Source: Mesorhizobium australicum (lineage in GTDB: Bacteria; Pseudomonadota; Alphaproteobacteria; Rhizobiales; Rhizobiaceae). Taken from it: 64,000 nt of DNA. The stretch is from assembly GCF_900177325.1 (NCBI RefSeq), contig NZ_FXBL01000004.1:124001-188000 (forward strand), given 5' to 3'. The notes under the pieces were generated by a model. That model ran no database searches. It was not told the origin of the DNA and saw only the letters and a program-made list of their open reading frames with translations. The position numbers were made by a program, and so were the translations under genes. The stretch's first letter is position 1, and each line of letters begins with the position of its first letter. Shown here one piece after another: positions 1 through 64,000 of this stretch.

Positions 1-756
1 CGGCAGCGGTCCTTTGATCCGCCCGCCCTGCCGGCTCTGTTCCCACGCGTGGGCAAGGATACCTACAGAGCGCGAGAGTATGAAAAGCCCGCGCGCGAGC
101 GGTGGCGGGAAGCCAAGCTCGCCGTAGAGACAGGCGGTGATGCCGTCGATGTTCATTGGCAGCGGTCTGCGCTTTACCGCGAGAAGACGCTTCTCGACCG
201 TGCGGCCGATGGCACAGTAGTCGCCGCCGATCGCGCCTTGCGCCCGCGCCTCGTCCAGGAGCTTCAAAAGGCGGGGCGTCCGCGGGTCGACTTTGCGGTG
301 AAAACGATGGCCGAAGCCCTCGATGGGCCGCTTTACTGCAAGGCGAGCGTCCACGGCTTCGGCGACGGCCGAGTCGATGGAGACTCCTGACGCCATCGCC
401 GCGCGAATGCCTTCATAGAACTCCAGCGCCTGCTCGCCGGCCCCACCGTGAATGGAGCCCAGAAGATTGACGCCAGAAGCTACGGCGTTGTTGAGACCCA
501 CCCCGCAGGTCATCGCCATGCGCGCCGTGGCGATGGACGGAGCCTGTGGGCCGTGATCGACGGCTGCTACCAGCGCCGCCTCGAGTAGCCTCGCCTGAAC
601 GCGTGATGGCCTTTCGCCGCGAAGCATCAACCAGATCTGATCGACGAAGCCAACATTGCCGATCAGGTCCTCAATCGCATATCCACGGATGCGAATAATG
701 TTGGGATGAATGTCTATAATCTCTGTCTGCCACCAGGACGTCACTTCGTCGGCCAC
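1..756 (-). CDS. Citryl-CoA lyase-like protein (citrate synthase fold), C-terminus cut by window edge
   Basis: Reading the minus strand from a GTG at 754-756 gives 252 uninterrupted residues that reach the window edge. Near residue 82 is SIHGGAGEQ and later GFGHRFHRKVDPR, the two histidine-containing active-site segments of the citrate synthase superfamily; the end (AHAWEQSRQGGRIKGP) matches the family's C-terminus, so only about ten residues are missing. The total of about 265 residues fits the short citryl-CoA lyase-like members rather than full citrate synthases. The GTG follows a GAGG-containing SD and starts 38 nt after the stop of the flavin reductase gene, so the two are probably co-transcribed. 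Expected chemistry is cleavage or formation of a citryl-CoA-like C-C bond; the real substrate is unknown. Confidence 0.8.
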   Translation of the reverse strand, partial: MADEVTSWWQTEIIDIHPNIIRIRGYAIEDLIGNVGFVDQIWLMLRGERPSRVQARLLEAALVAAVDHGPQAPSIATARMAMTCGVGLNNAVASGVNLLGSIHGGAGEQALEFYEGIRAAMASGVSIDSAVAEAVDARLAVKRPIEGFGHRFHRKVDPRTPRLLKLLDEARAQGAIGGDYCAIGRTVEKRLLAVKRRPLPMNIDGITACLYGELGFPPPLARGLFILSRSVGILAHAWEQSRQGGRIKGPLP

Positions 757-794
757 GGGAGGTGCCCCTCTGCCAGAGTTATTATGAGGCCCCA

Positions 795-2795
795 TTACTG
801 GCGGCCGGTGCCTGTCACGAGGGCGCGAGCGGCTCGATGCCCTTCAAAAACGGCCTGCAAAAGAGAACGCGGCGCATGCGCATCTCCGATCGAGCTGACA
901 ACCAAGGCCTGCGCTTGCAGTTCGTTCATAAACAAGGTTTGCGCCTGTCCGCGCATGGCAAGCACCAGCTTGTCAAACGGGCCGCACCGTTCCTCCTTCC
1001 CTAGCGAGGTCTCCGCCAGGATCAGCGAGCCATTATCAAGTCCCAAGAGCTTGACTCGCGTCCGCACCAACACCCTGCTGGCGCGAAGACGCTCCAGCGC
1101 GGTCATGCGGCTGTAGATGTTGATGTCCCAGAGTGGCGAGTCGGGCTGACTGAAGAACGAGACTTCAGCACCGGCGCCGGCAAGGGTTTCTGCCGTCGAC
1201 AGAGCGCCCCAACTTCCGGTCTCATCCCAGATGGCCACCCGTGCGCCGTGCCACGAATCCCTCGGTGCGGTAAGAGCGTCGTCGACGGAAATCCCCGCCT
1301 CGAAACCACGGCGGACCGTCGTTTCGTTTGTAGCACCGTTGGCGAGCAGGACGCGATCCGGCGCGAAGGCACGAATCTCGTTGACGTCGGCGCGTTTGCC
1401 AAGGACAACACTGACGCCCGCCTTCGCCGCCTGTTCGATCAGGAAGTCGCGCATCCTATGGAGGTCGCTCCGCCCGGCGCCAGCCCCGGCCACATTGAGC
1501 TTTCCGCCCAGGCTGCCCGTGGCTTCCCATAGCCAGACGCGATGTCCCAACTCAGACGCCACGCGGGCAGCTTCGAGCCCGGCAGGACCGCCGCCGACGA
1601 CAAGCAGCCGCAAAGGAGCGACATCGTTAGGACGGCCTTCGAGCCAATACCCCTCTCGGCCTACGCGGGGATTCATCATGCACGTAATCGGCTGGTTTGT
1701 CGCCAGTTGCTCAATGCAGAAATTCGACGCAATGCACGGGCGGATGTCCGCTTCGCGACCGGCCTGCGTCTTGGCGATAATCTGCGGATCAGCGATATGC
1801 GCCCGCATCATGCCGACCATGTCGATCTTGCCTGTCGAGAGCGCGTCCTCCGCATCCGACAAGGAGGTGTATCGTGCAGCCGTCAGAAGAGGAATGTCGC
1901 CGATGAGCTCGCGCATCCTCAGTGTCGTATCGAGATAGGGATGGCGCGGCGCGCTCATGTCGGGGACATGATAGCCGATGCTTGGCCAGTTATAGGACGC
2001 GACGGATGCATTGAAGAAGTTGATGCCGCGCTCTTGCGCCGTGCGGTGGATGATGTCGAGGGATTGTTCCGCATCGAGCCCGCCGCAAAGCAACTCGTCG
2101 ACGCTAACTCGAACCCCGAAGGCGACCCGACCGCCGATCTGATCGACAACTGCGCGCAGAACCCGCAGCGGAAATCGCATGCGATTTTCCAAGCCGCCAC
2201 CGAACTCGTCAGCGCGCTGGTTGGTCGCCGGCGAAAGGAACTGGTGCAGCAGATGGCCATGGCCGAAATGAATCTCCATTCCATCGAAGCCGGCCTCAAT
2301 CGCGAGTTCTGCCGCGTTGCGATAGGACTGCACTACCTCGTCGATTTCGGCGCGGGTCATTGGGTGTGGTATTTGCCCGCTGGTCGTCCAGGGTGTGTCG
2401 TCTGGCCCCCACGGCGCCGATCGGTCGACGGCATTCTCGCTGTGTCGTCCGGCATGCGTGAGCTGGACGAAGACGGGCACGCCTTCGGACTTAATCGTTT
2501 GGGTAATTCGCTGAAGGCCCGGAAGCGCCTCGCGATCGGCTCCGGTCAAACCTCCCGACCTGCCGAGGCTGGTGCGGTGCACGCGCAATGGCTCGACAAT
2601 GATTAGGCCGACGCCGCCCCGCGCCCGTTCGCGATGATAATGGATGTGCTTTTCATCGGGTAGAAAATCAGTCGCGAAGTTCGTGGTGTGGGCAGGCACG
2701 AAGATGCGATTTTTTACCTCCACCTTGCCGATGCGAAAGGGGCGAAAGACGCTGGGGTAAGCGGAATCGCCGAAAGCTTTGGTTTGCGCGACCAT
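795..2795 (-). CDS. NADH:flavin oxidoreductase / 2,4-dienoyl-CoA reductase family (OYE-type)
   Basis: 666 residues: an N-terminal FMN-binding TIM barrel (HAGRHSE near 114-120, EIHFGHGHLLHQFLSP near 174), then an Fe-S segment, then FAD/NAD domains (VVGGGPAGLEAA near 400, a second nucleotide-binding stretch further on). This is the architecture of dienoyl-CoA reductase and trimethylamine dehydrogenase, which reduce or demethylate substrates using NAD(P)H, FMN, FAD and a 4Fe-4S cluster. Here the cluster motif reads C354-x2-S357-x2-C360-x11-C372: the second ligand is serine. The ATG at 2795 lies 2 nt after the SDR stop and was preferred over an ORF extension that overlaps that gene. It probably acts with the SDR and citryl-CoA lyase-like enzyme on an unknown substrate. 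Confidence 0.85.
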   Translation of the reverse strand: MVAQTKAFGDSAYPSVFRPFRIGKVEVKNRIFVPAHTTNFATDFLPDEKHIHYHRERARGGVGLIIVEPLRVHRTSLGRSGGLTGADREALPGLQRITQTIKSEGVPVFVQLTHAGRHSENAVDRSAPWGPDDTPWTTSGQIPHPMTRAEIDEVVQSYRNAAELAIEAGFDGMEIHFGHGHLLHQFLSPATNQRADEFGGGLENRMRFPLRVLRAVVDQIGGRVAFGVRVSVDELLCGGLDAEQSLDIIHRTAQERGINFFNASVASYNWPSIGYHVPDMSAPRHPYLDTTLRMRELIGDIPLLTAARYTSLSDAEDALSTGKIDMVGMMRAHIADPQIIAKTQAGREADIRPCIASNFCIEQLATNQPITCMMNPRVGREGYWLEGRPNDVAPLRLLVVGGGPAGLEAARVASELGHRVWLWEATGSLGGKLNVAGAGAGRSDLHRMRDFLIEQAAKAGVSVVLGKRADVNEIRAFAPDRVLLANGATNETTVRRGFEAGISVDDALTAPRDSWHGARVAIWDETGSWGALSTAETLAGAGAEVSFFSQPDSPLWDINIYSRMTALERLRASRVLVRTRVKLLGLDNGSLILAETSLGKEERCGPFDKLVLAMRGQAQTLFMNELQAQALVVSSIGDAHAPRSLLQAVFEGHRAARALVTGTGRQ

Positions 2796-2797
2796 GG

Positions 2798-3454
2798 TCA
2801 ACCCATCCAGATTCCGCCGATGTCGATCGTCGCCCCGGTGATCGAACCCGCAGCCGGAGAGCACAGGAAGGCAACCGTTCCCGCGATCTCCTCAGCGGCA
2901 ATAAGCCTGTTCAACGGCATGGTTGCACGCAGCTCGTCCTTTACGCTGTCTTCGAGGCGGTCGAGCATGGGCGTCGATACGGGTCCGGGAGCAACGGCAT
3001 TGTAGCGGATACCGCGCGCGCCCTTATCCTTCGCGAGATGTCGAACCAGGCCCAGTATCCCGGCCTTTGCCGTGGCATAGGCCACTCCGGAAAGCCTATT
3101 GCCGCCGTGCCGACCATTGACCGAGCTGAAGAGGACGACCGCACTGTCTTGGCCGAGCAGCCGCTCGGTCTCGCGGCAAACCACAAAGGCCGACGTCAGA
3201 TTGGAGTCCATGACAGCATGCCATTGCTCCAGCGAATGGTCTTCTATTCCACCGACGCCCACTGATCCGGCGGCGTGGATCACCGCATCGAGCCGCTCAA
3301 TGCCTGCAAGCGCGGCAGCTATATCGTCAGGTCGCGACGCATCTTGGTTCCTAGAGCGATCGAAGCCGATGATTCGCCAACCCTGATCGCGAAAAAGTGC
3401 CGCACAGGCGGAGCCGATCCCACCTTCTGACCCCGTTATAAAAGCTGTTTTCAC
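2798..3454 (-). CDS. Short-chain dehydrogenase/reductase
   Basis: 218 residues with the classical SDR signature: TGSEGGIG for NAD(P) binding near the N-terminus, the catalytic serine in FSSVNG, and YATAK holding the Tyr-Lys pair. The length is typical of single-domain SDRs. The GTG at 3454 is chosen because GGAAGG lies five bases upstream; a second GTG two codons earlier is too close to that SD. It is the first gene of a minus-strand unit (SDR, flavin reductase, citryl-CoA lyase-like) whose promoter region carries two operator-like palindromes. The substrate cannot be read from the sequence. Confidence 0.88.
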   Translation of the reverse strand: MKTAFITGSEGGIGSACAALFRDQGWRIIGFDRSRNQDASRPDDIAAALAGIERLDAVIHAAGSVGVGGIEDHSLEQWHAVMDSNLTSAFVVCRETERLLGQDSAVVLFSSVNGRHGGNRLSGVAYATAKAGILGLVRHLAKDKGARGIRYNAVAPGPVSTPMLDRLEDSVKDELRATMPLNRLIAAEEIAGTVAFLCSPAAGSITGATIDIGGIWMG

Positions 3455-3498
3455 GACCACCTTCCAGCCTGCCGATCTGCCCCGGCATGGATTACAGA

Positions 3499-3519
3499 AT
3501 GTTCTGTTGAATAGAACAT
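3499..3519. promoter_or_regulatory. Operator-like inverted repeat in the divergent SDR/Ohr promoter region
   Basis: A perfect palindrome with 7-bp arms, ATGTTCT and AGAACAT, separated by GTTGAAT. It lies 45 nt upstream of the SDR start and matches a second site at 3595-3621, suggesting one dimeric regulator controls both divergent transcripts. The regulator is not encoded next to the site. Confidence 0.55.
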
Positions 3520-3594
3520 CGTTGCAAAAATAAGCTCTGAATCAGCCGCGATGTCAAGTCTGAGCCGACAGAATTTTTCACTTGCTATCGAGAT

Positions 3595-3621
3595 CAGAAC
3601 GGTGTTCTGTTTAATGAGAAA
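3595..3621. promoter_or_regulatory. Second operator-like site upstream of the Ohr gene
   Basis: CAGAAC-GGT-GTTCTG (3595-3609) is a perfect 6-bp inverted repeat. The overlapping TGTTCTGTTTAAT (from 3603) repeats the left half and spacer of the 3499-3519 site (TGTTCTGTTGAAT) almost exactly. It sits 15-41 nt upstream of the Ohr ATG, where a repressor would block initiation. Confidence 0.5.
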
Positions 3622-3635
3622 CGAAGGAATGCACA

Positions 3636-4058
3636 ATGCTGACGAAAACGATCTATACAGCCTACGCGGAGAGCACCGGCGGGCGCACCGGGCGCAGCCG
3701 GACCAATGATGGGCTCCTTGACCTCAAGTTGGACAAGCCGGTGGAAATGGGTGGCGAGCATGCCGGCACCAATCCCGAGCAGTTGTTCGCGTGTGGCTAT
3801 TCCGCCTGTTTCGGCGGAACGATCGACGCCATCGCCAAGGCGCAGAAGATCGAGCTTTCCGACATCGTTGTTGCCGCGGAGGTCGATTTCGGCCCCCGGC
3901 AGGGAGGGGGGTTCGGTGTCGGAGTCCGCCTTAAGGTTCAATTGCCGGGGATCGACCGGGAAACAGTTGAGAAGTTGGTCGAGATGGCACATCGCAATTG
4001 CCCCTATTCCAATGCGACGCGAGGCAACATCGACGTTGAAATCGAGATACTAAACTGA
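3636..4058 (+). CDS. Ohr/OsmC-family organic hydroperoxide resistance protein
   Basis: 140 residues, the usual Ohr length. The two redox cysteines of the family are present in GYSACFGG and HRNCPYSNAT, and the N-terminal pattern (TIYTAYAESTGGRTGRS) is Ohr-like. Ohr proteins reduce organic hydroperoxides in the cytoplasm using a reactive thiol recharged by lipoylated proteins. The ATG is preceded by AAGGA at an eight-base distance. It is the first plus-strand gene facing the SDR unit and shares the operator-rich intergenic region with it; the amidase gene follows 12 nt downstream. Confidence 0.85.
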   Translation: MLTKTIYTAYAESTGGRTGRSRTNDGLLDLKLDKPVEMGGEHAGTNPEQLFACGYSACFGGTIDAIAKAQKIELSDIVVAAEVDFGPRQGGGFGVGVRLKVQLPGIDRETVEKLVEMAHRNCPYSNATRGNIDVEIEILN

Positions 4059-4070
4059 CGAAGGTCTGAC

Positions 4071-5309
4071 GTGTCCCGGAATAGCCCGCAGGCCCGCCTG
4101 GAAGCATCGCTTGCACGCATAGCAGCATGTGAGCCGCAGGTCCGCGCCTTCGTGGAGTACGACAGCGATAACGCCCGCGCGCAAGCTGCGGTATCTGGCC
4201 GGCGGCCTGGGCTCCTTGATGGCGTCGTGGTTGGCGTCAAGGACGTTATCGACGTTATGGGCTTTCCCACCCGCTTCGGCTCCGCCCTGTTCGCCGAGGC
4301 CGGGCCCTCTCGTGTAGACGCGACTGTCGTACGCCGGCTGCGGGATGCGGGCGCCACGCTGCTCGGAAAACTAAAGACGACCGAATTCGCCTATACCGAT
4401 CCAACCGACACCGACAATCCAAGCGCGCCGGGTCACACGCCTGGCGGCTCCAGCAGCGGGTCGGCCGCGGCCGTGGCCGCAGGAATGGTCGAGCTTGCCC
4501 TTGGGACGCAAACGGTCGGATCTGTGTGCCGGCCGGCCGCCTATTGCGGGGTACCCGGGTTCAAGCCGTCGACGGGCGGCCTGCCGCTGAACGGCGTAGC
4601 GCCTCTTGCGCCGGAGTTTGACACGGTGGGTATGATGGCCCGCGACATGGCGCTCGCCATTCGCGCGTGGCAGGTCTGCGCAAGCCTGGAGGACATTCCA
4701 TTACCCACGGTGCGCATCGAGGGCCTGCGAATCGGCGTTCTGTCGGACCCGCTGTTCCGGGCCGTGTCGCCGGTAGTACAGGGCGCGCTCGATCATGTCG
4801 CCGGCATGCTGGCTTCTGCAGGAGCGATCTTGGTCGAGATCGACACCGCGGTCGATCACCGGGCGCTGAGGGCGGATCATCGCGCTCTCATGTTCAGGTC
4901 TGCCGCTCTCCATCACGGTGCGCTCCTGGAGCGGGGCGACAGACTCGGCCCAAACTTCCGACTTGCCATTGAGACAGGTCGGGTCTTGTCTTACGCCGAA
5001 TGCGACGCCGCCCGAGACAGGCTCCGCGACGCGCGCAGCAGGCTTCAGGCTCATGCGAGCAACGTCGATGCGCTGTTGCTTCCGCCTGCGGCGGATGTGG
5101 CGCCGGAAGGGCACGCCAGCACTGGCGACGCCGGCCTCATCATCTCATGGACGGTGATGGGTGGGCCGATTGCGGTGATGCCGGTCGCCCGGCGACAGGG
5201 GAAGCCCCCGACCGCCGTGATGCTGACTTGCCTTCCAGGAAACGACGCATGGCTGGGCTCGCTCGCCATCGGTATGGAAGCTCTTGAAAGACAGATGGAG
5301 ATCGAATGA
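4071..5309 (+). CDS. Amidase signature family hydrolase
   Basis: 412 residues from a GTG start. The Ser-cisSer-Lys catalytic triad of the amidase signature family can be placed: Lys in VVGVKDVIDV, the cis-serine in PGGSSSGSAAA, and the nucleophile in TVGSVCRPA. These cytoplasmic enzymes hydrolyse linear amides. At this length it lacks the extra C-terminal domain of allophanate hydrolases. The stop overlaps the start of the first deacetylase-like gene by four bases (ATGA), implying translational coupling and a shared pathway. The substrate is not determinable; the pairing with deacetylase-fold enzymes suggests C-N bonds of a cyclic or branched amide. Confidence 0.85.
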   Translation: MSRNSPQARLEASLARIAACEPQVRAFVEYDSDNARAQAAVSGRRPGLLDGVVVGVKDVIDVMGFPTRFGSALFAEAGPSRVDATVVRRLRDAGATLLGKLKTTEFAYTDPTDTDNPSAPGHTPGGSSSGSAAAVAAGMVELALGTQTVGSVCRPAAYCGVPGFKPSTGGLPLNGVAPLAPEFDTVGMMARDMALAIRAWQVCASLEDIPLPTVRIEGLRIGVLSDPLFRAVSPVVQGALDHVAGMLASAGAILVEIDTAVDHRALRADHRALMFRSAALHHGALLERGDRLGPNFRLAIETGRVLSYAECDAARDRLRDARSRLQAHASNVDALLLPPAADVAPEGHASTGDAGLIISWTVMGGPIAVMPVARRQGKPPTAVMLTCLPGNDAWLGSLAIGMEALERQMEIE

Positions 5310-6220
5310 CGTCGATGGATTCTTCCCGGTTGACTTGGCCGGTCGCGCCTTGGCCGGTAAGCGACCGCCCTACCATCCGCTGGCCGAACGGCGCGCGCGT
5401 GGCGTTCTGGGTTGCGCCGAATGTCGAGTTCTACGAGATCTCCCCGCCCTCGAACCCGGTGCGGGCGGCCTGGCCGCGGCCAGCGCCCGATATCCTGAAC
5501 GTGACGGCGCGCGACTACGGCAATCGGGTCGGCGTATGGCGCTGCATCGACATATTCGACCGATACGGCATCGTTGGCTCGGTCTCACTGAACTCGGCTA
5601 TGTGCCGGCATTTCCCGCATGTGGTGGACTTGTTCGTGGAGCGCGGTTGGGAGCTGCTGTGCCATGGCGACTACAACACCCGCTACCTGTTCGGACGCAG
5701 CCGGGAAGACGAGAAGGCGCTGATCAAGAATGCCTGCGCGGAAATCGCCGAGTTCGGCGGCCGGCCGGTTGAAGGCTTCCTGGCGCCAGCGTTGACCTAC
5801 ACCGAGCATACGTTCGACATCCTGACTGAGCTCGGTATCTCGTATACGCTCGATCTCTTCGATCGTGACGAGCCCTACAGGCTTTCGCCCCGCTATGGGG
5901 AGATGGTCAGCGTTCCCTATCAGGTCGAGATTAACGACTTTCACGCCCTGACCGCTCAAGGCCTGGCCGGCGAATTCTATCTTCGGCGTTTCAGAAACCA
6001 TCTGGACCGGCTTTGCCTGGAAGGCGAACAGTCCGGCCGCGTGGTGGGCTTGCCCCTGCACCCTTACATCATTGGCCAGCCGCAATATGTCTGGGTATTG
6101 GAAGAGATGATGGCCTACGTCCGGCAGCGGGACGACGTGTGGATTGCAACCGCTGGCGACATCGCGCGCCATTTCCGCGCAACGACGGCTGGCAGCAGGC
6201 AGGGAGCGACGCAATCGTGA
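5306..6220 (+). CDS. Polysaccharide deacetylase-fold hydrolase 1 (PuuE-like subgroup)
   Basis: 304 residues of the NodB/PuuE-type fold. Recognisable elements are LLCHGDYNTRYL, GFLAPALTYTEHTFDIL and the C-terminal VGLPLHPYIIGQPQ, which resemble the allantoinase PuuE branch, where members act on small C-N compounds rather than chitin. The canonical TFDDG first motif is absent (NVEFYE occupies the region), as is usual in that branch. It overlaps the amidase stop by four bases and is itself overlapped by the next paralogue, so three hydrolases are translationally linked. Function in amide or ureide breakdown is inferred. Confidence 0.8.
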   Translation: MTSMDSSRLTWPVAPWPVSDRPTIRWPNGARVAFWVAPNVEFYEISPPSNPVRAAWPRPAPDILNVTARDYGNRVGVWRCIDIFDRYGIVGSVSLNSAMCRHFPHVVDLFVERGWELLCHGDYNTRYLFGRSREDEKALIKNACAEIAEFGGRPVEGFLAPALTYTEHTFDILTELGISYTLDLFDRDEPYRLSPRYGEMVSVPYQVEINDFHALTAQGLAGEFYLRRFRNHLDRLCLEGEQSGRVVGLPLHPYIIGQPQYVWVLEEMMAYVRQRDDVWIATAGDIARHFRATTAGSRQGATQS

Positions 6221-7122
6221 GCGACAGACAGGGAAGGGTCCGGGTGGCCGGGACCGGATACGACCACACGATCTTCGGTTTTCGTGGCGCGAACGAGCCT
6301 GCACCTTTCGTGCTGCCGGACGGGAAGGAACTGGTCGTCACACCTATCGTGGTGCTCCAGAGGTTTCATATCGACGCGAAGCCGCCATTCGCCGTTCCGG
6401 GTATGCTGGCGCGGCCTTGGCCAGACATCGGCACCGCCACGCAGCGCGAGGTTGGGCTGCATGACGGACTGCGGCGCGTGCTCGACGCGTTCGACGAGGC
6501 GGAAGCTGCCGCCACCTTCGTCGTTGAGGCCGACGCCTTGCCGCATCTTCCGGACATGCGCAAGCGGCTCGCCGCCTCGCCTCACGGCATCGTTGCGGGA
6601 GGACGGCACGCGGTCGGCCTGCACGGTTCTCATCTGACGGAAGAGGAGGAAGCCGGGATCATCGCGGTGGTGAAGACCGAGCTGGAAGCGTTCTTCGGCC
6701 GGGAGGTCGCCGGCTGGCGTAGCCCGTACAACGCTCAATCGGCGTCGACCCTGTCCCTCCTCGCGCGAAACGGATTCAGCTATTGCGGCGACCTGAACAA
6801 CGATGAACGTCCCTACATGCTGGATGCTGGCGGGCAAAGCCTGTGGGCCGTCTCAATGCCCCATACGACTTCCGACTTGCACAATATCGAGATTTCAAAG
6901 CAAACGGCGGAAGATTTCTTCTTGGCACAGTTGCGCGGGATTGACTGGCTGCTCGATTCGTCGGAGCGCCGTCCAATCGTCTATCCGCTCGTCCTGCACC
7001 CCTGGATCGTCGGTGTTCCGCATCGGATCGCCGCTCTTGCTTCGTTCCTGCGTGACGTCGCATCGCGGAGGCGTGCAGCCTTCTGGTCGACGGATCAGTT
7101 GGTGGCCGCCTGTCGGCGGTGA
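6217..7122 (+). CDS. Polysaccharide deacetylase-fold hydrolase 2
   Basis: 301 residues starting at a GTG that overlaps the stop of the preceding paralogue (GTGA). The frame stays open upstream, but a longer start would lie inside that gene. Motifs include VGLHGSHLT, AGWRSPYNAQS and VLHPWIVGVPHR, corresponding by position to motifs of the preceding protein although the two differ strongly in sequence. The tandem arrangement suggests either a two-subunit enzyme or two consecutive hydrolysis steps; the sequence does not decide between these. Confidence 0.78.
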   Translation: MSDRQGRVRVAGTGYDHTIFGFRGANEPAPFVLPDGKELVVTPIVVLQRFHIDAKPPFAVPGMLARPWPDIGTATQREVGLHDGLRRVLDAFDEAEAAATFVVEADALPHLPDMRKRLAASPHGIVAGGRHAVGLHGSHLTEEEEAGIIAVVKTELEAFFGREVAGWRSPYNAQSASTLSLLARNGFSYCGDLNNDERPYMLDAGGQSLWAVSMPHTTSDLHNIEISKQTAEDFFLAQLRGIDWLLDSSERRPIVYPLVLHPWIVGVPHRIAALASFLRDVASRRRAAFWSTDQLVAACRR

Positions 7123-7186
7123 TCATTCTTCGCTGCCAGGCGACTGGCACCAAAATTCCTCCACCCTCCACTCTCGATTTCCTTAC

Positions 7187-7615
7187 ATGATTGATGACAG
7201 TTGGACACATGATCCGTCGGAAGGGTTTCTCGCTCTTCTTGGGGGGATTTGGTGGCGTGACCGCGGGAATGAAAGGGAGTTTGCGTTCCTCGCAGAAGAG
7301 AGGCACTCCAATCGCAATGGTGTGGTGCATGGGGGAATGCTGATGACATTTGTTGATCGCTCATTCGCAATCGCAGCTCGGAGGGCATCGGGGGCCACTC
7401 GTACAGCCACGATCAGCTTGTCCCATCAGTTCCTCACGCCTTTGCAGATAGGCTCCTTCGCGACTGTGCGGCCGCGAATTCTCAAGTTAACCAAACGCGT
7501 CGCCTTCCTCGAGGGTACGGTCTGGTGCGATAACGATCCCGTCACGCAAGCGCAGGGAGTGTGGCGGTTGAGCGCAAGCTCACCTTCCCGGCAGGCGGAA
7601 ACACATCGCCTGTAG
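7187..7615 (+). CDS. Hotdog-fold thioesterase (PaaI-like)
   Basis: 142 residues, the size of single hotdog thioesterases. NGVVHGGMLMTFVD holds the HGGM motif seen in PaaI/4HBT-type enzymes, followed by SLSHQFLTP. Such proteins hydrolyse acyl- or aryl-CoA thioesters in the cytoplasm, often to release CoA trapped in dead-end intermediates. An ATG at 7187 is used; a longer frame upstream would overlap the deacetylase. It is the only CoA enzyme in this plus-strand block and may connect it to the CoA-dependent genes that follow. Confidence 0.82.
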   Translation: MIDDSWTHDPSEGFLALLGGIWWRDRGNEREFAFLAEERHSNRNGVVHGGMLMTFVDRSFAIAARRASGATRTATISLSHQFLTPLQIGSFATVRPRILKLTKRVAFLEGTVWCDNDPVTQAQGVWRLSASSPSRQAETHRL

Positions 7616-7760
7616 AACTCAACGCCATTCTTGCCCGACAAAATGGTGCGGATTGGGGTCGTGAAATGTATCATTCGGGTTGAGAGTAGCGATTCTACCC
7701 GCTGATCGAAGCCGGCTATGCGTGGCCGATCCGCAGACGCCGTCCGGGAAAACCGTTACA

Positions 7761-8402
7761 ATGGATGCCTCGAAGCCACGCGCTCGCCGCCCCGCCACCA
7801 CCGGGAATCCTGCGATAGCGATTGCCGTCCTGGCAGCGGGCCGGTCCACCCGGATGGGCGCGCTCAACAAGCTCCTGGCCCGTTTCAAAGGAAAGCCGCT
7901 CGTGCGTCTGGCGGCGGAGCGCGCGCTCGCCACAGGCCGGAGGCCGGTCTTCCTTGTGACAGGCCATATGGCGGAGGCGATCGAGGCTGCCGCTGCCGGT
8001 CTGGAGGTGGAGACGATCCGCAACCCCGCCTTCGATACAGGCCTGTCGTCGTCCATAAAGGCCGCGATCCAGGCAGTGCCCGACGGCAGCATCGGACTGC
8101 TCGTGCATCTTGCTGATATGCCCACGATCACCACCGACCAGCTCGCGGCCATGATCGACTGCTTCCTCGCGATGGGCGGCCATGGAATCGCATGGGCCAC
8201 CGCACAGGGACGGCGCCGGAATCCGGTCATCATCCCGCGCAGCCTCTTTGAGGCCGTCCTTTCGCTCGATGGCGATACTGGCGCACGTCGTGTGCTCGAG
8301 GTCTCGGGGCTCCCCATCCACGAGGTCGAGCTTGGCCCAGCGGCGAATTTCGACGTCGATACCCCGGAGACGCTGGCGGCGGCCGGAGGGCGATTCGACT
8401 AG
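7761..8402 (+). CDS. MobA/MocA-like nucleotidyltransferase
   Basis: 213 residues. The N-terminus AVLAAGRSTRMG with NKLL shortly after is the NTP-binding motif of the MobA/MocA family, and VHLADMPTI and DVDTPETL are the usual acidic metal-binding and C-terminal segments. Family members transfer CMP or GMP to molybdopterin, so this would modify the cofactor of a molybdoenzyme. A TTG at 7680 would add 27 residues that look unrelated to the fold; the ATG at 7761 is preferred although its SD is weak. No molybdoenzyme gene is in the window. Confidence 0.78.
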   Translation: MDASKPRARRPATTGNPAIAIAVLAAGRSTRMGALNKLLARFKGKPLVRLAAERALATGRRPVFLVTGHMAEAIEAAAAGLEVETIRNPAFDTGLSSSIKAAIQAVPDGSIGLLVHLADMPTITTDQLAAMIDCFLAMGGHGIAWATAQGRRRNPVIIPRSLFEAVLSLDGDTGARRVLEVSGLPIHEVELGPAANFDVDTPETLAAAGGRFD

Positions 8403-8438
8403 TTGGAAAACCTACCCGCAGCAGGTATGTGGCACAGC

Positions 8439-8942
8439 TCAAGAATTTGGCTTGGCCAACAGCCAAAGCTGGCCGAGCATAGTCTGGGCATGATCAGTGC
8501 CAAGACGCTGGAGCATCCTCTGCTGATGCTCGGCAAAGCGACGCTTGAGTTCCTCCAACAGGACGCGACCCTGATCGGTCAGGAAAATCTGCCGATGCCG
8601 CCGATCTTTTACCGACGCAACCCTCTTTGCGAGTCCCCGCTTTTCGAGCGAATCAATGATGGGAACCATCCGCGGGCGTTCGACACCGAGGGCCGAAGCG
8701 AGATCGGCCTGATTTGCTCCAGGATTGTCTGCCACCACCGCTAGCACCGAGAACTGCACGGTCGTAACGTTCAACTCTGCAAATGTCCGGTAGATGTCCT
8801 GGAACACCGCCATCTGCGCCCGCCTGATGGCGTAGCCGATCGTGCTCTCGAGATAGGTGAGATCAAGCCCCGACTCCGGCGGCTGTCCTTCATCGGTGGT
8901 CACCGACACGAGTCGATCCGTTCGTTGCACCTGTTCGTTCAT
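8439..8942 (-). CDS. MarR-family transcriptional regulator (CouR-like by context)
   Basis: 167 residues with a winged-helix MarR core: NQADLASALGVERPRMVPII is the recognition region and KRVASVKDRRHRQIFLTDQG the wing. ATG at 8942 has AGGAAG as SD; the open frame upstream is not needed. It is divergent from a feruloyl-CoA-synthetase-like gene, the arrangement known for CouR in Rhodopseudomonas palustris, a MarR repressor released by p-coumaroyl-CoA. By analogy it would repress the downstream operon and respond to the CoA ester made by the first enzyme. Ligand identity is inference from context. Confidence 0.85.
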   Translation of the reverse strand: MNEQVQRTDRLVSVTTDEGQPPESGLDLTYLESTIGYAIRRAQMAVFQDIYRTFAELNVTTVQFSVLAVVADNPGANQADLASALGVERPRMVPIIDSLEKRGLAKRVASVKDRRHRQIFLTDQGRVLLEELKRRFAEHQQRMLQRLGTDHAQTMLGQLWLLAKPNS

Positions 8943-9047
8943 CAAGCTTCCTTTATCTCCTATGACCTCAGTTCTTCCGAACTGGCTGTCCCATCCCGCT
9001 GCCGATTCCCCGATCGCTTGATATGCCAGCCCGGCACAAAAAAGTCT

Positions 9048-9076
9048 TGTCATTAATCGGTAATAGCGTTACCTAT
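9048..9076 (+). promoter_or_regulatory. Promoter with overlapping MarR-type operator for the aromatic-CoA operon
   Basis: TTGTCA (9048-9053) and ACCTAT (9071-9076) are spaced 17 bp and could be -35 and -10 elements. Between and over them lies ATCGGTAA-TAGCG-TTACCTAT (9056-9076), an inverted repeat with 8-bp half-sites and one mismatch. A repressor bound here would occlude RNA polymerase. It is the only clear palindrome between the divergent MarR and CoA-ligase genes. Confidence 0.5.
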
Positions 9077-9131
9077 CACTTGCATTGCTGAACTGACACT
9101 GCCGGTTCAGTGGAGTGCAAGGGAGGAAATC

Positions 9132-10946
9132 ATGGGATTTTCAGCAGCTTCGCACCAAAGTGCCGACGAAACGCAACTTTCAGAACTTGTACTGAAAGGG
9201 CCGAGTGCGGTCACCCGGTTCCATACCCTCGGCGAAATGCTGGCCCGCAGCGCCGAACGTGCGCCGGACACGGCCTTCCTGAAACAGCGCATTGACGGAG
9301 GATGGCGGACCCTCTCCTATGAGCAGGCGCTTGCCGGAGCGAAGCGCATCGCTTCCTTCCTGACGGAGTGCGGCCTGTCGGCGGATCGCCCGCTTGCAAT
9401 CCTGTCGGGCAACAGCATCGACCATGCGCTCCTGTCGCTCGGTGCGATGGTCGCGGGGATCCCGGTTGCGCCGATTTCGGTCGCATATTCCCAGTTTTCC
9501 GATTTGACCCGGCTGCGGGAAATCCTGGCAATCCTGACGCCCGGCCTCGTCTTTGCCGAGAATGGCGCAACATTCGCGAATGCGCTCGCGCTAGCCGACG
9601 AACTGAATGTGCCGGTCATCGTATCGGCGAATCCGCGATCGGATTCGTCGGACCGCATCTGGACGAAGCTTTTAGAGGCCGCGCCGGAACAGGTGGACGA
9701 AGCCTCGGTCACCAGCGATACCATCGCCAAAGTGCTCTTCACCTCCGGCTCGACGGGAACGCCGAAGGGCGTGATCGTCACGCACGGCATGATGTGCTCC
9801 AACCAGGATGCCATGGCACAGCTGTGGCGCTTCCTGGACGACGAGCCACCGGTGATCGTCGATTGGCTGCCGTGGAACCACATCTTTGGCGGTACTCTGG
9901 TTTTCAACTGCGCGCTGCGCAATGCCGGCACGCTCGTCATCGATGAGGGACGGCCTGTTCCGGGGCAGTTCGATGCGACCATACGCAATCTCGTCGAGGC
10001 GCGCCCGTCCGTCCATTTCGGTGTCCCAAGAGGCTATGGCGAACTGATCGACGCGCTTGAGCGGGACGAGGATTTTGCCAAGGCCTATTTCAGCCGGCTG
10101 CGGACCATTTTCACAGCTGGCGCTGCCTTGCCTGCCGATCTCTGGACACGGTTGCACGATCTCGCCGCCCGCTACGGCAGGCCCGACTTGCGCATCCATG
10201 TCAGCTGGGGGGCGACGGAGACCGCGCCCGTGGTCACACTTTCCCCGCCGGACAACACGCAGGCGGGCAATCTTGGCGTTCCGGTGCCGGGCGCCGAGGT
10301 CAAGCTTGTTCCGAACGAGGACAAGCTCGAGCTGCGCGTAAGGGGGCCGATGGTCACGCCCGGCTACTGGCGCAGCCCGGAGCTGACGGCGCAGGCCTTT
10401 GACGCCGCCGGCTTCTACCGGATCGGCGATGCCGGAAAGCTGTTCGAGGACGGAGACCCCGCCAAGGGAATCCTGTTCGATGGCCGGACAGCGGAAAATT
10501 TCAAGCTGGTCACCGGCACTTGGGTTCAGGTTGGAGGGTTGCGCCTTGCGGTGTTGGAGGCGTGCGCGCCGCTGGTGCAGGAGGCTGCAATCGCGGGACA
10601 CGACCGTGACGAGATCGGTCTTCTGATCTTCCCCAATTTCGCCGCCTGCCGCGAGACCGCCGGTTTGCCTAACGCATCTTCGGAGGAGCTTGTTGCGAAT
10701 TCGGAGATCCGAAAAGCGATTACGAGGACGCTCGGCAAGGTCGGAGATGGGAAGGGGTCCTCGACGCGCATCGGACGCGCTTTGCTGGTGTCGACGCCGC
10801 CGTCGCTCGAGGCCGGCGAAATGACGGACAAGGGCTATCTCAACCAGCGCGCCGTGCTGCGCGAGCGCGCGGACCTGGTGGAGCGTCTCTACGCCGAGCC
10901 AACGCATCCCGACGTGATCATTCCGGATCGCCACAGCTCGATCTAG
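9132..10946 (+). CDS. Feruloyl-CoA synthetase-like AMP-binding ligase
   Basis: 604 residues of the adenylate-forming superfamily: P-loop FTSGSTGTPKG near 215, SWGATETAP, and YRIGDAGKLFEDGDP. Late in the protein GDGKGSSTRIGRALL matches the tail specific to feruloyl-CoA synthetases, which lack the usual catalytic Lys region at the extreme C-terminus. It would activate a hydroxycinnamate-type acid to its CoA ester with ATP. GGGAGGA precedes the ATG. As first gene of an operon with thiolase, HAD/ECH and acyl-CoA dehydrogenase it makes the entry step of side-chain degradation. Confidence 0.85.
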   Translation: MGFSAASHQSADETQLSELVLKGPSAVTRFHTLGEMLARSAERAPDTAFLKQRIDGGWRTLSYEQALAGAKRIASFLTECGLSADRPLAILSGNSIDHALLSLGAMVAGIPVAPISVAYSQFSDLTRLREILAILTPGLVFAENGATFANALALADELNVPVIVSANPRSDSSDRIWTKLLEAAPEQVDEASVTSDTIAKVLFTSGSTGTPKGVIVTHGMMCSNQDAMAQLWRFLDDEPPVIVDWLPWNHIFGGTLVFNCALRNAGTLVIDEGRPVPGQFDATIRNLVEARPSVHFGVPRGYGELIDALERDEDFAKAYFSRLRTIFTAGAALPADLWTRLHDLAARYGRPDLRIHVSWGATETAPVVTLSPPDNTQAGNLGVPVPGAEVKLVPNEDKLELRVRGPMVTPGYWRSPELTAQAFDAAGFYRIGDAGKLFEDGDPAKGILFDGRTAENFKLVTGTWVQVGGLRLAVLEACAPLVQEAAIAGHDRDEIGLLIFPNFAACRETAGLPNASSEELVANSEIRKAITRTLGKVGDGKGSSTRIGRALLVSTPPSLEAGEMTDKGYLNQRAVLRERADLVERLYAEPTHPDVIIPDRHSSI

Positions 10947-10968
10947 TTCAAACAGAAAGGTACAGACA

Positions 10969-12150
10969 GTGAGCGGAGATATCTTCCTCGTGTCCGGTGC
11001 GCGCACCGCCATCGGCGGCTTCGGCGGCACCCTTAAGGACTTCTCGCCGACACAGCTCGGCACCGTTGCGGCCAAGGCCGCCATCGAGCGCGCCGGGCTT
11101 CACGCAGAGGACGTCGACAATTCGGTCTTCGGCACGGTCATCCCGACGGAAGCTGCCGATCTGTTCCTCGGCCGCACGATCGCGATCGAGTCCGGCTTGC
11201 CGGTAGAAACCCAGGGCCTGACGCTCAACCGGCTTTGCGGGTCTGGCGCGCAGGCGATCGTCACCGCCGCGCAGATGATCAGGCTCGGCGAGTCGCGAAT
11301 TGCCATTGCCGGCGGCGCCGAAGCCATGAGCCGGTCGCCCTATTCGATCGACGGGATGCGCTACGGCAAGCGCATGGGCAACGGCCAGGTCTATGACTGG
11401 CTGACCAACACGCTTGCCGATCCATTCGGTCACGGCGGGATGGGGGACACGGCGGAGAATGTCGCTGAGAAGTTCCAGATCACGCGCGAGCGCCAGGACG
11501 CCTTTGCGCTGGAAAGCCAGCGACGCGCCGCAGCGGCGATCGTGGAAGGCAGGTTCAAGGATCAGATCGTTCCGGTCGAAGTGAAGACGCGCAAGGGTGC
11601 CGTGGTCTTCGATACGGACGAGCATCCGCGCCAAACCAACCTCGACGAACTGACGAAGCTGAGGCCGGCCTTTCGCAAGAACGGGACGGTGACGCCCGGC
11701 AATGCCTCGGGCATCAACGACGGCGGCGCGGCCTTGGTCCTGGCCCACGAGGACGAAGTTGCCCGCCGTAACCTCAAGCCGCTCGGCAGGCTGCTTTCGT
11801 GGGGTATCGCCGGCGTTCCGCCGGAGATCATGGGCATCGGCCCGGTGAAGGCGGTCCCGATCGCGCTCGAGCGCGCCGGTCTGAAGATCGCCGACATTGA
11901 CGTGTTCGAGTCGAACGAGGCGTTCGCAGCACAGGCCATCGCCGTCAACGACGGGCTTGGACTGCCGACCGACAAGGTCAATCCCAATGGCGGCGCGGTC
12001 GCGCTCGGCCATCCGCTCGGAGCGACCGGAGCGATCCTCACCATCAAAGCGCTGCATGAGCTTCGCCGCATCGGCGGACGCTATGGCGTGGTCACGATGT
12101 GCATCGGCGGCGGCCAGGGCATCGCGCTCGCCATCGAGAGCTTGAACTGA
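10969..12150 (+). CDS. Thiolase (acetyl-CoA C-acyltransferase)
   Basis: 393 residues starting at GTG after AAAGG. The nucleophile cysteine is in NRLCGSGAQAI, the His in ALGHPLGATGA and the second catalytic Cys in CIGGGQG, so all thiolase catalytic residues are present. Length is standard for degradative or biosynthetic thiolases. Placed between the CoA ligase and the HAD/ECH gene, it most likely performs the final thiolytic cleavage that releases acetyl-CoA and an aromatic acyl-CoA. Confidence 0.9.
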   Translation: MSGDIFLVSGARTAIGGFGGTLKDFSPTQLGTVAAKAAIERAGLHAEDVDNSVFGTVIPTEAADLFLGRTIAIESGLPVETQGLTLNRLCGSGAQAIVTAAQMIRLGESRIAIAGGAEAMSRSPYSIDGMRYGKRMGNGQVYDWLTNTLADPFGHGGMGDTAENVAEKFQITRERQDAFALESQRRAAAAIVEGRFKDQIVPVEVKTRKGAVVFDTDEHPRQTNLDELTKLRPAFRKNGTVTPGNASGINDGGAALVLAHEDEVARRNLKPLGRLLSWGIAGVPPEIMGIGPVKAVPIALERAGLKIADIDVFESNEAFAAQAIAVNDGLGLPTDKVNPNGGAVALGHPLGATGAILTIKALHELRRIGGRYGVVTMCIGGGQGIALAIESLN

Positions 12151-12160
12151 GGGATCCAGG

Positions 12161-14527
12161 ATGGCCAGTGCAGTGCGAGTGGCTGATTTGCCCACAAATA
12201 GCGACGAGAAGGAAGACGCCGGGCAGAATGCCCTGATCTCGCGCGCCGCAGTAATTGGCGCCGGCTCTATGGGTTCCGGGATTGCCGCACATCTGGCCAA
12301 TGCCGGCGTGCCCGTCCTCCTACTCGACATCGTCCCGGATGGAGCAAGCGACCGCGACACACTCGCCAAAGCTGCCGTCGAACGGCAGATCAAGGCTGGC
12401 GGTTTCATGCATCCCGAGCGCGCCGCACTCATCGAGGTCGGCAATGTCGAGGACGATCTGGGCAGGATTGTCGAGGCCGACTGGATCATCGAGGCCGTGT
12501 TCGAGGATCTGGAAATCAAGAAGGCGCTGTACCGGCGGGTAGACGAGGCGCGGCGTGCCGGCTCGATTGTCTCGTCGAACACCTCCACCATACCGCTGGG
12601 CCAGTTGATCGAGGGAGCTTCGCCGCGCTTCAAGGGCGATTTCGTCATCACGCATTTCTTCAATCCTCCCCGGCACATGCAGTTGCTGGAGCTTGTGGCG
12701 AGCCCGGCAACCCGACGAGACGTTCTGGAGCGGATCACTGCGATCGGCGACCGGGTGCTGGGGAAAAGCACGGTTCTATGCCGGGACACGCCTGGCTTCA
12801 TCGCCAATCGCGTCGGTAATTACTGGATGTCGGTCGCGGCCCTCGAAGCCATGCGCCTCGGCCTCACCGTCGAGGAAGCCGATGCGGTGATGAGCACGCC
12901 ATTCGGCATACCGCGCACCGGGGTCTTCGGTCTCTTCGACTATGTCGGCATCAATCTGGTGCCACTCGTCTGGGGCAGCTTCATGCGCACGCTCGCTCCG
13001 GAGGACGCGCATCGCGATCACGACATCACGGCAGACCCGTTCTTCGCGGACATGCTTCGCCGCGGTCTTGTCGGGCGGTTCGGTCCGGGCGGCTTCTATC
13101 GGCGCAAGGCCCAGGACGGCGGCCGGGTCGACGAGGCGATCGACCTACGAACCGGGGAATACCGGCCGCGCCGGAAACCTGAGCTCGAAAGCCTTTCGGC
13201 GTCCGATCTGCGCAGTCTCTGCGCGGCGGATGATCGCGGCGGTCGGTATGCATGGTCGGTGTTTTCCCATCTGATCGGCTACGTCGCAGCTATCGCGCCC
13301 GAAATCGGCGACGACGTCGCCGCCATCGATCTGACGATGCGGCTCGGGTACAACTGGTCCGAAGGTCCCTTCCAGCTTGCGGACCGCGTCGGCCCGGCCT
13401 GGATCATCGACCGCCTCCAAGCGGAACAGCGGCAAGTCCCGCCTCTCCTGCGCCGCGCCGCCGAACTCGGCGGCTTCTATCCGGAAGAGGAGTCTGTTCT
13501 GGGTACCGATGGCGTGCTCCGCCGCGCTGAACACCCTGAAGGGGTTCTTGCGCTTGCAAGCGTGAAGAAGTCCGGCGGGCGCGTTGATGGCAACGAATCC
13601 GCCTCGCTGTGGAACCTAGGCGACGGGGTCGCTGGCCTCGAGATCCACACGAAGATGAACGCCTGCGACATGGCCGTCGTGGAGCAGGTCGAGCAGGCGC
13701 TCAACCGTGTTTCGGCTGATTTCCAGGCGCTCGTCATCGGTTCGGACAATAAGCGTGCGTTTTCGGCCGGCGCGAAGCTCGACGTGTTCATCGCCCTGGT
13801 GAAGGCGGGAGACTGGGCCGGTCTCGAGAGTTTCGTTGCTCGCGGACAGGCGGCCTGGCTGGGACTGAAATACGCGCAGTTCCCCGTTGTTGCCGCTGCG
13901 GGCGGACTGGCGCTCGGGGGCGGCTGCGAGCTGATGATGCATGCCGACGAGGTTGTCGCGCATGCCGAACTCTATGCCGGGCTGCCGGAGCGCAAGGTCG
14001 GGATCATTCCCGGCTGGGGCGGCGTGACGCAGGTCCTGCTGCGGGCGCAGGAGCGCTCGGCCGATGCGCCGACTGCTGCCGTGAAAGCGTTCGACCTCAT
14101 CGCCGGCGGCGAGGTTACCAGCTCCGCCCTCTCGGCCGTCGATGCAGGATTCCTGCGGGCTTCCGACAGGATCGTTATGAACCGTGATCGTCTGCTCGCC
14201 GTGGCGAAGGCCAGGGCCATCGAGCTTGCGGTCGACTACGCCGCCCCGAACCGGGCCGAAATAGCGGTCGACGGCGCTGCGGCTACCCGGAGGCTCGAAG
14301 AGCGAATTGCCGGGCAGGTCGCCGCTGGCGGCTTCACCGAGACCGACGCCGGAGTGGCCCGCGAACTTGCCCGCGTAGTCGCGGGCGGCGTCGCGAATCC
14401 CGCCGTTCTTTCCGAGCTGGATCTCATGCGCCTCGAACTGTCCTCGATGCTCGAGCTCGCCCGACGGCCAACGACGCTGGAGCGTCTGGAGCACATGCGT
14501 GCAACCAACAAGCCACTCCTGAACTGA
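12161..14527 (+). CDS. 3-hydroxyacyl-CoA dehydrogenase / enoyl-CoA hydratase fusion (FadN-type order)
   Basis: 788 residues. The N-terminal half is a hydroxyacyl-CoA dehydrogenase (AVIGAGSMGSGIAAHLANAG, SSNTSTIPL, HFFNPPRHMQLLELV); the C-terminal third is a crotonase domain (AFSAGAKLDVF, ALGGGCELMMHADE). The dehydrogenase-first order is that of FadN rather than FadB. It would hydrate the enoyl-CoA and oxidise the 3-hydroxy product with NAD. A GAGG-containing SD precedes the ATG, and the gene sits 10 nt after the thiolase stop. No fatty-acid regulator is near, and the context favours aryl-propenoyl-CoA substrates. Confidence 0.9.
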   Translation: MASAVRVADLPTNSDEKEDAGQNALISRAAVIGAGSMGSGIAAHLANAGVPVLLLDIVPDGASDRDTLAKAAVERQIKAGGFMHPERAALIEVGNVEDDLGRIVEADWIIEAVFEDLEIKKALYRRVDEARRAGSIVSSNTSTIPLGQLIEGASPRFKGDFVITHFFNPPRHMQLLELVASPATRRDVLERITAIGDRVLGKSTVLCRDTPGFIANRVGNYWMSVAALEAMRLGLTVEEADAVMSTPFGIPRTGVFGLFDYVGINLVPLVWGSFMRTLAPEDAHRDHDITADPFFADMLRRGLVGRFGPGGFYRRKAQDGGRVDEAIDLRTGEYRPRRKPELESLSASDLRSLCAADDRGGRYAWSVFSHLIGYVAAIAPEIGDDVAAIDLTMRLGYNWSEGPFQLADRVGPAWIIDRLQAEQRQVPPLLRRAAELGGFYPEEESVLGTDGVLRRAEHPEGVLALASVKKSGGRVDGNESASLWNLGDGVAGLEIHTKMNACDMAVVEQVEQALNRVSADFQALVIGSDNKRAFSAGAKLDVFIALVKAGDWAGLESFVARGQAAWLGLKYAQFPVVAAAGGLALGGGCELMMHADEVVAHAELYAGLPERKVGIIPGWGGVTQVLLRAQERSADAPTAAVKAFDLIAGGEVTSSALSAVDAGFLRASDRIVMNRDRLLAVAKARAIELAVDYAAPNRAEIAVDGAAATRRLEERIAGQVAAGGFTETDAGVARELARVVAGGVANPAVLSELDLMRLELSSMLELARRPTTLERLEHMRATNKPLLN

Positions 14528-14538
14528 GGCCGGCGGCT

Positions 14539-16377
14539 GTGACCTATATCGCGCCAACCGAAGATGTCGCGTTCTGCCTGACCGAATGCACGTCCGCACT
14601 CGCGCTGGCGCGAGCCGGCGCGTTCGCCGGCTTCGACGGCGACCTCGCGGCGGCCATACTTGAAGAGGCCGGAAAGTTCGCGAGCAATGTATTGCTGCCT
14701 CTCGACGCCGTTCTCGATCGGGAAGGCTGTCGGATCGAGAACGGAGCGGTGCTCACGGCAAAAGGGCATCGCGAGGCATATCGTGCGTTCGTAGAGGCCG
14801 GCTGGATGGGGCTGACGCTGCCGGCGAAGTGGGGTGGGCAGGAGCTGCCGCTTTCGCTCGGCGCGGCATGCCTCGAGTTCTGGCATTCCGGCTCGATGGC
14901 ATTCGCCATGGGAACGCTGCTGACCATGGGGGCGGCGGAGACGATCGAGGCGCACGGGACCGAAGCGCTCAGGCAGACCTATCTGCCCAAGCTCGTATCG
15001 GGTGAGTGGACGGCGACCATGGCGCTGACGGAGCCGCAGGCAGGCTCCGATCTGAGCGGCATACGCACGCGCGCCGAGCCGGCGTCCGACGGCAGCTACC
15101 GTCTCTTCGGCACCAAGATATTCATCTCCTACGGCGATCACGACCTGACCGACAACATCGTCCATCTGGTGCTGGCGCGCCTGCCTGATGCGCCAGCCGG
15201 CAGCGCCGGGATCTCACTGTTTCTCGTTCCCAAGATGCTTCCAGACGGACAGGGTGGGATTGGCGCGGTCAACGAAGTTGCCTGCTCGGGACTTGAGAAG
15301 AAGCTCGGCCAGCACGGATCGCCGACCTGCCCCATGGTGTTCGGAGAGAGGCAGGGTGCGACGGGATGGCTCGTCGGGGTGCCGAACAAGGGCCTTGCGG
15401 CCATGTTCACGATGATGAACCGCGCAAGGCTGGCGGTGGCGATGCAGGGCATCGCGGTCGCCGAACGCGCGTTCCAATCATCGTTGTCCTTCGCACGGGA
15501 ACGCCGGCAGGGACGCGATCCTCTCGGCCGCTCGCCGGGGCCGGCTCCGATCCTCGCTCATCCCGATATCCAGCGCATGCTGATGACGATCCGCGCCCAG
15601 ACGAGCGCCGCCCGCCTGATCGCGCTTGCCACCGCCGACGCGCTCGATCGCGCGCGTCACGCTTCCTCGGTCGAGGCGCGCGCCGCCGCCCGATCGGAAG
15701 CGGACCTTCTCACGCCGGTGGCCAAAGCCTTCTGTACCGATCTGGGGGTGGAGGCCGCTTCGCTTGCGATCCAGATTCATGGTGGGGCGGGCTATGTGGA
15801 GGAGACCGGTGTTTCACAGCTTCTGCGCGATGCCCGCATCGCGACGATCTATGAAGGCACGAACGGCATCCAGGCGATCGATTTGGTGGCGCGGAAGCTG
15901 CCTGCCGGTGACGGCACCGGCGTAAGGGAGCTCATCGCACGGTTCGTGGCGACTGCTGCCGAGACGGCCGCGTCACCGGACCGCGAGATCGCGACCAGCG
16001 GCGAGATCCTCAAGGAAGCCTGCCATGCTCTGGCGCGCGCGACCGAGCACCTTCTCGATGTCGCCAGGCAGAAGCCGCTTGATGCGCTCGCGGGCGCCGC
16101 ATCCTACCTGCGGCTCTTTGCCCTCGTCGCCGGCGGCACCTCTCTGGCGAGAGCCTGCAACGCGCCCAGCTCCAAGGATGCCGTGCGCCGGCAGCTCATG
16201 TTGAGTTTCCGATTCTTCGCGGAACGCATCCTGCCAGAGGCTGGCTGCCTGGCCCGGGTGGCCACGGCTCGCCAGGATCTGTTCGCCGATATCCGCGAAT
16301 TGCTTGGAGTACCGGAGGGCGGTGGTCCGCCTTCCGTAGTGACCTCGCCTCAAGCACGCCAGGGCGCCACTGCCTGA
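14539..16377 (+). CDS. Acyl-CoA dehydrogenase (long form)
   Basis: 612 residues starting at GTG 11 nt after the previous stop. Family markers are ALTEPQAGSDL (flavin and substrate region), GSPTCPMVFGE, and QIHGGAGYVEE near the acyl-binding end; the extra C-terminal about 150 residues identify the longer subgroup of about 600 residues. It would introduce the 2,3 double bond in a saturated (dihydro-cinnamoyl type) CoA ester, feeding the downstream hydratase. Its presence suggests the operon handles phenylpropanoates as well as propenoates. Confidence 0.88.
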   Translation: MTYIAPTEDVAFCLTECTSALALARAGAFAGFDGDLAAAILEEAGKFASNVLLPLDAVLDREGCRIENGAVLTAKGHREAYRAFVEAGWMGLTLPAKWGGQELPLSLGAACLEFWHSGSMAFAMGTLLTMGAAETIEAHGTEALRQTYLPKLVSGEWTATMALTEPQAGSDLSGIRTRAEPASDGSYRLFGTKIFISYGDHDLTDNIVHLVLARLPDAPAGSAGISLFLVPKMLPDGQGGIGAVNEVACSGLEKKLGQHGSPTCPMVFGERQGATGWLVGVPNKGLAAMFTMMNRARLAVAMQGIAVAERAFQSSLSFARERRQGRDPLGRSPGPAPILAHPDIQRMLMTIRAQTSAARLIALATADALDRARHASSVEARAAARSEADLLTPVAKAFCTDLGVEAASLAIQIHGGAGYVEETGVSQLLRDARIATIYEGTNGIQAIDLVARKLPAGDGTGVRELIARFVATAAETAASPDREIATSGEILKEACHALARATEHLLDVARQKPLDALAGAASYLRLFALVAGGTSLARACNAPSSKDAVRRQLMLSFRFFAERILPEAGCLARVATARQDLFADIRELLGVPEGGGPPSVVTSPQARQGATA

Positions 16378-16419
16378 GGAACGAGGAAAGGGACTGACGT
16401 TCAAACTGGAGGAGAACTC

Positions 16420-17559
16420 ATGAAACGCCTTTCTGCCATACTGCCGCTGCTCGCTATCGCCGCACCTTTGCCCGCCTTCGCCGATGTCAACGTCTGCGTC
16501 ATTGTCTCGGCGACCGGGCCGGCCGCCTCGCTCGGCATTCCCGAGCAGAACACCGTTGCCTTTCTGCCGAAATCGGTTGGAGACACGGCCATCCGCTACG
16601 TCGTCTACGACGATGCGACCGACCCGACCGGAGCGACCCGCAATGCCCGCAAATGCGTCGAGGACGAAAAGGCTGACGTGATCATCGGCTCCTCGACGGC
16701 GCCCACTTCCGCCGCGGCCGCCAGCGTCGCGGCCGAAACCGGTATCCCGATCATCGCCCTCGCCCCGGTCAACGTGCCGGCCGAAGTGGAGAAGTGGACC
16801 TTCCGGTCCGTCCAGAAGAACGAGCAGATGGCCAGCGCGCTGATCGCGCACATGAAGGGCGAGGGCGTGAAGAAACTCGGCTTCATCGGCTATGCCGATG
16901 CCTATGGCGAGGATTGGTTGACGACGATCACGCCCATGCTCGCCGAAGCTGGCATTGCGCTGGAGCCTGTCGAAAGGTTCGCACGCAGCGACACCAGCGT
17001 AACCGGACAGGTTCTCAGGCTCCTCAGCGCGCAGCCTGACGCGGTCATCATCGTCGGCTCAGGGACGCCGTCGGCGCTGCCGGCGACGACTCTCTCCGAG
17101 CGCGGATACAAAGGGACCATGTACCAGACGCATGGCTCGGCGACGCGCGACTTCATTCGCGTGGGCGGCGCGGCGGTCGAGGGGACGTTCCTGCCGGTCG
17201 GTCCAGTCGTCGTCGCGCGCCAGCTTCCCGACGATCATCCGTCGAAGGAAATCGGTGTCGCATACACCGAGCAGTACGAGGCCGCACACGGCGAAGGATC
17301 GATCTCGGCCTTCGGCGGAATGATGTACGACGCCGGGCAACTAGTGGCGGCGGCCATCCCGGGGGCTCTGGAAAAGGGCGCTCCCGGCACTCCGGAGTTC
17401 CGGGCGGGACTGCGCGACGGCCTGGAAAATCTCAATGAAGTCGTCTCGGTTAACGGCGTCTATTCGACGAGCCCGGACGATCACTTCGGCCACGACGAGC
17501 GCAGCCGCGTGCTGGTGACCGTCGAGAACGGCGACTTCAGATACGTGCCGCTCGACTGA
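16420..17559 (+). CDS. Branched-chain/aromatic-acid ABC transporter substrate-binding protein
   Basis: 379 residues with a signal peptide (MKRLSAILPLLAIAAPLPAFA) and the type I periplasmic binding fold of LivJ/K and CouP proteins. GGAGGA lies directly before the ATG. It is the first of four transporter genes continuing the aromatic-CoA operon. In Rhodopseudomonas palustris the paralogous CouPSTU system imports p-coumarate, which fits the co-transcribed catabolic enzymes; amino-acid specificity cannot be excluded from sequence alone. Confidence 0.87.
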   Translation: MKRLSAILPLLAIAAPLPAFADVNVCVIVSATGPAASLGIPEQNTVAFLPKSVGDTAIRYVVYDDATDPTGATRNARKCVEDEKADVIIGSSTAPTSAAAASVAAETGIPIIALAPVNVPAEVEKWTFRSVQKNEQMASALIAHMKGEGVKKLGFIGYADAYGEDWLTTITPMLAEAGIALEPVERFARSDTSVTGQVLRLLSAQPDAVIIVGSGTPSALPATTLSERGYKGTMYQTHGSATRDFIRVGGAAVEGTFLPVGPVVVARQLPDDHPSKEIGVAYTEQYEAAHGEGSISAFGGMMYDAGQLVAAAIPGALEKGAPGTPEFRAGLRDGLENLNEVVSVNGVYSTSPDDHFGHDERSRVLVTVENGDFRYVPLD

Positions 17560-17646
17560 CCCTCCCAGGTCGCGCGAATGGCGCGCTGCGGCCGGGTGGC
17601 CGCAGACGCCTCCTTCTGGCCAACGGCACACGGACGCATCTACGCG

Positions 17647-18681
17647 ATGGACACGACTATCACCCTGTTTCTGTTGCAGGACGGCACGATCAACGGAGCG
17701 ATCTATGCTCTGCTTTCCGTCGCCTTCGTGCTCCTGTTCACGGTCACGCGCATCATCTTCATCCCGCAGGGTGATTTCGTTGCCTATGGCGGGCTGACGC
17801 TCGCCGCGCTCGAGCGTGGAGAGACGCCGGGCTCCGTCTGGCTGCTGCTGGCAATGGGCATCGTTGCGGGGCTGATCGAGATGGTTCGCGAGCGGCATCG
17901 CCTGAATCGACGTCGGCTGACGACTATCGTCGCATTGGATTTCATCCTGCCGGCCGCCCTCGTCGCGATGGCGGTGCTCCTTGCGCCGCTACGGCTCACG
18001 GGCGTCGGCGCAATCTTGCTGACGCTGGCCATCATAGTGCCCATGGGGTCCTATATTTACCGCATCTGCTTCCGTCCGCTCTCCGACGCATCCATCCTGG
18101 TGCTTCTCATCGCGTCGGTCGGCGTGCATTGGCTGCTGACCGGGCTCGGCCTCGTCTTCTTCGGTGCCGAGGGTTACCGGACCACGTCGCTCGTCGCCAC
18201 CAACTTCACGGTAGGACCACTGTTCATCACCGGGCAGAGCGTGTTGATGCTTCTGACCACGGTCGCAATCCTCGCCGCCCTCTATCTCTTCTTCGGGCGA
18301 ACCTTGGCGGGCAAGGCATTACGTGCTTCAGCCGTCAACGGACGCGGCGCGCGTCTTGTCGGCATCTCGCCCTACAGCTCCGGTCAACTCGCTTTCGCCA
18401 TGGCGACATTCATCGGCGCGGTATCCGGCGTGCTGATTTCCCCGATGACCACGCTCTACTACGACAGCGGCTTCCTGATCGGGCTCAAGGGCTTCATCGC
18501 CGCCATCGTCGGGGGCTTCGCCAGCTATCCGCTCGCGGTGGTGGCCGCGCTCTTCATCGGCCTGTCCGAGGCTTTCGCCGCGTTCTGGGCGAGTGCCTTC
18601 AAGGAAGTCATTGTCTTCAGCCTTATCATTCCCATTCTGCTGTGGCTTTCGCTGCGCAGCACACATGTCGAGGAGGACTGA
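17647..18681 (+). CDS. ABC transporter inner-membrane permease (LivH-type)
   Basis: 344 residues, mostly hydrophobic, with the LivH-type opening (LFLLQDGTINGAIYALLSVAF) and about eight predicted membrane segments. A segment near residue 80-110 (EMVRERHRLNRRRL) is a charged cytoplasmic loop. The ATG at 17647 is chosen over one at 17578 because the extra 23 residues are not membrane-like; neither has a strong SD. It forms the translocation pore together with the LivM half of the next gene. Confidence 0.85.
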   Translation: MDTTITLFLLQDGTINGAIYALLSVAFVLLFTVTRIIFIPQGDFVAYGGLTLAALERGETPGSVWLLLAMGIVAGLIEMVRERHRLNRRRLTTIVALDFILPAALVAMAVLLAPLRLTGVGAILLTLAIIVPMGSYIYRICFRPLSDASILVLLIASVGVHWLLTGLGLVFFGAEGYRTTSLVATNFTVGPLFITGQSVLMLLTTVAILAALYLFFGRTLAGKALRASAVNGRGARLVGISPYSSGQLAFAMATFIGAVSGVLISPMTTLYYDSGFLIGLKGFIAAIVGGFASYPLAVVAALFIGLSEAFAAFWASAFKEVIVFSLIIPILLWLSLRSTHVEED

Positions 18682-18683
18682 TC

Positions 18684-20447
18684 GTGCTGACAAGGGGCCT
18701 TCCGCTGCTCTTCGCGCTCGTCATGCTTGCAGTTCCCTATATTCCGGGATTCCCGCCGTTCTGGGTCACCCTCCTCAACTTTATCGGCCTCGCCAGTCTC
18801 GTCGCGATCGGCCTGGTCGTGCTGACGGGCGTCGGCGGCATGACGTCTTTCGGCCAGGCGGCGTTCGTCGGCTTCGGTGCGTACACCACGGCCATCCTGA
18901 CGACCACCTACGGCTTGTCACCATGGGTGAGCCTGCCTGTCGCGCTGCTCTTCACTATGCTTGCGGCCGTAGCCATAGGTCTCGTCACGGTAAGGCTCTC
19001 AGGGCACTATCTCCCGCTCGGCACGATCGCCTGGGGAATGGCCTTCTTCTATCTTTTCGGCAACATGCAATCCCTTGGCGGGTTCAACGGGATCTCGGGC
19101 ATCCCGCCCCTTTCGGTGGCAGGAGTTCCGCTCTACAGCGCCCACCAGATATATCCCGTGGTTTTCGTGGCCGTCCTGCTCGCTCTGGTCCTTACGCGGA
19201 ACCTGCTCGACTCCCGAACGGGTCGCGCGATGCGGGCGCTGCGGAAAGGAACCACGGCGGCCGAGGCATTCGGCATCAACGTGGCGCGCACCAAACTCGC
19301 CGTCTTCGTCTACGCGGCCGTCCTTGCCGGTCTGTCGGGCTGGCTGTTCGCTCACATCCAGCGTGGCGTGACGCCCACGGCGTTCGGGCTGAATGCCGGC
19401 ATCGAATACCTGCTCATGGCCGTTGTCGGTGGGGCCGGGCACCTGTACGGCGCATTGCTCGGTGCGGGTGTCGTCGTTATCCTGAAGGATCAGTTGCAGA
19501 ACATTCTGCCGCGTCTTTTCGGCGCCGGCGGGAACTTCGAGATGATCGTCTTCGGAGCGCTTTTGGTCCTGGGGCTGCAATTCGCCCGCGACGGATTGTG
19601 GCCCTATATCGCGCGATTTGTCCCCTCGGTGCGCAGGCAGGTAGCTTCCACAACTGCAGCTCTTCCGGCCACCGACCGCGCACCGGCCGCGGAGGTACTC
19701 CTCGATGTCGATGGTGCGACGAAGACCTTCGGCGGCCTCGTTGCCGTGAACAACATTACCTTCGAGGTCCGGTCGGGGGAAATACTCGGCCTGCTTGGTC
19801 CTAACGGCGCCGGCAAGAGCACGACGTTCAACCTCGTCACCGGCGTCGCCCAGCCTACCCGCGGGGAAATCCGCTTAGAAGGCAAGCGGATCGACAGGTT
19901 GCCGCCGCGCCTGATCTCGTCGCTCGGGGTCGCTCGCACTTTCCAGCACGTGAAGCTCGTCCCGGACATGACGGTTCTTGAGAACGTGGCGATCGGCGCC
20001 CATCTGCGAACCGGAGCCGGCTTCGTCGCCGGATTGCTCCGTGCCAACAGGACAGAGGAGCAAGCGATCTTCCAGGAAGCGGCCAGGAACCTCGATCGCA
20101 TCGGTCTCGGCGACGAGATGCACCAACTCGCCGGCAACCTGTCGCTAGGCTCGTCGAGGCTGGTGGAGATTGCGCGCGCGCTCTGCCTTTCGCCGAAACT
20201 GCTGCTTCTCGACGAGCCTGCCGCCGGACTGCGCCGCTTCGAGAAGGAGAAGCTTGCCCGGCTTCTGCAAGGCCTGCGCGCGGAAGGCATGAGCATTCTT
20301 CTGGTGGAGCACGACATGGAGTTCGTGATGGGGCTCACCGACAGGATCGTCGTGCTCGATTTCGGCACCAAACTCGCAGAAGGAGCCCCGGTCGAGATCC
20401 AGAACAATCCGGCCGTGCAGGAAGCCTATCTCGGAGGTGTCCTGTGA
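18684..20447 (+). CDS. LivM-LivG fusion: ABC permease joined to ATP-binding subunit
   Basis: 587 residues from a GTG just after an AGGAGG motif that overlaps the end of the previous gene. Residues 1 to about 310 are a LivM permease (GVGGMTSFGQAAFVGFGAY); after a linker rich in Ala/Pro, residues from about 340 are an ATPase with Walker A LLGPNGAGKSTTF, an ABC signature LSLGSSRLVEIARAL and Walker B LLLLDEPAAG. The fusion of permease and one ATPase is seen in other alphaproteobacterial Liv-type systems. The second ATPase is the following gene. Confidence 0.9.
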   Translation: MLTRGLPLLFALVMLAVPYIPGFPPFWVTLLNFIGLASLVAIGLVVLTGVGGMTSFGQAAFVGFGAYTTAILTTTYGLSPWVSLPVALLFTMLAAVAIGLVTVRLSGHYLPLGTIAWGMAFFYLFGNMQSLGGFNGISGIPPLSVAGVPLYSAHQIYPVVFVAVLLALVLTRNLLDSRTGRAMRALRKGTTAAEAFGINVARTKLAVFVYAAVLAGLSGWLFAHIQRGVTPTAFGLNAGIEYLLMAVVGGAGHLYGALLGAGVVVILKDQLQNILPRLFGAGGNFEMIVFGALLVLGLQFARDGLWPYIARFVPSVRRQVASTTAALPATDRAPAAEVLLDVDGATKTFGGLVAVNNITFEVRSGEILGLLGPNGAGKSTTFNLVTGVAQPTRGEIRLEGKRIDRLPPRLISSLGVARTFQHVKLVPDMTVLENVAIGAHLRTGAGFVAGLLRANRTEEQAIFQEAARNLDRIGLGDEMHQLAGNLSLGSSRLVEIARALCLSPKLLLLDEPAAGLRRFEKEKLARLLQGLRAEGMSILLVEHDMEFVMGLTDRIVVLDFGTKLAEGAPVEIQNNPAVQEAYLGGVL

Positions 20448-21166
20448 CTCAGTTTTCCGCAACCGACATTCAGGCGTCTTACGGAAAGATGCAGGCCGTG
20501 GCAGGGGTCGCGATCGAGGTGCCGCAAGGTTCCGTCGTCACGCTTATCGGAGCCAACGGTGCCGGCAAGACGACGCTTCTGTCGGCATTGATGGGATTGA
20601 TGCGTTCGACTGGATCGGTCCGCTTCGAGGGACACGATCTTTCCGCGGTATCGGTCGAGGAGCGCGTCAAGGCGGGCATCTCGCTCGTCTCCGAGCAACG
20701 TGATCTGTTTGGCTCGATGTCGGTTGAGGACAATCTGCTCCTCGGTAGCTACCGACGAGGTCGGGAGTCGTCGGCAGACATGTTGAGGGAAGTCTTCCGG
20801 CGATTTCCGCGCCTGGACGAGAGGCGGCGCCAGCAGGCATCGACGCTTTCGGGAGGCGAGCGCCAGATGCTCGCCATGGGTCGCGCGCTTATGGCCAGGC
20901 CGAAGCTGCTAATGCTGGACGAGCCCAGCCTCGGCCTGGCGCCGCTGATCGTGCGTGAAGTGTTCCGGATCATTACAGAACTCCGAGAAGACGGGATCTC
21001 GATTCTGCTTGTAGAACAGAACGCGCGAGCCGCACTTGAGGTGGCGGACTATGGATACGTTATGGAACTAGGCAAGCTTTCCATGGAAGGAAAGGCCTCC
21101 GCATTGCTTCAGGATACGCAGCTGGTGAAAGCCTATCTCGGACAGGAACCCAAACAGCTACGCTAA
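20444..21166 (+). CDS. ABC transporter ATP-binding protein (LivF-type)
   Basis: 240 residues starting at GTG overlapping the preceding stop (GTGA). Walker A GANGAGKTTLL, signature LSGGERQMLAMGRAL, Walker B LLMLDEPSLG and switch His region (LLVEQNAR) are all present. It pairs with the LivG half of the previous protein to power import. This is the last intact gene before the junction with the conjugative element. Confidence 0.92.
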   Translation: MTQFSATDIQASYGKMQAVAGVAIEVPQGSVVTLIGANGAGKTTLLSALMGLMRSTGSVRFEGHDLSAVSVEERVKAGISLVSEQRDLFGSMSVEDNLLLGSYRRGRESSADMLREVFRRFPRLDERRRQQASTLSGGERQMLAMGRALMARPKLLMLDEPSLGLAPLIVREVFRIITELREDGISILLVEQNARAALEVADYGYVMELGKLSMEGKASALLQDTQLVKAYLGQEPKQLR

Positions 21167-21271
21167 TTGAGGCAGCATAAAGATTCCTTTTCAATACATA
21201 ATGTTGGTCTTGGAGGACCGTTGCCAGGAGACAATGTGACCGAGTTGCTAGCTGGGATGGAGGTAGTCGTG

Positions 21272-21394
21272 CTTGCGGGCAGGCAGGAAGAGCTCGTCGC
21301 GGCCGTGCTGAAGGCCAATCCGCGCACGGTGGTAGTGCTTCAGACCGGCGGTCCGGTCGAGATGCCGTGGCTCGCCGACGCCCCGGCGGTGCTT
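21272..21394 (+). pseudogene. Fragment of a GH3 beta-glucosidase C-terminal domain
   Basis: About 41 codons read LAGRQEELVAAVLKANPRT and then VVVLQTGGPVEMPWLADAPAVL, a very characteristic stretch of GH3 beta-glucosidases. Nothing before or after in any frame continues the enzyme, so both ends are lost. The homology stops about 10 bp before the trbI stop codon on the opposite strand. The shard therefore marks the place where the conjugative element or a deletion endpoint joined other DNA. Confidence 0.75.
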
Positions 21395-21403
21395 CGCCAT
21401 GGA

Positions 21404-22558
21404 TCAGTCTCGGTAGGGTTCGAATACCAAGTCGCGGGTCACGATCACCCGAACGGGAAAACCAGGGCGGATCGTCAGCGTCGGCGCGACCTGCAGCTGT
21501 CGCTGGATGATTTGCTGGCCGGCCTGATTGATGGTGTCCTGCGTTCCGTCGCGGATAGCGCGGATCAGGCGGTCCTCGTCGCTGGTCGCGAGTTCGGTGC
21601 CGACCGCGAGCAACGTCGAGAGGCCGGCAGCCTTGGCGAGATCCCACCAATGGTAATCGACCCCGTCCTCTAGGCCGGCAGAGCCCTGCGTGTCTGCGCC
21701 CGGCTGGCGCTCCAGCACGATGAAGCGGCCGTTGGGCAGAATGAGCCGGTTCCAGACAAGCAGCACGCGGCGTTGGCCGAACTGAACGCTGCTGTCGTAC
21801 TGGCCGATGATGCGGGTGCCCTGCGGTACGAGCAGGAACCGGCCGCTTGGGCTGTCATAGATATTCTCCGTCACCTGCGCCGTGATCTGACCGGGCAGAT
21901 CGGAACGGATGCCGGTAATCAGCGCGGCCGGAATCACGGCACCGGCCTGAAGCACATAGGGCGAGGCCGGCGGCATGACGCGATCCGAAGACGTCGTTCG
22001 GCGATCGACAGGGGCATCGAGGAACGCGAGTTGCCGGTCCTGCGCGGTTTGCTGGACGGGCTGGCCATTCAGGCCGGCCAGATCGATACCAGACATGTAC
22101 GCTGTATTCGCGCCTCCAGGTGAGGCCGCCGTCCCTGATCCGGTCTGGAAGAAGACGCGACTGGTTCGCGCGGCTTCCTCCTCTGCCCGCCGGCGTTGTT
22201 CCGATTCATCCGCTGTGGGAGTCGTGATGGTCGGCGGGGCGACGGGCTGGCCCCGGTTTTGAGCGTCGAGGATGGGACGGCCGAGGTCGCCGGGCAGCGC
22301 CGGACCGAGAACCGGGCCGGTATAGTCGCGCGGCAGGCCCGCAAGACCATCGGCGGTAGGCCGGTTCTCCGTCGAGTAGAGTTCCTCGCCGCCGGTGCCG
22401 GCGTCGCGCGTCTGGAGCGCAAAGATCAATGCGCCGCCAATGCCGACCAAGGCGACGGCAGCCACGCCGGCGAGCACCTTGCGCGACAGGCGGGTGACGC
22501 GCGGCGGCTCCGCGCGAAGCCGCATCGGGGGGGCAGTGTTGGTTTCGCTCTCGCTCAT
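21404..22558 (-). CDS. trbI: TrbI, VirB10-like channel component
   Basis: 384 residues: short cytoplasmic N-terminus, one membrane anchor (VLAGVAAVALVGIGGALIFAL), a Pro-rich periplasmic linker, then the C-terminal VirB10/TrbI beta-barrel domain (VIPAALITGIRSDLPGQIT, LVPQGTRIIGQYDS). It spans the envelope and couples the inner-membrane energy source to the outer-membrane pore of the mating channel. Its start overlaps trbG (ATGA). It is the last trb gene and its stop is 10 bp from the GH3 fragment; the DUF2274 gene that often follows trbI in related elements is absent. Confidence 0.93.
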   Translation of the reverse strand: MSESETNTAPPMRLRAEPPRVTRLSRKVLAGVAAVALVGIGGALIFALQTRDAGTGGEELYSTENRPTADGLAGLPRDYTGPVLGPALPGDLGRPILDAQNRGQPVAPPTITTPTADESEQRRRAEEEAARTSRVFFQTGSGTAASPGGANTAYMSGIDLAGLNGQPVQQTAQDRQLAFLDAPVDRRTTSSDRVMPPASPYVLQAGAVIPAALITGIRSDLPGQITAQVTENIYDSPSGRFLLVPQGTRIIGQYDSSVQFGQRRVLLVWNRLILPNGRFIVLERQPGADTQGSAGLEDGVDYHWWDLAKAAGLSTLLAVGTELATSDEDRLIRAIRDGTQDTINQAGQQIIQRQLQVAPTLTIRPGFPVRVIVTRDLVFEPYRD

Positions 22559-23619
22559 GTCTGCTGCCCTCCGCTATGGCTCTGGGCGTTCGTCGCTTGC
22601 GAAGCTCCACCGGAGCTTCGCATCCACGAGAGTGGGCCGCTCCTCACCCTCCCGTCCGTGCGGACAATTCTGACGGTCTGCTGGCGATCGCCGCTGCCGA
22701 GGCGCAGTTCGGCCGCGCCGAACAGGCGGTCCACGATCAGGATGTGCTGGTGAACGCGGCTGTTGACGATCTGGACTTCGCCGCTCGCGCCGAGGACGAA
22801 GATCGGCGGCATCTCGCCCTGAACGATTCCGCGCGGGAACTCGACATAGACCCTGCGACCATCGTCATAGACGGCGGCCGGCTTCCACGGCGGATTGTCA
22901 CCTGTGAGGCCGTAGCGGAAGTTGCGGGCCGCCACGGCCGGAACGACCGGCGTGGTGGGGACGTTCTGGCGCTGGCTGGCCGGTGGCTGCGGATACGCCC
23001 AGGCTACGGCTGGCATATAGGGGTTCTCGCCGGAACGCAGCTCGATCATGTAGACGCGCCTGTCGGTCGTCACGACGAGATTGGTCGTGATGTCCGGCCG
23101 GGTCGGTTTCACGAGAATATGGACGCGGCGGGTCGCGCCGCTGCCGCTTTCGGTGTCGCCGATGATCCAGCGGGCAGTGTCGCCGGCCGCGATCGGTCCC
23201 GTGCCGGTCAGGCTCTCGCCTGGTTCGAGCGCGATGTTGGTGATCTGGCCGGGTGCGGCATAAACTTGATAGAGCGCACCTTCCGACCAGGGATAAATCT
23301 GGATCGAGTTGTAGTAGCCTTCGCGGCGTGGCTGTACGCGAGCGGCGGCGTTGGCGTTCTCGACACGCGCGGTCGGCGTGCCGGCGGCGTTGCCACCGCG
23401 GGCGACCGTCCAGGCCGGGGGCGTGTGCAGCGGCCGCGGCCGATCGTCAGTGACGGAAGCGGGTACGGCCGGCAACGGCGGCACATTGGCGTCGTAGCTG
23501 ATTTCCGGCGGCTTATAGGTGGCGCAACCCGCCAGCATCGTGGCAGAAAGCAGCAAAGCCGCGATTGCGGGTTTACGGAAAAACGGAATGGCGGGTTTGC
23601 TGATCATCGGCCGGCTCAT
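22555..23619 (-). CDS. trbG: TrbG, VirB9-like outer-membrane channel lipoprotein
   Basis: 354 residues with a lipoprotein signal (LLLSATMLAGC) followed by the VirB9/TrbG fold (YPWSEGALYQVYAAPGQIT, NLVVTTDRRVY, VEFPRGIV). It forms the outer-membrane part of the type IV secretion core with TrbI. The ATG at 23619 overlaps the trbF stop by four bases and is followed directly by the signal peptide; the much longer open frame upstream reads through trbF and is a shadow. Confidence 0.93.
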   Translation of the reverse strand: MSRPMISKPAIPFFRKPAIAALLLSATMLAGCATYKPPEISYDANVPPLPAVPASVTDDRPRPLHTPPAWTVARGGNAAGTPTARVENANAAARVQPRREGYYNSIQIYPWSEGALYQVYAAPGQITNIALEPGESLTGTGPIAAGDTARWIIGDTESGSGATRRVHILVKPTRPDITTNLVVTTDRRVYMIELRSGENPYMPAVAWAYPQPPASQRQNVPTTPVVPAVAARNFRYGLTGDNPPWKPAAVYDDGRRVYVEFPRGIVQGEMPPIFVLGASGEVQIVNSRVHQHILIVDRLFGAAELRLGSGDRQQTVRIVRTDGRVRSGPLSWMRSSGGASQATNAQSHSGGQQT

Positions 23620-24305
23620 TGGCTCATCTCCCGCGACCAGTTGATGGCGTTGACGTAGATGCCGAGCGGGTTCGCCCGGAGACGTTCGGCGTCGCGGGGC
23701 GGCTGGATCACGACGGTCAGGATCGCGGTCCAGCGTTCGGTGGCGGAGAGCTGGCCGTTCTCGAAATGGCGCTCCGTCCACGCAATGCGGAAGCTGTCCG
23801 GCGACGCCCGGATGACGCTGGAGACCTCGACGGCAACCTGCTGGCGGCCGACCCTGGTAAAGGGATCGTTGGCGCGGGCATAATCGTTGAGCGCCGCCGC
23901 GCCACGATCCGTCGTCCACTCGTAGGCGCGAAGCCAGTTCTGTCGCACAATGATCGGATCGGCCGGGATCGAGCGGACCTGTTCGATGAAGCGGCCGAGA
24001 TGCCATGCCACCTGCGGGTCGGTCGGGCGGTAGTCGGCCGTGGCCGGAGCGACGGTTTGCGCCTGGCCGAGATTGTCGACCTGCACCACCCAGGGGACGA
24101 CGGTCCCGCGTGCCGACTGCCAGACAAGCGCGGCGGCGAAGCCGGCCGAAAGGACCAGGCTGCCGAAGGCCATTAGCCGCCAGTTCCTCGCCTGGACCCG
24201 GGCCGAGCCGATGCGCTCGTCCCAGACCTGTGCGGCCTTCTGATAAGGGGTCTCAGGTTCCGGCGTCTTGCCATAGTGCGTTGCCGGTCGTTTGAAGATG
24301 CTCAT
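23616..24305 (-). CDS. trbF: TrbF, VirB8-like assembly factor
   Basis: 229 residues: cytoplasmic tail, one membrane segment (MAFGSLVLSAGFAAALVW) and a periplasmic NTF2-like VirB8 domain with WTERHFENGQLSATERW and the conserved ending NPLGIYVNAINWSREM. Role: bridging inner-membrane and core complex during mating-channel assembly. It overlaps trbL by four bases. Confidence 0.93.
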   Translation of the reverse strand: MSIFKRPATHYGKTPEPETPYQKAAQVWDERIGSARVQARNWRLMAFGSLVLSAGFAAALVWQSARGTVVPWVVQVDNLGQAQTVAPATADYRPTDPQVAWHLGRFIEQVRSIPADPIIVRQNWLRAYEWTTDRGAAALNDYARANDPFTRVGRQQVAVEVSSVIRASPDSFRIAWTERHFENGQLSATERWTAILTVVIQPPRDAERLRANPLGIYVNAINWSREMSQ

Positions 24306-25684
24306 GTGCGGTCACTTTCGGAAAGGTTGACGGAAGAGCCGGAGCCGTGGCTGTCGCTGGCGCGGATCGCATGCGCGGCCGTGCTGACGCCGTGGCTCAT
24401 CGCCTGGCTGCGTTTCATGCGCTTCGCCCAGTCGGGCGGGCCTTCGCGCGAGGGCGCCGGTCCAGCCGTCGAGGCAGTGCTGCCGGAGGTGTCGCCGGCG
24501 GGATCATTTGCGACCGTCCCCATGGTCGAGGAGCCGCCGGTTGCCCCGAAGCCACCCTTCACGCCACCCGAGAAGCTGGATTTGACGCTCTCTGTGGCCC
24601 TTGCCGCGGCCCGACGAAGCGGCGAACCGGCTGCCGATCCGGCGGCGCGGGCAACGCCGCCAAGACCTGAGGCAACGCCGGAAGCGCCGGTCTGCCCCAT
24701 GGAGCCGAGGCTGTAGGCGGTGGAAGCAGCGCCAGCAGCGGCGGCGCCACCCCGCACGGCGGCGGCGCCACCAGACAGGGCGGCAGTTCCTCCCTTCACG
24801 GCCAGACCGACCGCTCCACCCGCAGCAAGGGCCGCACCGCCGACCGCGAGGCCCGTACCAACCGCGGCGCCTGCGCTGAGTTGTGGCCCACCCGAAACAA
24901 GACCGCTCGCGATACCAGGTCCGAATATGCCAAGGCCGAGAAGCGAGAGAGCGGCCAGGACGACAGCCATGGCGTCGTCGATGGTTGGGGTCTGACCGCC
25001 GAAACCGGCGGTGAACTGGCTGAAGAGCGTGGAACCGATGCCGATGATGACGGCCAGCACCAGCACCTTGATGCCGCTCGAGATCACATTGCCAAGCACA
25101 CGTTCGGCCATGAAGGCGGTCTTCCCGAACAGACCGAACGGGATCAGCACGAAGCCGGCGAGCGTCGACAGCTTGAACTCGATCAGCGTCACGAAGAGCT
25201 GTACGGCCAGAATGAAGAAGGCGAGGATGACAAGCGCCCAGGCGAACAGCAGGCATGCGATCTGGATGAAGTTCTCGAAGAACGCGACCCAGCCCATGAG
25301 ATCGGAGATAGATTCGAGGAGCGGCCGGGCGGCGTCGAGGCCGGTCTGGGCGACCTTGCCGGGGCGCATCAGATCCTGCGCGGAGAAACCTGTGCCAGAG
25401 GCCTTCAAGCCTAGGCCGGAAAAGCTCTCGAAGACGATCTTCGCGAGGTTGTTCCAGTTGGAAATCAGGTAGGCGAAGACGCCGACGAACAGCGTCTTCT
25501 TGACGAGGCGCGCGATGATGTCGTCATCGGCGCCCCAGCTCCAGAACAGGGCGGCAAGCGTCACGTCGATGACAATCAGGGTTGTGGCGATGAAGGCCAC
25601 TTCGCCCCCGAGCAGGCCAAAGCCCGAGTCGATGTAGCGGGTGAAGACCCCGAGAAAATTATCAATGACGCTGCTGCCGCCCAT
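24302..25684 (-). CDS. trbL: TrbL, VirB6-like polytopic membrane protein
   Basis: 460 residues. The first about 290 residues contain five or more membrane spans (FIATTLIVIDVTLAALFW, IACLLFAWALVILAFFILAV); the last 170 are an Ala/Gly/Ser-rich low-complexity cytoplasmic tail, normal for TrbL. Inner-membrane component through which DNA passes in VirB6-type systems. Located between trbK and trbF as in Tn4371-like elements. Confidence 0.92.
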   Translation of the reverse strand: MGGSSVIDNFLGVFTRYIDSGFGLLGGEVAFIATTLIVIDVTLAALFWSWGADDDIIARLVKKTLFVGVFAYLISNWNNLAKIVFESFSGLGLKASGTGFSAQDLMRPGKVAQTGLDAARPLLESISDLMGWVAFFENFIQIACLLFAWALVILAFFILAVQLFVTLIEFKLSTLAGFVLIPFGLFGKTAFMAERVLGNVISSGIKVLVLAVIIGIGSTLFSQFTAGFGGQTPTIDDAMAVVLAALSLLGLGIFGPGIASGLVSGGPQLSAGAAVGTGLAVGGAALAAGGAVGLAVKGGTAALSGGAAAVRGGAAAAGAASTAYSLGSMGQTGASGVASGLGGVARAAGSAAGSPLRRAAARATESVKSSFSGGVKGGFGATGGSSTMGTVANDPAGDTSGSTASTAGPAPSREGPPDWAKRMKRSQAMSHGVSTAAHAIRASDSHGSGSSVNLSESDRT

Positions 25685-25687
25685 GGA

Positions 25688-25975
25688 TCACTGTCCTTCA
25701 GTGGGACGCGGAGCGACGGGTGCGGGCGAGCGACCGAGGAAGCGATCACGGGTTTCGGCCCAGACGCGCAGGCATTCGGCATCCCCGGCCGCCTGCTGCC
25801 CGAGCTGCTGGCAACGGCGCTGGCTCTCGCGCAGCAGATCGCGTTCAGGCTCGACGAGGCGCGCCGGCGACGACGACGGCACCTCGTCTTTGCGGGTCAT
25901 CTCAATGACCGCAGCCGTGACGGCCGCGGCCACGAACACGACAGCGCCCAGCCGGGCCAGCATCTTGCCGTCCAT
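25688..25975 (-). CDS. trbK: TrbK-like small entry-exclusion protein
   Basis: 95 residues: one N-terminal hydrophobic segment (ARLGAVVFVAAAVTAAVIEM), then a charged domain with two cysteines (CQQLGQQAAGDAECLRVW). Position between trbJ and trbL identifies it as TrbK-like. Classical TrbK of RP4 is a lipoprotein; here no lipobox cysteine follows the hydrophobic segment, so it belongs to the alternative type. Entry exclusion is the expected role, by context. Confidence 0.8.
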   Translation of the reverse strand: MDGKMLARLGAVVFVAAAVTAAVIEMTRKDEVPSSSPARLVEPERDLLRESQRRCQQLGQQAAGDAECLRVWAETRDRFLGRSPAPVAPRPTEGQ

Positions 25976-25985
25976 AGCGGTGCCC

Positions 25986-26750
25986 TCAGTTTCCGTTGAA
26001 CATCTGTGCATTGCCGGGCTGGTAGCCGGCGCCTGGCGTCAGGAAGCGCTCCCGCTGGACACGCCCCTGCTCGGCAGCCGCCGTGCGTTCGGCCTCGGTG
26101 AGCGCGCCCGCACGGCCGTTGGCGGCAAGCAACGCGACCAGGTCGGAGAGCTGCTGCGACTGGAGCGCCAGAAGCTGGTTGCCGGCCTGCGTCGCCTGAA
26201 GCGCGCCGGTCGCGCTCTGGCTCCGGCCAACGAGTTCCGACATCTGAGTGCGATTGGTGTCGATGTTGCCGACGACGCCTGCCTGCACGCGCATGGCATC
26301 CTGCAAGCCTCCCACCGTGTTCTGCCAGCGGGTACGGGCATCGGCGACGAGCTGCTGGTCCGTCGCCGACATCGACACATTGCCGTATTGCTGCTGGAAT
26401 GCCTGGTCGATGCGCTGCACGTCGAAGGCGATGTTCTGCGCCTGGCTCAAGAGTTGCTGCGTGCGCTGGACGTTCTGCTGAAGTTGATGGAGCGAGGAGA
26501 ACGGCAGGCTCGCCAGATTGCGGGCCTGGTTCATCAGCATGGTTGCCTCGTTCTGAAGCGAGGTGATCTGGTGGTTGATCTGCTCCAGCGTGCGGGCGGC
26601 GGTCAGCACATTCTGCGCGTAGTTGCTGGGATCGAAGACGATCCGCCACGCATGAGCCGGCGAGGTCAGGACCGGCGAAAGTGCGAGTGGCGCAGCAACG
26701 AAGGTGGCGGCCAGGAGAACGGCGCGCGAGCGGAAATGGTGGGTGGTCAT
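25986..26750 (-). CDS. trbJ: TrbJ, VirB5-like pilus-tip/adhesion protein
   Basis: 254 residues with a signal peptide (LLAATFVAAPLALSPVLTSPAHA) and then long helical, Gln-rich segments (LEQINHQITSLQNEATMLMN) typical of TrbJ/VirB5. Secreted component of the mating apparatus. The ATG at 26750 overlaps the trbE stop; the longer frame upstream is antisense-like noise within trbE. Confidence 0.92.
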   Translation of the reverse strand: MTTHHFRSRAVLLAATFVAAPLALSPVLTSPAHAWRIVFDPSNYAQNVLTAARTLEQINHQITSLQNEATMLMNQARNLASLPFSSLHQLQQNVQRTQQLLSQAQNIAFDVQRIDQAFQQQYGNVSMSATDQQLVADARTRWQNTVGGLQDAMRVQAGVVGNIDTNRTQMSELVGRSQSATGALQATQAGNQLLALQSQQLSDLVALLAANGRAGALTEAERTAAAEQGRVQRERFLTPGAGYQPGNAQMFNGN

Positions 26751-29203
26751 GGCTGTGGGTCCTTTTCGGGCTTGGGAATGGGTGTCGGGAAGTTGGGAAT
26801 GAGATCGACCGCCCAGCCGACGTTGCGGGCTTTGAGCCAGGCGGCGAGGAATCCGTCGGGGCCGTGCTCGGCGACGAGGCTGGCGATCAGCGATTGGTCG
26901 GTCTTGGACGATGCGGCGCAGAGCGCGAGCCCGACTTCCGACAGGCCGAGCTCGAACAGGCGGTTGCCGCGCCGGGACTGGCAATAGTAGTCGCGCTTGG
27001 GCGTCGCCCGGGCGAGGATTTCGATCTGGCGGTCATTGAGGCCGAAGCGCCGATAGATCGCCGTGATCTGTGGCTCGATGGCGCGTTCGTTCGGCAGCAG
27101 TAACCGCGTCGGGCAGCTCTCGATGATGGCCGGCGCGATGTCGGAATTGTCGATGTCGCTGAGCGACTGCGTGGCGAAGACGACGGAAGCGTTCTTCTTG
27201 CGCAGCGTCTTCAGCCATTCACGGAGCTGGCCGGCAAAGCCCTCATCGTCCAGCGCCAGCCAGCCTTCGTCGATGATGAGCAGCGTCGGCCGCCCGTCGA
27301 GCCGGTCGCCGATGCGGTGGAAGAGGTAGGCGAGCACGGCGGGCGCGGCCCCGGTCCCGACAAGGCCCTCGATCTCGAAGGCCTGCACGTCGGCCGAGCC
27401 CAGATGTTCGGTCTCCGCATCGAGCAGGCGGCCATAGGGACCGCCGACGCAGTAAGGCCGGAGCGCCTGCTTCAGATCGTTCGACTGAAGCAGGACGCTC
27501 AAGCCCGTGATGGTGCGTTCCTCGACGGGTGCGGAAGCGAGCGATGTCAGCGCCGTCCAGATATGCTCCTTCGCCTCGGGCGTAATGGTGATGCCCTCGC
27601 GCATGAGGATCGCCACGACCCAGTCGGCGGCCCAGGCGCGTTCGTAGGTGTCGTGGATGCGAGCAAGCGGCTGGAGCGAGACGGAAGAGTCCGAACCTTC
27701 GGTCAGCCCGCCACCGAGATCGTGCCAGTCTCCACCCATCGCGAGCGCGGCCGCGCGGATGGAGCCGCCGAAGTCGAAGACGAAAACTTGGGCACCTTCG
27801 TAGCGGCGGAACTGCAAGGCCATCAGCGCGAGCAGTACGGACTTGCCGGCACCGGTGGGGCCGACGACAAGGGTGTGGCCAACGTCGCCGACATGCAAAG
27901 AAAACCGGAACGGGGTCGAGCCTTCGGTCCTGCCGTAAAGCAGTGGGGGTGCGCCGAAGTGCTCGTCCCGTTCCGGCCCCGCCCACACCGCCGAGAGCGG
28001 GATCATGTGGGCGAGATTCAATGTGCTGATGGGTGGCTGGCGGACATTGGCGTAGGTGTGGCCTGGCAGGCTTCCGAGCCATGCGTCCACCGCGTTGACC
28101 GTCTCGATCATGGCCGTGAAGTCGCGGCCTTGCATGATCTTCTCGACCAGTCGCAGCTTCTCGTCGGCAAGGCGCGGATCGGCATCCCAGACCGAGACGG
28201 TGGCCGTGACATAGGCCATGCCCGCCATGTCGGCTCCGAGTTCCTGCAGGGCCATGTCGGCGTCGGCGGCCTTGTTCGCCGCGTCGGTATCCACGAGCAC
28301 GGATTGCTCGTTGGTCATCACCTCTTTCAGGATCGCGGCGATGCTCTTGCGCTTGGCGAACCATTGCCGGCGAATTCTGGTGAGCAACCGGATGGCGTCG
28401 GTCTTGTCGAGCAGGATCGCGCGGGTAGACCAGCGATACGGGAATGCCAGCCGGTTCATCTCGTCGAGCAGGCCGGGCGTCGTCGCGGTCGGGAAACCGA
28501 CGATGGTGAGGACGCGCAGATGTCGATCGCCCAGGCGCGGCTCCAGCCCGCCGGTTAGCGGCTGGTCGGCCAGCAGCGCGTCGAGGTGCATCGGCACCTC
28601 GGGCATACGAACGCGATGCCGGTTTGTGGAAATCGTCGAATGGAGGTAGGTCAGCGTCTCGCCGTCATCGAGCCAGCGGCATTCGGGCATGAAGCCATCG
28701 AGCAGCGCCAGCACGCGGTCGGTGCGGTCAATGAAGCCGCGCAGGACTTCCCCCGGGTCCACACCCGTCTTCTCGCGGCCTTCATAGAGCCAGGTTTCAG
28801 CACGGGCGGCCTCCTCGGCCGGCGGGAGGAAAAGGAAGGTCAGGAAGTAGCCCGAGACAAAATGCGTGCTTTCCTCCTCGAAGTCCGCCTTGCGCTCGGC
28901 ATCGACCAGCGCCGATGCCGCGTCGGGAAAGGTGCTCTCGGGATAGGTGGCGGCTTCGGACCGCTGCGCCTCGACGAAGATGCTCCAGCCCGATCCGAGG
29001 CGGCGGAAAGCATTGTTGATGCGGCCCGCGACCGCGACCAGTTCGGCCGCGACGGCGGAATCCAGATCGGGACCGCGAAACTTCGCGGTGCGCTGGAACG
29101 AGCCGTCCTTGTTGAGCACCACGCCCTGGCCGACCAGCGCGGCCCAAGGCAGATAGTCGGCAAGCCGGCTGGAGGTGCGGCGATATTCGGCCAGATTCAT
29201 CAT
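26747..29203 (-). CDS. trbE: TrbE, VirB4-like conjugation ATPase
   Basis: 818 residues with Walker A GPTGAGKS at 448-455, Walker B LLIIDEGWLALDDEG, and the CagE/TrbE N-terminal domain. It powers pilus biogenesis and substrate transfer at the inner membrane. Two ATGs in tandem begin the gene; the first (29203) has GGAGG eight bases upstream and is chosen over a 42-codon extension that would overlap trbD. Confidence 0.95.
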   Translation of the reverse strand: MMNLAEYRRTSSRLADYLPWAALVGQGVVLNKDGSFQRTAKFRGPDLDSAVAAELVAVAGRINNAFRRLGSGWSIFVEAQRSEAATYPESTFPDAASALVDAERKADFEEESTHFVSGYFLTFLFLPPAEEAARAETWLYEGREKTGVDPGEVLRGFIDRTDRVLALLDGFMPECRWLDDGETLTYLHSTISTNRHRVRMPEVPMHLDALLADQPLTGGLEPRLGDRHLRVLTIVGFPTATTPGLLDEMNRLAFPYRWSTRAILLDKTDAIRLLTRIRRQWFAKRKSIAAILKEVMTNEQSVLVDTDAANKAADADMALQELGADMAGMAYVTATVSVWDADPRLADEKLRLVEKIMQGRDFTAMIETVNAVDAWLGSLPGHTYANVRQPPISTLNLAHMIPLSAVWAGPERDEHFGAPPLLYGRTEGSTPFRFSLHVGDVGHTLVVGPTGAGKSVLLALMALQFRRYEGAQVFVFDFGGSIRAAALAMGGDWHDLGGGLTEGSDSSVSLQPLARIHDTYERAWAADWVVAILMREGITITPEAKEHIWTALTSLASAPVEERTITGLSVLLQSNDLKQALRPYCVGGPYGRLLDAETEHLGSADVQAFEIEGLVGTGAAPAVLAYLFHRIGDRLDGRPTLLIIDEGWLALDDEGFAGQLREWLKTLRKKNASVVFATQSLSDIDNSDIAPAIIESCPTRLLLPNERAIEPQITAIYRRFGLNDRQIEILARATPKRDYYCQSRRGNRLFELGLSEVGLALCAASSKTDQSLIASLVAEHGPDGFLAAWLKARNVGWAVDLIPNFPTPIPKPEKDPQP

Positions 29204-29216
29204 TGCGAAGCCTCCC

Positions 29217-29498
29217 TCACACCGCCAGATGACCGGGGATGCGCAGGTGCCTCCGCCCGACTTCGACGAAGAGCGGATCGCGCTTCGCCGCCCAGACGGC
29301 TGCGAAATGGCCGATGGCCCAGATCGCAACGCCGACCAGCCAGAGACGCAGGCCGAGGCCCACGGCCCCGGCCAGCGTGCCGTTCATGATGGCAATGGAG
29401 CGCGGTGCGCCGCCGAGCAGGATGTGCTCGGTCAGTGCGCGATGAACCGGGACGGTGAATCCCGGGACCGCGTCGAGTTGTTCGAAAGCGGCCGCCAT
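29217..29498 (-). CDS. trbD: TrbD, VirB3-like membrane protein
   Basis: 93 residues. VPVHRALTEHILLGGAPR is the conserved VirB3/TrbD opening, followed by two closely spaced hydrophobic segments. It assembles with TrbE in the inner membrane. The start overlaps the trbC stop by four bases (ATGA). Confidence 0.93.
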   Translation of the reverse strand: MAAAFEQLDAVPGFTVPVHRALTEHILLGGAPRSIAIMNGTLAGAVGLGLRLWLVGVAIWAIGHFAAVWAAKRDPLFVEVGRRHLRIPGHLAV

Positions 29499-29830
29499 CA
29501 GACGAGCGCCCCGCCGCCGAACGAAAAGAAGGAGAGGAAGAAGCTCGACGCTGCGAAGGCGATCGACAGGCCGAACACGATCTGGATCAGGCGGCGAAAG
29601 CCTCCGCTTGTGTCACCGAAGGCGAGCGCCAAACCCGTCGCTATGATGATGATGACGGCAACAATTTTCGCGACCGGCCCCTCGATGGATTCAAGGATGG
29701 ATTGCAACGGCGCTTCCCACGGCATCGACGAGCCGGATGCATGCGCGGCCGGGGCGAGCATGACGCTGAGGGAAACGGTAGTGACTGCGGTCGCCATGGT
29801 GCGGCAACCGCGCGAGAGCGCGCGGATCAT
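29498..29830 (-). CDS. trbC: TrbC, VirB2-like pilin
   Basis: 110 residues: signal peptide ending near PAAHASG, then two hydrophobic helices (IVAVIIIIATGLALAF, LSIAFAASSFFLSFF) separated by a short basic loop, the pilin layout of TrbC/VirB2. RP4-type TrbC is cyclised by the TraF protease, and a traF gene is present at 36572-37117. Overlaps trbB by four bases. Confidence 0.92.
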   Translation of the reverse strand: MIRALSRGCRTMATAVTTVSLSVMLAPAAHASGSSMPWEAPLQSILESIEGPVAKIVAVIIIIATGLALAFGDTSGGFRRLIQIVFGLSIAFAASSFFLSFFSFGGGALV

Positions 29831-30807
29831 TCGGATTCTCCTGTGTTCGGGGTGGCTGGGGTGATGCGGTAGTCGCCGTCCGGGCCGAGGCCATCAACAC
29901 GGGCGAGTTCGGCGAGCCGGCGCGCGGAGCCCCGCCCGGAAAGCACGGCAACGAGGTCGATGGTCTCGGCGATCAGCGCGCGCGGGACTGTGACGACGGC
30001 TTCCTGGATAAGCTGCTCGAGCCGCCGGAGCGCGCCGATGCCGGAGCCGGCATGGATGGTGCCGATGCCGCCCGGATGGCCGGTGCCCCAGGCTTTGAGC
30101 AGGTCGAGGGCTTCGGCGCCGCGCACCTCGCCGATGGGGATGCGATCGGGGCGCAGGCGCAGCGAAGACCGGACGAGATCGGAAAGCGTGGCGACGCCAT
30201 CCTTCGTCCGCATCGCGACGAGGTTAGGCGCAGCGCATTGCAGTTCGCGCGTGTCCTCGATGATGACGACGCGATCGGCACCCTTCGCCACCTCGGCCAG
30301 CAGCGCGTTGGTCAGCGTGGTCTTGCCGGTCGAGGTGCCGCCTGCGACGAGGATGTTGGCGCGGGATTGAACGGCCGCGCGCAGGCTCAAAGCCTGATCG
30401 GCGGTCATGATGCCGGCAGCCACGTAGTCATCTAGCGTGAACACCGCAACGGCCGGCTTACGGATGGCAAAGGCGGGCGCGGCGACGACGGGCGGCAACA
30501 GCCCCTCGAAGCGTTCGCCGGTTTCGGGAAGCTCGGCCGAGACACGTGGGGATCGCGCATGGACCTCTGCGCCGACATGGTGCGCGACGAGGCGGACGAT
30601 GCGCTCGCCATCGGCTGCCGCCATCATCTCGCCCGTATCGGCCAGCCCCTCCGACAGCCGATCGATCCAGATACGGCCGTCCGGGTTCAGCATGACCTCG
30701 ACCACAGCGGGATCTTCCAGAAACCGCGCGATTGCCGGGCCGAGCGCGGTGCGCAGCATGCGCGCGCCGCGCTGGATCGCTTCCTGTCTCTGGTGAGAGG
30801 CTGCCAT
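29827..30807 (-). CDS. trbB: TrbB, VirB11-like traffic ATPase
   Basis: 326 residues with Walker A GGTSTGKT at 156-163, the Asp box [10 protein letters not shown], and the HAGS-type Walker-B/His region [10 protein letters not shown]. Hexameric ATPase at the base of the type IV secretion channel. First gene of the trb operon. Two stem-loops lie directly upstream and one contains the likely SD (see 30811-30855). Confidence 0.95.
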
Positions 30808-30810
30808 TTC

Positions 30811-30855
30811 GTCCCCGTTTCTCGCGGGGACGCAACAGGATCCCCGGTCGGGGAT
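30811..30855 (-). promoter_or_regulatory. Tandem stem-loops in the trbB leader, one masking the SD
   Basis: On the minus strand ATCCCC-GACC-GGGGAT is followed eight bases later by GTCCCCG-cgagaaa-CGGGGAC, then GAAATG. The only SD-like sequence for trbB, GGGGA, is the 3' arm of the second hairpin, so translation could be limited by this structure. About 180 nt separate trbB from the RHH gene, giving room for its own promoter. Confidence 0.45.
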
Positions 30856-30991
30856 GATTAAAAGAGCCCGAAATCAGGCCGGTTCAACAAGTTTCCGGCG
30901 TCGTAGTAGTGTGGCGTGCAAATACAGGAGAACGGCGGTGGCGCGCCGATCTTGATCGGAAGTCACGCGATCCCATGTCAGGCTGCGGCCG

Positions 30992-31420
30992 TCACGCCTG
31001 CGATTCGCCCACGTCCTCGGAAATCTCCTGCCTGAGCTTTGGACCATGGGCAAGGCGTCGGCCAAGTGCTGCCACGAACCGCTCGTAACGTTTGCCCGCC
31101 TCGGCGCGCGCAGCCTGGGCGGCAGGTTCAGGCAGGGCCGGCGTCGTGCTCAGCCAGAACCGGATGAACACCGCCAGGCTCTCGACCGCGATGCCGACGT
31201 CGCGCTCCATCCGGGTCATGCGGCGGTCGAGCTGGTCGAGGCGCTTCGTAATCAGCGCCTCCCTACGCTCGGCGTCATCCGGCGACAGGAAGGAGGCGAT
31301 GGCGGCCTCCGCGATCATGGATTGCGATTGCTCCCGACGCGCGGCGTAGTCGGCCAGACTCCTCATGACATCCGGGTCGAGATAAACGGAAACCTTCCGC
31401 TTCTTCATACGAGCCGTCAT
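30992..31420 (-). CDS. Ribbon-helix-helix (CopG-like) protein between traG and trbB
   Basis: 142 residues. The N-terminal MKKRKVSVYLDPDVMRSLADYA is a ribbon-helix-helix DNA-binding motif; a coiled-coil-like region (RLDQLDRRMTRMERDVGIAVESL) and an Ala-rich tail follow. In this family of elements a CopG-like gene commonly sits between traG and trbB. It may regulate transfer genes; direct evidence for its operator is lacking. It starts 5 nt after the traG stop. Confidence 0.85.
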   Translation of the reverse strand: MTARMKKRKVSVYLDPDVMRSLADYAARREQSQSMIAEAAIASFLSPDDAERREALITKRLDQLDRRMTRMERDVGIAVESLAVFIRFWLSTTPALPEPAAQAARAEAGKRYERFVAALGRRLAHGPKLRQEISEDVGESQA

Positions 31421-31425
31421 GACGC

Positions 31426-33411
31426 CTACAACTCCATGCCGTCATTGGGGTCGAGCGAAACCTGGCGAGCGACACCCTGTACCAGCCGGGTCAGGCGCTG
31501 GTTGCGTGTCGCGTCCTCGTCGATGTCGTCGGGCGGCTCGATCTCGAACTCGTTGTCAATCGGCTTCTTTTTCTCGACGGGTTTCACACGGCTGAGTTCG
31601 GGCTGCTGCCGGCGTTCGGATTCGGTCGGATCTTCATCTTGCCTTCCGGGCGTCGTGGGCGCTCCGTCCGCTTCCGGCCGCGCCGGGATCGGCAGGCTGC
31701 TCCAGTCGTCAGGATGGGCAACCGCGGACCGGATAAGCTCCGGGGGAGGCAGAATGCGCTCCGTGAAGCGGGCATCGTCATAATAGCGTGCCTTTTTCGC
31801 GCGGATCGGCGGCGTGCCGGCGACCATGACAATCTCTTCGGTTGGCGGAAGCTGCATGATCTCGCCCGGCGTCAGCAACTGGCGGGCGGTCTCGGAGCGC
31901 GACACCATCAGATGGCCAAGCCAGGGAGAGAGTCGATGACCGGCATAGTTCTTCATCGCCCGCATTTCCGTCGCGGTGCCGAGTGCGTCACTGACCCTTT
32001 TCGCGGTCCGCTCATCGTTGGTGGCGAAGCTCACACGCACATGGCAGTTGTCGAGGATCGAGTTGTTCGGACCATAGGCTTTCTCGATCTGGTTCAGCGA
32101 CTGCGCGATGAGGAAGGATTTGAGCCCGTAGCCAGCCATGAAGGCGAGCGCGCTCTCGAAGAAGTCGAGCCTGCCGAGTGCCGGAAACTCGTCCAGCATG
32201 AGCAGAAGCCGGTGCCTGCCAGCCTTCGCCTGCAGATCCTCTGTCAGGCGGCGTCCGATCTGATTGAGGATCAGGCGGATCAGCGGTTTTGTCCGATTGA
32301 TGTCGGAGGGCGGAACCACGAGGTAGAGCGTCGTCGGCCGCTCGCCGCCCACGATGTCGGTGATGCGCCAGTCGCAGCGTCGCGTGACCTCGGCGACGAC
32401 CGGATCGCGGTAGAGGCCCAGGAACGACATCGCGGTGGAGAGCACGCCCGAACGCTCGTTGTCGGACTTGTTGAGCAGCTCGCGCGCGGCGCTTGCGATC
32501 ACCGGGTGCGGCCCGCTCGACCCAAGATGCGCGGTCTTCATCATGGCGGCCAACGTCGACTCGATCGGCCGCTTCGGATCGGAAAGGAACGCGGCGGCGC
32601 CGGCGAGCGTCTTGTCCTTCTCGGCATAGAGGACATGCAGGATCGCGCCGACCAGCAGGGCATGGCTGGTCTTCTCCCAGTGGTTCCGCTTTTCCAGCGA
32701 ACCCTCCGGATCGACCAGGATGTCGGCGATGTTCTGGACGTCCCGGACTTCCCATTCGCCGCGGCGGACCTCGAGCAGCGGATTGTAGGCCGATGACTTC
32801 GGGTTCGTCGGATCGAACAGCAGAACGCGCCCGTGGTGCGAACGGAAGCCGGCGGTGAGCTGCCAGTTCTCGCCCTTGATGTCGTGAACAATGGCGGATC
32901 CCGGCCAAGTCAGGAGCGACGGCACGACAAGGCCGACGCCCTTGCCCGACCGCGTGGGCGCGAAACACAGCACATGTTCCGGCCCGTCATGGCGAAGATA
33001 TTCTTGAGCGTAGCGGCCGAGCACCACGCCATCGGGATCGAGCAAGCCGGCAGCCTTGACCTCTTCCTTTTCCGCCCACCGCGCCGAGCCATAGGTGGCG
33101 ACGTTCTTCGCCTCCCGCGCGCGCCAGACCGACATGCCGATACCCACGGCGATGGCGATAAATCCGCCGGATGCGGCAATGATCCCGCCCGTGGCGAAGA
33201 TCCTCGGCGCGTAGGCGTCGTAGAAGTACCACCACCACATGATGGCCGGCGGATAGTAGACCGGCATTCCGAACAGCCGGAACCACGGCTCACCGAGCTG
33301 CGCCTGAAACCCGAGGCTCCACGCGACATATTGCGTTGCGCCCCAGGTGGTGATGAGGATGATGAGGAAGACCACGATGATCTGCCCCCAGAGGATTTTC
33401 GTCCCGGACAT
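31426..33411 (-). CDS. traG: TraG, VirD4-like coupling protein
   Basis: 661 residues: two N-terminal membrane segments, Walker A APTRSGKG at 151-158, Walker B LLLMLDEFPALGRL, and the conserved IAQSLNQIEKAYG segment. The coupling ATPase brings the relaxase-DNA complex to the TrbB-L channel. Located directly downstream of the relaxase gene (24 nt) in the order relaxase-traG-RHH-trbB. Confidence 0.95.
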   Translation of the reverse strand: MSGTKILWGQIIVVFLIILITTWGATQYVAWSLGFQAQLGEPWFRLFGMPVYYPPAIMWWWYFYDAYAPRIFATGGIIAASGGFIAIAVGIGMSVWRAREAKNVATYGSARWAEKEEVKAAGLLDPDGVVLGRYAQEYLRHDGPEHVLCFAPTRSGKGVGLVVPSLLTWPGSAIVHDIKGENWQLTAGFRSHHGRVLLFDPTNPKSSAYNPLLEVRRGEWEVRDVQNIADILVDPEGSLEKRNHWEKTSHALLVGAILHVLYAEKDKTLAGAAAFLSDPKRPIESTLAAMMKTAHLGSSGPHPVIASAARELLNKSDNERSGVLSTAMSFLGLYRDPVVAEVTRRCDWRITDIVGGERPTTLYLVVPPSDINRTKPLIRLILNQIGRRLTEDLQAKAGRHRLLLMLDEFPALGRLDFFESALAFMAGYGLKSFLIAQSLNQIEKAYGPNNSILDNCHVRVSFATNDERTAKRVSDALGTATEMRAMKNYAGHRLSPWLGHLMVSRSETARQLLTPGEIMQLPPTEEIVMVAGTPPIRAKKARYYDDARFTERILPPPELIRSAVAHPDDWSSLPIPARPEADGAPTTPGRQDEDPTESERRQQPELSRVKPVEKKKPIDNEFEIEPPDDIDEDATRNQRLTRLVQGVARQVSLDPNDGMEL

Positions 33412-33435
33412 TGCGGCGGCCCTTTCTGGTTGAGT

Positions 33436-35175
33436 TTAGAGCCCAAGTCTGCGTTTGCGGCCGAAGCTCCAGTCGATGCCGCCGTCGTCGCGGGCGACGC
33501 CGGAGACGTGGCGACCGAGCTGCTTTTCGAGCGAGGGCGACCAGGGCACCAGTTGGAAGCCGAGGCCGTCATCGATCATCGCAAAGCGGCCGGAGGCGAG
33601 CGTGAAGCGCTGGCGATAGGAACCGGCGACATATTCGCCGCTGCCAGCGCGGTTGAACGGCATCCCGGTCTCGGCGGCGAGCTTCTCGCCGAGGGCGTCC
33701 AGTTCCCGGCGACGAAGCGTGTCGATCAGCCGGCGCGCGAAGACGGTGCGCCCGCCCTGACGCTCGGCGAAACCTTCGCCGACCAGATGATCCGCCCGTT
33801 GTTCGAGGGCCTGGCGCACCTCGGCACCGAAGCCGCCTTCCGAGAGCGCCACGGGATCGCGGGCGATGGCTTGCCGGTCGAGCCAGGTGGCGCCCGTCGC
33901 GGTGACCTGCTGCTGAAGATCGAGATCGGAGCGAACGGCGAGCGCAACGCGGCGCTCGCCGCGCGCGTCCTCATAGGTGCGAAGCTCGACGATCGAGCCC
34001 GGCGCACTGTCGCCGGCGGCGTCGAGATGCGGAAATTTTATATGGTGGGTGCGACCGTCCACGCCGTCGATCACGGCATAGGCCGTACCCTTCAGTTCGT
34101 CATCGAGACCGCGTTCCACCAGACGCCCGATTACAGGAACGTCGAGGCTCTCCGCCGCGAGCACATAGCTGGCCGAACCGCGCTCAATGCCGCGTTCGCT
34201 CAAGGCGCGGTGCATGCGCTTGATGATGTCGCCGCGCTCGCCGAGTTCCCTGAGGACGGTTTCGGCCTCGTCCTTGATGAACCACTGCGCCGGGCCGACC
34301 TGGCCGGCCAGCCCAAGGACTTCCAGGGTGCGCAGCCGCCCGACCTTCAGCGCATGGAATTCGTCTGGCTGGCGGTCGGGATGCGGGGCGAGATCGATAA
34401 TTCCGGTCTTGCCGCCATCGCGTACAAGCTGCCGGTCGAGTTGCGTCCAGCGTTCCGCCTCGACCTGACGCTCCAGATTGCGGCGAATATCGAGTTCGGT
34501 GCGCGGCCCCAGCTCCATCGTGGCGAGATCCTGCGCGCGCGCCCGCATGCCCTCCTTGATGTAGTCCCGCGAGATCACGAGATCCTGGCCGTCGTCGGTG
34601 CGGCCGCGCAGGATGATGTGGACGTGGGGATTGTCGGTGTTCCAGTGATCGACGCCGACCCAGTCGAGTTTCGTGCCGAGGTCCTTTTCTGCTTGAGCCA
34701 TCAGATCGCGGGCAAAGGATTTGAGATCGGCCATGTCCACCGCATCCTCCGGGGACACGATGAAGCGGAAATGATGCCTGTCGTCCTCGCAACGCTCGGC
34801 GAAGGCACGACCGTCCATGTCTTCGCTCTCCGGCCCGAACAGCCGCGACTTCTCCCCGTCACGGGTCACGCCGTCGCGGCGCAGATAGTTCAGATGTGCG
34901 CCAAGCGGAGCGGAGCGCGTGCTGTGACGCACGACGCGGGTCTTGATGACGACGACACGAGAGCGCCCGGTGAGCAGGCGATTGGCCTGGATGCTGGCGG
35001 GCTGGCCGCGCCCGAAGCGCGAGCGATTGCCGGGGGTGATCTTGCCGGAGCGCGAGACGCGACCGCCGGCCTTCTGCGCCGCCGCCAGCGCCTGCGCGAT
35101 GAAGGGCCGCGCCTGTTGCGCGCGGGTCGAGCGGATGCGCCCAGGGCGGACGCGGAACTCGCGCTCATCGGACAT
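33436..35175 (-). CDS. VirD2-type relaxase (DUF3363-type)
   Basis: 579 residues. The N-terminal third carries the relaxase fold with LNYLRRDG and the metal-binding motif DNPHVHIILRG near 200; the remaining C-terminal part resembles the DUF3363 extension seen in relaxases of mobile islands. It would nick oriT and stay covalently attached to the 5' end. ATG at 35175 is preceded by a GAGG SD. Its upstream intergenic region contains a plausible nic site (35392-35399). Confidence 0.9.
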   Translation of the reverse strand: MSDEREFRVRPGRIRSTRAQQARPFIAQALAAAQKAGGRVSRSGKITPGNRSRFGRGQPASIQANRLLTGRSRVVVIKTRVVRHSTRSAPLGAHLNYLRRDGVTRDGEKSRLFGPESEDMDGRAFAERCEDDRHHFRFIVSPEDAVDMADLKSFARDLMAQAEKDLGTKLDWVGVDHWNTDNPHVHIILRGRTDDGQDLVISRDYIKEGMRARAQDLATMELGPRTELDIRRNLERQVEAERWTQLDRQLVRDGGKTGIIDLAPHPDRQPDEFHALKVGRLRTLEVLGLAGQVGPAQWFIKDEAETVLRELGERGDIIKRMHRALSERGIERGSASYVLAAESLDVPVIGRLVERGLDDELKGTAYAVIDGVDGRTHHIKFPHLDAAGDSAPGSIVELRTYEDARGERRVALAVRSDLDLQQQVTATGATWLDRQAIARDPVALSEGGFGAEVRQALEQRADHLVGEGFAERQGGRTVFARRLIDTLRRRELDALGEKLAAETGMPFNRAGSGEYVAGSYRQRFTLASGRFAMIDDGLGFQLVPWSPSLEKQLGRHVSGVARDDGGIDWSFGRKRRLGL

Positions 35176-35418
35176 GGCGCGACCTCGCAACGTTCAAAAC
35201 ACCAATAGAATTCAAAGGCATGGGCTTTCGGCGCACGGTGCGCGAAAAACCTGCAACGTGCGGAACGCGCCAAAAACCGAAGCAAAAACAACCGACCGAT
35301 TGGCGCGCAACGTGCGCCCTTTTATCTCGCCATCCTTCGGTCGTGGCGCCTGCCACAACCCCCCACGCCCTCCATGATGCGCCGGGGTACGACAGGATGC
35401 GAATGCGCCGGGATGCCT
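35176..35418 (-). other. Candidate oriT region with an RP4/Ti-like nic sequence
   Basis: The gene-free gap between the relaxase and the transglycosylase. On the minus strand CATCCTGT (35399-35392) fits the YATCCTG/Y nic consensus of RP4- and Ti-type oriTs. Eight bases before the presumed nick ends an imperfect inverted repeat GAAGGC-N8-GCATTC, the spacing used for relaxosome-protein binding in RP4. Further features are GCGCAC-G-GTGCGC near 35229 and two copies of CAACGTGCG. No ORF with family resemblance is present. Confidence 0.5.
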
Positions 35419-36192
35419 TCATTGCCGGCCCCCGGTGTCGTCGCGGGCAAGGAAAATGGGGGCAGCCCGCGTTCCGGGGGTGTCATCGCCTTGCGCCGGA
35501 ACGGGAGAGCGGCGGTCAGCCGATGCACCACCGTTTGCAGGGAGATCGGCGGGATGGCTGTCGCCCGAGCGCACGACGAAGAGCGGTGCGTCGCGCCAAT
35601 CGGTCTGCCGTTGGGGTGTCGTCGCAAGGTGGAGCGACGGCGATTTAACACCGAGCTGCGGTGCGAGAAGAGCGACGTAGGCGCGCGTTTCGGCAGAGAG
35701 CGGGCGGCCGGTCGAGCGATGCTCGTCGTAGCGCGCCGGACCCGCATTGTAGGCGGCGAGCATCGCGGCGACGTCGCCGTAGCGGCCCCACATCTCGCGC
35801 AGATATGCTGTGCCGGCGAGGATGTTGCTGCGCGGCTCGTAGGGATCGCGGCCGAGACCGTAGCGGGTGCGAAGTTCGGCCCAAGTATCCGGCATCACCT
35901 GCATCAACCCCGTTGCGCCGGCGGAGGACACGGCGCGCACATCGCCCGCGCTTTCGGCGCGCATGACGGCGACGATCCATGCTTCCGGGATGCCGAAGCG
36001 CTGCGACGCCTCGGTGATGTGCGCGGCATGTGGATTGACGGACGCGGCACGCACCGGCGGCGCGGATTGCGCCAGAGCCGGGGGCGTTGCGGCCGTGATG
36101 AAAGTCAGGCCGGAAAGAAGAAGGAGGATCGCCGTGTGCCGGACGGTGGATGACCGTCCGGCGCCGGCATGATCGTGGAGCGCCACGCTCAA
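35419..36192 (-). CDS. Lytic transglycosylase (VirB1-like)
   Basis: 257 residues with an N-terminal hydrophobic export signal and an SLT domain: AVMRAESAGDVRAVSSAGATG (catalytic Glu in AESAGD), GLMQVMPDTW, AAYNAGPARYD. It opens peptidoglycan for the mating channel. The Pro/Ala-rich C-terminus after residue 180 is not conserved. It overlaps the DUF736 gene stop by four bases. Confidence 0.9.
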   Translation of the reverse strand: MSVALHDHAGAGRSSTVRHTAILLLLSGLTFITAATPPALAQSAPPVRAASVNPHAAHITEASQRFGIPEAWIVAVMRAESAGDVRAVSSAGATGLMQVMPDTWAELRTRYGLGRDPYEPRSNILAGTAYLREMWGRYGDVAAMLAAYNAGPARYDEHRSTGRPLSAETRAYVALLAPQLGVKSPSLHLATTPQRQTDWRDAPLFVVRSGDSHPADLPANGGASADRRSPVPAQGDDTPGTRAAPIFLARDDTGGRQ

Positions 36193-36524
36193 TCCCCCTT
36201 GCGCTGTTTCGCAGGGCGGTTGGTGTGCAGGCCCCAGACGGTGCCATCGCCGCCGGAGCGGAAGAGATTGGCGCGAAGCGGCCGCGCGAACAGCGGGCTT
36301 TCCAGCTCGATGGAGACGTATTCGCCGGCGCGGTCGCCGACATGCGTCCAGCCCGCTCCTATGTCGAAGCCCTCCTCGTCGCCGAGCAGAACGCGATAGT
36401 CGGGAGCGTTCTCGGATTCCGAAGGCTCGGCCGGAACGAGCGTGAGTTCAGCGTCAAGGCCGAGCGCCTTCAGGTGCCCCTCGAAACCGCGTTCGGTGCG
36501 GATGAGTTGGCCGATCTGCGCCAT
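36189..36524 (-). CDS. DUF736 family protein
   Basis: 111 residues beginning MAQIGQLIRTERGFEG, with LDAELTLVPAEPSESENAPD and the aromatic/basic end typical of DUF736, a family found almost only on conjugative elements. Function unknown. AGGAGA precedes the ATG at 36524; the longer upstream frame overlaps traF and was rejected. Confidence 0.87.
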   Translation of the reverse strand: MAQIGQLIRTERGFEGHLKALGLDAELTLVPAEPSESENAPDYRVLLGDEEGFDIGAGWTHVGDRAGEYVSIELESPLFARPLRANLFRSGGDGTVWGLHTNRPAKQRKGD

Positions 36525-36571
36525 GGTGGTGGTCTCCTGTTTTTCGCGGTGGGAACGGGATGGACGCGCCG

Positions 36572-37117
36572 TCACCGCGTCGGCGCGCGCCAAACGAAAC
36601 GGCCGTCGCCGTCTTCGTCGGTGTAGAGAGGGGTGGCCCGGCCGATGACCGCCGAGGCAGGAAGCGGACCGAAGTAGCGCCCGTCGAGGCTGTCACGGGC
36701 TTCCGGGTTCATGAGGAAGACTTCGCCGTTCGCGACGCGCCGGCAGCCCTGCCAAACGGGCAGATCGCGGCCACGGCTGTCGCGGTCGCGCGCCTCACCG
36801 AGCGGCACGGCGTCGATGGTGACGGCGCGACTGTGGCGGCAGACGCGCTGTCCAGGCAGCGCCATGACGCGCTTGAGAAGGGGTACATCAGGCCCGACAT
36901 AACCGCGCTCGACCATGAATGCGGCGAGCGGCTCGGGCGGCATGACGGCGACCAGGTCGGTAACGTCGAGACGGTCGGCGGGCGCGATGCCGTATAGGCC
37001 GATCGGCACGCTGGCGGAGACGTTCCAGACCAGCTTGAGCGGGGTCGGAACGACGGCGGAAACGGCGATGCCGATCACGGCGGCCGTCGTCACCATGGCG
37101 TAGCGGAGACGGGTCAT
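36572..37117 (-). CDS. traF: TraF, S26-type conjugation signal peptidase
   Basis: 181 residues, one N-terminal membrane anchor, catalytic Ser in SASVPIGLY and catalytic Lys in LLKRVMALPGQRV, then MNPEARDSLDGRYFG near the end. In RP4 TraF removes the C-terminal tail of TrbC pilin and cyclises it; the same partner is encoded here. Overlaps DUF2840 by four bases. Confidence 0.92.
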   Translation of the reverse strand: MTRLRYAMVTTAAVIGIAVSAVVPTPLKLVWNVSASVPIGLYGIAPADRLDVTDLVAVMPPEPLAAFMVERGYVGPDVPLLKRVMALPGQRVCRHSRAVTIDAVPLGEARDRDSRGRDLPVWQGCRRVANGEVFLMNPEARDSLDGRYFGPLPASAVIGRATPLYTDEDGDGRFVWRAPTR

Positions 37118-37635
37118 CCTTCAATCTCCCGCCGCCGAAGCCACGCGCGATGGCGCTCCATCGAATACGGGCGCGGCGCTTCTCCGGTGCTCATCCGGTG
37201 GGCGACATGGCGCCAGTGATCGGGCGCGACATCACAAGGGTCGATGTGGGTGGCCTCGATGGCATCGATGTGCCGCAGCACGTCTTCGACCTTCGGCCAG
37301 CTTTCGATCTTCAGCAGGATTTCGCCGCCGGGGCGTGCGAAGGGCAGCGTCTGATAGGCGTCGCCCGGCGCGACTGCCCGCACGATGTCGATGCGCGATA
37401 TGACGGTGCCGAAGTCGTTCGCCGCCCAGCGGACGAACGCGAAGACGGTGTTCGGCCGGAACGAGACGATGCGCCTGTGGCGATCGAGGATATGTTCCCG
37501 CGCCTCGCGGCCGAACCTGATCCAGTATTCGATCTTCTTCTCGATCCACGTCAATTCGACATGGGTCAGGTCGTCCTGGGATTGCACGGCCGACGTCGGG
37601 CCGCTGCGCATGCGGTGGGCCGCGATGCCGGTCAT
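37114..37635 (-). CDS. DUF2840 family protein
   Basis: 173 residues starting MTGIAAHRMRSG; the core THVELTWIEKKIEYWIRFG and RPNTVFAFVRWAANDFGT is typical of DUF2840, a family of unknown function found between parA and traF in Tn4371-like elements. ATG at 37635 overlaps the upstream RHH gene stop. No catalytic motif is evident. Confidence 0.87.
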   Translation of the reverse strand: MTGIAAHRMRSGPTSAVQSQDDLTHVELTWIEKKIEYWIRFGREAREHILDRHRRIVSFRPNTVFAFVRWAANDFGTVISRIDIVRAVAPGDAYQTLPFARPGGEILLKIESWPKVEDVLRHIDAIEATHIDPCDVAPDHWRHVAHRMSTGEAPRPYSMERHRAWLRRREIEG

Positions 37636-37886
37636 GGAGTGTCTCCTTCGGTGGACGGGAATTCGCGCGCGAGCAGATCGCGCAGCATGTCGGCGACGGT
37701 GACGTCGCGCTGGAAGGCGGCAATCTTGATGCGTCCGCGCAGCTCGGGTGTGATGTCGATGGTCAGCCTGGCCGAATAGGTGGTGGCCACTTCCCTGCCG
37801 CCCGACGATGCATCCCCGGCCTTGATCCAGCCTTCCGGATCGACCGGTCGGGACGCGAAGCCTCGGCGGGTCGGGCGCTCGCTCAT
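37632..37886 (-). CDS. Small ribbon-helix-helix partner of ParA
   Basis: 84 residues with a disordered N-terminus and a C-terminal RHH motif (ARLTIDITPELRGRIKIAAF, then DVTVADMLRDLL). Its start overlaps the parA stop (ATGA), a layout like ParA-ParG pairs in which the RHH protein binds the centromere and represses the operon. The alternative is a general element regulator. Confidence 0.82.
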   Translation of the reverse strand: MSERPTRRGFASRPVDPEGWIKAGDASSGGREVATTYSARLTIDITPELRGRIKIAAFQRDVTVADMLRDLLAREFPSTEGDTP

Positions 37887-38536
37887 GACGCGATCCTCCC
37901 GATACCGAGCCGCGAAATCTCGACCAGCAACGCCGTGATCTCGCGGGCGGCGGGACTGTCGCCAGCGATCTCCGAGGCGAGCCGCCCGGTTTGCGCGGCG
38001 TCGGCGAAGACAACGCGCTGGCCGATGGTGGAGCTGAGCACCGGCGGATCGTGATCGGCCAATGTCTCGGCCGTCTCTCGGGCGATGACAGTGCGTGCGG
38101 CGCAGCGATTGAGGACGAAACGGGCGGCGAGTTGGGGTCGGTAGATGCGGGCCTCCGTGAGGAGGGAGAGCATTTCCGCCGAGGCCCATCCGTCGAGCGG
38201 AGACGGTTGCACCGGGATCAGGACGAGATCGGCGGCGAGAAGCGCCGAGCGCATGAGGCCGGCGACGCGCGGTGGTCCGTCGATCACTATCATGTCGGCG
38301 TTAAGGGCGAGTTCGGGCGCTTCCCGATGGAGCGTATCGCGCGCAAGTCCGACGACGCCGAAGGCGCGCGGGAGGCCCTCGCGCGAGCGCTGCTGCGACC
38401 AGTCGAGCGCCGAACCCTGCGGGTCGGCGTCGATCAGGGTGACGCGCCTTCCCCGCCGGGCGAGTTCGCCGGCAAGGTGGAGCGCAAGCGTCGTCTTGCC
38501 GACGCCGCCCTTTTGATTGAGGAGGGCGACGATCAT
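37883..38536 (-). CDS. parA: ParA-family partition ATPase
   Basis: 217 residues with the deviant Walker A QKGGVGKTT at 8-16, LIDADPQGSALDW, and VIDGPP. The short length with no N-terminal HTH identifies the type Ib ParA class, matching the small RHH partner directly downstream. Overlaps repA by four bases, so replication initiator, ParA and RHH protein are one translational unit that would support maintenance of an excised circle. Confidence 0.92.
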   Translation of the reverse strand: MIVALLNQKGGVGKTTLALHLAGELARRGRRVTLIDADPQGSALDWSQQRSREGLPRAFGVVGLARDTLHREAPELALNADMIVIDGPPRVAGLMRSALLAADLVLIPVQPSPLDGWASAEMLSLLTEARIYRPQLAARFVLNRCAARTVIARETAETLADHDPPVLSSTIGQRVVFADAAQTGRLASEIAGDSPAAREITALLVEISRLGIGRIAS

Positions 38537-39714
38537 CGGCGTGCTCCCGTCGGATCAAGAGGAAGCCGGGGCGCATCGCGATCTGCGGATGCTTCAGAGC
38601 CGTCCTTACGGAAAGATGGAGCCGGATCAGGCTTCCACTCCTGTCGTGCGGAGCTCTTCCTGTCGGCGATGCTGAGGCTTCTGGCGGTGTCGCGGATGAG
38701 GTTTTCCACATCGCGCGCGCGCTCTTCAGGGTTAGAGTCTTGGTTAGACTCTAAGTTAAGAGCGCGATTCCGCTTTTGCTTTCCACGCGTTACAGCCTGT
38801 TTGGGTTCCTGATAGCACGAGCCTCGGGTTCCCGATAGCACGATGGTCCGGGTTCCCGATAGCACGAGGCCGTCCACTGGTTTTCCACCGGGCGGCATCG
38901 GCTCGAAGGCGAGCAGCATGCGGCCGCCGATCTCCGCCTCGAGGAAAAGGGTGTAGCCGGGCAGAGGCTGGCGCCGGATGATGTCGCGCAGCTCGAAGGC
39001 GAAGCGCTTATACGGCGACAGGCTGCCAGATTTCCGGTGGAGATGGCGGAAGTCGAACCGCCAGCCGTCGCGCTGGCGTCCGCCATGCTTCCGAACCAGG
39101 CGGTAGAGCCAACGATCGAGTCCGCCCGTCAGATCGAAGTACGCCCGATCGATAGTGAGCACGAGCGCATCGTCGAGGACGGCCTGGTAGAACCAGTCCG
39201 GCACAATCAGCTCGATGCCGTCGGGACGGCCGTTTCGGTCGGTGCGTTCCTGCCACTCGTTGATCCACGAGAAGCGATGGCGACGGCCTTCTGCTGGCTG
39301 GCGGATCGAGGTGGAAACGGTGGTCGATTGCAGCCGGTCGAGCGCGGCCTTCAGGCGCTGATAGTCGCGTGAGCCGGTGCCCCGGCCAACATAAGTGAGG
39401 ATTTCGTAGGGCGTGGCGGCCATCAGCCTGGAGGTACGAAGCCCGGTGTCGCGGGCTTCGACGATCTGGCTCGCCGCCCAGATCAGGATGTCGGCGTCCC
39501 AGATGGTCGCCATTCCGTGATCAGGGACAGCCTCGACCCGGATCGTCACGTTGCCGGCAGCGAAGTCGATCGGCGCGACGCGGTGGGTCTTGGAGAGGGA
39601 GAAGAAGGGATAGGCCATGAGATCCTGCGCGTCTCGTGGCGCGAAGTCGCCGGGGAGCGCCCGGAACAGGTCGAGCTGTCCGCGCTCTGAAAGGGATCGA
39701 CGCCGCGCCACCAT
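38533..39714 (-). CDS. repA: Plasmid-type replication initiator RepA (RPA family)
   Basis: 393 residues. DLMAYPFFSLSKTHR, ILTYVGRGTGSRDYQRLKAAL and ELIVPDWFYQAVL are conserved stretches of the alphaproteobacterial replication initiator RPA family. Its presence means the element can probably replicate after excision, or that it is a plasmid. The last 90 residues are low-complexity and variable. No obvious iterons were recognised next to it. Confidence 0.88.
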   Translation of the reverse strand: MVARRRSLSERGQLDLFRALPGDFAPRDAQDLMAYPFFSLSKTHRVAPIDFAAGNVTIRVEAVPDHGMATIWDADILIWAASQIVEARDTGLRTSRLMAATPYEILTYVGRGTGSRDYQRLKAALDRLQSTTVSTSIRQPAEGRRHRFSWINEWQERTDRNGRPDGIELIVPDWFYQAVLDDALVLTIDRAYFDLTGGLDRWLYRLVRKHGGRQRDGWRFDFRHLHRKSGSLSPYKRFAFELRDIIRRQPLPGYTLFLEAEIGGRMLLAFEPMPPGGKPVDGLVLSGTRTIVLSGTRGSCYQEPKQAVTRGKQKRNRALNLESNQDSNPEERARDVENLIRDTARSLSIADRKSSARQEWKPDPAPSFRKDGSEASADRDAPRLPLDPTGARR

Positions 39715-39732
39715 GAACGGAACCGCCCGCGA

Positions 39733-40014
39733 TCAGCGTGCGTAGCGACCGGGTTGCGGAACGGCGAGTGGCACCTGGCGCTTCGCCGGCAACACCTGCC
39801 CACGCGGATCGGAGGTCGAGGTGACGGCACCGCGGGCCGCCCAGGCTTCGAGATCGTCGACCGCGTAGACGACGCGGCCCCCGAGCTTGCGGTAGCTGGG
39901 GCCGGTCCCGTAAGTCCGGTGCTTTTCGAGCGTCCGGGCGGACAGGCTGAGGAATTCGGCAGCTTCCTTGGTGCGCAGGAAGCGCGGCGGCAGAACGGCG
40001 AGATCGGGTCGCAT
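39733..40014 (-). CDS. AlpA/MerR-type helix-turn-helix protein
   Basis: 93 residues; FLRTKEAAEFLSLSARTLEKH and YRKLGGRVVYAVDDLEAWAA form the winged HTH of AlpA/excisionase-like proteins. These typically control excision or neighbouring promoters on integrated elements. ATG at 40014 has AAAGG upstream. It lies 18 nt before repA on the same strand and probably regulates the repA-parA unit. Confidence 0.87.
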   Translation of the reverse strand: MRPDLAVLPPRFLRTKEAAEFLSLSARTLEKHRTYGTGPSYRKLGGRVVYAVDDLEAWAARGAVTSTSDPRGQVLPAKRQVPLAVPQPGRYAR

Positions 40015-40155
40015 GGGTCGGCCTTTCGTGGTCTTCGTTAGGGGCGCCGGAGATCGGCGGCGGACGAAGGCCACGATGGCGAAGCGAAACCGGTGAGTTG
40101 CAGGGCGAATTTGAGGGATATCGAAATCGCCCACCGGGCGAGCCGATGCGTTCGG

Positions 40156-40930
40156 CTAGGATGACCGACGATGACGAAGCAATCGACGATAGCCGCCCGC
40201 GATCATGGCGCGGGCATCCCGCAACAACGATTTGACTGCATGGCGGGCCGACGACGCCTGCCATTCATCGCGGTCGAGGCTACCGATATTGAAGATGACT
40301 TGCGCGATCTCCTGCTGGGTCGCGCCCGCACGTCGGCCATCGAAAGCCTGCAGCATTCGCCGAGCGCGGGACCGCTGCTGTCGCGTGAGGCGGGTGTCCG
40401 GGGGCACCGCCCTGTCGTGAAGGGCCGCGAGGAAACGATAGATTGCCTCCAGCCGGCCGAAACCCTCCGGCCCGAGCGGCACCAGGGCGGCGGCGGAATC
40501 CGGGTTGAATCCGCCACCCAGGCACAAAAGTTGAAGCTGCTCCCCATTGCCGAGATCGTAGTGAAAATTGCCATCGCCGTGATCGTGGACGGCCGGGGCG
40601 TCGTCTATCACCGGCAAGGGCCTGGCGTCAGGTGCAAGCGGCGGTGGAGCTCTATCGAGGACGACAACGCTGGTATCGTCCTGCGGCAACCAGAGCACGC
40701 GGGCGTCAGGAGGAGCGTTTTGAGGATCGACGGGGATAAAACAACCCCCAGTGCCGACGGATCTTGTCCGTCAGCGTTTGGACATCGGCATCGGCTTCGC
40801 TCGATGCCTGGAAATCACGGTCATAGGCGTTGTTACGGCGCAGCCATTCCCAAGCCAGGTCGGAAGCGGTCAGGCTTTCTACGTAGCCGTAATCGGCCGA
40901 GGATCGCCACCCTGATGCGTCTGGTGTCAT
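40156..40930 (-). pseudogene. DUF6499-DUF2285 gene broken by a one-base insertion
   Basis: The N-terminal part (MTPDASGWRSSADYGYVESL, LAWEWLRRN) runs from 40930 and ends at a premature stop at 40706; the C-terminal DUF2285 part (VLWLPQDD, GGFNPDSAAALVPLGPEGFGR) continues in another frame. Reading GLFYP then VDPQNAPPDARVLW needs removal of one C from the CCCC run opposite 40732-40735. Restored length would be 257 residues, normal for this family of putative DNA-binding proteins. It could be a true mutation, a sequencing error or, less likely, programmed frameshifting. Confidence 0.8.
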
Positions 40931-41043
40931 CGCGGTCTACCTGCTGTTCTGGAGAACTGTGACAGCGGCAGACTTCCCGCCCAGGTTGTTTTATGGAAGG
41001 TGTCGTGTCGACAGTGGGTGATGCCGTGGACGCATCACCGTGA

Positions 41044-41316
41044 TCACCGCCGCTGGCTTTCGCGAACCAGATCGCGATAGCCCTGCTCGCTCATCCATCG
41101 AGCCCGGGCGAGATGGGTGTCATGAATATGCCGGCAGCGCTCCGGCTCCTGATCGGCGTCGAGACCGAAGAGGATCCGGACAGCCTCCCGCCAATCCGCG
41201 CCATCGCGCGCGGCATCGAGAAGCCTCAGGTACAGCACCATATGCTCGCGGTCGTAGGGAGTGAGCGTCTCGCCCGATGGCGGCTCGTCAAGGAATGCTG
41301 GTGTCGATGGTGCCAT
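41044..41316 (-). CDS. Small DUF2285-like protein
   Basis: 90 residues starting MAPSTPAFLDEPPSGE; the core LTPYDREHMVLYLRLLDAARDG, then ADWREAVRILFGLD and HLARARWMSEQGYRDL resembles the short DUF2285-type genes that accompany repA regions of these elements. Function unknown, probably DNA-associated. The SD is weak, and a start at 41367 is possible but adds unrelated residues. Confidence 0.7.
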   Translation of the reverse strand: MAPSTPAFLDEPPSGETLTPYDREHMVLYLRLLDAARDGADWREAVRILFGLDADQEPERCRHIHDTHLARARWMSEQGYRDLVRESQRR

Positions 41317-41505
41317 TTCAGTCCAGAATTCTCGCGCTCGGCATTCGCCAAGCGGCGCACCGACCATACCAGATGAAGATGAGGGTCAGCGAGCCCGCGC
41401 GTTGCTTGGGCTGATGGTCGCCCTTATCAGGGAACACAATAGCCCGACCACCATCATATTGGGACCAAGCCGCCTACAGCAGGGTCCTGCCCCCTCTGAT
41501 CGTTC

Positions 41506-41544
41506 ATTTACATACTATAGTTGATAAACTCAAAGTATGTAAAT
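41506..41544 (+). promoter_or_regulatory. Operator-like perfect inverted repeat upstream of the XRE regulator
   Basis: ATTTACATACT (41506-41516) and AGTATGTAAAT (41534-41544) are perfect 11-bp inverted arms separated by 17 bp. The smaller palindrome ACTATAGT (41514-41521) lies on the inner edge. The site ends 16 nt before the XRE start codon and is much more AT-rich than its surroundings. It is most likely the autoregulatory operator of that gene. Confidence 0.6.
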
Positions 41545-41560
41545 CGCGATCTTCCTGCGC

Positions 41561-41779
41561 ATGGATATGCGCAAATTGGTCGGCCGGAACTTCGCCCGCC
41601 TGCGTCGGGAGAAGGGCCTGACCCAGGAAGAGGTCGAAGCGCGGTCCGGCTTCAGTCAACAATATCTCAGCAGCCTCGAACGCGGCCGGAGAAATCCGAC
41701 CGTGATCACGCTTTATGAATTGGCCCAAGCCCTCGGCGTCAGCCACGTCCAATTGGTCGAGCCTGACGATCAGGTCTGA
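41561..41779 (+). CDS. XRE-family helix-turn-helix regulator
   Basis: 72 residues, almost entirely a lambda-repressor-type HTH: NFARLRREKGLTQEEVEARS, GFSQQYLSSLERGRRNPTV and ITLYELAQALGVS. It is one of very few plus-strand genes in the element and lies between divergent blocks, the typical position of a master switch for transfer genes. A perfect palindrome lies immediately upstream. An internal ATG two codons later is an alternative start. Confidence 0.88.
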   Translation: MDMRKLVGRNFARLRREKGLTQEEVEARSGFSQQYLSSLERGRRNPTVITLYELAQALGVSHVQLVEPDDQV

Positions 41780-41880
41780 CAGGCACTTCCGCGTAGGTGC
41801 CCCCATTTCCTCCTGATCAACCCCCGGTGAAGCTCCAACGGCGCGGTTCATGGTGGCAGCGATCGGCCACGAACATAAGG

Positions 41881-41907
41881 AAAACCCCGGCGGCTTGCGC
41901 CGCCGGG
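41881..41907 (-). terminator. Rho-independent terminator of ssb
   Basis: On the minus strand CCCGGCGGC-GCAA-GCCGCCGGG forms a perfect 9-bp stem with a GCAA loop, followed by GTTTTCC. It lies 15 nt after the ssb stop. A related stem-loop with the same loop ends the degenerate ssb copy at 42973-42990. Confidence 0.8.
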
Positions 41908-41921
41908 CCTTCCGCATCCCC

Positions 41922-42323
41922 TCAGAACGGGATGTCATCGTCGTCGACGACCTTGCCGTCGTCGTTTTCTGTCTGCTTCGCCCGGCTCAGGAAGTCGACC
42001 GTCTCGGCGATGATCTCGCAGCCGTAGCGGTCGTTGCCCTGCTGGTCGGTCCATTTCGTGTAGTGGATGCGGCCGCGAACCAGTACCTTCATGCCCTTCT
42101 CGCAATATTGCTGGATCGTCTTGCCGAGGCCGTTGAAGGCGGTGACGCGGTGCCATTCGGTGTCCTGGACCCGGTAGCCGTTCTCGTCCCGGAGAACCCT
42201 GCCTTCCGAGTAGCGGGGGCGCGAGGTGGCCAGCGTGAAGTGGGTGATGCTGGTGCCGCCCTGGGTGGTGCGGGTTTCAGGGGCCTGACCGATATTGCCG
42301 GCGAGAATGACGATGTTCTGCAT
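41922..42323 (-). CDS. ssb: Single-stranded DNA-binding protein
   Basis: 133 residues with the OB-fold pattern MQNIVILAGNIGQAPETRT, WHRVTAFNGLGKTIQQYCEKG, VLVRGRIHYTKWTDQQGNDRY, and the acidic C-terminal tip DDDDIPF that recruits repair and replication proteins. It likely protects transferred single strands on entry. GGAGA precedes the ATG at 42323. The leader has a strong hairpin (42345-42363) shared with two other genes. Confidence 0.93.
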   Translation of the reverse strand: MQNIVILAGNIGQAPETRTTQGGTSITHFTLATSRPRYSEGRVLRDENGYRVQDTEWHRVTAFNGLGKTIQQYCEKGMKVLVRGRIHYTKWTDQQGNDRYGCEIIAETVDFLSRAKQTENDDGKVVDDDDIPF

Positions 42324-42344
42324 TTTCAAGTCTCCGTTGCTTTT

Positions 42345-42363
42345 CGGAGGGACCATCCCTCCG
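42345..42363 (-). promoter_or_regulatory. Leader hairpin of ssb (CCA-loop leader type)
   Basis: CGGAGGGA-TGG-TCCCTCCG on the transcribed strand is a perfect 8-bp stem. It lies 21 nt upstream of the ssb ATG. The same central 11 bases (GGGATGGTCCC) occur in a hairpin 23 nt upstream of the 51,230 gene, and a similar GATGG-loop hairpin lies 22 nt upstream of the DUF2493 gene. Confidence 0.5.
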
Positions 42364-42527
42364 ACGAGACCCGAAAAAGGACGTCTGGAGGCTCCCGCAC
42401 TGAAGCCAACGGCGGCAGCTTGACCCCCAAGGCCCGGAGTGGTGCGGGCAGGCGCGTTTGCGCGCCAACACGGTCCGGAGCCGCGGGGGTTGCTGGAGAA
42501 AACGGAACGGACTTAGGGGATCAGTCA

Positions 42528-42990
42528 GTCGGAGGGATTGGTGCCTTTGAAAGCACGTAACGGGGACGCGCAGCAGAACACTTCGTCCTTGCCGACAACA
42601 TCGTTCCGGCAGGCTCCCAAAACCCGCACCGCCCCGAGCGCGTGCCTGCAAGGATCCCCTTCAGCCGCCACCTGTGCCGCCGTCCGGACAGGCAGGCCGG
42701 GAAAAGAAGAGTACGGCTATCGGGCTCTAGGCGAATGGTATCGCTATCGCTTCGATGGCTGAAGGCGCGGTTCAGCAGCATTGCAAGAGAGGCAGATGAA
42801 GAGGCTCGCGGCGTGGTTCCATTTCATGAAGTGGCCCGCACAGGGCGTCGAGCGCGCGCGGCCTGCGTGATTCATGCCTGATGACGATTTCCCAAGCCGG
42901 ATGAGGCGGGCCGGACACGCCGGCAAGCACAGCGATGCCATGACTGCTTCGTCTGTGTGGGCGCCGGAGGGCCGGCGGCGCAAGCCGCCG
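42528..42990 (+). pseudogene. Degenerate, inverted second copy of ssb
   Basis: The plus strand aligns along its whole length with the minus-strand ssb and its leader. Shared words include CGGAGGGATTGG versus CGGAGGGATGG at the start, QAPKTRT versus QAPETRT, YGYRALGEWYR versus NGYRVQDTEWHR, and CAGCAgcATTGC versus CAGCAATATTGC further on, ending with a stem-loop like the ssb terminator. The frame is interrupted (first stop at 42760-42762) and the OB-fold core is scrambled, so no SSB is made. It forms a diverged inverted pair with ssb. Confidence 0.65.
42973..42990 (+). terminator. Stem-loop at the end of the degenerate ssb copy
   Basis: CGGCGGC-GCAA-GCCGCCG is a perfect 7-bp stem with the same GCAA loop and core as the true ssb terminator, but the following bases (TTGTC) make a poor U-tract. 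It supports the duplication of the entire ssb unit including its terminator. Confidence 0.5.
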
Positions 42991-43152
42991 TTGTCAGATC
43001 ACAAATGAAGTGGCGGGCGCAGAAGAAAACTGGAATGAGACTAGCGGAGCGCAAATCATCAAGGCCGCAATCGCTGTGACTCTTGACAATGCATCGGAGG
43101 TGATTCACGGTTTGTTCACAGCTTGTCCCCACTATGAAGGGGAGGTGGGACG

Positions 43153-43374
43153 TTGAAGCGCAAGTCACCCAATCTGGGCGTGAGCCTTCCGAAATGCCGC
43201 TGCTGCGGCAACTACTGGCGGCCGCCCCAAGGCGTGAACGCCAGTGCTGCCTACTGTAAGCGGTGCGCAAAGGAGCGCCGCGCGGTAGCCACAGCCAGCC
43301 TGGGTCTTAAGCGGATTACCTCTGCGGACCTCAGCGGCCATTTCCTGCTGCCCCGGCGCTTCCGACTGAGCTAG
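43153..43374 (+). CDS. Small zinc-ribbon-like protein (TTG start)
   Basis: 73 residues from a TTG codon preceded by GGGGAGGT at an ideal distance, which argues for translation despite the rare start. The sequence has CRCCGNYW and YCKRCAKER, a C-x2-C...C-x2-C pattern that could bind one zinc. It is convergent with the kinase gene and their stop codons overlap by three bases. No family is recognised; a role with DNA, RNA or the kinase is possible but unproven. Confidence 0.55.
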   Translation: MKRKSPNLGVSLPKCRCCGNYWRPPQGVNASAAYCKRCAKERRAVATASLGLKRITSADLSGHFLLPRRFRLS

Positions 43375-44402
43375 GCTTCGAAGAATGCGCGCAACTCAGC
43401 CATAGCCTGGGTTTGTCCGACAATGCCGTCCGATGCGCCGAGAGAACGCGAGCGTCCAGCTCCCAATGGCTCACTCCATGCGCGCCAGCGGTGCTTGCGC
43501 TGGGAGATGCGTTCCCATTCCACCTGCAACCGACGCTGCCCCTTCACCTGCTGCCATAGAACGAACTCCGGCTCAACCGTCGTGGTCCAGACGGGGTCAA
43601 TCGGCAGCGCGGCGATGCCTGTTAGGGCCTGACCCGCGCTCTGGTGCCGACCTGCGGGATTGTCGTTCAGCATCTTGCGAATGACGGTGCGCCACGCCTT
43701 CGGGATGTGGGGCAACCATCTGAGGGTATCAACGAAGCCCCCACCAGGGATTATGTGTCGGGGGTCCGGTGCTTCCTCGTACCATACCTTGCCATGCAGT
43801 AGCCGGAACAAGGTCATGCCCAGCGCCCATATGTCGGTCTTCGGGCTCGTTCCGTTGCCGTGCCAGACCTCATAGGCAATGTGATCGCTATACCCGGCTT
43901 GGGAGCCATAACCCAGGATCAGTTCGTCGGTCACCAGGCCGAAGTCACCGAGCTTCGCGACGCCCTTCGAATCCAGCAGGATATTCGCGGGCTTGATGTC
44001 GCGATGGAGCATCTCACGCGCGTGTAGAGCGCCCAGCCCAAGCAACACCTCTGTCGCCACCTTTTTGGCGGCAGGCAGAGTCATGGGCCCTTCCTCAAAC
44101 TTGGCCTGCAACGATCCGCCGGGGCAAAACTCCATACAGATGACGACACTGTTGCCACCGTCGCCTTCGACCACGTGATGCACCTGGACCACATTGCGGT
44201 GGGTTGCCTTCGAGAGGTGCTGGGCTTCGTTGAGAGAGCCGCCCTTATATTTCTCCCAGGCAGCATCGTCGTGGTGCGCCTCGCGGCTCAAAACCTTCAC
44301 CGCTACGTTCCCGTGAGCTGGGTCGGTGCCCTTGAACACCTGGCCGAAGTGCCCGTTGCCGATCCTGTCATCAATCTGGAGGCCGGAGACGTACTCTCCC
44401 AT
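43371..44402 (-). CDS. Hanks-type serine/threonine protein kinase (cargo)
   Basis: 343 residues, no membrane segment. All catalytic elements are present: GNGHFG loop at 15-20, VAVK Lys36, alphaC Glu59, HRDIKPAN with Asp135, DFG at 153-155 and DIWALG. The usual APE is AYE (176-178). The last about 70 residues are basic and end in an unfamiliar segment. The ATG overlaps the stop of the upstream gene (ATGA), so the two proteins are made together. Such a soluble kinase is not part of the conserved transfer core and is likely cargo, perhaps a defence or regulatory module. Confidence 0.88.
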   Translation of the reverse strand: MGEYVSGLQIDDRIGNGHFGQVFKGTDPAHGNVAVKVLSREAHHDDAAWEKYKGGSLNEAQHLSKATHRNVVQVHHVVEGDGGNSVVICMEFCPGGSLQAKFEEGPMTLPAAKKVATEVLLGLGALHAREMLHRDIKPANILLDSKGVAKLGDFGLVTDELILGYGSQAGYSDHIAYEVWHGNGTSPKTDIWALGMTLFRLLHGKVWYEEAPDPRHIIPGGGFVDTLRWLPHIPKAWRTVIRKMLNDNPAGRHQSAGQALTGIAALPIDPVWTTTVEPEFVLWQQVKGQRRLQVEWERISQRKHRWRAWSEPLGAGRSRSLGASDGIVGQTQAMAELRAFFEA

Positions 44403-44878
44403 CAGGCATTCCTCGCGGCGATCAGGAGCATGGCGACTTCACGGCTCATTTTCCTTAGTTTCCCACCGGCTGTCTGCTTATCCCAGAAGGAATCGTCGGC
44501 CACGTAGTCGTCTACATTGCGCTCGCCATAAGTCCTGCTGATCACGCCCTTGGTGAGCTGCTTTACAGAACAGACCGAGCCCGCGGCGGCGATGACAACA
44601 CCGCGAACTTCGGCGCTCTGCAACATCCCGAGCTTTGCAGATCCCTTCCCCATCACCGCGCTGGCCTTCACGACCACACCGTCGATTTGATTCTCTCTTA
44701 GATAGTCGGCGCACTGTTGATGAAGCACATTATATGCGGTGGCCCGGTCGCCGTTCTGGACCTTCCAAGTATCGTCTGCGAGCACGACAAGTGGCTCACT
44801 TTCGTCGTCCGGGATTTCGGCATCGACGTAGATTACGCCTTCTTTCGAGGCGCTGAGCCCCAACCATCGCTTTGTCAT
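44402..44878 (-). CDS. Kinase-coupled protein of unknown function, possibly RNase H/RuvC-fold
   Basis: 158 residues starting MTKRWLGLSASKEGVIYVDA. Predicted beta-strands at the N-terminus, QIDGVVVKASAVMGKGSAKL in the middle and VKQLTKGVISRTYGERN towards the end resemble DUF3010/RuvC-like RNase H folds, whose partner motif is often K-x2-GG near the centre. I cannot place all acidic catalytic residues, so nuclease activity is uncertain. The stop overlaps the kinase ATG. The ATG at 44878 has a GGGG-rich SD; a longer frame to 45049 looks non-coding. Confidence 0.6.
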   Translation of the reverse strand: MTKRWLGLSASKEGVIYVDAEIPDDESEPLVVLADDTWKVQNGDRATAYNVLHQQCADYLRENQIDGVVVKASAVMGKGSAKLGMLQSAEVRGVVIAAAGSVCSVKQLTKGVISRTYGERNVDDYVADDSFWDKQTAGGKLRKMSREVAMLLIAARNA

Positions 44879-45050
44879 CCAGCCCCCCGGTTTTTTGCGG
44901 CATATTGATACAACGTAGATGACGATTGGTGAAGAGAACGAGAATGGGGCCGCCGCACCGCCGATGCTCAGCAGGCGTGCTCTTGTAGGACAATTCCGCA
45001 TTTGACAGCCGCGGTATTCATCACGGAAGCGGCGGATCGAGGCCGCCACA

Positions 45051-45467
45051 TCAGCGCGAAAGGGCGGATACCCCGAGAGCGTTGAGATTGATCATGGCCG
45101 CGATGCCGATGAAGAACCCAACAGTGCCGCAGAGCAGGTTGAGTGCAACGCCCGAGTCGATGGCGTTCTTCGCGACCCCATGAACGAGCGCATAGCCGGC
45201 AATCGCGGCAGGCACCGCGAAGACGGCGAGAGCGATGAGACGCAGAACCGGGTTCTTCGCAAAGCCGAGAACAGCGATCACCAGCCCGATGGAAAGGAAC
45301 GCCGCGCCGATCGCGGCAAGCCCCGACATCAGGAAGCCGGCGCCAGCGCCATAAGCAAATTGAGCAGTCGAAAGGCCAACCATGAAGGGCAGGGCGTAGA
45401 TCGCAAGATTATAGGCGATGATGCAAAGCGCGATCGACAGGGAGACAGCGAGCAGGATCAGCGTCAT
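45051..45467 (-). CDS. Small polytopic membrane protein
   Basis: 138 residues with about four hydrophobic segments (LILLAVSLSIALCIIAYNLA, GFLMSGLAAIGAAFLSIGLV, and two more near the C-terminus) and little else. The ATG at 45467 is chosen because TGGAGG lies five bases upstream; a GTG at 45479 would overlap that SD. No family is recognised. It lies 173 nt upstream of the kinase partner and 165 nt downstream of the DUF2493 gene on the same strand. Confidence 0.75.
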   Translation of the reverse strand: MTLILLAVSLSIALCIIAYNLAIYALPFMVGLSTAQFAYGAGAGFLMSGLAAIGAAFLSIGLVIAVLGFAKNPVLRLIALAVFAVPAAIAGYALVHGVAKNAIDSGVALNLLCGTVGFFIGIAAMINLNALGVSALSR

Positions 45468-45631
45468 GGAAGCCTCCACATGAATGGTTGAGGATCACGA
45501 CAGGCTGCCGGAAGGTACGCTCCGCCTGCGACTATGCTACTTCGCCGGTTCTGCAAGGATGCTTCATCAAAGCCATCAGCCGGTTGCGTAGTCAAGTATT
45601 GGCGGCTGAAGCAGCCGCCCGAAGCGGCGCT

Positions 45632-46567
45632 TTACGCGCCACCGTCGAACTTCAATACCGGGATGCCGAGCTTGCGGGCCTTGTCGCCGAGGTTTTCCTG
45701 GATCCCGGTTCCGGGAAAGACGAGGACGCCGACCGGCAGGACGTCCAGCATGGCGTCGTTGCGCTTGAAGGGCGCGGCCTTGCCGTGCTTCGTCCAGTCG
45801 GGCTTGAAGGCGACTTGGCGCACACCGCGATTGTCCGCCCATTTCGCGGCGATCAGTTCGGCGCCCTTCGGCGAACCGCCGTGCAGCAGCACCATGTCCG
45901 GGTGCTTGGCATGGACCTGATCGAGCTTCGCCCAGATCAGGCGATGGTCATTGTAGTCGAGACCGCCGGTCAGGGCGACCCTGGGGCCGGAGGGCAGCAT
46001 CACCTCAGTCTCGGCGCGGCGCTTCGCGGCGAGGAAATCCCGGCTGTCGATCATCGCGGCGGTCAGGTTGCGGTGGTTGACCATCGATCCGGTGCGCGGC
46101 CGCCAGGCGGTGCCGGTGTGGCGCTCGAAGGCTTCGGCGGAGAGATCGCGGAAGAGTTCCATGCTGTTGCGCCGCTCGATCAAGGTCTGACCCTCTGCCG
46201 TGAGGCGCTCCAGCTCGACCGACTTCACCTCGCTGCCGTCCTGTTCCCGCTGGAGGCAGCGCTGCGCCTGCTCGTTGTCGTCAAGCTCGCGCTCGACCCG
46301 GCCGGCGGCGCGGTGGAAGAGATTGACGGTCGACCAGAGCAGTTCGTCGAGGTCGGGCTCGAGGCGGGTGTCGCCGAGTGTGGCGACGAGGGCATCAAAG
46401 ATGTCCGCGACCGCGGCGGCGACCTGATTGCCCTCCGGCAGCGGCCTCGGATCGGCTTCATCCTGAAACGGACGCCAGCCATAGAGCTGGAGTTCGGTGA
46501 GGACATGATCGGTTGGGGATGAGGTGTGGTTCGGCTCGAAACCTGCGTTTTCGTCTTCATTCATCAT
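45632..46567 (-). CDS. DUF2493 domain protein (SLOG/YspA-like C-terminus)
   Basis: 311 residues. The C-terminal third reads RVALTGGLDYNDHRLIWAKL, MVLLHGGSPKGAELIAA and VLVFPGTGIQENLGDKARK, the nucleotide-binding Rossmann-like fold of DUF2493, related to SLOG domains that sense or process nucleotides. The N-terminal 170 residues are helical and element-specific. ATG-ATG at 46567 begins the gene; a much longer frame upstream is a shadow of the toprim gene. Function in conjugative elements is unknown. Confidence 0.85.
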   Translation of the reverse strand: MMNEDENAGFEPNHTSSPTDHVLTELQLYGWRPFQDEADPRPLPEGNQVAAAVADIFDALVATLGDTRLEPDLDELLWSTVNLFHRAAGRVERELDDNEQAQRCLQREQDGSEVKSVELERLTAEGQTLIERRNSMELFRDLSAEAFERHTGTAWRPRTGSMVNHRNLTAAMIDSRDFLAAKRRAETEVMLPSGPRVALTGGLDYNDHRLIWAKLDQVHAKHPDMVLLHGGSPKGAELIAAKWADNRGVRQVAFKPDWTKHGKAAPFKRNDAMLDVLPVGVLVFPGTGIQENLGDKARKLGIPVLKFDGGA

Positions 46568-46935
46568 CGGGAGCGTCCTTGTCTGGAGACCGCGCCCATC
46601 GCGGCCTTCGCAGGCGTCGAAAGCCCGCGGGCGGGACGGACTGGCACCCTCGCGCTCCCGCGAGGGCTTTGATGGCCGGGTTCGGGCTATTTTGTTTCGC
46701 GCTGCAAAGGCGGCTGATCCGGGGTCCCCATGCGACCCGTCGCGTGGGGTGGTCAGGCGCCGGCGGAAAATATCCCGAACGCGGCCATTGCCTGGCCGGC
46801 CCGCTTGTGGGCCGATCGCCCTCTTGAGAAGGCCGTGGGCGCCGGACTCTTCGACAACGAAGGATGTTTCCCGATGATGAGCGGAGGCGGCAGGTGGAGA
46901 CGCCCGGGGACCGCGCCTCGTTCCCGCCGATCTCC
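46568..46935 (-). promoter_or_regulatory. Leader region of the DUF2493 gene with two stem-loops
   Basis: No ORF with coding character is seen in this 368-bp gap. A hairpin CCGCG-ATGGG-CGCGG (46604-46590) lies 22 nt before the DUF2493 start and corresponds to the ssb and 51,230 leader hairpins. Upstream of it, CCCTCGCG-CTCC-CGCGAGGG (46647-46666) is a perfect 8-bp stem, and CACCCTCGCGC here recurs upstream of the 51,230 gene. Confidence 0.45.
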
Positions 46936-47982
46936 TCACCCTTCCATGAAACGGCTGACGTCTTCGGGGTGAAGCTGTTCCTTCAGTGTCGCCCGGAGGG
47001 CATCGACGCCGCGCCAGCGCAGATCCTCGTTGAAGTCCCCGGCGACCGGCGACACCGCAATTGCCTCGATCCCGACGCTCGTCGCTCTGGCGATCAGGCC
47101 ATTTCTCGCGCCGTCCCCGGCCGGGTCGCGATCGCGCAGCACATAGAGCCTGCGCAGCGTCGCCGGGAACCGACAAGCGGCAAGGTGAGCGGCCGAGAGC
47201 GCCGCCAGCATCGGCATCTGGGGCAGGACCATACGGGGCGACAGCACGGTCTCGATGCCCTCCCCGGCCGCGAGCACCCGACCTGCCACCCCGAAACGGA
47301 CGGCGTGCCCGAGAAGGTCGCCCATCGCCCGCCGCGGTGTCTTGACAGGCGCCTTGCCCGAACCGTCGGGGCTGAGCCAGGTGCGGTGCGCCCCCGTCTG
47401 CCGTCCGGCGAGGTCGGTGACGGAAGCGACCATCGCCGGCCAGATCTCGGTGGGCGAATGCTCGTCGGGCCGATAATAGCAACGCGGATGGAAACGCAGG
47501 CTTGTGGTTTCGTGCAAAGCCGTAATGCCGCGATTGCGGAAATACGTCTCTACAAGCGTGCCGCCGACCGGCTGCGACATGGCGAAGAGCCGCCGTGCCG
47601 CTTCAGGCGACCCCGACGAGGCCATGCCCGGCGCCCTGCCGGTCGGCGTCCTCGTCTTGTCCGGCTCGGGATGCGGCAGAGAGAGGAAACGGCGGGCTTC
47701 CTCGGCCACGTCCTTGAAGTCGACAAGGCCGAGCGCCTCGCGGATGACGTCGAGGAGATCGCCATACTCGGCGGTTGCGGCATCGGTCCAATGCCCGGCG
47801 GCGCCGGGACCTGATTCCGGTCCGCTGAGCCGGACGAACATCGACCGGCCGGGCGTATTGCGAACGTCGCCCACCGTCCAGTAGCGGCCCTGGCGCCGTC
47901 CGTTGGACAGGTAATGGCGGCAGACCGCCTCGGCCTGCCGGCCGAGACGGATCGCCAGTTCGGAGGCGTCGTGACGGGCCAT
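46936..47982 (-). CDS. Toprim-domain primase/DUF7146-like protein
   Basis: 348 residues. The N-terminal DUF7146-like part (VGDVRNTPGRSMFVRLSG, GHWTDAATAEYGDLLDVI) is followed by a toprim fold: AAGEGIETVLS with the catalytic Glu and LRDRDPAGDGARNGL with the Asp pair. Likely a primase-like enzyme acting on transferred DNA. The ATG overlaps the stop of the decayed methylase/helicase gene upstream (ATGA). Confidence 0.87.
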   Translation of the reverse strand: MARHDASELAIRLGRQAEAVCRHYLSNGRRQGRYWTVGDVRNTPGRSMFVRLSGPESGPGAAGHWTDAATAEYGDLLDVIREALGLVDFKDVAEEARRFLSLPHPEPDKTRTPTGRAPGMASSGSPEAARRLFAMSQPVGGTLVETYFRNRGITALHETTSLRFHPRCYYRPDEHSPTEIWPAMVASVTDLAGRQTGAHRTWLSPDGSGKAPVKTPRRAMGDLLGHAVRFGVAGRVLAAGEGIETVLSPRMVLPQMPMLAALSAAHLAACRFPATLRRLYVLRDRDPAGDGARNGLIARATSVGIEAIAVSPVAGDFNEDLRWRGVDALRATLKEQLHPEDVSRFMEG

Positions 47983-49426
47983 CAGGCAGCCTCCCGCTCG
48001 CCGATACGCTCAACCGGCCAGCGGTCGAGCAGTCTGGCGAGCACGGCCGGGCCGTTCGCATCAACCGGTACGAACATGCGCAGCTTCCACGAGATGATTT
48101 CGTGGAAGAGGCCATAGGCGGTGAGGCGCTCCCGCATCGTGTCGGTGAAACCCGACAGCTCGATGCGGTTGGCACCCATCACGCGGGTCCGGCGAAGCTG
48201 GAGGCCCTCGGAAAGATCGAGGATCGTCCGGCCGTCCATCAGCGCGATGAAAGCCTCGTCCGGCGTGAGCGCGGTCGCGCCGGTCGTGGTCGCGTTGGCG
48301 GCCGAGGCCGGCGAGACCTTGCGGCCGATGATCCGCTCGCCCGCGTCGGTCTGGAGCCGATAGACGCGGGTGGACTCGTTCGGCACGCCCGCCGACGGAT
48401 CGACCGGCAGCCGGGCGGGCAGATGTTCGGCCAGCCAGCCGATCAGCGTGGCCACATCAGGCGCGACGCCGAGAGACGCGGGAAACACGGTCGGATCGTC
48501 GGCGGGCAGCTTGTCGATGACGGTGAGCCGTGTGGGAATCGTCGTGCCGTGCTTTGCATAGACCGAGCCGTCGATGGCAGCGGAGAAGACGACGCGGCCG
48601 CGCTCCTGCAGCCGGGCGAAGGCTGCTGACCAGGCCCGATTGTCGGGCGCGAAGCCGGCGCCGGTGATGGTCACCAGACGGCCGCCGGGAGCGAGACGTG
48701 CCAGCGCCGACGCGACATGGCGGAACGCGGCGTCGGCCATGCGGCCCCCGACATTCGCCATGACCGAGAACGGCGGGTTCATGAGCACGACGCTCGGGAT
48801 CGCCCGTGGATCGAGATGGTCGTCGATCTGGGCCGCGTCGAAGCACGTGACAACCAGGGCCGGAAAGAGGAGAGAAAGGAGGCCGGCGCGGTCTCGGCAA
48901 GCTCGTTGAGCGCGAGCGAGCCGCCAGCGATCTCGCCGAAGATGGCGAGAAGCCCTGTGCCGGCCGAAGGCTCCAGCACACGATCCGCCGGGGTGATGGC
49001 GGCGGCCGTTGCGGCGGCCAAGGCCAGCGGGATCGGCGTGGAGAACTGCTGGAAGGTCTGCGCCTCCTCGGAACGGCGCGTGTGTGTCGGCAGAAGACCG
49101 GTGATTTTCGACAGGGCGGAAAGCCGTGCAGCCGGAGATGCGGCTTTACGGAAAAGCGCACGTCCGTATTTACGGAGAAACAGGACGGTCGCGGCCTCGC
49201 TGGCGTCATAGGCCGTCTTCCAGTCCCAGGCGCCGGTCGCGTCGGACGTACCGAAGGCCGACTCCATCGCGCTGCGCAGAGTGGCGGCGTCAACGCGCTG
49301 ACCGCGCTCAAGATGGGGAAGGAGCAACTGCGCCGCCGCGAAGATCGCGGAAGAGGTGTCGGGATCGTGGACGGCCGGAAGCAACGCGGCAGCGGGCGCC
49401 GCTGCGGACGCGGAAATCATGTTCAT
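47982..49426 (-). pseudogene. Strawberry-notch-type methylase-helicase gene with internal deletion and frameshift
   Basis: Two frames together give the N-terminal methylase part (ADRVLEPSAGTGLLAIF, then LMNPPFSVMANVGG) and directly after LPVDPSAGVP the C-terminal domain of the same family (NESTRVYRLQTDAGERIIG to the end). In full-length relatives about 1,000 residues with the helicase lie between these parts, so it is missing here (junction near 48,389). In addition the frame breaks near 48,885-48,892: LNELAET should continue RAGLLSLLFPALVV but needs one extra base. Start ATG at 49426. Either a dead gene or a mini-version plus a sequencing error. Confidence 0.75.
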
Positions 49427-49436
49427 GGGGAGGACC

Positions 49437-49526
49437 TCGGGAGAGCGGGACAGGATCGAGCCGCGCAGCGCTCTCTTTCAACCGCACCGGCTCACATCCG
49501 TCCCGGCCGCTCTCTCCCTCTGACGC
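49437..49526 (-). ncRNA. radC-motif-like structured leader upstream of the methylase pseudogene
   Basis: The most diverged of five related leaders. On the transcribed strand it has CAGAGGGAGAGAG, then CGGGACGGAT, GGTTGAAAGAGAGC and ATCCTGTCCCG, so the outer stem (CGGGAC with GTCCCG) is kept. It lies 11 nt before the start codon. The known radC RNA motif is reported upstream of DNA methylase genes, which fits. Confidence 0.5.
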
Positions 49527-49579
49527 ATCGGCCCTGACACATCGCCGGCAAGACATGGCTCAGGGGATCAGTGGGAGGG

Positions 49580-49975
49580 TCAGGGATCGCGCGCGCCGGC
49601 GATGATCGCCTCGCCGCGAGCGACCGCCCACGAGGCTCTTTCGACCCATTCGTCCGATGACGCGCGATCCGCGAGGCGGTCCGCGACCAGCATCTTCAGG
49701 AGGCCGAGCAGGATCTCGAAATGCGCGGCCTTGCGCTGGATCGTCTCCCCGAAATGCGAGGGGACGGGAATCGGCGGGCTGGAATAGGCCGCATCAGCTC
49801 CCTCCCAGATCCCGGTGACGTAGTTCTCTCCTGCCGAGTCGTGATCGAACTTGCCGGTCGTCCATTCATCGTCCTCAACAGCCAGGCGGCAGGCGGCCGC
49901 GGGCGTATCGGCGGAGTAAGTGCGGTGCCGGTAAACCGGGAGGTGATAGGTGACCTCGATCGTGTATTCGGGCAT
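49580..49975 (-). CDS. Element protein of unknown function
   Basis: 131 residues starting MPEYTIEVTYHLPVYRHRTY; the middle is acidic (VEDDEWTTGKFDHDSAGENY) and the C-terminus helical and Ala-rich. The N-terminal strands with periodic aromatic residues resemble those of the next small protein, suggesting paralogy. CAGGAG precedes the ATG and a stem-loop leader precedes that. No known domain is recognised. Confidence 0.75.
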   Translation of the reverse strand: MPEYTIEVTYHLPVYRHRTYSADTPAAACRLAVEDDEWTTGKFDHDSAGENYVTGIWEGADAAYSSPPIPVPSHFGETIQRKAAHFEILLGLLKMLVADRLADRASSDEWVERASWAVARGEAIIAGARDP

Positions 49976-50315
49976 GAAATGGCTCCTGAAACGACAAAGC
50001 CCGGCGCGACGGCCGGGCTGGGTTGGCTGGATGTTGCGGCGGTCGAGGCGTGGGCGCCGGGTGGATGCGGTCGCTGTCGAACTCGACATCATCCGCGATG
50101 GCATTGCGACCATCGGCCGTAACGCGGTCGATGAAGACGATGATGCCTTCGCGCCGCTCATCGATGTCGATATGCTCGGGACGGGCCATCGATTCCATGG
50201 CGGTTTTCGCCTGAACCTTCGCCTTCTCGATTGCTTCGGCGTCCGAGCCGGCCTCGACGGTGAAACCGTCGTATGCGCGCATCCAGAAGCCGATCTTGAC
50301 GGTGTATTCGCTCAT
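49875..50315 (-). CDS. Element protein of unknown function, C-terminus probably abnormal
   Basis: The first about 90 residues (MSEYTVKIGFWMRAYDGFTV, then AEAIEKAKVQAKTAMESM) are well-formed and similar in style to the neighbouring protein. After DSDRIHPAPTPRP the sequence turns Pro/Arg-rich, runs through a terminator-like hairpin and continues 101 nt into the next gene. That suggests the natural stop near 50,040 has been lost. GAGG lies before the ATG at 50315. Function unknown. Confidence 0.6.
   Translation of the reverse strand: MSEYTVKIGFWMRAYDGFTVEAGSDAEAIEKAKVQAKTAMESMARPEHIDIDERREGIIVFIDRVTADGRNAIADDVEFDSDRIHPAPTPRPPQHPANPARPSRRALSFQEPFHARIHDRGHLSPPGLPAPHLLRRYARGRLPPGC
49983..50018 (-). 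promoter_or_regulatory. Hairpin plus TCGTTTCAGGAG leader, copy 1
   Basis: GCCCGGC-cgtcgc-GCCGGGC followed by TTTGTCGTTTCAGGAG on the transcribed strand, immediately before the 49,975 gene. The same hairpin-(T)TTCGTTTCAGGAG arrangement occurs at 52209-52249 and 52773-52793. It could terminate the upstream gene while supplying the SD of the next, or act as an attenuator. Confidence 0.5.
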
Positions 50316-50325
50316 GGCTCGCACC

Positions 50326-50874
50326 TCACGCGGCTTGGAACAGCGCAGCGCGAGCAGCCTGCCGCCAGGAGGGATCGACCAGCCGGCCCTCGAGTGCGCT
50401 CGCGCGGAAGCGAAGGCTGCGAGCGGTGCTATGGTTGTCCCAACCGGCCTCGAACGAGGCTTCGCCGCGCAACTTACTGGCCTTTTCCACGATCAGCCGG
50501 GCTTCGCCGTCGGAAGCGACGGGTTCGCACCACCTGACGCTGCGCCGCCACGGCTCGCCTGCGAGAACCAGGCAGTGCTCGCCGTCGCGGACGATGAACA
50601 GACGGGGCAGGAAGCCGAGAGCACCATCCTCGCCGGTGGCGATCTCGTCCTGTCGAGCCAAGCGTTCGACGCAGGCGATGGCCTCGGCGAGCGATGCGCA
50701 TTGCGCCAGCTCGACCGTGTGCGGGACGGTATAAGAGCCGTAGATCGGATCGTCTTCCGGGTACTCGATTTCGCCAAGGCAATCGACTCGCAGCGGGAGC
50801 TTGCGAGCGGCGGTAAGGGTGGCGATGGCCCGCGCAACCGGAGCGGCGGCGGATATAAGAGTGAACGTGTCCAT
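50326..50874 (-). CDS. Element protein of unknown function
   Basis: 182 residues starting MDTFTLISAAAPVARAIATL. IEYPEDDPIYGSYTVPHTVELA and FIVRDGEHCLVLAGEPWRRS suggest a mixed alpha/beta domain, and the C-terminus is helical. Found in the accessory region with other short, structured-leader genes. GGAGA is the SD. No recognised domain. Confidence 0.75.
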   Translation of the reverse strand: MDTFTLISAAAPVARAIATLTAARKLPLRVDCLGEIEYPEDDPIYGSYTVPHTVELAQCASLAEAIACVERLARQDEIATGEDGALGFLPRLFIVRDGEHCLVLAGEPWRRSVRWCEPVASDGEARLIVEKASKLRGEASFEAGWDNHSTARSLRFRASALEGRLVDPSWRQAARAALFQAA

Positions 50875-50880
50875 TTCGGT

Positions 50881-50960
50881 TTCTCCGTGACAGGCGACGG
50901 AAGCCTCTCTTCCGACCCTCATCCCGTCACGGCCAAACCGGCCGGCCTCTCACTCTCGGC
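50881..50960 (-). ncRNA. radC-motif-like structured leader of the 50,874 gene
   Basis: Outer stem CCGTGACGGG with CCTGTCACGG (one G-U pair) encloses an inner hairpin GTCGGAAG-AGAGG-CTTCCGTC. The 5' side begins GAGAGTGAGAGG. Base changes relative to the parB and ardC copies keep pairing, so the structure is conserved rather than the sequence. The 3' arm runs into the SD (CACGGAGA). Confidence 0.65.
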
Positions 50961-51065
50961 TCCGCCCCCCTTTACCGCTGCGGGTGGCGGGCCTGATCCC
51001 GCCGCACGCGATCGCGGCCCGGATGCGCTGTGCGTTCCGGGCCGGGTGAGTGAGGCGCATTCGCC

Positions 51066-51230
51066 TCACTGCCAGGGATCGAGTTCCAGTTTCACCATTT
51101 CCTCGTCGCCATCGAATTCATCGGCGGGCATGGCGCCGTGGGTTCCATCGCCAGCCTGGAACACGACGATCGAGACCATCAGCGTGGCGGCGAGGCTGGC
51201 GGCGAAGGCGGTGGCATCTGCGTAGGACAT
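51066..51230 (-). CDS. Small single-span membrane protein
   Basis: 54 residues: MSYADATAFAASLAATLMVS with VVFQAG forms one membrane segment, followed by an acidic tail (EFDGDEEMVKLELDPWQ). AGGAG is ten bases upstream of the ATG. It carries the CCA-loop leader hairpin also seen before ssb. Function unknown; the consistent leader supports it being a real gene. Confidence 0.6.
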   Translation of the reverse strand: MSYADATAFAASLAATLMVSIVVFQAGDGTHGAMPADEFDGDEEMVKLELDPWQ

Positions 51231-51655
51231 GGGTTCCGGCTCCTGTCTTGGAGGCGGGGGACCATCCCCCGCGCGACAGGCGCCCGAAGTGTCTGACCGG
51301 ATCTGCAATCACCCTCGCGCGTTCGGGCAAGCCCCGAATCCGCAAGGGCGGCACGCTCGCGTAAGCCGACCCCTTCGGGGTTGATTGACGAAGAGACGGT
51401 TCGGACCAAGGTTTGCGAATGGAAGCGGGGGTGGTGCCTGGTCTCTGGCTGGAAGCCGGCACCCGTCGCAGGTGCCGCTGCCTTCGCCGCCAGCTTTCCC
51501 CCATGCCGGTCTTCTCGCAACGCTGTTACAGGCGGCGGAACCCGTCCCCGGAAACCACGATGGCGGCCCATGCGCGCTGGATATCGACTCTGGCAGGCTC
51601 GATGTCTGTGCTCAGCACGACATGGCCTGGCACGGCCAAACGGGCCGATACGGGA
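51231..51655 (-). promoter_or_regulatory. Long leader/intergenic region with CCA-loop hairpin
   Basis: No coding signal is seen. GCGGGGGA-TGG-TCCCCCGC (51272-51254) is a perfect 8-bp stem 23 nt before the 51,230 start, sharing GGGATGGTCCC with the ssb leader. Downstream in plus coordinates are CACCCTCGCGC (near 51,310), a small CCCC-TTCG-GGG stem near 51,373, and CGGCACC-N7-GGTGCCG (51457-51477), which may end the gene at 51,656. Confidence 0.45.
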
Positions 51656-51936
51656 TCAGCCCCAAAGTCCGTCCGCGATCTCGCGGGCGGTCATGGCGCG
51701 GGCCCTCTGCAGCAGATCGTCACCGCAGGTATCGATATGGCCGTAGAACCGCGCCCGGCCGCCGTTCGCGTTCCAGTCGGCATAGCAGCAGTATTCACGG
51801 GCATCGAGCCCAAAGCCCCGCGCTGCTTCGGCTCCACGACGATGGTGATGCCACCACGGGTTTCCTCCCACCGAAGCGAGCGCTCCGCGGGAGGATTGCG
51901 GCGGTCCTCGGCGAAGATCTCATTCACCGTCATCAT
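51656..51936 (-). pseudogene. Small element gene broken by a frameshift at a G run
   Basis: The start MMTVNEIFAEDRRNPPAERS with ITIVVEPKQRG is in one frame, preceded by an ideal GGAGGGA SD. The end (GFGLDAREYCCYADWNANGG through MTAREIADGLWG) is in another. One additional G in the GGGG run near 51,820 would join them as a 93-residue protein. Function unknown. Same type of lesion as at 40,732. Confidence 0.7.
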
Positions 51937-52201
51937 GCTGTCCCTCCGTCTTCGCTTTCGGGATAAAGCCGGTTGGATCGTCAGGATCAGGCGGCAGGTA
52001 GGCGTCATAGGGATTGCCGTCTGCAAGATGGCCGAACGGCGTCATGACGTAATCGCCGTCCTCCGCACGCCCCACGGCGCACAGGACGTAGCGCGGCTCG
52101 CGGGTGACGGCATCCATGCACTCCATGAGTGCGAGATTGCCGTCACCTGCCGCGCGTAGCAGCGTGTTGAAGTTGGTGCGCGCGTAGTCGGGAATGGCCA
52201 T
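51920..52201 (-). CDS. DUF6117-like small protein
   Basis: 93 residues, MAIPDYARTNFNTLLRAAGD, ALMECMDAVTREPRYVLCAV, and an acidic C-terminus with FGHLADGNPYDAYLPPD. It resembles the DUF6117 proteins common beside parB on such elements; function unknown. Its last 17 bases overlap the start region of the next small gene. The SD (CAGGAG) is part of the second hairpin-leader unit. Confidence 0.75.
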   Translation of the reverse strand: MAIPDYARTNFNTLLRAAGDGNLALMECMDAVTREPRYVLCAVGRAEDGDYVMTPFGHLADGNPYDAYLPPDPDDPTGFIPKAKTEGQHDDGE

Positions 52202-52208
52202 GGGTTTC

Positions 52209-52249
52209 TCCTGAAACGAAAATGGCCCGCGGTCATTCGACGGCGGGCC
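52209..52249 (-). promoter_or_regulatory. Hairpin plus TTTTCGTTTCAGGAG leader, copy 2
   Basis: GGCCCGC-N12-GCGGGCC followed by ATTTTCGTTTCAGGAG and then, six bases on, the ATG at 52,201. The T-rich stretch after the stem makes it a plausible terminator for the 52,749 gene, whose stop lies 24 nt before it. Confidence 0.55.
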
Positions 52250-52272
52250 AGGTGAGCGGGAATGAGCGATGG

Positions 52273-52749
52273 TCAGGCGGCGGCGCGTCCCTCGACGACA
52301 TCGGCGCCGACTTCATCGGCCGTGACGTCCTCAAGCCGGGCGCGGCTGTATCCCGCTTTTGCCAGCCAGAGTTCGGCGGCCTCACGGTTCTCCGCCAGAT
52401 GCAGCAGTTCGACGTTATCGCCGATATCCTGCACGACGCGGACCTGACCGACCCTCGGGCGCTCGATGACCCGGAAGGTCAGGTCGCTGTCGATGCCATA
52501 GGTGCGCATGACGGTGACGAGGATGATGCCGCCCTGACCGAAATTGCCTTCATGCAGTGTGAAGCATGGCGGGCTTGTGTAGGTCGGGCGCTCACGCGCG
52601 GGCTCCTTGCGCACAAGGCGGCCGACGCCGTTGCGGCGCTCCCAGGCCGCCAGCTTCTTCGTGAAGCGGGCGGGCGGCTTGGGCTCTCCGTCAGCATAGG
52701 CAATCAGCGAGCCGAGCGGAGCTATGTCGAGGACAAGAGAAGCGGACAT
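52273..52749 (-). CDS. Element protein of unknown function
   Basis: 158 residues starting MSASLVLDIAPLGSLIAYAD. The first 60 residues are basic (FTKKLAAWERRNGVGRL), and GGIILVTVMRTYGIDSDLTF plus a helical, acidic end follow. Located directly downstream of parB behind a terminator-like hairpin. No domain recognised; orthologues are expected in related elements at the same place. Confidence 0.72.
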   Translation of the reverse strand: MSASLVLDIAPLGSLIAYADGEPKPPARFTKKLAAWERRNGVGRLVRKEPARERPTYTSPPCFTLHEGNFGQGGIILVTVMRTYGIDSDLTFRVIERPRVGQVRVVQDIGDNVELLHLAENREAAELWLAKAGYSRARLEDVTADEVGADVVEGRAAA

Positions 52750-52772
52750 TGTTGGTCTCCTGAAACGAAAAC

Positions 52773-52793
52773 GGCCCGGCGGGATGCCGGGCC
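52773..52793 (-). terminator. Hairpin plus GTTTTCGTTTCAGGAG leader, copy 3 (end of parB)
   Basis: GGCCCGGC-ATCCC-GCCGGGCC is a perfect 8-bp stem followed by GTTTTCGTTTCAGGAG and the start of the 52,749 gene. It lies 60 nt after the parB stop. Terminator for parB and leader of the next gene at the same time. Confidence 0.6.
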
Positions 52794-52852
52794 TTGCGGA
52801 TGGAGGATGAAGAAGAAAGATGGGGCGACCGACGCCGCCCCGCAGATGCGTG

Positions 52853-54991
52853 TCACTCGGCGGCGACGAGAACCGCCGGCTCGTCGTCGGCGTCACTCGC
52901 ATCGTCCTCGTCGTCGCCGGCGAGGAAGTTGGGCAGCGCCTCGTCCTCCTCGTCGTTCTCGGCCGAGAGTTCCGCCGGCTCCTCCGCGACCAGGCGCAGC
53001 GGCTCGGGAAGCCAGCCGGTGTCGGCCAGCAGGCGTTCGGCCTCCCTGGCCATGTCGCCCTTCTTGAGATGGTCGATCAGCTCGGCGGCGCGCTCGCCCG
53101 CCCCCTCGCGCACGGCTTCGAGGATGTGAGGCTTGGTGACGCGGCCGAGATAATTCTCGACCGTCGGCTTCCAGCCTGCTTCCACCATGTCGAGTTCGAC
53201 AGCGCGCGCGAGCCGATCCGCCTCGGCGAGACGCTGCTGGATGCCGTGCACGGTGACGGTGCCGCCACCGTAGCGATCGGCCTTCTCGTAGAGGGCGTTG
53301 ACCCCGAAAGCAGCGCAATGCGCGAAGAGCGCCGCCTGCTCGGTGCCTTCGAGAGAGACGAGCCAATCCCAGAGGGAGGTCTCGTCGGTTGGCATGCGCG
53401 CCTCCCATGCCTTGTGGCGTTCCTCGATGGCCTGCGCCGCCGGGGTATCCTTCAAGCCGGGCGCTTGCAGGGAGAATCCGGTGTTGCGCACCGAGACTTC
53501 CATGGCCGGGCTGTAGGAGATGTAGCGGGAGAAGACGTCCCGGCAGAATTTGTGCAGCACGGCCAGGAACGCGACGGACGGATTGTTGGCCAGCCTGTCG
53601 CGCAGTGCAAGGGTACGCTCGGCCGTCAGTTCCGTCACCAGGCGATCCGGCAGCGGCTTGATGACGTCGTCATCCGTATCCGTCGGCTGGCTGCCGATGG
53701 TGATCACGGTGCGCTGAGCCGAAGGATCGACATCGGCGTCACCGTGGCCGATGCCGGCGTCACCACCGGTCGAGGAGCCGTTGCCCTCGACGGCGGCTTC
53801 CGGCTCATCCTCGGGACGGACATAGCCGCGATCGACGACGAGTTCGCCGTCCCGGCCGATGCTGAGGAAGACGCCGGCGCGGGCGATCTCGTCCGGATCG
53901 AAGCTGACGGGACGGTTCTCGAAGGCACTGAGGGCGGCCTCGATCTCCGCGAGACGCTGATCCACCTCTTCGGGCAGATCGTCGGCCTCCGCGTATTCCG
54001 ATTCGAGATCGTCATACTCGTTGCGGAGTGCCTCGCGAGCCGCCCGTTCCTCTTCGGTGAGGTCCTGCGTCGTGCCGGTCAGCTTGCGCAGGCCGTTGGC
54101 ATGGCCGTAGGGAAGTTCAACCGAAGCGTCGATCCACTTCCAGCCCTGGGCGGCAATCTCGTCGGCCATCGCCTTCAGCTTCTCGTCAACCAGGCGGTCG
54201 AGCAGGGAGACGTCCTGCAGCCAGCCGTCATTGTCGTGGGCAAAGAGATCGCGAAGCATCGCGCCGCCCGCAGCCTCATAGGCTTCGAGGCCGATGAAAC
54301 GGGCACGCTTGTCGGATGCCGGGACCGTGGTTTCGGTCAGCATGCGCCGGATTTGCCACGGCTCCTTCTGCCAGGAGTTGCGGATGCTCTCCCAGACCTG
54401 TTCCTGACGGGCATGGTCGGGATTGACGGTGAAAGCCATCAACATCTCCAGCGTCATGCCGTCCTCGGCATAGACGTCGAGCAGCACGGGAGAGACGGCG
54501 GCAAGGCGAAGCCGCTGCCTGACGACCTGAACCGTGGTGAAGAAGGCCGCCGCGATCTCCTCTTCGGTCATGCCCTTGTTGCGCATGTCGAGGAAGGCGC
54601 GGAACTGGTCGAGGGGATGCAGCGCCACGCGCTGGGTGTTCTCGGCCAGGCTGTCGTCCTCTGCGAGGATATTTGTTGAGGGATCGCGAACGACGCAGGG
54701 CACCGGCGCGGTCTTGGCAAGACGCTTCTGCTTCACGAGGATCGCCAGGGCCTGATAGCGGCGGCCGCCGGCCGGCACCTCGAACATGCCGGTCTCGTTG
54801 CCCTCGGCATCGAGCACGGGGCGGACATTGAGGCTCTGGAGAAGCGTGCCGCGGCGGGCGATATCCTCGGCCAGTTCCTCGACCGAAACGCCGGCCTTTA
54901 CGCGCCGAACATTCGACTGGCTGAGAACGAGCTTGTTGAAGGGGATGTCGCGCGAGGGCGACAGAGTGAGTTTCTGAGCGGCAGTAGCCAT
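52853..54991 (-). CDS. parB: ParB-like nuclease-domain protein
   Basis: 712 residues. The N-terminal ParB/Srx fold is clear: NKLVLSQSNVRR, VPAGGRRYQALAIL (box II type), DSLAENTQRVALHPLDQFRAF; an HTH-like helix follows (GMTEEEIAAAFFTTVQVVRQ). The long central part and the extremely acidic C-terminus (DDEDDASDADDEP) are typical of the large ParB proteins on ICEs and plasmids, distinct from the parA partner. Possible roles are DNA nicking, partition or regulation. It has a radC-type leader. Confidence 0.88.
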   Translation of the reverse strand: MATAAQKLTLSPSRDIPFNKLVLSQSNVRRVKAGVSVEELAEDIARRGTLLQSLNVRPVLDAEGNETGMFEVPAGGRRYQALAILVKQKRLAKTAPVPCVVRDPSTNILAEDDSLAENTQRVALHPLDQFRAFLDMRNKGMTEEEIAAAFFTTVQVVRQRLRLAAVSPVLLDVYAEDGMTLEMLMAFTVNPDHARQEQVWESIRNSWQKEPWQIRRMLTETTVPASDKRARFIGLEAYEAAGGAMLRDLFAHDNDGWLQDVSLLDRLVDEKLKAMADEIAAQGWKWIDASVELPYGHANGLRKLTGTTQDLTEEERAAREALRNEYDDLESEYAEADDLPEEVDQRLAEIEAALSAFENRPVSFDPDEIARAGVFLSIGRDGELVVDRGYVRPEDEPEAAVEGNGSSTGGDAGIGHGDADVDPSAQRTVITIGSQPTDTDDDVIKPLPDRLVTELTAERTLALRDRLANNPSVAFLAVLHKFCRDVFSRYISYSPAMEVSVRNTGFSLQAPGLKDTPAAQAIEERHKAWEARMPTDETSLWDWLVSLEGTEQAALFAHCAAFGVNALYEKADRYGGGTVTVHGIQQRLAEADRLARAVELDMVEAGWKPTVENYLGRVTKPHILEAVREGAGERAAELIDHLKKGDMAREAERLLADTGWLPEPLRLVAEEPAELSAENDEEDEALPNFLAGDDEDDASDADDEPAVLVAAE

Positions 54992-54999
54992 CGGGGTAG

Positions 55000-55078
55000 T
55001 CTCCGCGACGGGCGCCGAGAGCCTCTCTCTCCGCTTTCAACCCGTCGCGAAAATCCCCTCCCTCCTCTGACTCTCCGG
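55000..55078 (-). ncRNA. radC-motif-like structured leader of parB
   Basis: Outer stem CGCGACGGG with CCCGTCGCG is a perfect 9-bp match; the inner hairpin is GCGGAGAG-AGAGG-CTCTCGGC with one mismatch. Between the outer 5' arm and inner stem is TTGAAA, conserved in the radC copy. The element starts with GAGAGTCAGAGG and ends in CGGAGA, the SD region. Confidence 0.7.
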
Positions 55079-55170
55079 GTAGCGCGGTCGGCTTCCTGCG
55101 ACAGGAAGTCACCACTCCGGGAAACCGCGGGCGGATGAAGCCGAGCACCGTCAGGCCATCCGGCAAGCAA

Positions 55171-55659
55171 TCAGATTTCGCCTCGGGCGCGCAGACTGAC
55201 CTCCCGGCCGATACCGACGATGATATGGTCATGCAGCGTCAGGCCCATGACCTTGCAGCCTTTCTGGATCTCCTTGGTCATCGCCATGTCGGCTGACGAC
55301 GGTTCAGGATCACCCGCAGGATGATTGTGGACGATGATCAGCGCTGTCGCGTTGAGAGCCAGAGCCCGCCTCAGAACTTCACGGGGATAGACGGGGACGT
55401 GATCGACCGTGCCGATGGAGAGGCACTCATCCGAGATGAGCCGGTTCTTCTTGTCCAGATAGAGGACATGAAACCGCTCCACTTCGCCGCGGATGGTGAG
55501 CGCGCAATAGTCCAGCACCGCCTGCCAGGACGAGAGGACCGGGTTCTGGTTGAGATAGCGCAGCAGGATCTGGCGCGCCTCATAGATGACAACTTGCTCC
55601 TGGGCCGAGAACCGGAGAGGCTGCGGCTCGAAACCAAAAGTCTTCTGATGTCGGGTCAT
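55171..55659 (-). CDS. radC: RadC-family JAB/MPN domain protein
   Basis: 162 residues with the metalloprotease-like motif complete: GEVERFHVLYLD (Glu59/61) and HNHPAGDPEPSSAD (H111, H113, D124). Element-borne RadC proteins lack the N-terminal UPF0758 helix-hairpin-helix, as here. Long regarded as DNA-repair related, but the true activity is unclear. Its leader is one of the five radC-motif copies. Confidence 0.92.
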   Translation of the reverse strand: MTRHQKTFGFEPQPLRFSAQEQVVIYEARQILLRYLNQNPVLSSWQAVLDYCALTIRGEVERFHVLYLDKKNRLISDECLSIGTVDHVPVYPREVLRRALALNATALIIVHNHPAGDPEPSSADMAMTKEIQKGCKVMGLTLHDHIIVGIGREVSLRARGEI

Positions 55660-55665
55660 AGTTAC

Positions 55666-55745
55666 GTCTCCCGACGGGCAGCAGGCCCTGTGCCAAAGCT
55701 TTCAACCCGTCACGAGGCGAGGCGCCGCCCTCGTCGTCTGAGAGA
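55666..55745 (-). ncRNA. radC-motif-like structured leader of radC
   Basis: TGACGGG pairs with CCCGTCG as a shorter outer stem around GTTGAAAGC and an inner GGC-ACAGG-GCC. The 5' part begins TCTCAGACGACGAGG. This is the gene context that gave the published motif its name. It ends next to CGGGAGA, the SD region. Confidence 0.6.
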
Positions 55746-55778
55746 GCGGCGCAGGATCGCAAAACGCACAGCCGGAAA

Positions 55779-56183
55779 TCAGGCTTTCTGGGTTTCCGTA
55801 TCGGGGGGAGTGAGGTTGAGCGCGGCAGCGCTGCGGGCGCGTGCGTAAAGAATGCGCTCGGCCGCACGTATGCTGCCAGCCTCTCTTGCCGCCTCGGCCC
55901 AGACCGAGATCGGAAAATCCCCGGTAAAGAGCAGGTCCCGCTCGATCCCTATGCCGAAGGGCAATCGGATGGACTCCATTTCCTCCAGCGAAAAGCTGCC
56001 AAGTTCCGGATAGCCGAGATCGGCGAGACCGAACATAATGTCGCCGTCCGGATCCAGTTCGGTCGCGAGCCAGACGCCTTCGCCGAGCGGATTGAAGAAT
56101 TTCACAACCGGCACATGGTCGACGTCGCGCTGACGGCCATTCGCGAGCAGGCGTTGGCGCAGATCGGGGGGCAGGAGGATCAT
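55779..56183 (-). CDS. DUF2958 family protein
   Basis: 134 residues: MILLPPDLRQRLLANG, VPVVKFFNPLGEGVWLATEL, GDIMFGLADLGYPELGSFSL and DLLFTGDFPISVWAEAA are the DUF2958 signatures. The family occurs beside ardC on mobile elements; function unknown. It overlaps the ardC stop by four bases. Confidence 0.9.
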   Translation of the reverse strand: MILLPPDLRQRLLANGRQRDVDHVPVVKFFNPLGEGVWLATELDPDGDIMFGLADLGYPELGSFSLEEMESIRLPFGIGIERDLLFTGDFPISVWAEAAREAGSIRAAERILYARARSAAALNLTPPDTETQKA

Positions 56184-57139
56184 GCCGCCCTCCTGTCGAT
56201 GGTGCCGGCCTCGGCGGCGGAACCGTCCGCATCCGGAAGGAAGGACAAGATCCAGTCCGCCGCCCTGCTGGCCTGCGAAGCGGCACGGACGATGGCGCGG
56301 GAATCCTCGCGCATGACGTCGAGCCAGGAGCCGATGTAATCCGCATGGCGCACGGTCGGGACGATGCCGACCGAAGCGCAGCAGAAAGCCGAAATTTGTT
56401 CGGCAATCATTTCTTCGAAGGCGTATTTCTTCGAGCCGAAGGAGCCGGAAAGATCGCGATTGAGCCGGCTGTGATGACCGCTGGCGTGGCCGATTTCGTG
56501 AAGCGCGGTCCGGTGCCAGTTGATCGGCTCGTAGTAGGCTTGCGGCGGCGGCACGACCACATAGTCGTGGGCTGGAACGTAAAACGCCTTGTCACCGCCG
56601 ATACGGAAGTCGATGCCGGTCGCCTTGATGAGCGCCTCGACCATCGGCTCGATCACGCCGGGTGGCGGCGGCGGGATGGTGACGGCGATATCGTCGGGCA
56701 GTCCTTCGCATTGCGCCGTGTTGAACACGGTGAACCGTTTGAGAAACGGGATGGCCTGCGCCTCCTCGCCGGTCTCGCGGGCGCGCTTCTTCTCGTCCTC
56801 GGGAACGAAGCGATCGGCATAGACGACGGTAGTGCCGCGTTCGCCCTTGCGCACATTGCCGCCAAAGGAAAGAGCCTGCCGGAACGTCAGCCAGCCCTGG
56901 CCGGGAAAGCCGTGCTGGACGACGGCGCCCCAGAGAAGAAGGATGTTGATGCCGCTGTAGCTTCGGCCCGTGCTGGCATTCCTGGGCAGGCCGAGCGGGA
57001 CTTTCGCCCCGGACCTACCCCAGGGCTGCACCCAGGGCACGCGGCCAGCTTCCAGCTCGGCGATGATCTTGTTGGTAATTTCGTCGTACAGGTTCGTCCG
57101 GTCCGAGCCGGCGCGTGAGGTGCGATCATATCTGGACAT
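56180..57139 (-). CDS. ardC: ArdC-like antirestriction/ssDNA-binding metalloprotease-fold protein
   Basis: 319 residues. The N-terminal ssDNA-binding ArdC domain (NLYDEITNKIIAELEAG, VPWVQPW, SYSGINILLLW) is followed by a zincin-like domain with HEIGHASGH. ArdC proteins protect incoming single-stranded DNA from restriction during conjugation. First gene of the minus-strand block; a radC-type leader and a roughly 350-bp gap lie upstream, the likely promoter position. Confidence 0.9.
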   Translation of the reverse strand: MSRYDRTSRAGSDRTNLYDEITNKIIAELEAGRVPWVQPWGRSGAKVPLGLPRNASTGRSYSGINILLLWGAVVQHGFPGQGWLTFRQALSFGGNVRKGERGTTVVYADRFVPEDEKKRARETGEEAQAIPFLKRFTVFNTAQCEGLPDDIAVTIPPPPPGVIEPMVEALIKATGIDFRIGGDKAFYVPAHDYVVVPPPQAYYEPINWHRTALHEIGHASGHHSRLNRDLSGSFGSKKYAFEEMIAEQISAFCCASVGIVPTVRHADYIGSWLDVMREDSRAIVRAASQASRAADWILSFLPDADGSAAEAGTIDRRAA

Positions 57140-57144
57140 CGCGG

Positions 57145-57224
57145 TTCTCCGCGACGGGCGCCGGAGACCTCTTCCCCGGCCCTCAACCCGTCACGGCAAA
57201 CCCCGTCCGCACTCTTACTCTCGC
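57145..57224 (-). ncRNA. radC-motif-like structured leader of ardC
   Basis: Outer stem CCGTGACGGG with CCCGTCGCGG (G-U allowed) and inner hairpin GCCGGGGA-AGAGG-TCTCCGGC. Starts GAGAGTAAGAGTG and ends CGCGGAGAA, five bases before the ATG. Antirestriction genes are a reported context of the motif. Confidence 0.68.
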
Positions 57225-57486
57225 CGGGCCGAGGGCCCGCAAAGGCGCAGAACCGTAAAAGCGCAAAGCCGCGTTCCAGACATCTGCCGACAGCAGCAGC
57301 ACCATGCGTCAGGGATCGACGCCCACAGGGTGAAGACCGCGCATGCGGGGGCTTCAGCGCCAGCCGAGAGTCCGGCCCGAAGGGCGACGCCCAACTTCCA
57401 AGTCATCCGAGTCTCGCGACATACCTCGGCCATCGCTGAAGCTGCTCAACCTCGTAAAGTCAAATGGATTGCAGGCGATTGCCTGA
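57225..57486. other. Gene-free gap between ardC and abiEii
   Basis: No supported ORF is found here. It contains AAAGGCGCAGAACC and AAAAGCGCAAAGCC (near 57,245-57,275), two loosely similar A-rich words, and must hold the ardC promoter. I see no clear terminator for abiEii at its left end. Confidence 0.3.
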
Positions 57487-58302
57487 CTACGATGCACCCT
57501 TCCACGGCTCGCCCGGCAGGCGTTCGATCAGCGCGGACTGAACCTTCGCCGCCGCCGACTCGAAATCCCAAGCGTAGCCGTTGGCCAGCAAGGGGCCGAT
57601 GTCAGCGGTGAACTGCGGATCGCTCCGCTTTTGGTGCATGTTCTGCTCGAACAGGGCACGGGTGACGGTATGGCCGCCATGCTCCATGTAGGAGCTGAAG
57701 GTCTGGACGATGCGCTCGGGGTCGGCGTCGTTCTGCTCGAGCGCCACGGCCAGGTCGAAGAGGTCACGACCTTTCTTGCGCTGGTACAGCGCGCGCAGCT
57801 TGGTGCCGAGCAGTTCGTCCAGCTCGTAGGTCGCGATCTCGCAGGCCCCTTCGAACCAGCGCGACGATACGCTGAAGGGAAGCTTCTTGAATCCGTGAAC
57901 CGCGAAATGCTCACGCGAATTGATCTCGACCTTCAGCTTCATGGCGATGGGCGGCGCGTCTTCGGATGCGAAACGATAGACGAAGGTCACGCGGCCCTCC
58001 GTCTGCTTCCAACGCGGGGCGCCGAGCCACGGGTCGAGCACCGACCGCAGCGCGTCCATCACCGGCCCGGCAGCTTCCGCCCGCATCTGCACGAGGTCGA
58101 TGTCCTCGGAATAGCGTGCGGCCGGTTTGAGATAGAGTTTGTACAGCGCCGTCCCGCCGCGAAAGGCCAGCGCCTCGGCGAGGACTGGATGTGAGAATAT
58201 CGCGACCAGCGCGCGGCAGATGACGAGATCCTGCTCGATCTGGATGTCCTGCACCCAGGGCGCCTGCGCCCGCCAATCGGTAATGTAGTCGCGCGGGATC
58301 AC
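57487..58302 (-). CDS. AbiEii-type nucleotidyltransferase toxin
   Basis: 271 residues from a GTG that overlaps the antitoxin stop (GTGA). Nucleotidyltransferase motifs of the AbiEii/DUF1814 family are present: RGGTALYKLYL (48 onward), RYSEDIDLV (63 onward, with the metal-binding Asp pair) and KLKVEINSREHF, later GTKLRALYQRKKGRDLFDLA. Such toxins inactivate tRNA or other targets to abort phage infection or hold the element. An ORF extension upstream would overlap the antitoxin gene and is rejected. Confidence 0.85.
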   Translation of the reverse strand: MIPRDYITDWRAQAPWVQDIQIEQDLVICRALVAIFSHPVLAEALAFRGGTALYKLYLKPAARYSEDIDLVQMRAEAAGPVMDALRSVLDPWLGAPRWKQTEGRVTFVYRFASEDAPPIAMKLKVEINSREHFAVHGFKKLPFSVSSRWFEGACEIATYELDELLGTKLRALYQRKKGRDLFDLAVALEQNDADPERIVQTFSSYMEHGGHTVTRALFEQNMHQKRSDPQFTADIGPLLANGYAWDFESAAAKVQSALIERLPGEPWKGAS

Positions 58303-59099
58303 AGTTCGGCCTCCACGTCGGCGTTGACGAGAAGTTTCCACCCGTCATCCCGCATGGCGCCCTCGGCCGAAGCTATGGGCAAGAGCGGAGCCGTCTGCCG
58401 TGCGTGCGTGCGCACATAGGATTTCAGCGGCGCGGCGAGCGCATGGGCATCAACCTTTTCGAGGAGATAGCCAAGACGCTGCGCCCAGGGGATTGGCGCC
58501 ATTTGCGCCGCCGCGACCAGTTTGCTGGCGTCGAGGTTCTCGGCGAGTTCGCCCAGAACCGTTGCCACCTGGTCGAGGCCGCCGACGTGATCGTAGTAGC
58601 CGACAATGTCGACCGCCGTTGCCTCAGGGGTGGAGACAAGCACGGTGCCGCGCGGCGTGTTGAAGGTCTGAACGGGGATCCGTGCGATATCCTTGCGCAC
58701 CACGAAGGCGACGCGCACCGCGCCGCATGCAAGCGGGCGGCGGCTCTTCGCGACCATCACCTGCGCTTCCTGCGGGCGATGATGGGCAGCGCCATGATAC
58801 TGCGCTGCGGAGAGAAGTCCCATATAATAGGGCTGGCCTAGCCTCTGCATGAGCGCGGGGATGAACTGGTCCGCGGGCAGAGACCCGAGGGAGCGGTATT
58901 CCGGGGGAATGATGACGTAAAAGCCTCGCGCCGGCGAGGCGATCAATCCCTGCTTCGCGAGGCGGTTTAGGGCGAGTTTGGTGGCGTCGGGTGAAACTCC
59001 CAGCGCCTCCCGCGCGTCGCCGGAACTGAAATGATATCGCCCGCCGCTGGCAAGGCGGGCGATATAGTCCCGGGCGTGAATTCGCGATTCTGATTTCAT
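58299..59099 (-). CDS. AbiEi-type antitoxin with winged HTH
   Basis: 266 residues: an N-terminal winged helix (SGDAREALGVSPDATKLALN, KQGLIASPARGFYVIIPPEY) and the AbiEi C-terminal antitoxin domain (QRLGQPYYMGLLSAAQYHGA, then STPEATAVDIVGYYDHVGGL). Known AbiEi proteins repress their own operon by binding inverted repeats. An inverted repeat is present one base before the ATG at 59099; an alternative GTG two codons upstream lies within it. Confidence 0.87.
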   Translation of the reverse strand: MKSESRIHARDYIARLASGGRYHFSSGDAREALGVSPDATKLALNRLAKQGLIASPARGFYVIIPPEYRSLGSLPADQFIPALMQRLGQPYYMGLLSAAQYHGAAHHRPQEAQVMVAKSRRPLACGAVRVAFVVRKDIARIPVQTFNTPRGTVLVSTPEATAVDIVGYYDHVGGLDQVATVLGELAENLDASKLVAAAQMAPIPWAQRLGYLLEKVDAHALAAPLKSYVRTHARQTAPLLPIASAEGAMRDDGWKLLVNADVEAEL

Positions 59100-59100
59100 G

Positions 59101-59133
59101 TGCACAAAGTATCATTTTCTAATACCTTGTGCA
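59101..59133. promoter_or_regulatory. Autoregulatory operator of the abiE pair
   Basis: TGCACAAAGTAT-CATTTTCTA-ATACCTTGTGCA: 12-bp arms with one mismatch and a nine-base AT-rich spacer, immediately upstream of the antitoxin start. This fits the AbiEi repressor mode. The AT-rich centre suggests that the promoter overlaps it. Confidence 0.6.
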
Positions 59134-59300
59134 ATTGATTCGAGAACGACCACGCCGCCGGCAAAATACCAAGCCCCCATCCCTCGTGTCTCAAGAGCGG
59201 GCCAACCCTAGTTCCGCCGAAACTGCGGCTGCATGTGACCTGCCACTGAGTTTTTCCTCCACCTGGAGTTAGAGTCCGGCCTCGATTGAAGGACGGACAG

Positions 59301-59567
59301 ATGAAGCGGAAGCGGTTTACGGAAGAGCAGATCATCGCGGTTCTGCGCGAGCACGAGGCGGGTGCGAAGGCGGGCGACCTGGCCCGCAAGCACGGGGTTT
59401 CGGAGGCGACGCTGTATAACTGGAAGGCGAAGTATGGCGGCATGGACGTGTCCGACGCCAAACGCCTGAAGGCCCTGGAAGACGAGAACGCGAAGCTGAA
59501 GAAGCTGCTCGCCGACCAGATGCTGGAAGCCTCGGCCCTTCGCGAGCTGCTGTCAAAAAAATGGTAG
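59301..59567 (+). CDS. IS3-family OrfA (HTH transposase subunit)
   Basis: 88 residues beginning [23 protein letters not shown] in [20 protein letters not shown], then a leucine-zipper-like segment ([18 protein letters not shown]). It binds the IS ends. The A7 run followed by TGG at its end provides a -1 frameshift site to make the OrfAB fusion transposase. ATG at 59301 follows AAGGACGG. Confidence 0.9.
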
Positions 59568-60490
59568 GGCCCGCCGCCAAGCGCGAAGCCGTCGCGCATC
59601 TGAGGTCCGCCATGGGCCTGTCGGAGCGGCGGGCCTGTTCCTTCGTCGGTGCCGATCGCAAGATGATCCGCTACCGGTCCTGCCGTCCGCCGGAGACGGA
59701 GTTGCGCGGCAAGCTGCGTGACCTCGCCAATGAACGCCGGCGTTTCGGCTATCGGCGCCTGTTCATTCTGCTGCGGCGGGAGGGTGAGCCTTCGGGGATC
59801 AACCGGATCTATCGCCTCTACCGGGAGGAAGGGCTGACAGTTCGCAAGCGCCGGGCGCGGCGACGAGCGGTGGGCACGCGAGCGCCGATCCTGGTCGAGG
59901 CGAGACCGAATGCGCGTTGGTCGTTGGACTTCGTGCACGACCAGTTCGCCTGCGGTCGGCGGTTCCGCGTGCTCAACATCGTCGACGACGTGACGCGCGA
60001 ATGCCTGGCCGCGATCCCCGACACGTCGATCTCCGGTCGTCGGGTGGCACGTGAGCTGACCGATCTGATCGGCCGTCGCGGCAGGCCGGCCATGATCGTT
60101 TCCGACCACGGCACGGAGTTCACCTCGAACGCCATCCTCGCCTGGTCGAAGGACCATCGTGTCGAGTGGCACTACATCGCGCCGGGAAAGCCGATGCAGA
60201 ACGGCTATGTCGAGAGCTTCAACGGGCGGATGCGGGACGAGCTGCTGAACGAGAGCCTGTTCTTCGGCATCGACCATGCGCGCAGCGCCATCGCCGAATG
60301 GAGGCAGGACTTCAACACCGCGAGGCCACACTCCTCGCTCGGCTACCAGACCCCGGCGGCCTTCGCCGGAACCCTCGCCGCAACCGCCTCCGACGCTTCG
60401 CTCGATAAGGGCTTCGCGTCTCCACCGGTTGCTCAACCCGCGCCCTACGGCGTAACAGAAACGGCCGAGGCTCTAATCGCCACTGGATGA
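59561..60490 (+). CDS. IS3-family OrfB (DDE integrase domain)
   Basis: 309 residues in the -1 frame relative to OrfA. DDE catalytic residues are in [20 protein letters not shown] and [20 protein letters not shown]; the C-terminus ends near the right repeat. Normally produced as an OrfAB fusion through frameshifting. The sequence between orfA stop and the shared ATGG agrees with that mechanism. Confidence 0.92.
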
Positions 60491-60648
60491 CAGTTCAGTG
60501 GCAGGTCACATGGACGACAGCGTTACGTCAATTCGTTCCGATGCTTCCATTGGCGCAGGCCCCGCGAAGGTTCTAAAAATCCAACCTTACACTGTTACAA
60601 CGATCGACACTTCTTGGAGCGATACCTATTGAGTATGGGCGGGACCAG

Positions 60649-61764
60649 TCATTCCAGGCCCCACTTCCTCGCGCCAGCTCTCGTTTGTTGATTGCACTTC
60701 TCGGCGAGCACCCGCGCATAGTCTTTTGGTGGAACAATTGAACAAGTGAATTCGCTTGGCCCGTCTCGTTCAAAAATGACAATTGCCGGCCGCGGCACGT
60801 CACGCAGCGGCCGTAATCTGACGCGATGCGTATTGTTCTCGAAATGGGTGAGATGGACGCGAATGTCCTCTGCTGCAAAATGAAAGAGGACTTCCATGGA
60901 TTGTGCCGGGCCAACACCGAAATAGGCCGACAGCGTCGCCACCGGTAGCTGGATTTGATACCCCATAACGCTTGAATCGGGGGCTCCCGTCTCACCGGCT
61001 AGTATCTGAAGATATAGCCTTCGGGGCCGCTTGCTAAGCGGGTCAAGCTTACGCAAAACCAAATCCCGCTTCCGGGGATTTGCAATGTCGAGAACCTTTG
61101 CGAATAGCGGCTTCGGAGCCGCTTTGGCCCCGACTGACAACGGAGGTTTCGCGGGCTGACCCGACTCCGATTTGGCGCCGTCGTCACCGTCACCTTCCTG
61201 ATCCAGCCGGTTTTGTGCCTTCATCGAACGAACGAACGAAATATCGACTTCGACGGCACGTCCTTTCACATAGCTCCAAGCCCCTTCCAGGTCATTTGCG
61301 ATCTTGGAACCTCGGGGCACTTCTAGTCTCGTGCCGAGCTCTATGTTCCGGCTCAGCCCCGCGCCGGTTAGGTTGGCCGATCCAATGATGGCCTTGCAAT
61401 AGTAGTCCCCTTCGAAGAGGAGAAGCTTGGGGTGAAATACCGCGTTGCGATATTTGTCTTCAAAGGCCCCGCAATACACGTTCCCCGGATAGAGTTCTTT
61501 GAGATACAGCCCGTAGAGAAAGCTATCAGGGGAAGTGACATCGTTGTCGAAGCCGTATGCGGTCTCCAAAACGCCGCCGGCCCGAAGAAACTGTTCGAGT
61601 TGTTCGGAGATAAGACCTAGTCCGTCCCACCGCGCATAGGCAACCGCGAAGCATACTTTCTTGAGTCCGCCTGCCGCCAGGATTTCATTGATTTGCGAAT
61701 AGAACCGGGCCTTTCCTTCATAGGTCTGGCTTACTAACCGGAGTTTTCCGCCCTTCTTCTTCAT
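60649..61764 (-). CDS. PLD-like domain protein (putative nuclease)
   Basis: 371 residues. FHPKLLLF (H111, K113) followed by IIGSANLTGAGLS (N131) is the HKD half-site of the phospholipase D superfamily, which in this context usually indicates a nuclease rather than a lipase. One HKD copy means it would dimerise. The C-terminal region (after 200) is not recognised. It begins 6 nt after the stop of the methylase gene, so both are co-transcribed. Likely part of a restriction or phage-defence system. Confidence 0.8.
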   Translation of the reverse strand: MKKKGGKLRLVSQTYEGKARFYSQINEILAAGGLKKVCFAVAYARWDGLGLISEQLEQFLRAGGVLETAYGFDNDVTSPDSFLYGLYLKELYPGNVYCGAFEDKYRNAVFHPKLLLFEGDYYCKAIIGSANLTGAGLSRNIELGTRLEVPRGSKIANDLEGAWSYVKGRAVEVDISFVRSMKAQNRLDQEGDGDDGAKSESGQPAKPPLSVGAKAAPKPLFAKVLDIANPRKRDLVLRKLDPLSKRPRRLYLQILAGETGAPDSSVMGYQIQLPVATLSAYFGVGPAQSMEVLFHFAAEDIRVHLTHFENNTHRVRLRPLRDVPRPAIVIFERDGPSEFTCSIVPPKDYARVLAEKCNQQTRAGARKWGLE

Positions 61765-61770
61765 GAATTC

Positions 61771-64000
61771 TCACGCAACCATATCGGTTTCGGAGCTGCC
61801 GGCCGCGAGCGCGCTCAGGTATGCGAGGCACAAATCGCAGGAGCGGTATTGACCGCCGTACAATTCCCTTTCCTGCCGCTCTACAATAGGAAAGGTAGAG
61901 TAGACATAGCGGACATCATCGCGATCCGTGATGCCATACAGATGGAAGAATATGGCATCGAGCTTCGCGCGCAGCCTCAGCCGCCGATCCTCGTCCCATC
62001 CAAACGGAGGGAGGACGTTTCCAGCATCATCGGTGTAGCCCATGTCACGCGCGAACGGAGCCATGTCCTGAGCAGTGTATGTAAGCTCCAAAACAATATC
62101 GCGCAGGAGTTCAGCGGCCGATCTCGATCCAAACATTGTTTGATGGAAGCGCTCGGGTGTAATCACCGGAAGCTGCTCGACAATGAACAGATTCAAAGTC
62201 TGCCCTTGAACCTTTTGTCTTGTAACATAATCGAAGGGTATTGAATTCAGGTTTGCGGCAAGCAGCCACTCTTCCTTGGCCTCATCTTCGCGCAGCAGCA
62301 ATGGCACTTTGTTACCGAAAGCGACTGTTGGCAACAGAGCTGCGATAAACGTTCGCACGTTCGTCGGCGCGGTAATTTCCTTGAAACCGAGAACCCATCC
62401 CCGTTCGGCAGGCCATTTGCACTTTTCCTCCAATACCCAGAACTGCGGAGCAGGAAGCCACGACGGGTCGCGATGTTGCTCCAATGTTGCAGGCTCTGGT
62501 TGCGCGGGGCGGTGCTGGTTTTCCGGATTGACGACTACGCTTGCGGCCCGGTGATCAAAGGCCTGAATCATCTTGCCTTCATAAAGCGGAACCCAATCTC
62601 CCTTCGGACTGCCATAGCGATTTCCCCCTTTATGCCAGCCTCCTTCCTGTTCCTCCAATTCCTGGCGCGTCCGGAAAAGCCTGGAGTCATTGGTCATATG
62701 AAACATCGTGGAATATTTTAACTGCCACGCTTTGACTTCCTGGTCGCCTGACCGGTCCGACAGAATTTTCCCGCTGGAATAGATTGCTGTTGTTAGCTTC
62801 GCATCACGGCGCGAGCGGAATATCGGCGCAGTACCCGTGTTCGGATTCACCCGCGCGAAGTCGTCGGCAGTGAGCGGGAACCGCTGTTCCGGGTCGCTTA
62901 GTTCCGCGACACTTTGCAGGAAGAAGGCACACATGGCCGCTTCGACCGTCGGCGACGGGCTTGCGACAAAAACGCAGAACTTGAAGCGACTATCTACATC
63001 GGGGAAGAACGGAGCAGCATTGTAGCGCGTGCGCCGGTTCTCAAAATCGTACAGTGCCTTCAGCCGACCTTGTGTAGATACGCCTTTGAAAAATGTCGAG
63101 GACGTTTTGTCTGAGGCGATACCGGACGGCGTGAGGAGGCCCACCATGCCGTCCCTCTTGACCAGCGCCATCGCGCGCTCGACGAAGAGCGAATAGATAT
63201 TCACGTCGCCGCCGGACAGCAGCGGATAATCGCCGCCAGATCGGGCCATGCGCGTCGCCGCTTCGGCCCGCTCGTTCGCCTTCATGAAATCGCCGGAAAG
63301 TGGATCGTCATTCCTTTCCAGTTCGTCGATCATCCGCTTGCGATCGGCCGCCTTCTGCGCGAAAGCGATCTCACGTTTGCGGGCAGCAAACCATTCGACT
63401 TGCTGGAGCTTCATGCGATCCCACGGCGGATTGCCGATGATGGCATCGAAGCCGCCGGAAAGACCCTCGTTTTCCCAGTCCGTCCAAACGCCCGGAAACG
63501 CGACCTGCCAGTTCAGGAAGCGCTCTTCCGCTACCAGCTCGCGCGCAACGTTCAGGATTTCGAGGAAACGGCGGCCGTGGTCGTCGCGCACTTGCGGCTC
63601 TCGCTTGCCAAGCGCGATCTCGAAAGGATCTCCGAAGGAGCCGTCAAAAAAGCCCTGAATGGCCTTGGCGTTGTCCTTTCCTTTCAGGTCTTGCCATTCG
63701 ATGGCGTGCAGCAAAGACAGGAAGGCATTGAGCGGCGCCGTCATCACTTGGACGCCTTCAAAGATTTCCTGCGAACGGTGCGCTTCCGCGATTTCCGCAT
63801 CCGGCAGTCCTTCGATGGTCTGCATCGAGGCGGCCGAACCGAGCGCGGTTTTGACCGGCTCGTGCAGGAGAAGCGGACTGCCATAGGCCGTCGCTTTCTC
63901 GATGCCCGTCTTCACCCAGGAGCCGAACAGGCTGTCGCCGCAGCGCAGATGGTGGTCGAGGAACGAAAGCGGCGCGCCGACCGTAAAGCTGTGCAGCCAG
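61771..64000 (-). CDS. Eco57I-type adenine-specific DNA methylase, N-terminus cut by window edge
   Basis: The open frame continues to the right edge (SFLDHHLRCGDSLFGSWVK upstream of the first in-window GTG at 63915), so only about 743 C-terminal residues are seen. Motif IV NPPW (in DAIIGNPPWDRMKL, about 63,430) defines an N6-adenine methylase; GMVGLLTPSGIASD and the long C-terminal specificity-like region match Eco57I-type enzymes. Together with the PLD protein it could form an R-M or DISARM-like module; helicase genes, if any, lie outside. Confidence 0.85.
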   Translation of the reverse strand, partial: WLHSFTVGAPLSFLDHHLRCGDSLFGSWVKTGIEKATAYGSPLLLHEPVKTALGSAASMQTIEGLPDAEIAEAHRSQEIFEGVQVMTAPLNAFLSLLHAIEWQDLKGKDNAKAIQGFFDGSFGDPFEIALGKREPQVRDDHGRRFLEILNVARELVAEERFLNWQVAFPGVWTDWENEGLSGGFDAIIGNPPWDRMKLQQVEWFAARKREIAFAQKAADRKRMIDELERNDDPLSGDFMKANERAEAATRMARSGGDYPLLSGGDVNIYSLFVERAMALVKRDGMVGLLTPSGIASDKTSSTFFKGVSTQGRLKALYDFENRRTRYNAAPFFPDVDSRFKFCVFVASPSPTVEAAMCAFFLQSVAELSDPEQRFPLTADDFARVNPNTGTAPIFRSRRDAKLTTAIYSSGKILSDRSGDQEVKAWQLKYSTMFHMTNDSRLFRTRQELEEQEGGWHKGGNRYGSPKGDWVPLYEGKMIQAFDHRAASVVVNPENQHRPAQPEPATLEQHRDPSWLPAPQFWVLEEKCKWPAERGWVLGFKEITAPTNVRTFIAALLPTVAFGNKVPLLLREDEAKEEWLLAANLNSIPFDYVTRQKVQGQTLNLFIVEQLPVITPERFHQTMFGSRSAAELLRDIVLELTYTAQDMAPFARDMGYTDDAGNVLPPFGWDEDRRLRLRAKLDAIFFHLYGITDRDDVRYVYSTFPIVERQERELYGGQYRSCDLCLAYLSALAAGSSETDMVA

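Follow-up and report, generated by a model that had tools for sequence, protein, structure and literature searches.

Hairpin operators at ribosome-binding sites act by translational repression. For conjugative elements, the induction of entry genes has so far been explained by repressor-controlled promoters and by promoters that work in single-stranded DNA. In the Gram-positive Bacillus plasmid pLS20, the passages cited here describe EGeRS1 as sequences of 400 to 600 bp with a predicted multi-branch structure, report no constitutive promoter in the one tested, place its effect on expression from an upstream promoter, and leave open how the establishment genes are switched on (PMC8708921). The radC RNA motif (Rfam RF01754) is entered in the table cited here as RNA "Y", cis-regulatory "y", and switch "?" (PMC2864571). 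Here, we analyzed leaders within a window of 64,000 nucleotides (the whole stretch of DNA under analysis) from Mesorhizobium australicum contig NZ_FXBL01000004.1. These leaders are real; they are not the known radC RNA and look like an undescribed shared translation switch, offering a testable RNA-level answer to how entry genes are induced.

The element in the window carries four type I leaders and one type II leader, all on the minus strand. The type I leader comprises a GAGAGUGAGAG box, a 10-bp stem, a UUGA bulge, and an inner stem closed by an AGAGG loop, and its outer 3' arm extends into the Shine-Dalgarno (SD) GGAG. All four type I leaders served to build covariance model R1. The leader of ardC (57137..57223, start codon included; R1 95.0 bits) has its box at 57222-57212, outer 5' arm at 57196-57187, inner 5' arm at 57180-57173, AGAGG loop at 57172-57168, inner 3' arm at 57167-57160, outer 3' arm at 57158-57149, and SD GGAG at 57150-57147, and it ends with the ATG (57139-57137) of ardC (56180..57139; Pfam ArdcN and MPTase-PolyVal). 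The leader of radC (55657..55740; R1 70.9 bits, second family model 54.6 bits), which precedes a PF04002 gene (55171..55659), is degenerate, with a CAGACGACGAG box and an ACAGG loop. That of parB (54989..55075; R1 90.8 bits, second family model 89.3 bits) lies before a ParB-like gene of 712 amino acids (52853..54991) with a weak ParB_N match (Pfam E 0.0014 and TIGR00180 E 4e-8, both below cut-off). The fourth (50872..50958; R1 89.5 bits) precedes the 50,874 gene (50326..50874; 182 amino acids), whose product matched no Pfam, NCBIfam, or PADLOC family; the leader is a marker of likely establishment genes of unassigned function, such as this family.

Model R1 found 21 more leaders at E <= 2e-9 across nine plasmid loci. 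The four window leaders themselves scored E 2e-13 to 3e-24, but these are the training sequences of the model; relatives outside the training set reached E values down to about 1e-22 in class genomes. In an alignment of 66 leaders made without structure (MAFFT), both helices were supported (95.4% paired), with two-sided changes in 11 of 14 pairs (0 of 500 shuffles). Compensatory base changes were thus found in the type I helices, and the claim of the preliminary description that differences between copies retain pairing was borne out, the stems being supported by alignment for the family of the four type I leaders. Covariation was also present on model-fitted alignments: in A5, four of five measures were above shuffles and one was not, and the three outermost pairs, which would enclose the remaining SD bases, formed in just 37 to 58 of 98 to 100 rows. 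G-U cells outnumbered A-C cells 111:15 in the structure-free alignment, 153:18 in alignment A3, and 251:10 in A5 with the three outermost pairs left out; the excess points to folding of the sense (mRNA) strand. The ratio is inflated, as all copies came from models that score G-U above A-C. Unpaired bases were kept as well: in alignment A4 (66 rows, drawn from the 70 distinct ones of A3 by leaving out three truncated rows and L024:1501-1586), columns 3-6, 9-12, and 55-59 were 82 to 100% one base. In the type I profile, conservation sets in with the box; from there to the last base of the start codon is about 85 nt. As predicted from these alignments, the mRNA strand folds back into a long hairpin of two parts, with the first SD bases in its 3' arm, mostly 7 to 9 nt before the start, and the kept features are two unpaired purine motifs (the 5' box and the AGAGG apical loop) plus the UUGA bulge.

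Type I leaders were found in 27 of 385 genomes of the class (Alphaproteobacteria); a sample of 398 genomes was taken whole, with any genomes outside the class included. With the parB leader as sole query, similar sequences occurred in 106 plasmid records. Viral contigs yielded no exact-pattern type I match, and a blastn search of phage records with the parB leader gave none. The 165 distinct copies stand before genes for ParB-like, ArdC, RadC, DUF932-like, and other proteins, with RadC genes downstream of 13 and the 50,874 family downstream of 37, and the downstream genes form seven blastp clusters with at least two leaders each. These by-gene counts lean to pattern-bearing leaders because the stretches searched came from a strict pattern; one leader search covered 80 of the 81 pattern-found stretches (all except L148). 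Position before the starts of unrelated genes was consistent: among the 165 copies there were 164 ATG and 1 GTG start codons (the model contains the start codon), an SD-like word occurred in every copy (partly by construction, the SD being part of the model), and the distance from SD to start was 7 to 9 nt in 158, 10 nt in 3, and 2 nt in 4. Judging from taxonomy lines, the unpaired bases were kept over several orders and the seven gene clusters. Leaders of the same gene across loci were 76% identical vs 61% for different genes within one locus, which argues for a shared motif kept by selection rather than for recent copying. Compared with 65 other genes from seven plasmid loci, type I genes had an SD predicted to be less accessible (mean unpaired 0.21 vs 0.28; one-sided p = 0.004), a modest drop, and the start codon was hardly less accessible (0.42 vs 0.44).

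The preliminary description had counted five leaders of one kind; this held for those of ardC, radC, parB, and the 50,874 gene, whereas the methylase leader is of type II, a related but different architecture. This leader (49424..49530; 86.3 bits with model R3, in which this copy is included) matched type I family models only partially (8 to 15 bits, E 0.04 at best). It has a GAG-rich 5' box, a GAGAG-type loop, and CGCUCUC directly 5' of the SD; across the type, the box is similar to that of type I, the loop reads GAGAGAGAG, and CUCUC adjoins the SD. The gene behind it is a short helicase/methylase remnant in two frames (47982..49426; open reading frames 48779-49426 and 47982-48788), with longer relatives of 4.3 kb in locus L005 and, as a mechanical open reading frame of 4.5 kb, in L149, a second element of the same genome. 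Type II leaders occurred as 43 distinct copies before helicase/methylase genes, and once each before ArdB and RadC; all 13 of the 289 class genomes that had them carry type I too. Sequence comparison thus places a second architecture, again with a GAG-rich 5' box and GAGAG loop, on additional genes of these elements. Its predicted fold varied with the sequences used: RNAalifold gave 20 pairs, 5 with two-sided change, for 20 of the 43 sequences, and a different set of 13 pairs for all 43. The helix between loop and 3' segment was 97% paired yet almost invariant, and that between box and 3' segment was 80% paired.

Identification of these leaders with the radC RNA motif, as first proposed, was not sustained, and we give that reading next to no probability, although the gene neighborhood may agree with the one given there for the motif. 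With cmscan, Rfam gave no gathering match in the window and none in 8 of the 9 plasmid loci, and a relaxed-filter search of positions 49000-58500 gave no radC motif match up to E = 10. At its gathering threshold of 40 bits, RF01754 was absent from the whole Mesorhizobium genome, as it was from 14 control genomes; across 299 genomes of the phylum, its model matched in 4, which belong to a single genus. In the reverse direction, R1 gave four matches in seven RF01754 loci, the best at 10.7 bits and all of them off the RNA itself, and genuine RF01754 copies differ from the leaders in both sequence and fold. By sequence comparison, type I is a short leader that covaries strongly and finds no match among the Rfam 15 families.

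The reading we favor, and hold to be somewhat more probable than all others together, is that a family of cis-acting RNA leaders sets the translation of establishment genes in alphaproteobacterial conjugative elements through a putative trans-acting factor. The hairpin would keep ribosomes off, and one factor, either encoded by the element or a host factor common to the class, would read the GAG motifs and shift the fold. Anti-restriction, ParB-like, RadC, DUF932-like, and helicase/methylase genes would thereby be switched together, with a probable shift from low expression in settled donors to high expression once a recipient has been entered. Translation control in concert had already been suggested for this element; the SD in the 3' arm and the presence of one leader on DNA-entry genes agree with it, and the control itself we infer. 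A bolder version is less likely than not: across Alphaproteobacteria, many entry genes of conjugative elements would carry a single RNA code (GAGAG box and loop, in two architectures) read by one putative factor, and the absence or state of that factor in a fresh recipient would turn all of them on translationally, giving zygotic induction without transcriptional repressors. Type II would then be a two-state switch, as its 3' CUCUC may pair with either the 5' box or the apical loop. Two candidate regulators were dropped. For antisense RNA against the box, CTCTYMCTCTC had 9 matches in the element's own genome, of which 4 were the leaders' own boxes, and the reversed control had 18; for gene 52,273, tblastn found just 7 loci including the window, too narrow a distribution.

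Other readings account for part of these observations. A passive leader, whose hairpin protects mRNA or adjusts the level of constitutive translation and which involves neither switch nor trans factor, would fit the strong hairpins near the SD of type I genes and the lack of a regulator among the candidates; we regard it as improbable, since unpaired bases conserved over several orders and seven gene clusters go beyond what stability would require, as does a second architecture whose motifs are similar. A block to read-through in the manner of EGeRS1, in which the leader stops expression from upstream transcription until an (anti)termination event at entry relieves it, is by analogy a somewhat stronger contender, yet still unlikely. 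The cited passages report EGeRS1-like sequences before ardC and four other pLS20 operons, and an EGeRS1-B that lacked a promoter and in native orientation kept an upstream promoter from expressing a reporter (PMC8708921). Little conserved sequence lies upstream of the type I box (ungapped register), and terminator-like hairpins with T-runs occur near several genes of these elements. However, the SD and start codon follow the type I hairpin, only 13 of the 165 leaders have at least four T between SD and start, and a transcriptional role would not need the SD spacing.

A promoter of the Frpo kind, working in single-stranded DNA of a leading region, is suggested by the gene set, which resembles the leading-region anti-defense islands with Frpo promoters described in the cited part of that work (PMC11541004), but it seems very improbable. 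It would require the transferred strand to be the template, whereas it is the sense strand that was selected to pair (G-U:A-C 111:15); selection for the hairpin in the template strand was not found. The hairpin, moreover, overlaps SD and start, and no conserved -35/-10-like pair was seen in it by eye. With regard to the orientation of the transferred strand, a relaxase-like open reading frame was recognized by eye at 33436-35190, and a nic-like pattern occurred twice vs 1.09 expected.

Set against known systems, the favored translational operator shares with RF01754 the status of a candidate cis-regulatory RNA of Proteobacteria, as the cited part of that survey has it (PMC2864571). The consensus of RF01754 spans 149 positions with several separate stems, CCCAGG-AGCC, and GAUCUUCAAGG, which the leaders lack. 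The two are not told apart cleanly by where the start codon lies: a distinction by which RF01754 is not fused to the start codon was dropped, as a mechanical open reading frame begins from the motif's last bases in 4 of 7 loci. With Frpo and ssi, going by the passages cited, the leaders have in common that structured elements stand 5' of leading-region SSB and anti-restriction genes (PMC11541004, PMC8708921); Frpo, however, work as promoters in single-stranded DNA, with -35/-10 elements, whereas for type I selection is on the sense strand and an arm includes the SD. Ribosome-binding-site hairpin operators resemble the leaders in an SD buried in a hairpin and in conserved unpaired recognition bases, and differ in that types I and II sit on many unrelated genes in two architectures with a similar motif and the regulator is putative. 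The closest analogue in kind would be EGeRS1 of Bacillus pLS20: its length and predicted branching set it apart from a leader of about 85 nt, yet there, too, according to the passages cited (PMC8708921), repeated structured sequences lie just 5' of the ribosome-binding sites of several establishment operons, including ardC, on one element, and the leaders described here match that multicopy arrangement in kind rather than by sequence comparison.

The window contains five leaders, all of them minus-strand and each directly 5' of a start codon. Four of them (50872-50958, 54989-55075, 55657-55740 and 57137-57223) precede, in that order, the 50,874 gene (a 182-aa ORF at 50326-50874, minus strand), parB, radC and ardC, and have one architecture in common, here called type I: a 10-bp stem (CCGUGACGGG / CCCGUCGCGG in the ardC version), a UUGA-type bulge on the 5' side, an inner stem capped by a five-base loop (AGAGG; ACAGG in the radC copy), and a 3' arm with GGAG at its foot. 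A GAGAGUnAGAG box is found in three of the four and is degenerate in the radC leader. The preliminary description had treated all five as the same two-stem leader, which holds for these four but not for the leader before the helicase/methylase remnant (49424-49530, minus strand), to which the covariance model built from the four (R1) and its refinement (R2) gave only partial matches of 8 to 15 bits.

Beyond the window, R1 identified 21 further copies (E <= 2e-9) in nine plasmid loci chosen by DNA similarity to the region. Within the same genome it identified 13 sites at E <= 0.002: the 4 in the window, 2 at 449-451 kb of contig C4, 3 on C2 and 4 on C3, with a fourth C2 site added by R2 (E 0.0012). 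R1 detected type I leaders in 27 of the 385 class genomes searched, this one counted, and R2 did so in 34 of 398 genomes of the phylum, every one of the own class or closer. A strict DNA pattern returned 81 stretches across genome contigs; a search of 80 of them with R2 yielded 139 matches. From their source names (Carideicomes was checked) we take these stretches to be alphaproteobacterial, except for one record. There, the leader lies on a 10.9-kb contig titled Enemella evansiae (Actinomycetota) and would reflect either contamination or an unusual transfer.

That the type I stems are supported by covariation and not by sequence conservation alone, as initially proposed, was borne out by alignment. 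When 66 leaders were aligned with MAFFT without structure input, RNAalifold recovered both helices, and 10 of its 13 pairs showed two-sided changes that kept pairing. Across 14 named pairs in this alignment, 95.4% of cells were paired, 11 pairs had two-sided changes, and covariation was 0.357 versus 0.228 +/- 0.009 in shuffled alignments (for each of five measures, 0 of 500 shuffles); in slid registers it did not rise above 0.154. Of two model-fitted alignments, A3 (70 distinct rows) was 96.4% paired with two-sided change in 15 of 18 pairs; A5 (101 distinct rows) was 90.5% paired, its number of pairs with two-sided change did not exceed that of shuffles (reached by 100 of 500), and its three outermost pairs formed in only 37-58 of 98-100 rows. 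G-U cells exceeded A-C cells by 111 to 15 in the structure-free alignment, 153 to 18 in A3 and 251 to 10 in A5 minus those three pairs, so that selection for folding acts on the mRNA-sense strand, although the models used to gather the copies themselves favour G-U.

The genes behind 165 distinct type I leaders of at least 80 nt (A3 and A5 pooled) were ParB-like (60), the 50,874 family (37), ArdC (32), DUF932-like (15) and RadC (13), followed by a PAPS-reductase-like family (2; named by eye, with a weak PADLOC SspD match), a small ORF family (2) and four single cases (one AlpA match, one DUF2958-like start by eye and two very short frames). Family matches at DUF932 (E 0.003) and ParB_N (E 0.0014) were under Pfam cut-offs. 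In an ungapped register of 162 sequences, which is blind to a promoter at variable distance, no position between -150 and -10 carried more than 0.36 bit of information, the final nine carried 0.12-0.52, and most box positions 1.1-1.6 bit. Leaders of the same gene at different loci were 76% identical, those of different genes at one locus 61%, and those sharing neither 63%; these identities argue that leaders have long travelled with their genes, the motif being retained. Exchange between genes may sometimes occur, since the leaders nearest to that of the window parB (54989-55075; 87-89%), in Mesorhizobium plasmids (H41, H42), include one under an ArdC annotation.

The fifth leader represents a second architecture, type II, of which 43 distinct examples precede an orthologous helicase/methylase gene (AAA_34, Helicase_C_4 and a weak MTS in locus L005). 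Common to them are a GAG-rich 5' box and a central hairpin capped by a loop of the GAGAGAGAG type; in most, CGCUCUC lies directly 5' of the Shine-Dalgarno (SD) sequence. A model built from the 43 (R3) recovered the remaining own-genome copies (L149, L151, L150) and was positive in 13 of the 289 genomes searched from the class, every one of which also belongs to the 27 carrying type I. At 14 of 17 R3 places besides the window, the open frame that follows resembles by eye the start of the helicase/methylase gene; type II also precedes ArdB/KlcA (PF03230) in L169 and RadC (PF04002) in L170, and the L165 site is without a clear gene. The 3' segment makes 7 or 8 predicted pairs with the apical loop in 37 of 43 leaders (97% of cells paired) and pairs with the 5' box in 79.7% of cells; it can pair with one or the other, not both, and variation is too small to choose, RNAalifold folds of 20 and 43 sequences disagreeing. 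In many type II leaders of the helicase/methylase gene (L069, L075, L076, L078 and other loci), a terminator-like hairpin and T-run (GGGGCGCTTTTTT) lie about 20 nt 5' of the box, leaving little room for a promoter between. In the window, what is left of the helicase/methylase gene spans about 1.4 kb and is split over two frames (47982-49426), with longer relatives in L005 and a second own-genome element (L149).

A third recurrent leader consists of a GC-rich hairpin and a T-run, after which (C)GTTTCAGGAG or a similar sequence adjoins the start codon. It resembles an intrinsic terminator superimposed on the ribosome-binding site and occurs upstream of 49976, 52201 and 52751-52755 (minus strand) in the window and in other loci (L004 10286 and 11536, L009 10462, L002 9807). 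A hairpin at 51232-51300 (minus strand; CCTGTC...GACAGGAG) would sequester an SD-like word ahead of a putative start codon near 51232. Two overlapping transposase-like ORFs (59286-60490), by eye an IS3-type insertion, lie next to genes that by eye are AbiEi/AbiEii-like (57487-59105), and a protein-kinase-like gene (43371-44402) matches mad6 and PD-T4-6 in PADLOC.

In type I, almost every leader has the first two G's of its SD paired (99/100 and 97/100 for A5 pairs 28/95 and 29/94). Predicted mean SD accessibility was 0.21 for the 165 leaders versus 0.28 for a control set of 65 other genes from seven plasmid loci (p = 0.004, one-sided; another 18 control genes lacked an SD-like word), a real but modest predicted reduction; start-codon accessibility was nearly equal (0.42 versus 0.44). 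The leader is probably a translational operator acting with a trans-acting factor, such a factor being postulated because unpaired GAG motifs are conserved in both architectures.

An assignment of all five leaders to the published radC RNA motif (RF01754) was not upheld. Covariance-model searches for RF01754 were negative in the window (cmscan at the gathering cut-off, and over 49000-58500 up to E 10), the whole genome and eight of the nine plasmid loci. The genome's zero alone is little proof, because 14 control genomes carry none either; non-identity follows from the cmscan negatives together with side-by-side comparison. Genuine RF01754 RNAs, found in 4 of 299 genomes of the phylum that all belong to a single genus, are unlike the type I leaders in sequence, in fold and in length, and R1 gave no match on them. 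Among titles and abstracts listed from a mostly open-access literature on radC RNA, ardC/ParB/DUF932 leaders, GAGAG leaders of conjugative elements, EGeRS1/establishment genes and alphaproteobacterial RNA motifs, none describes the leader; a 2010 list gives 104 motifs (PMC2864571), and the covariance models of Rfam 15 gave no match above the gathering cut-off in the window.

The downstream genes are classed as establishment genes by the families they belong to (ArdC and ArdB, both anti-restriction, RadC, ParB-like and methylase/helicase) and by published work on leading-region islands (PMC11541004) and pLS20 (PMC8708921). Control by the leader may be timed at DNA entry; zygotic induction has been the subject of work on RP4 (PMC7314908).
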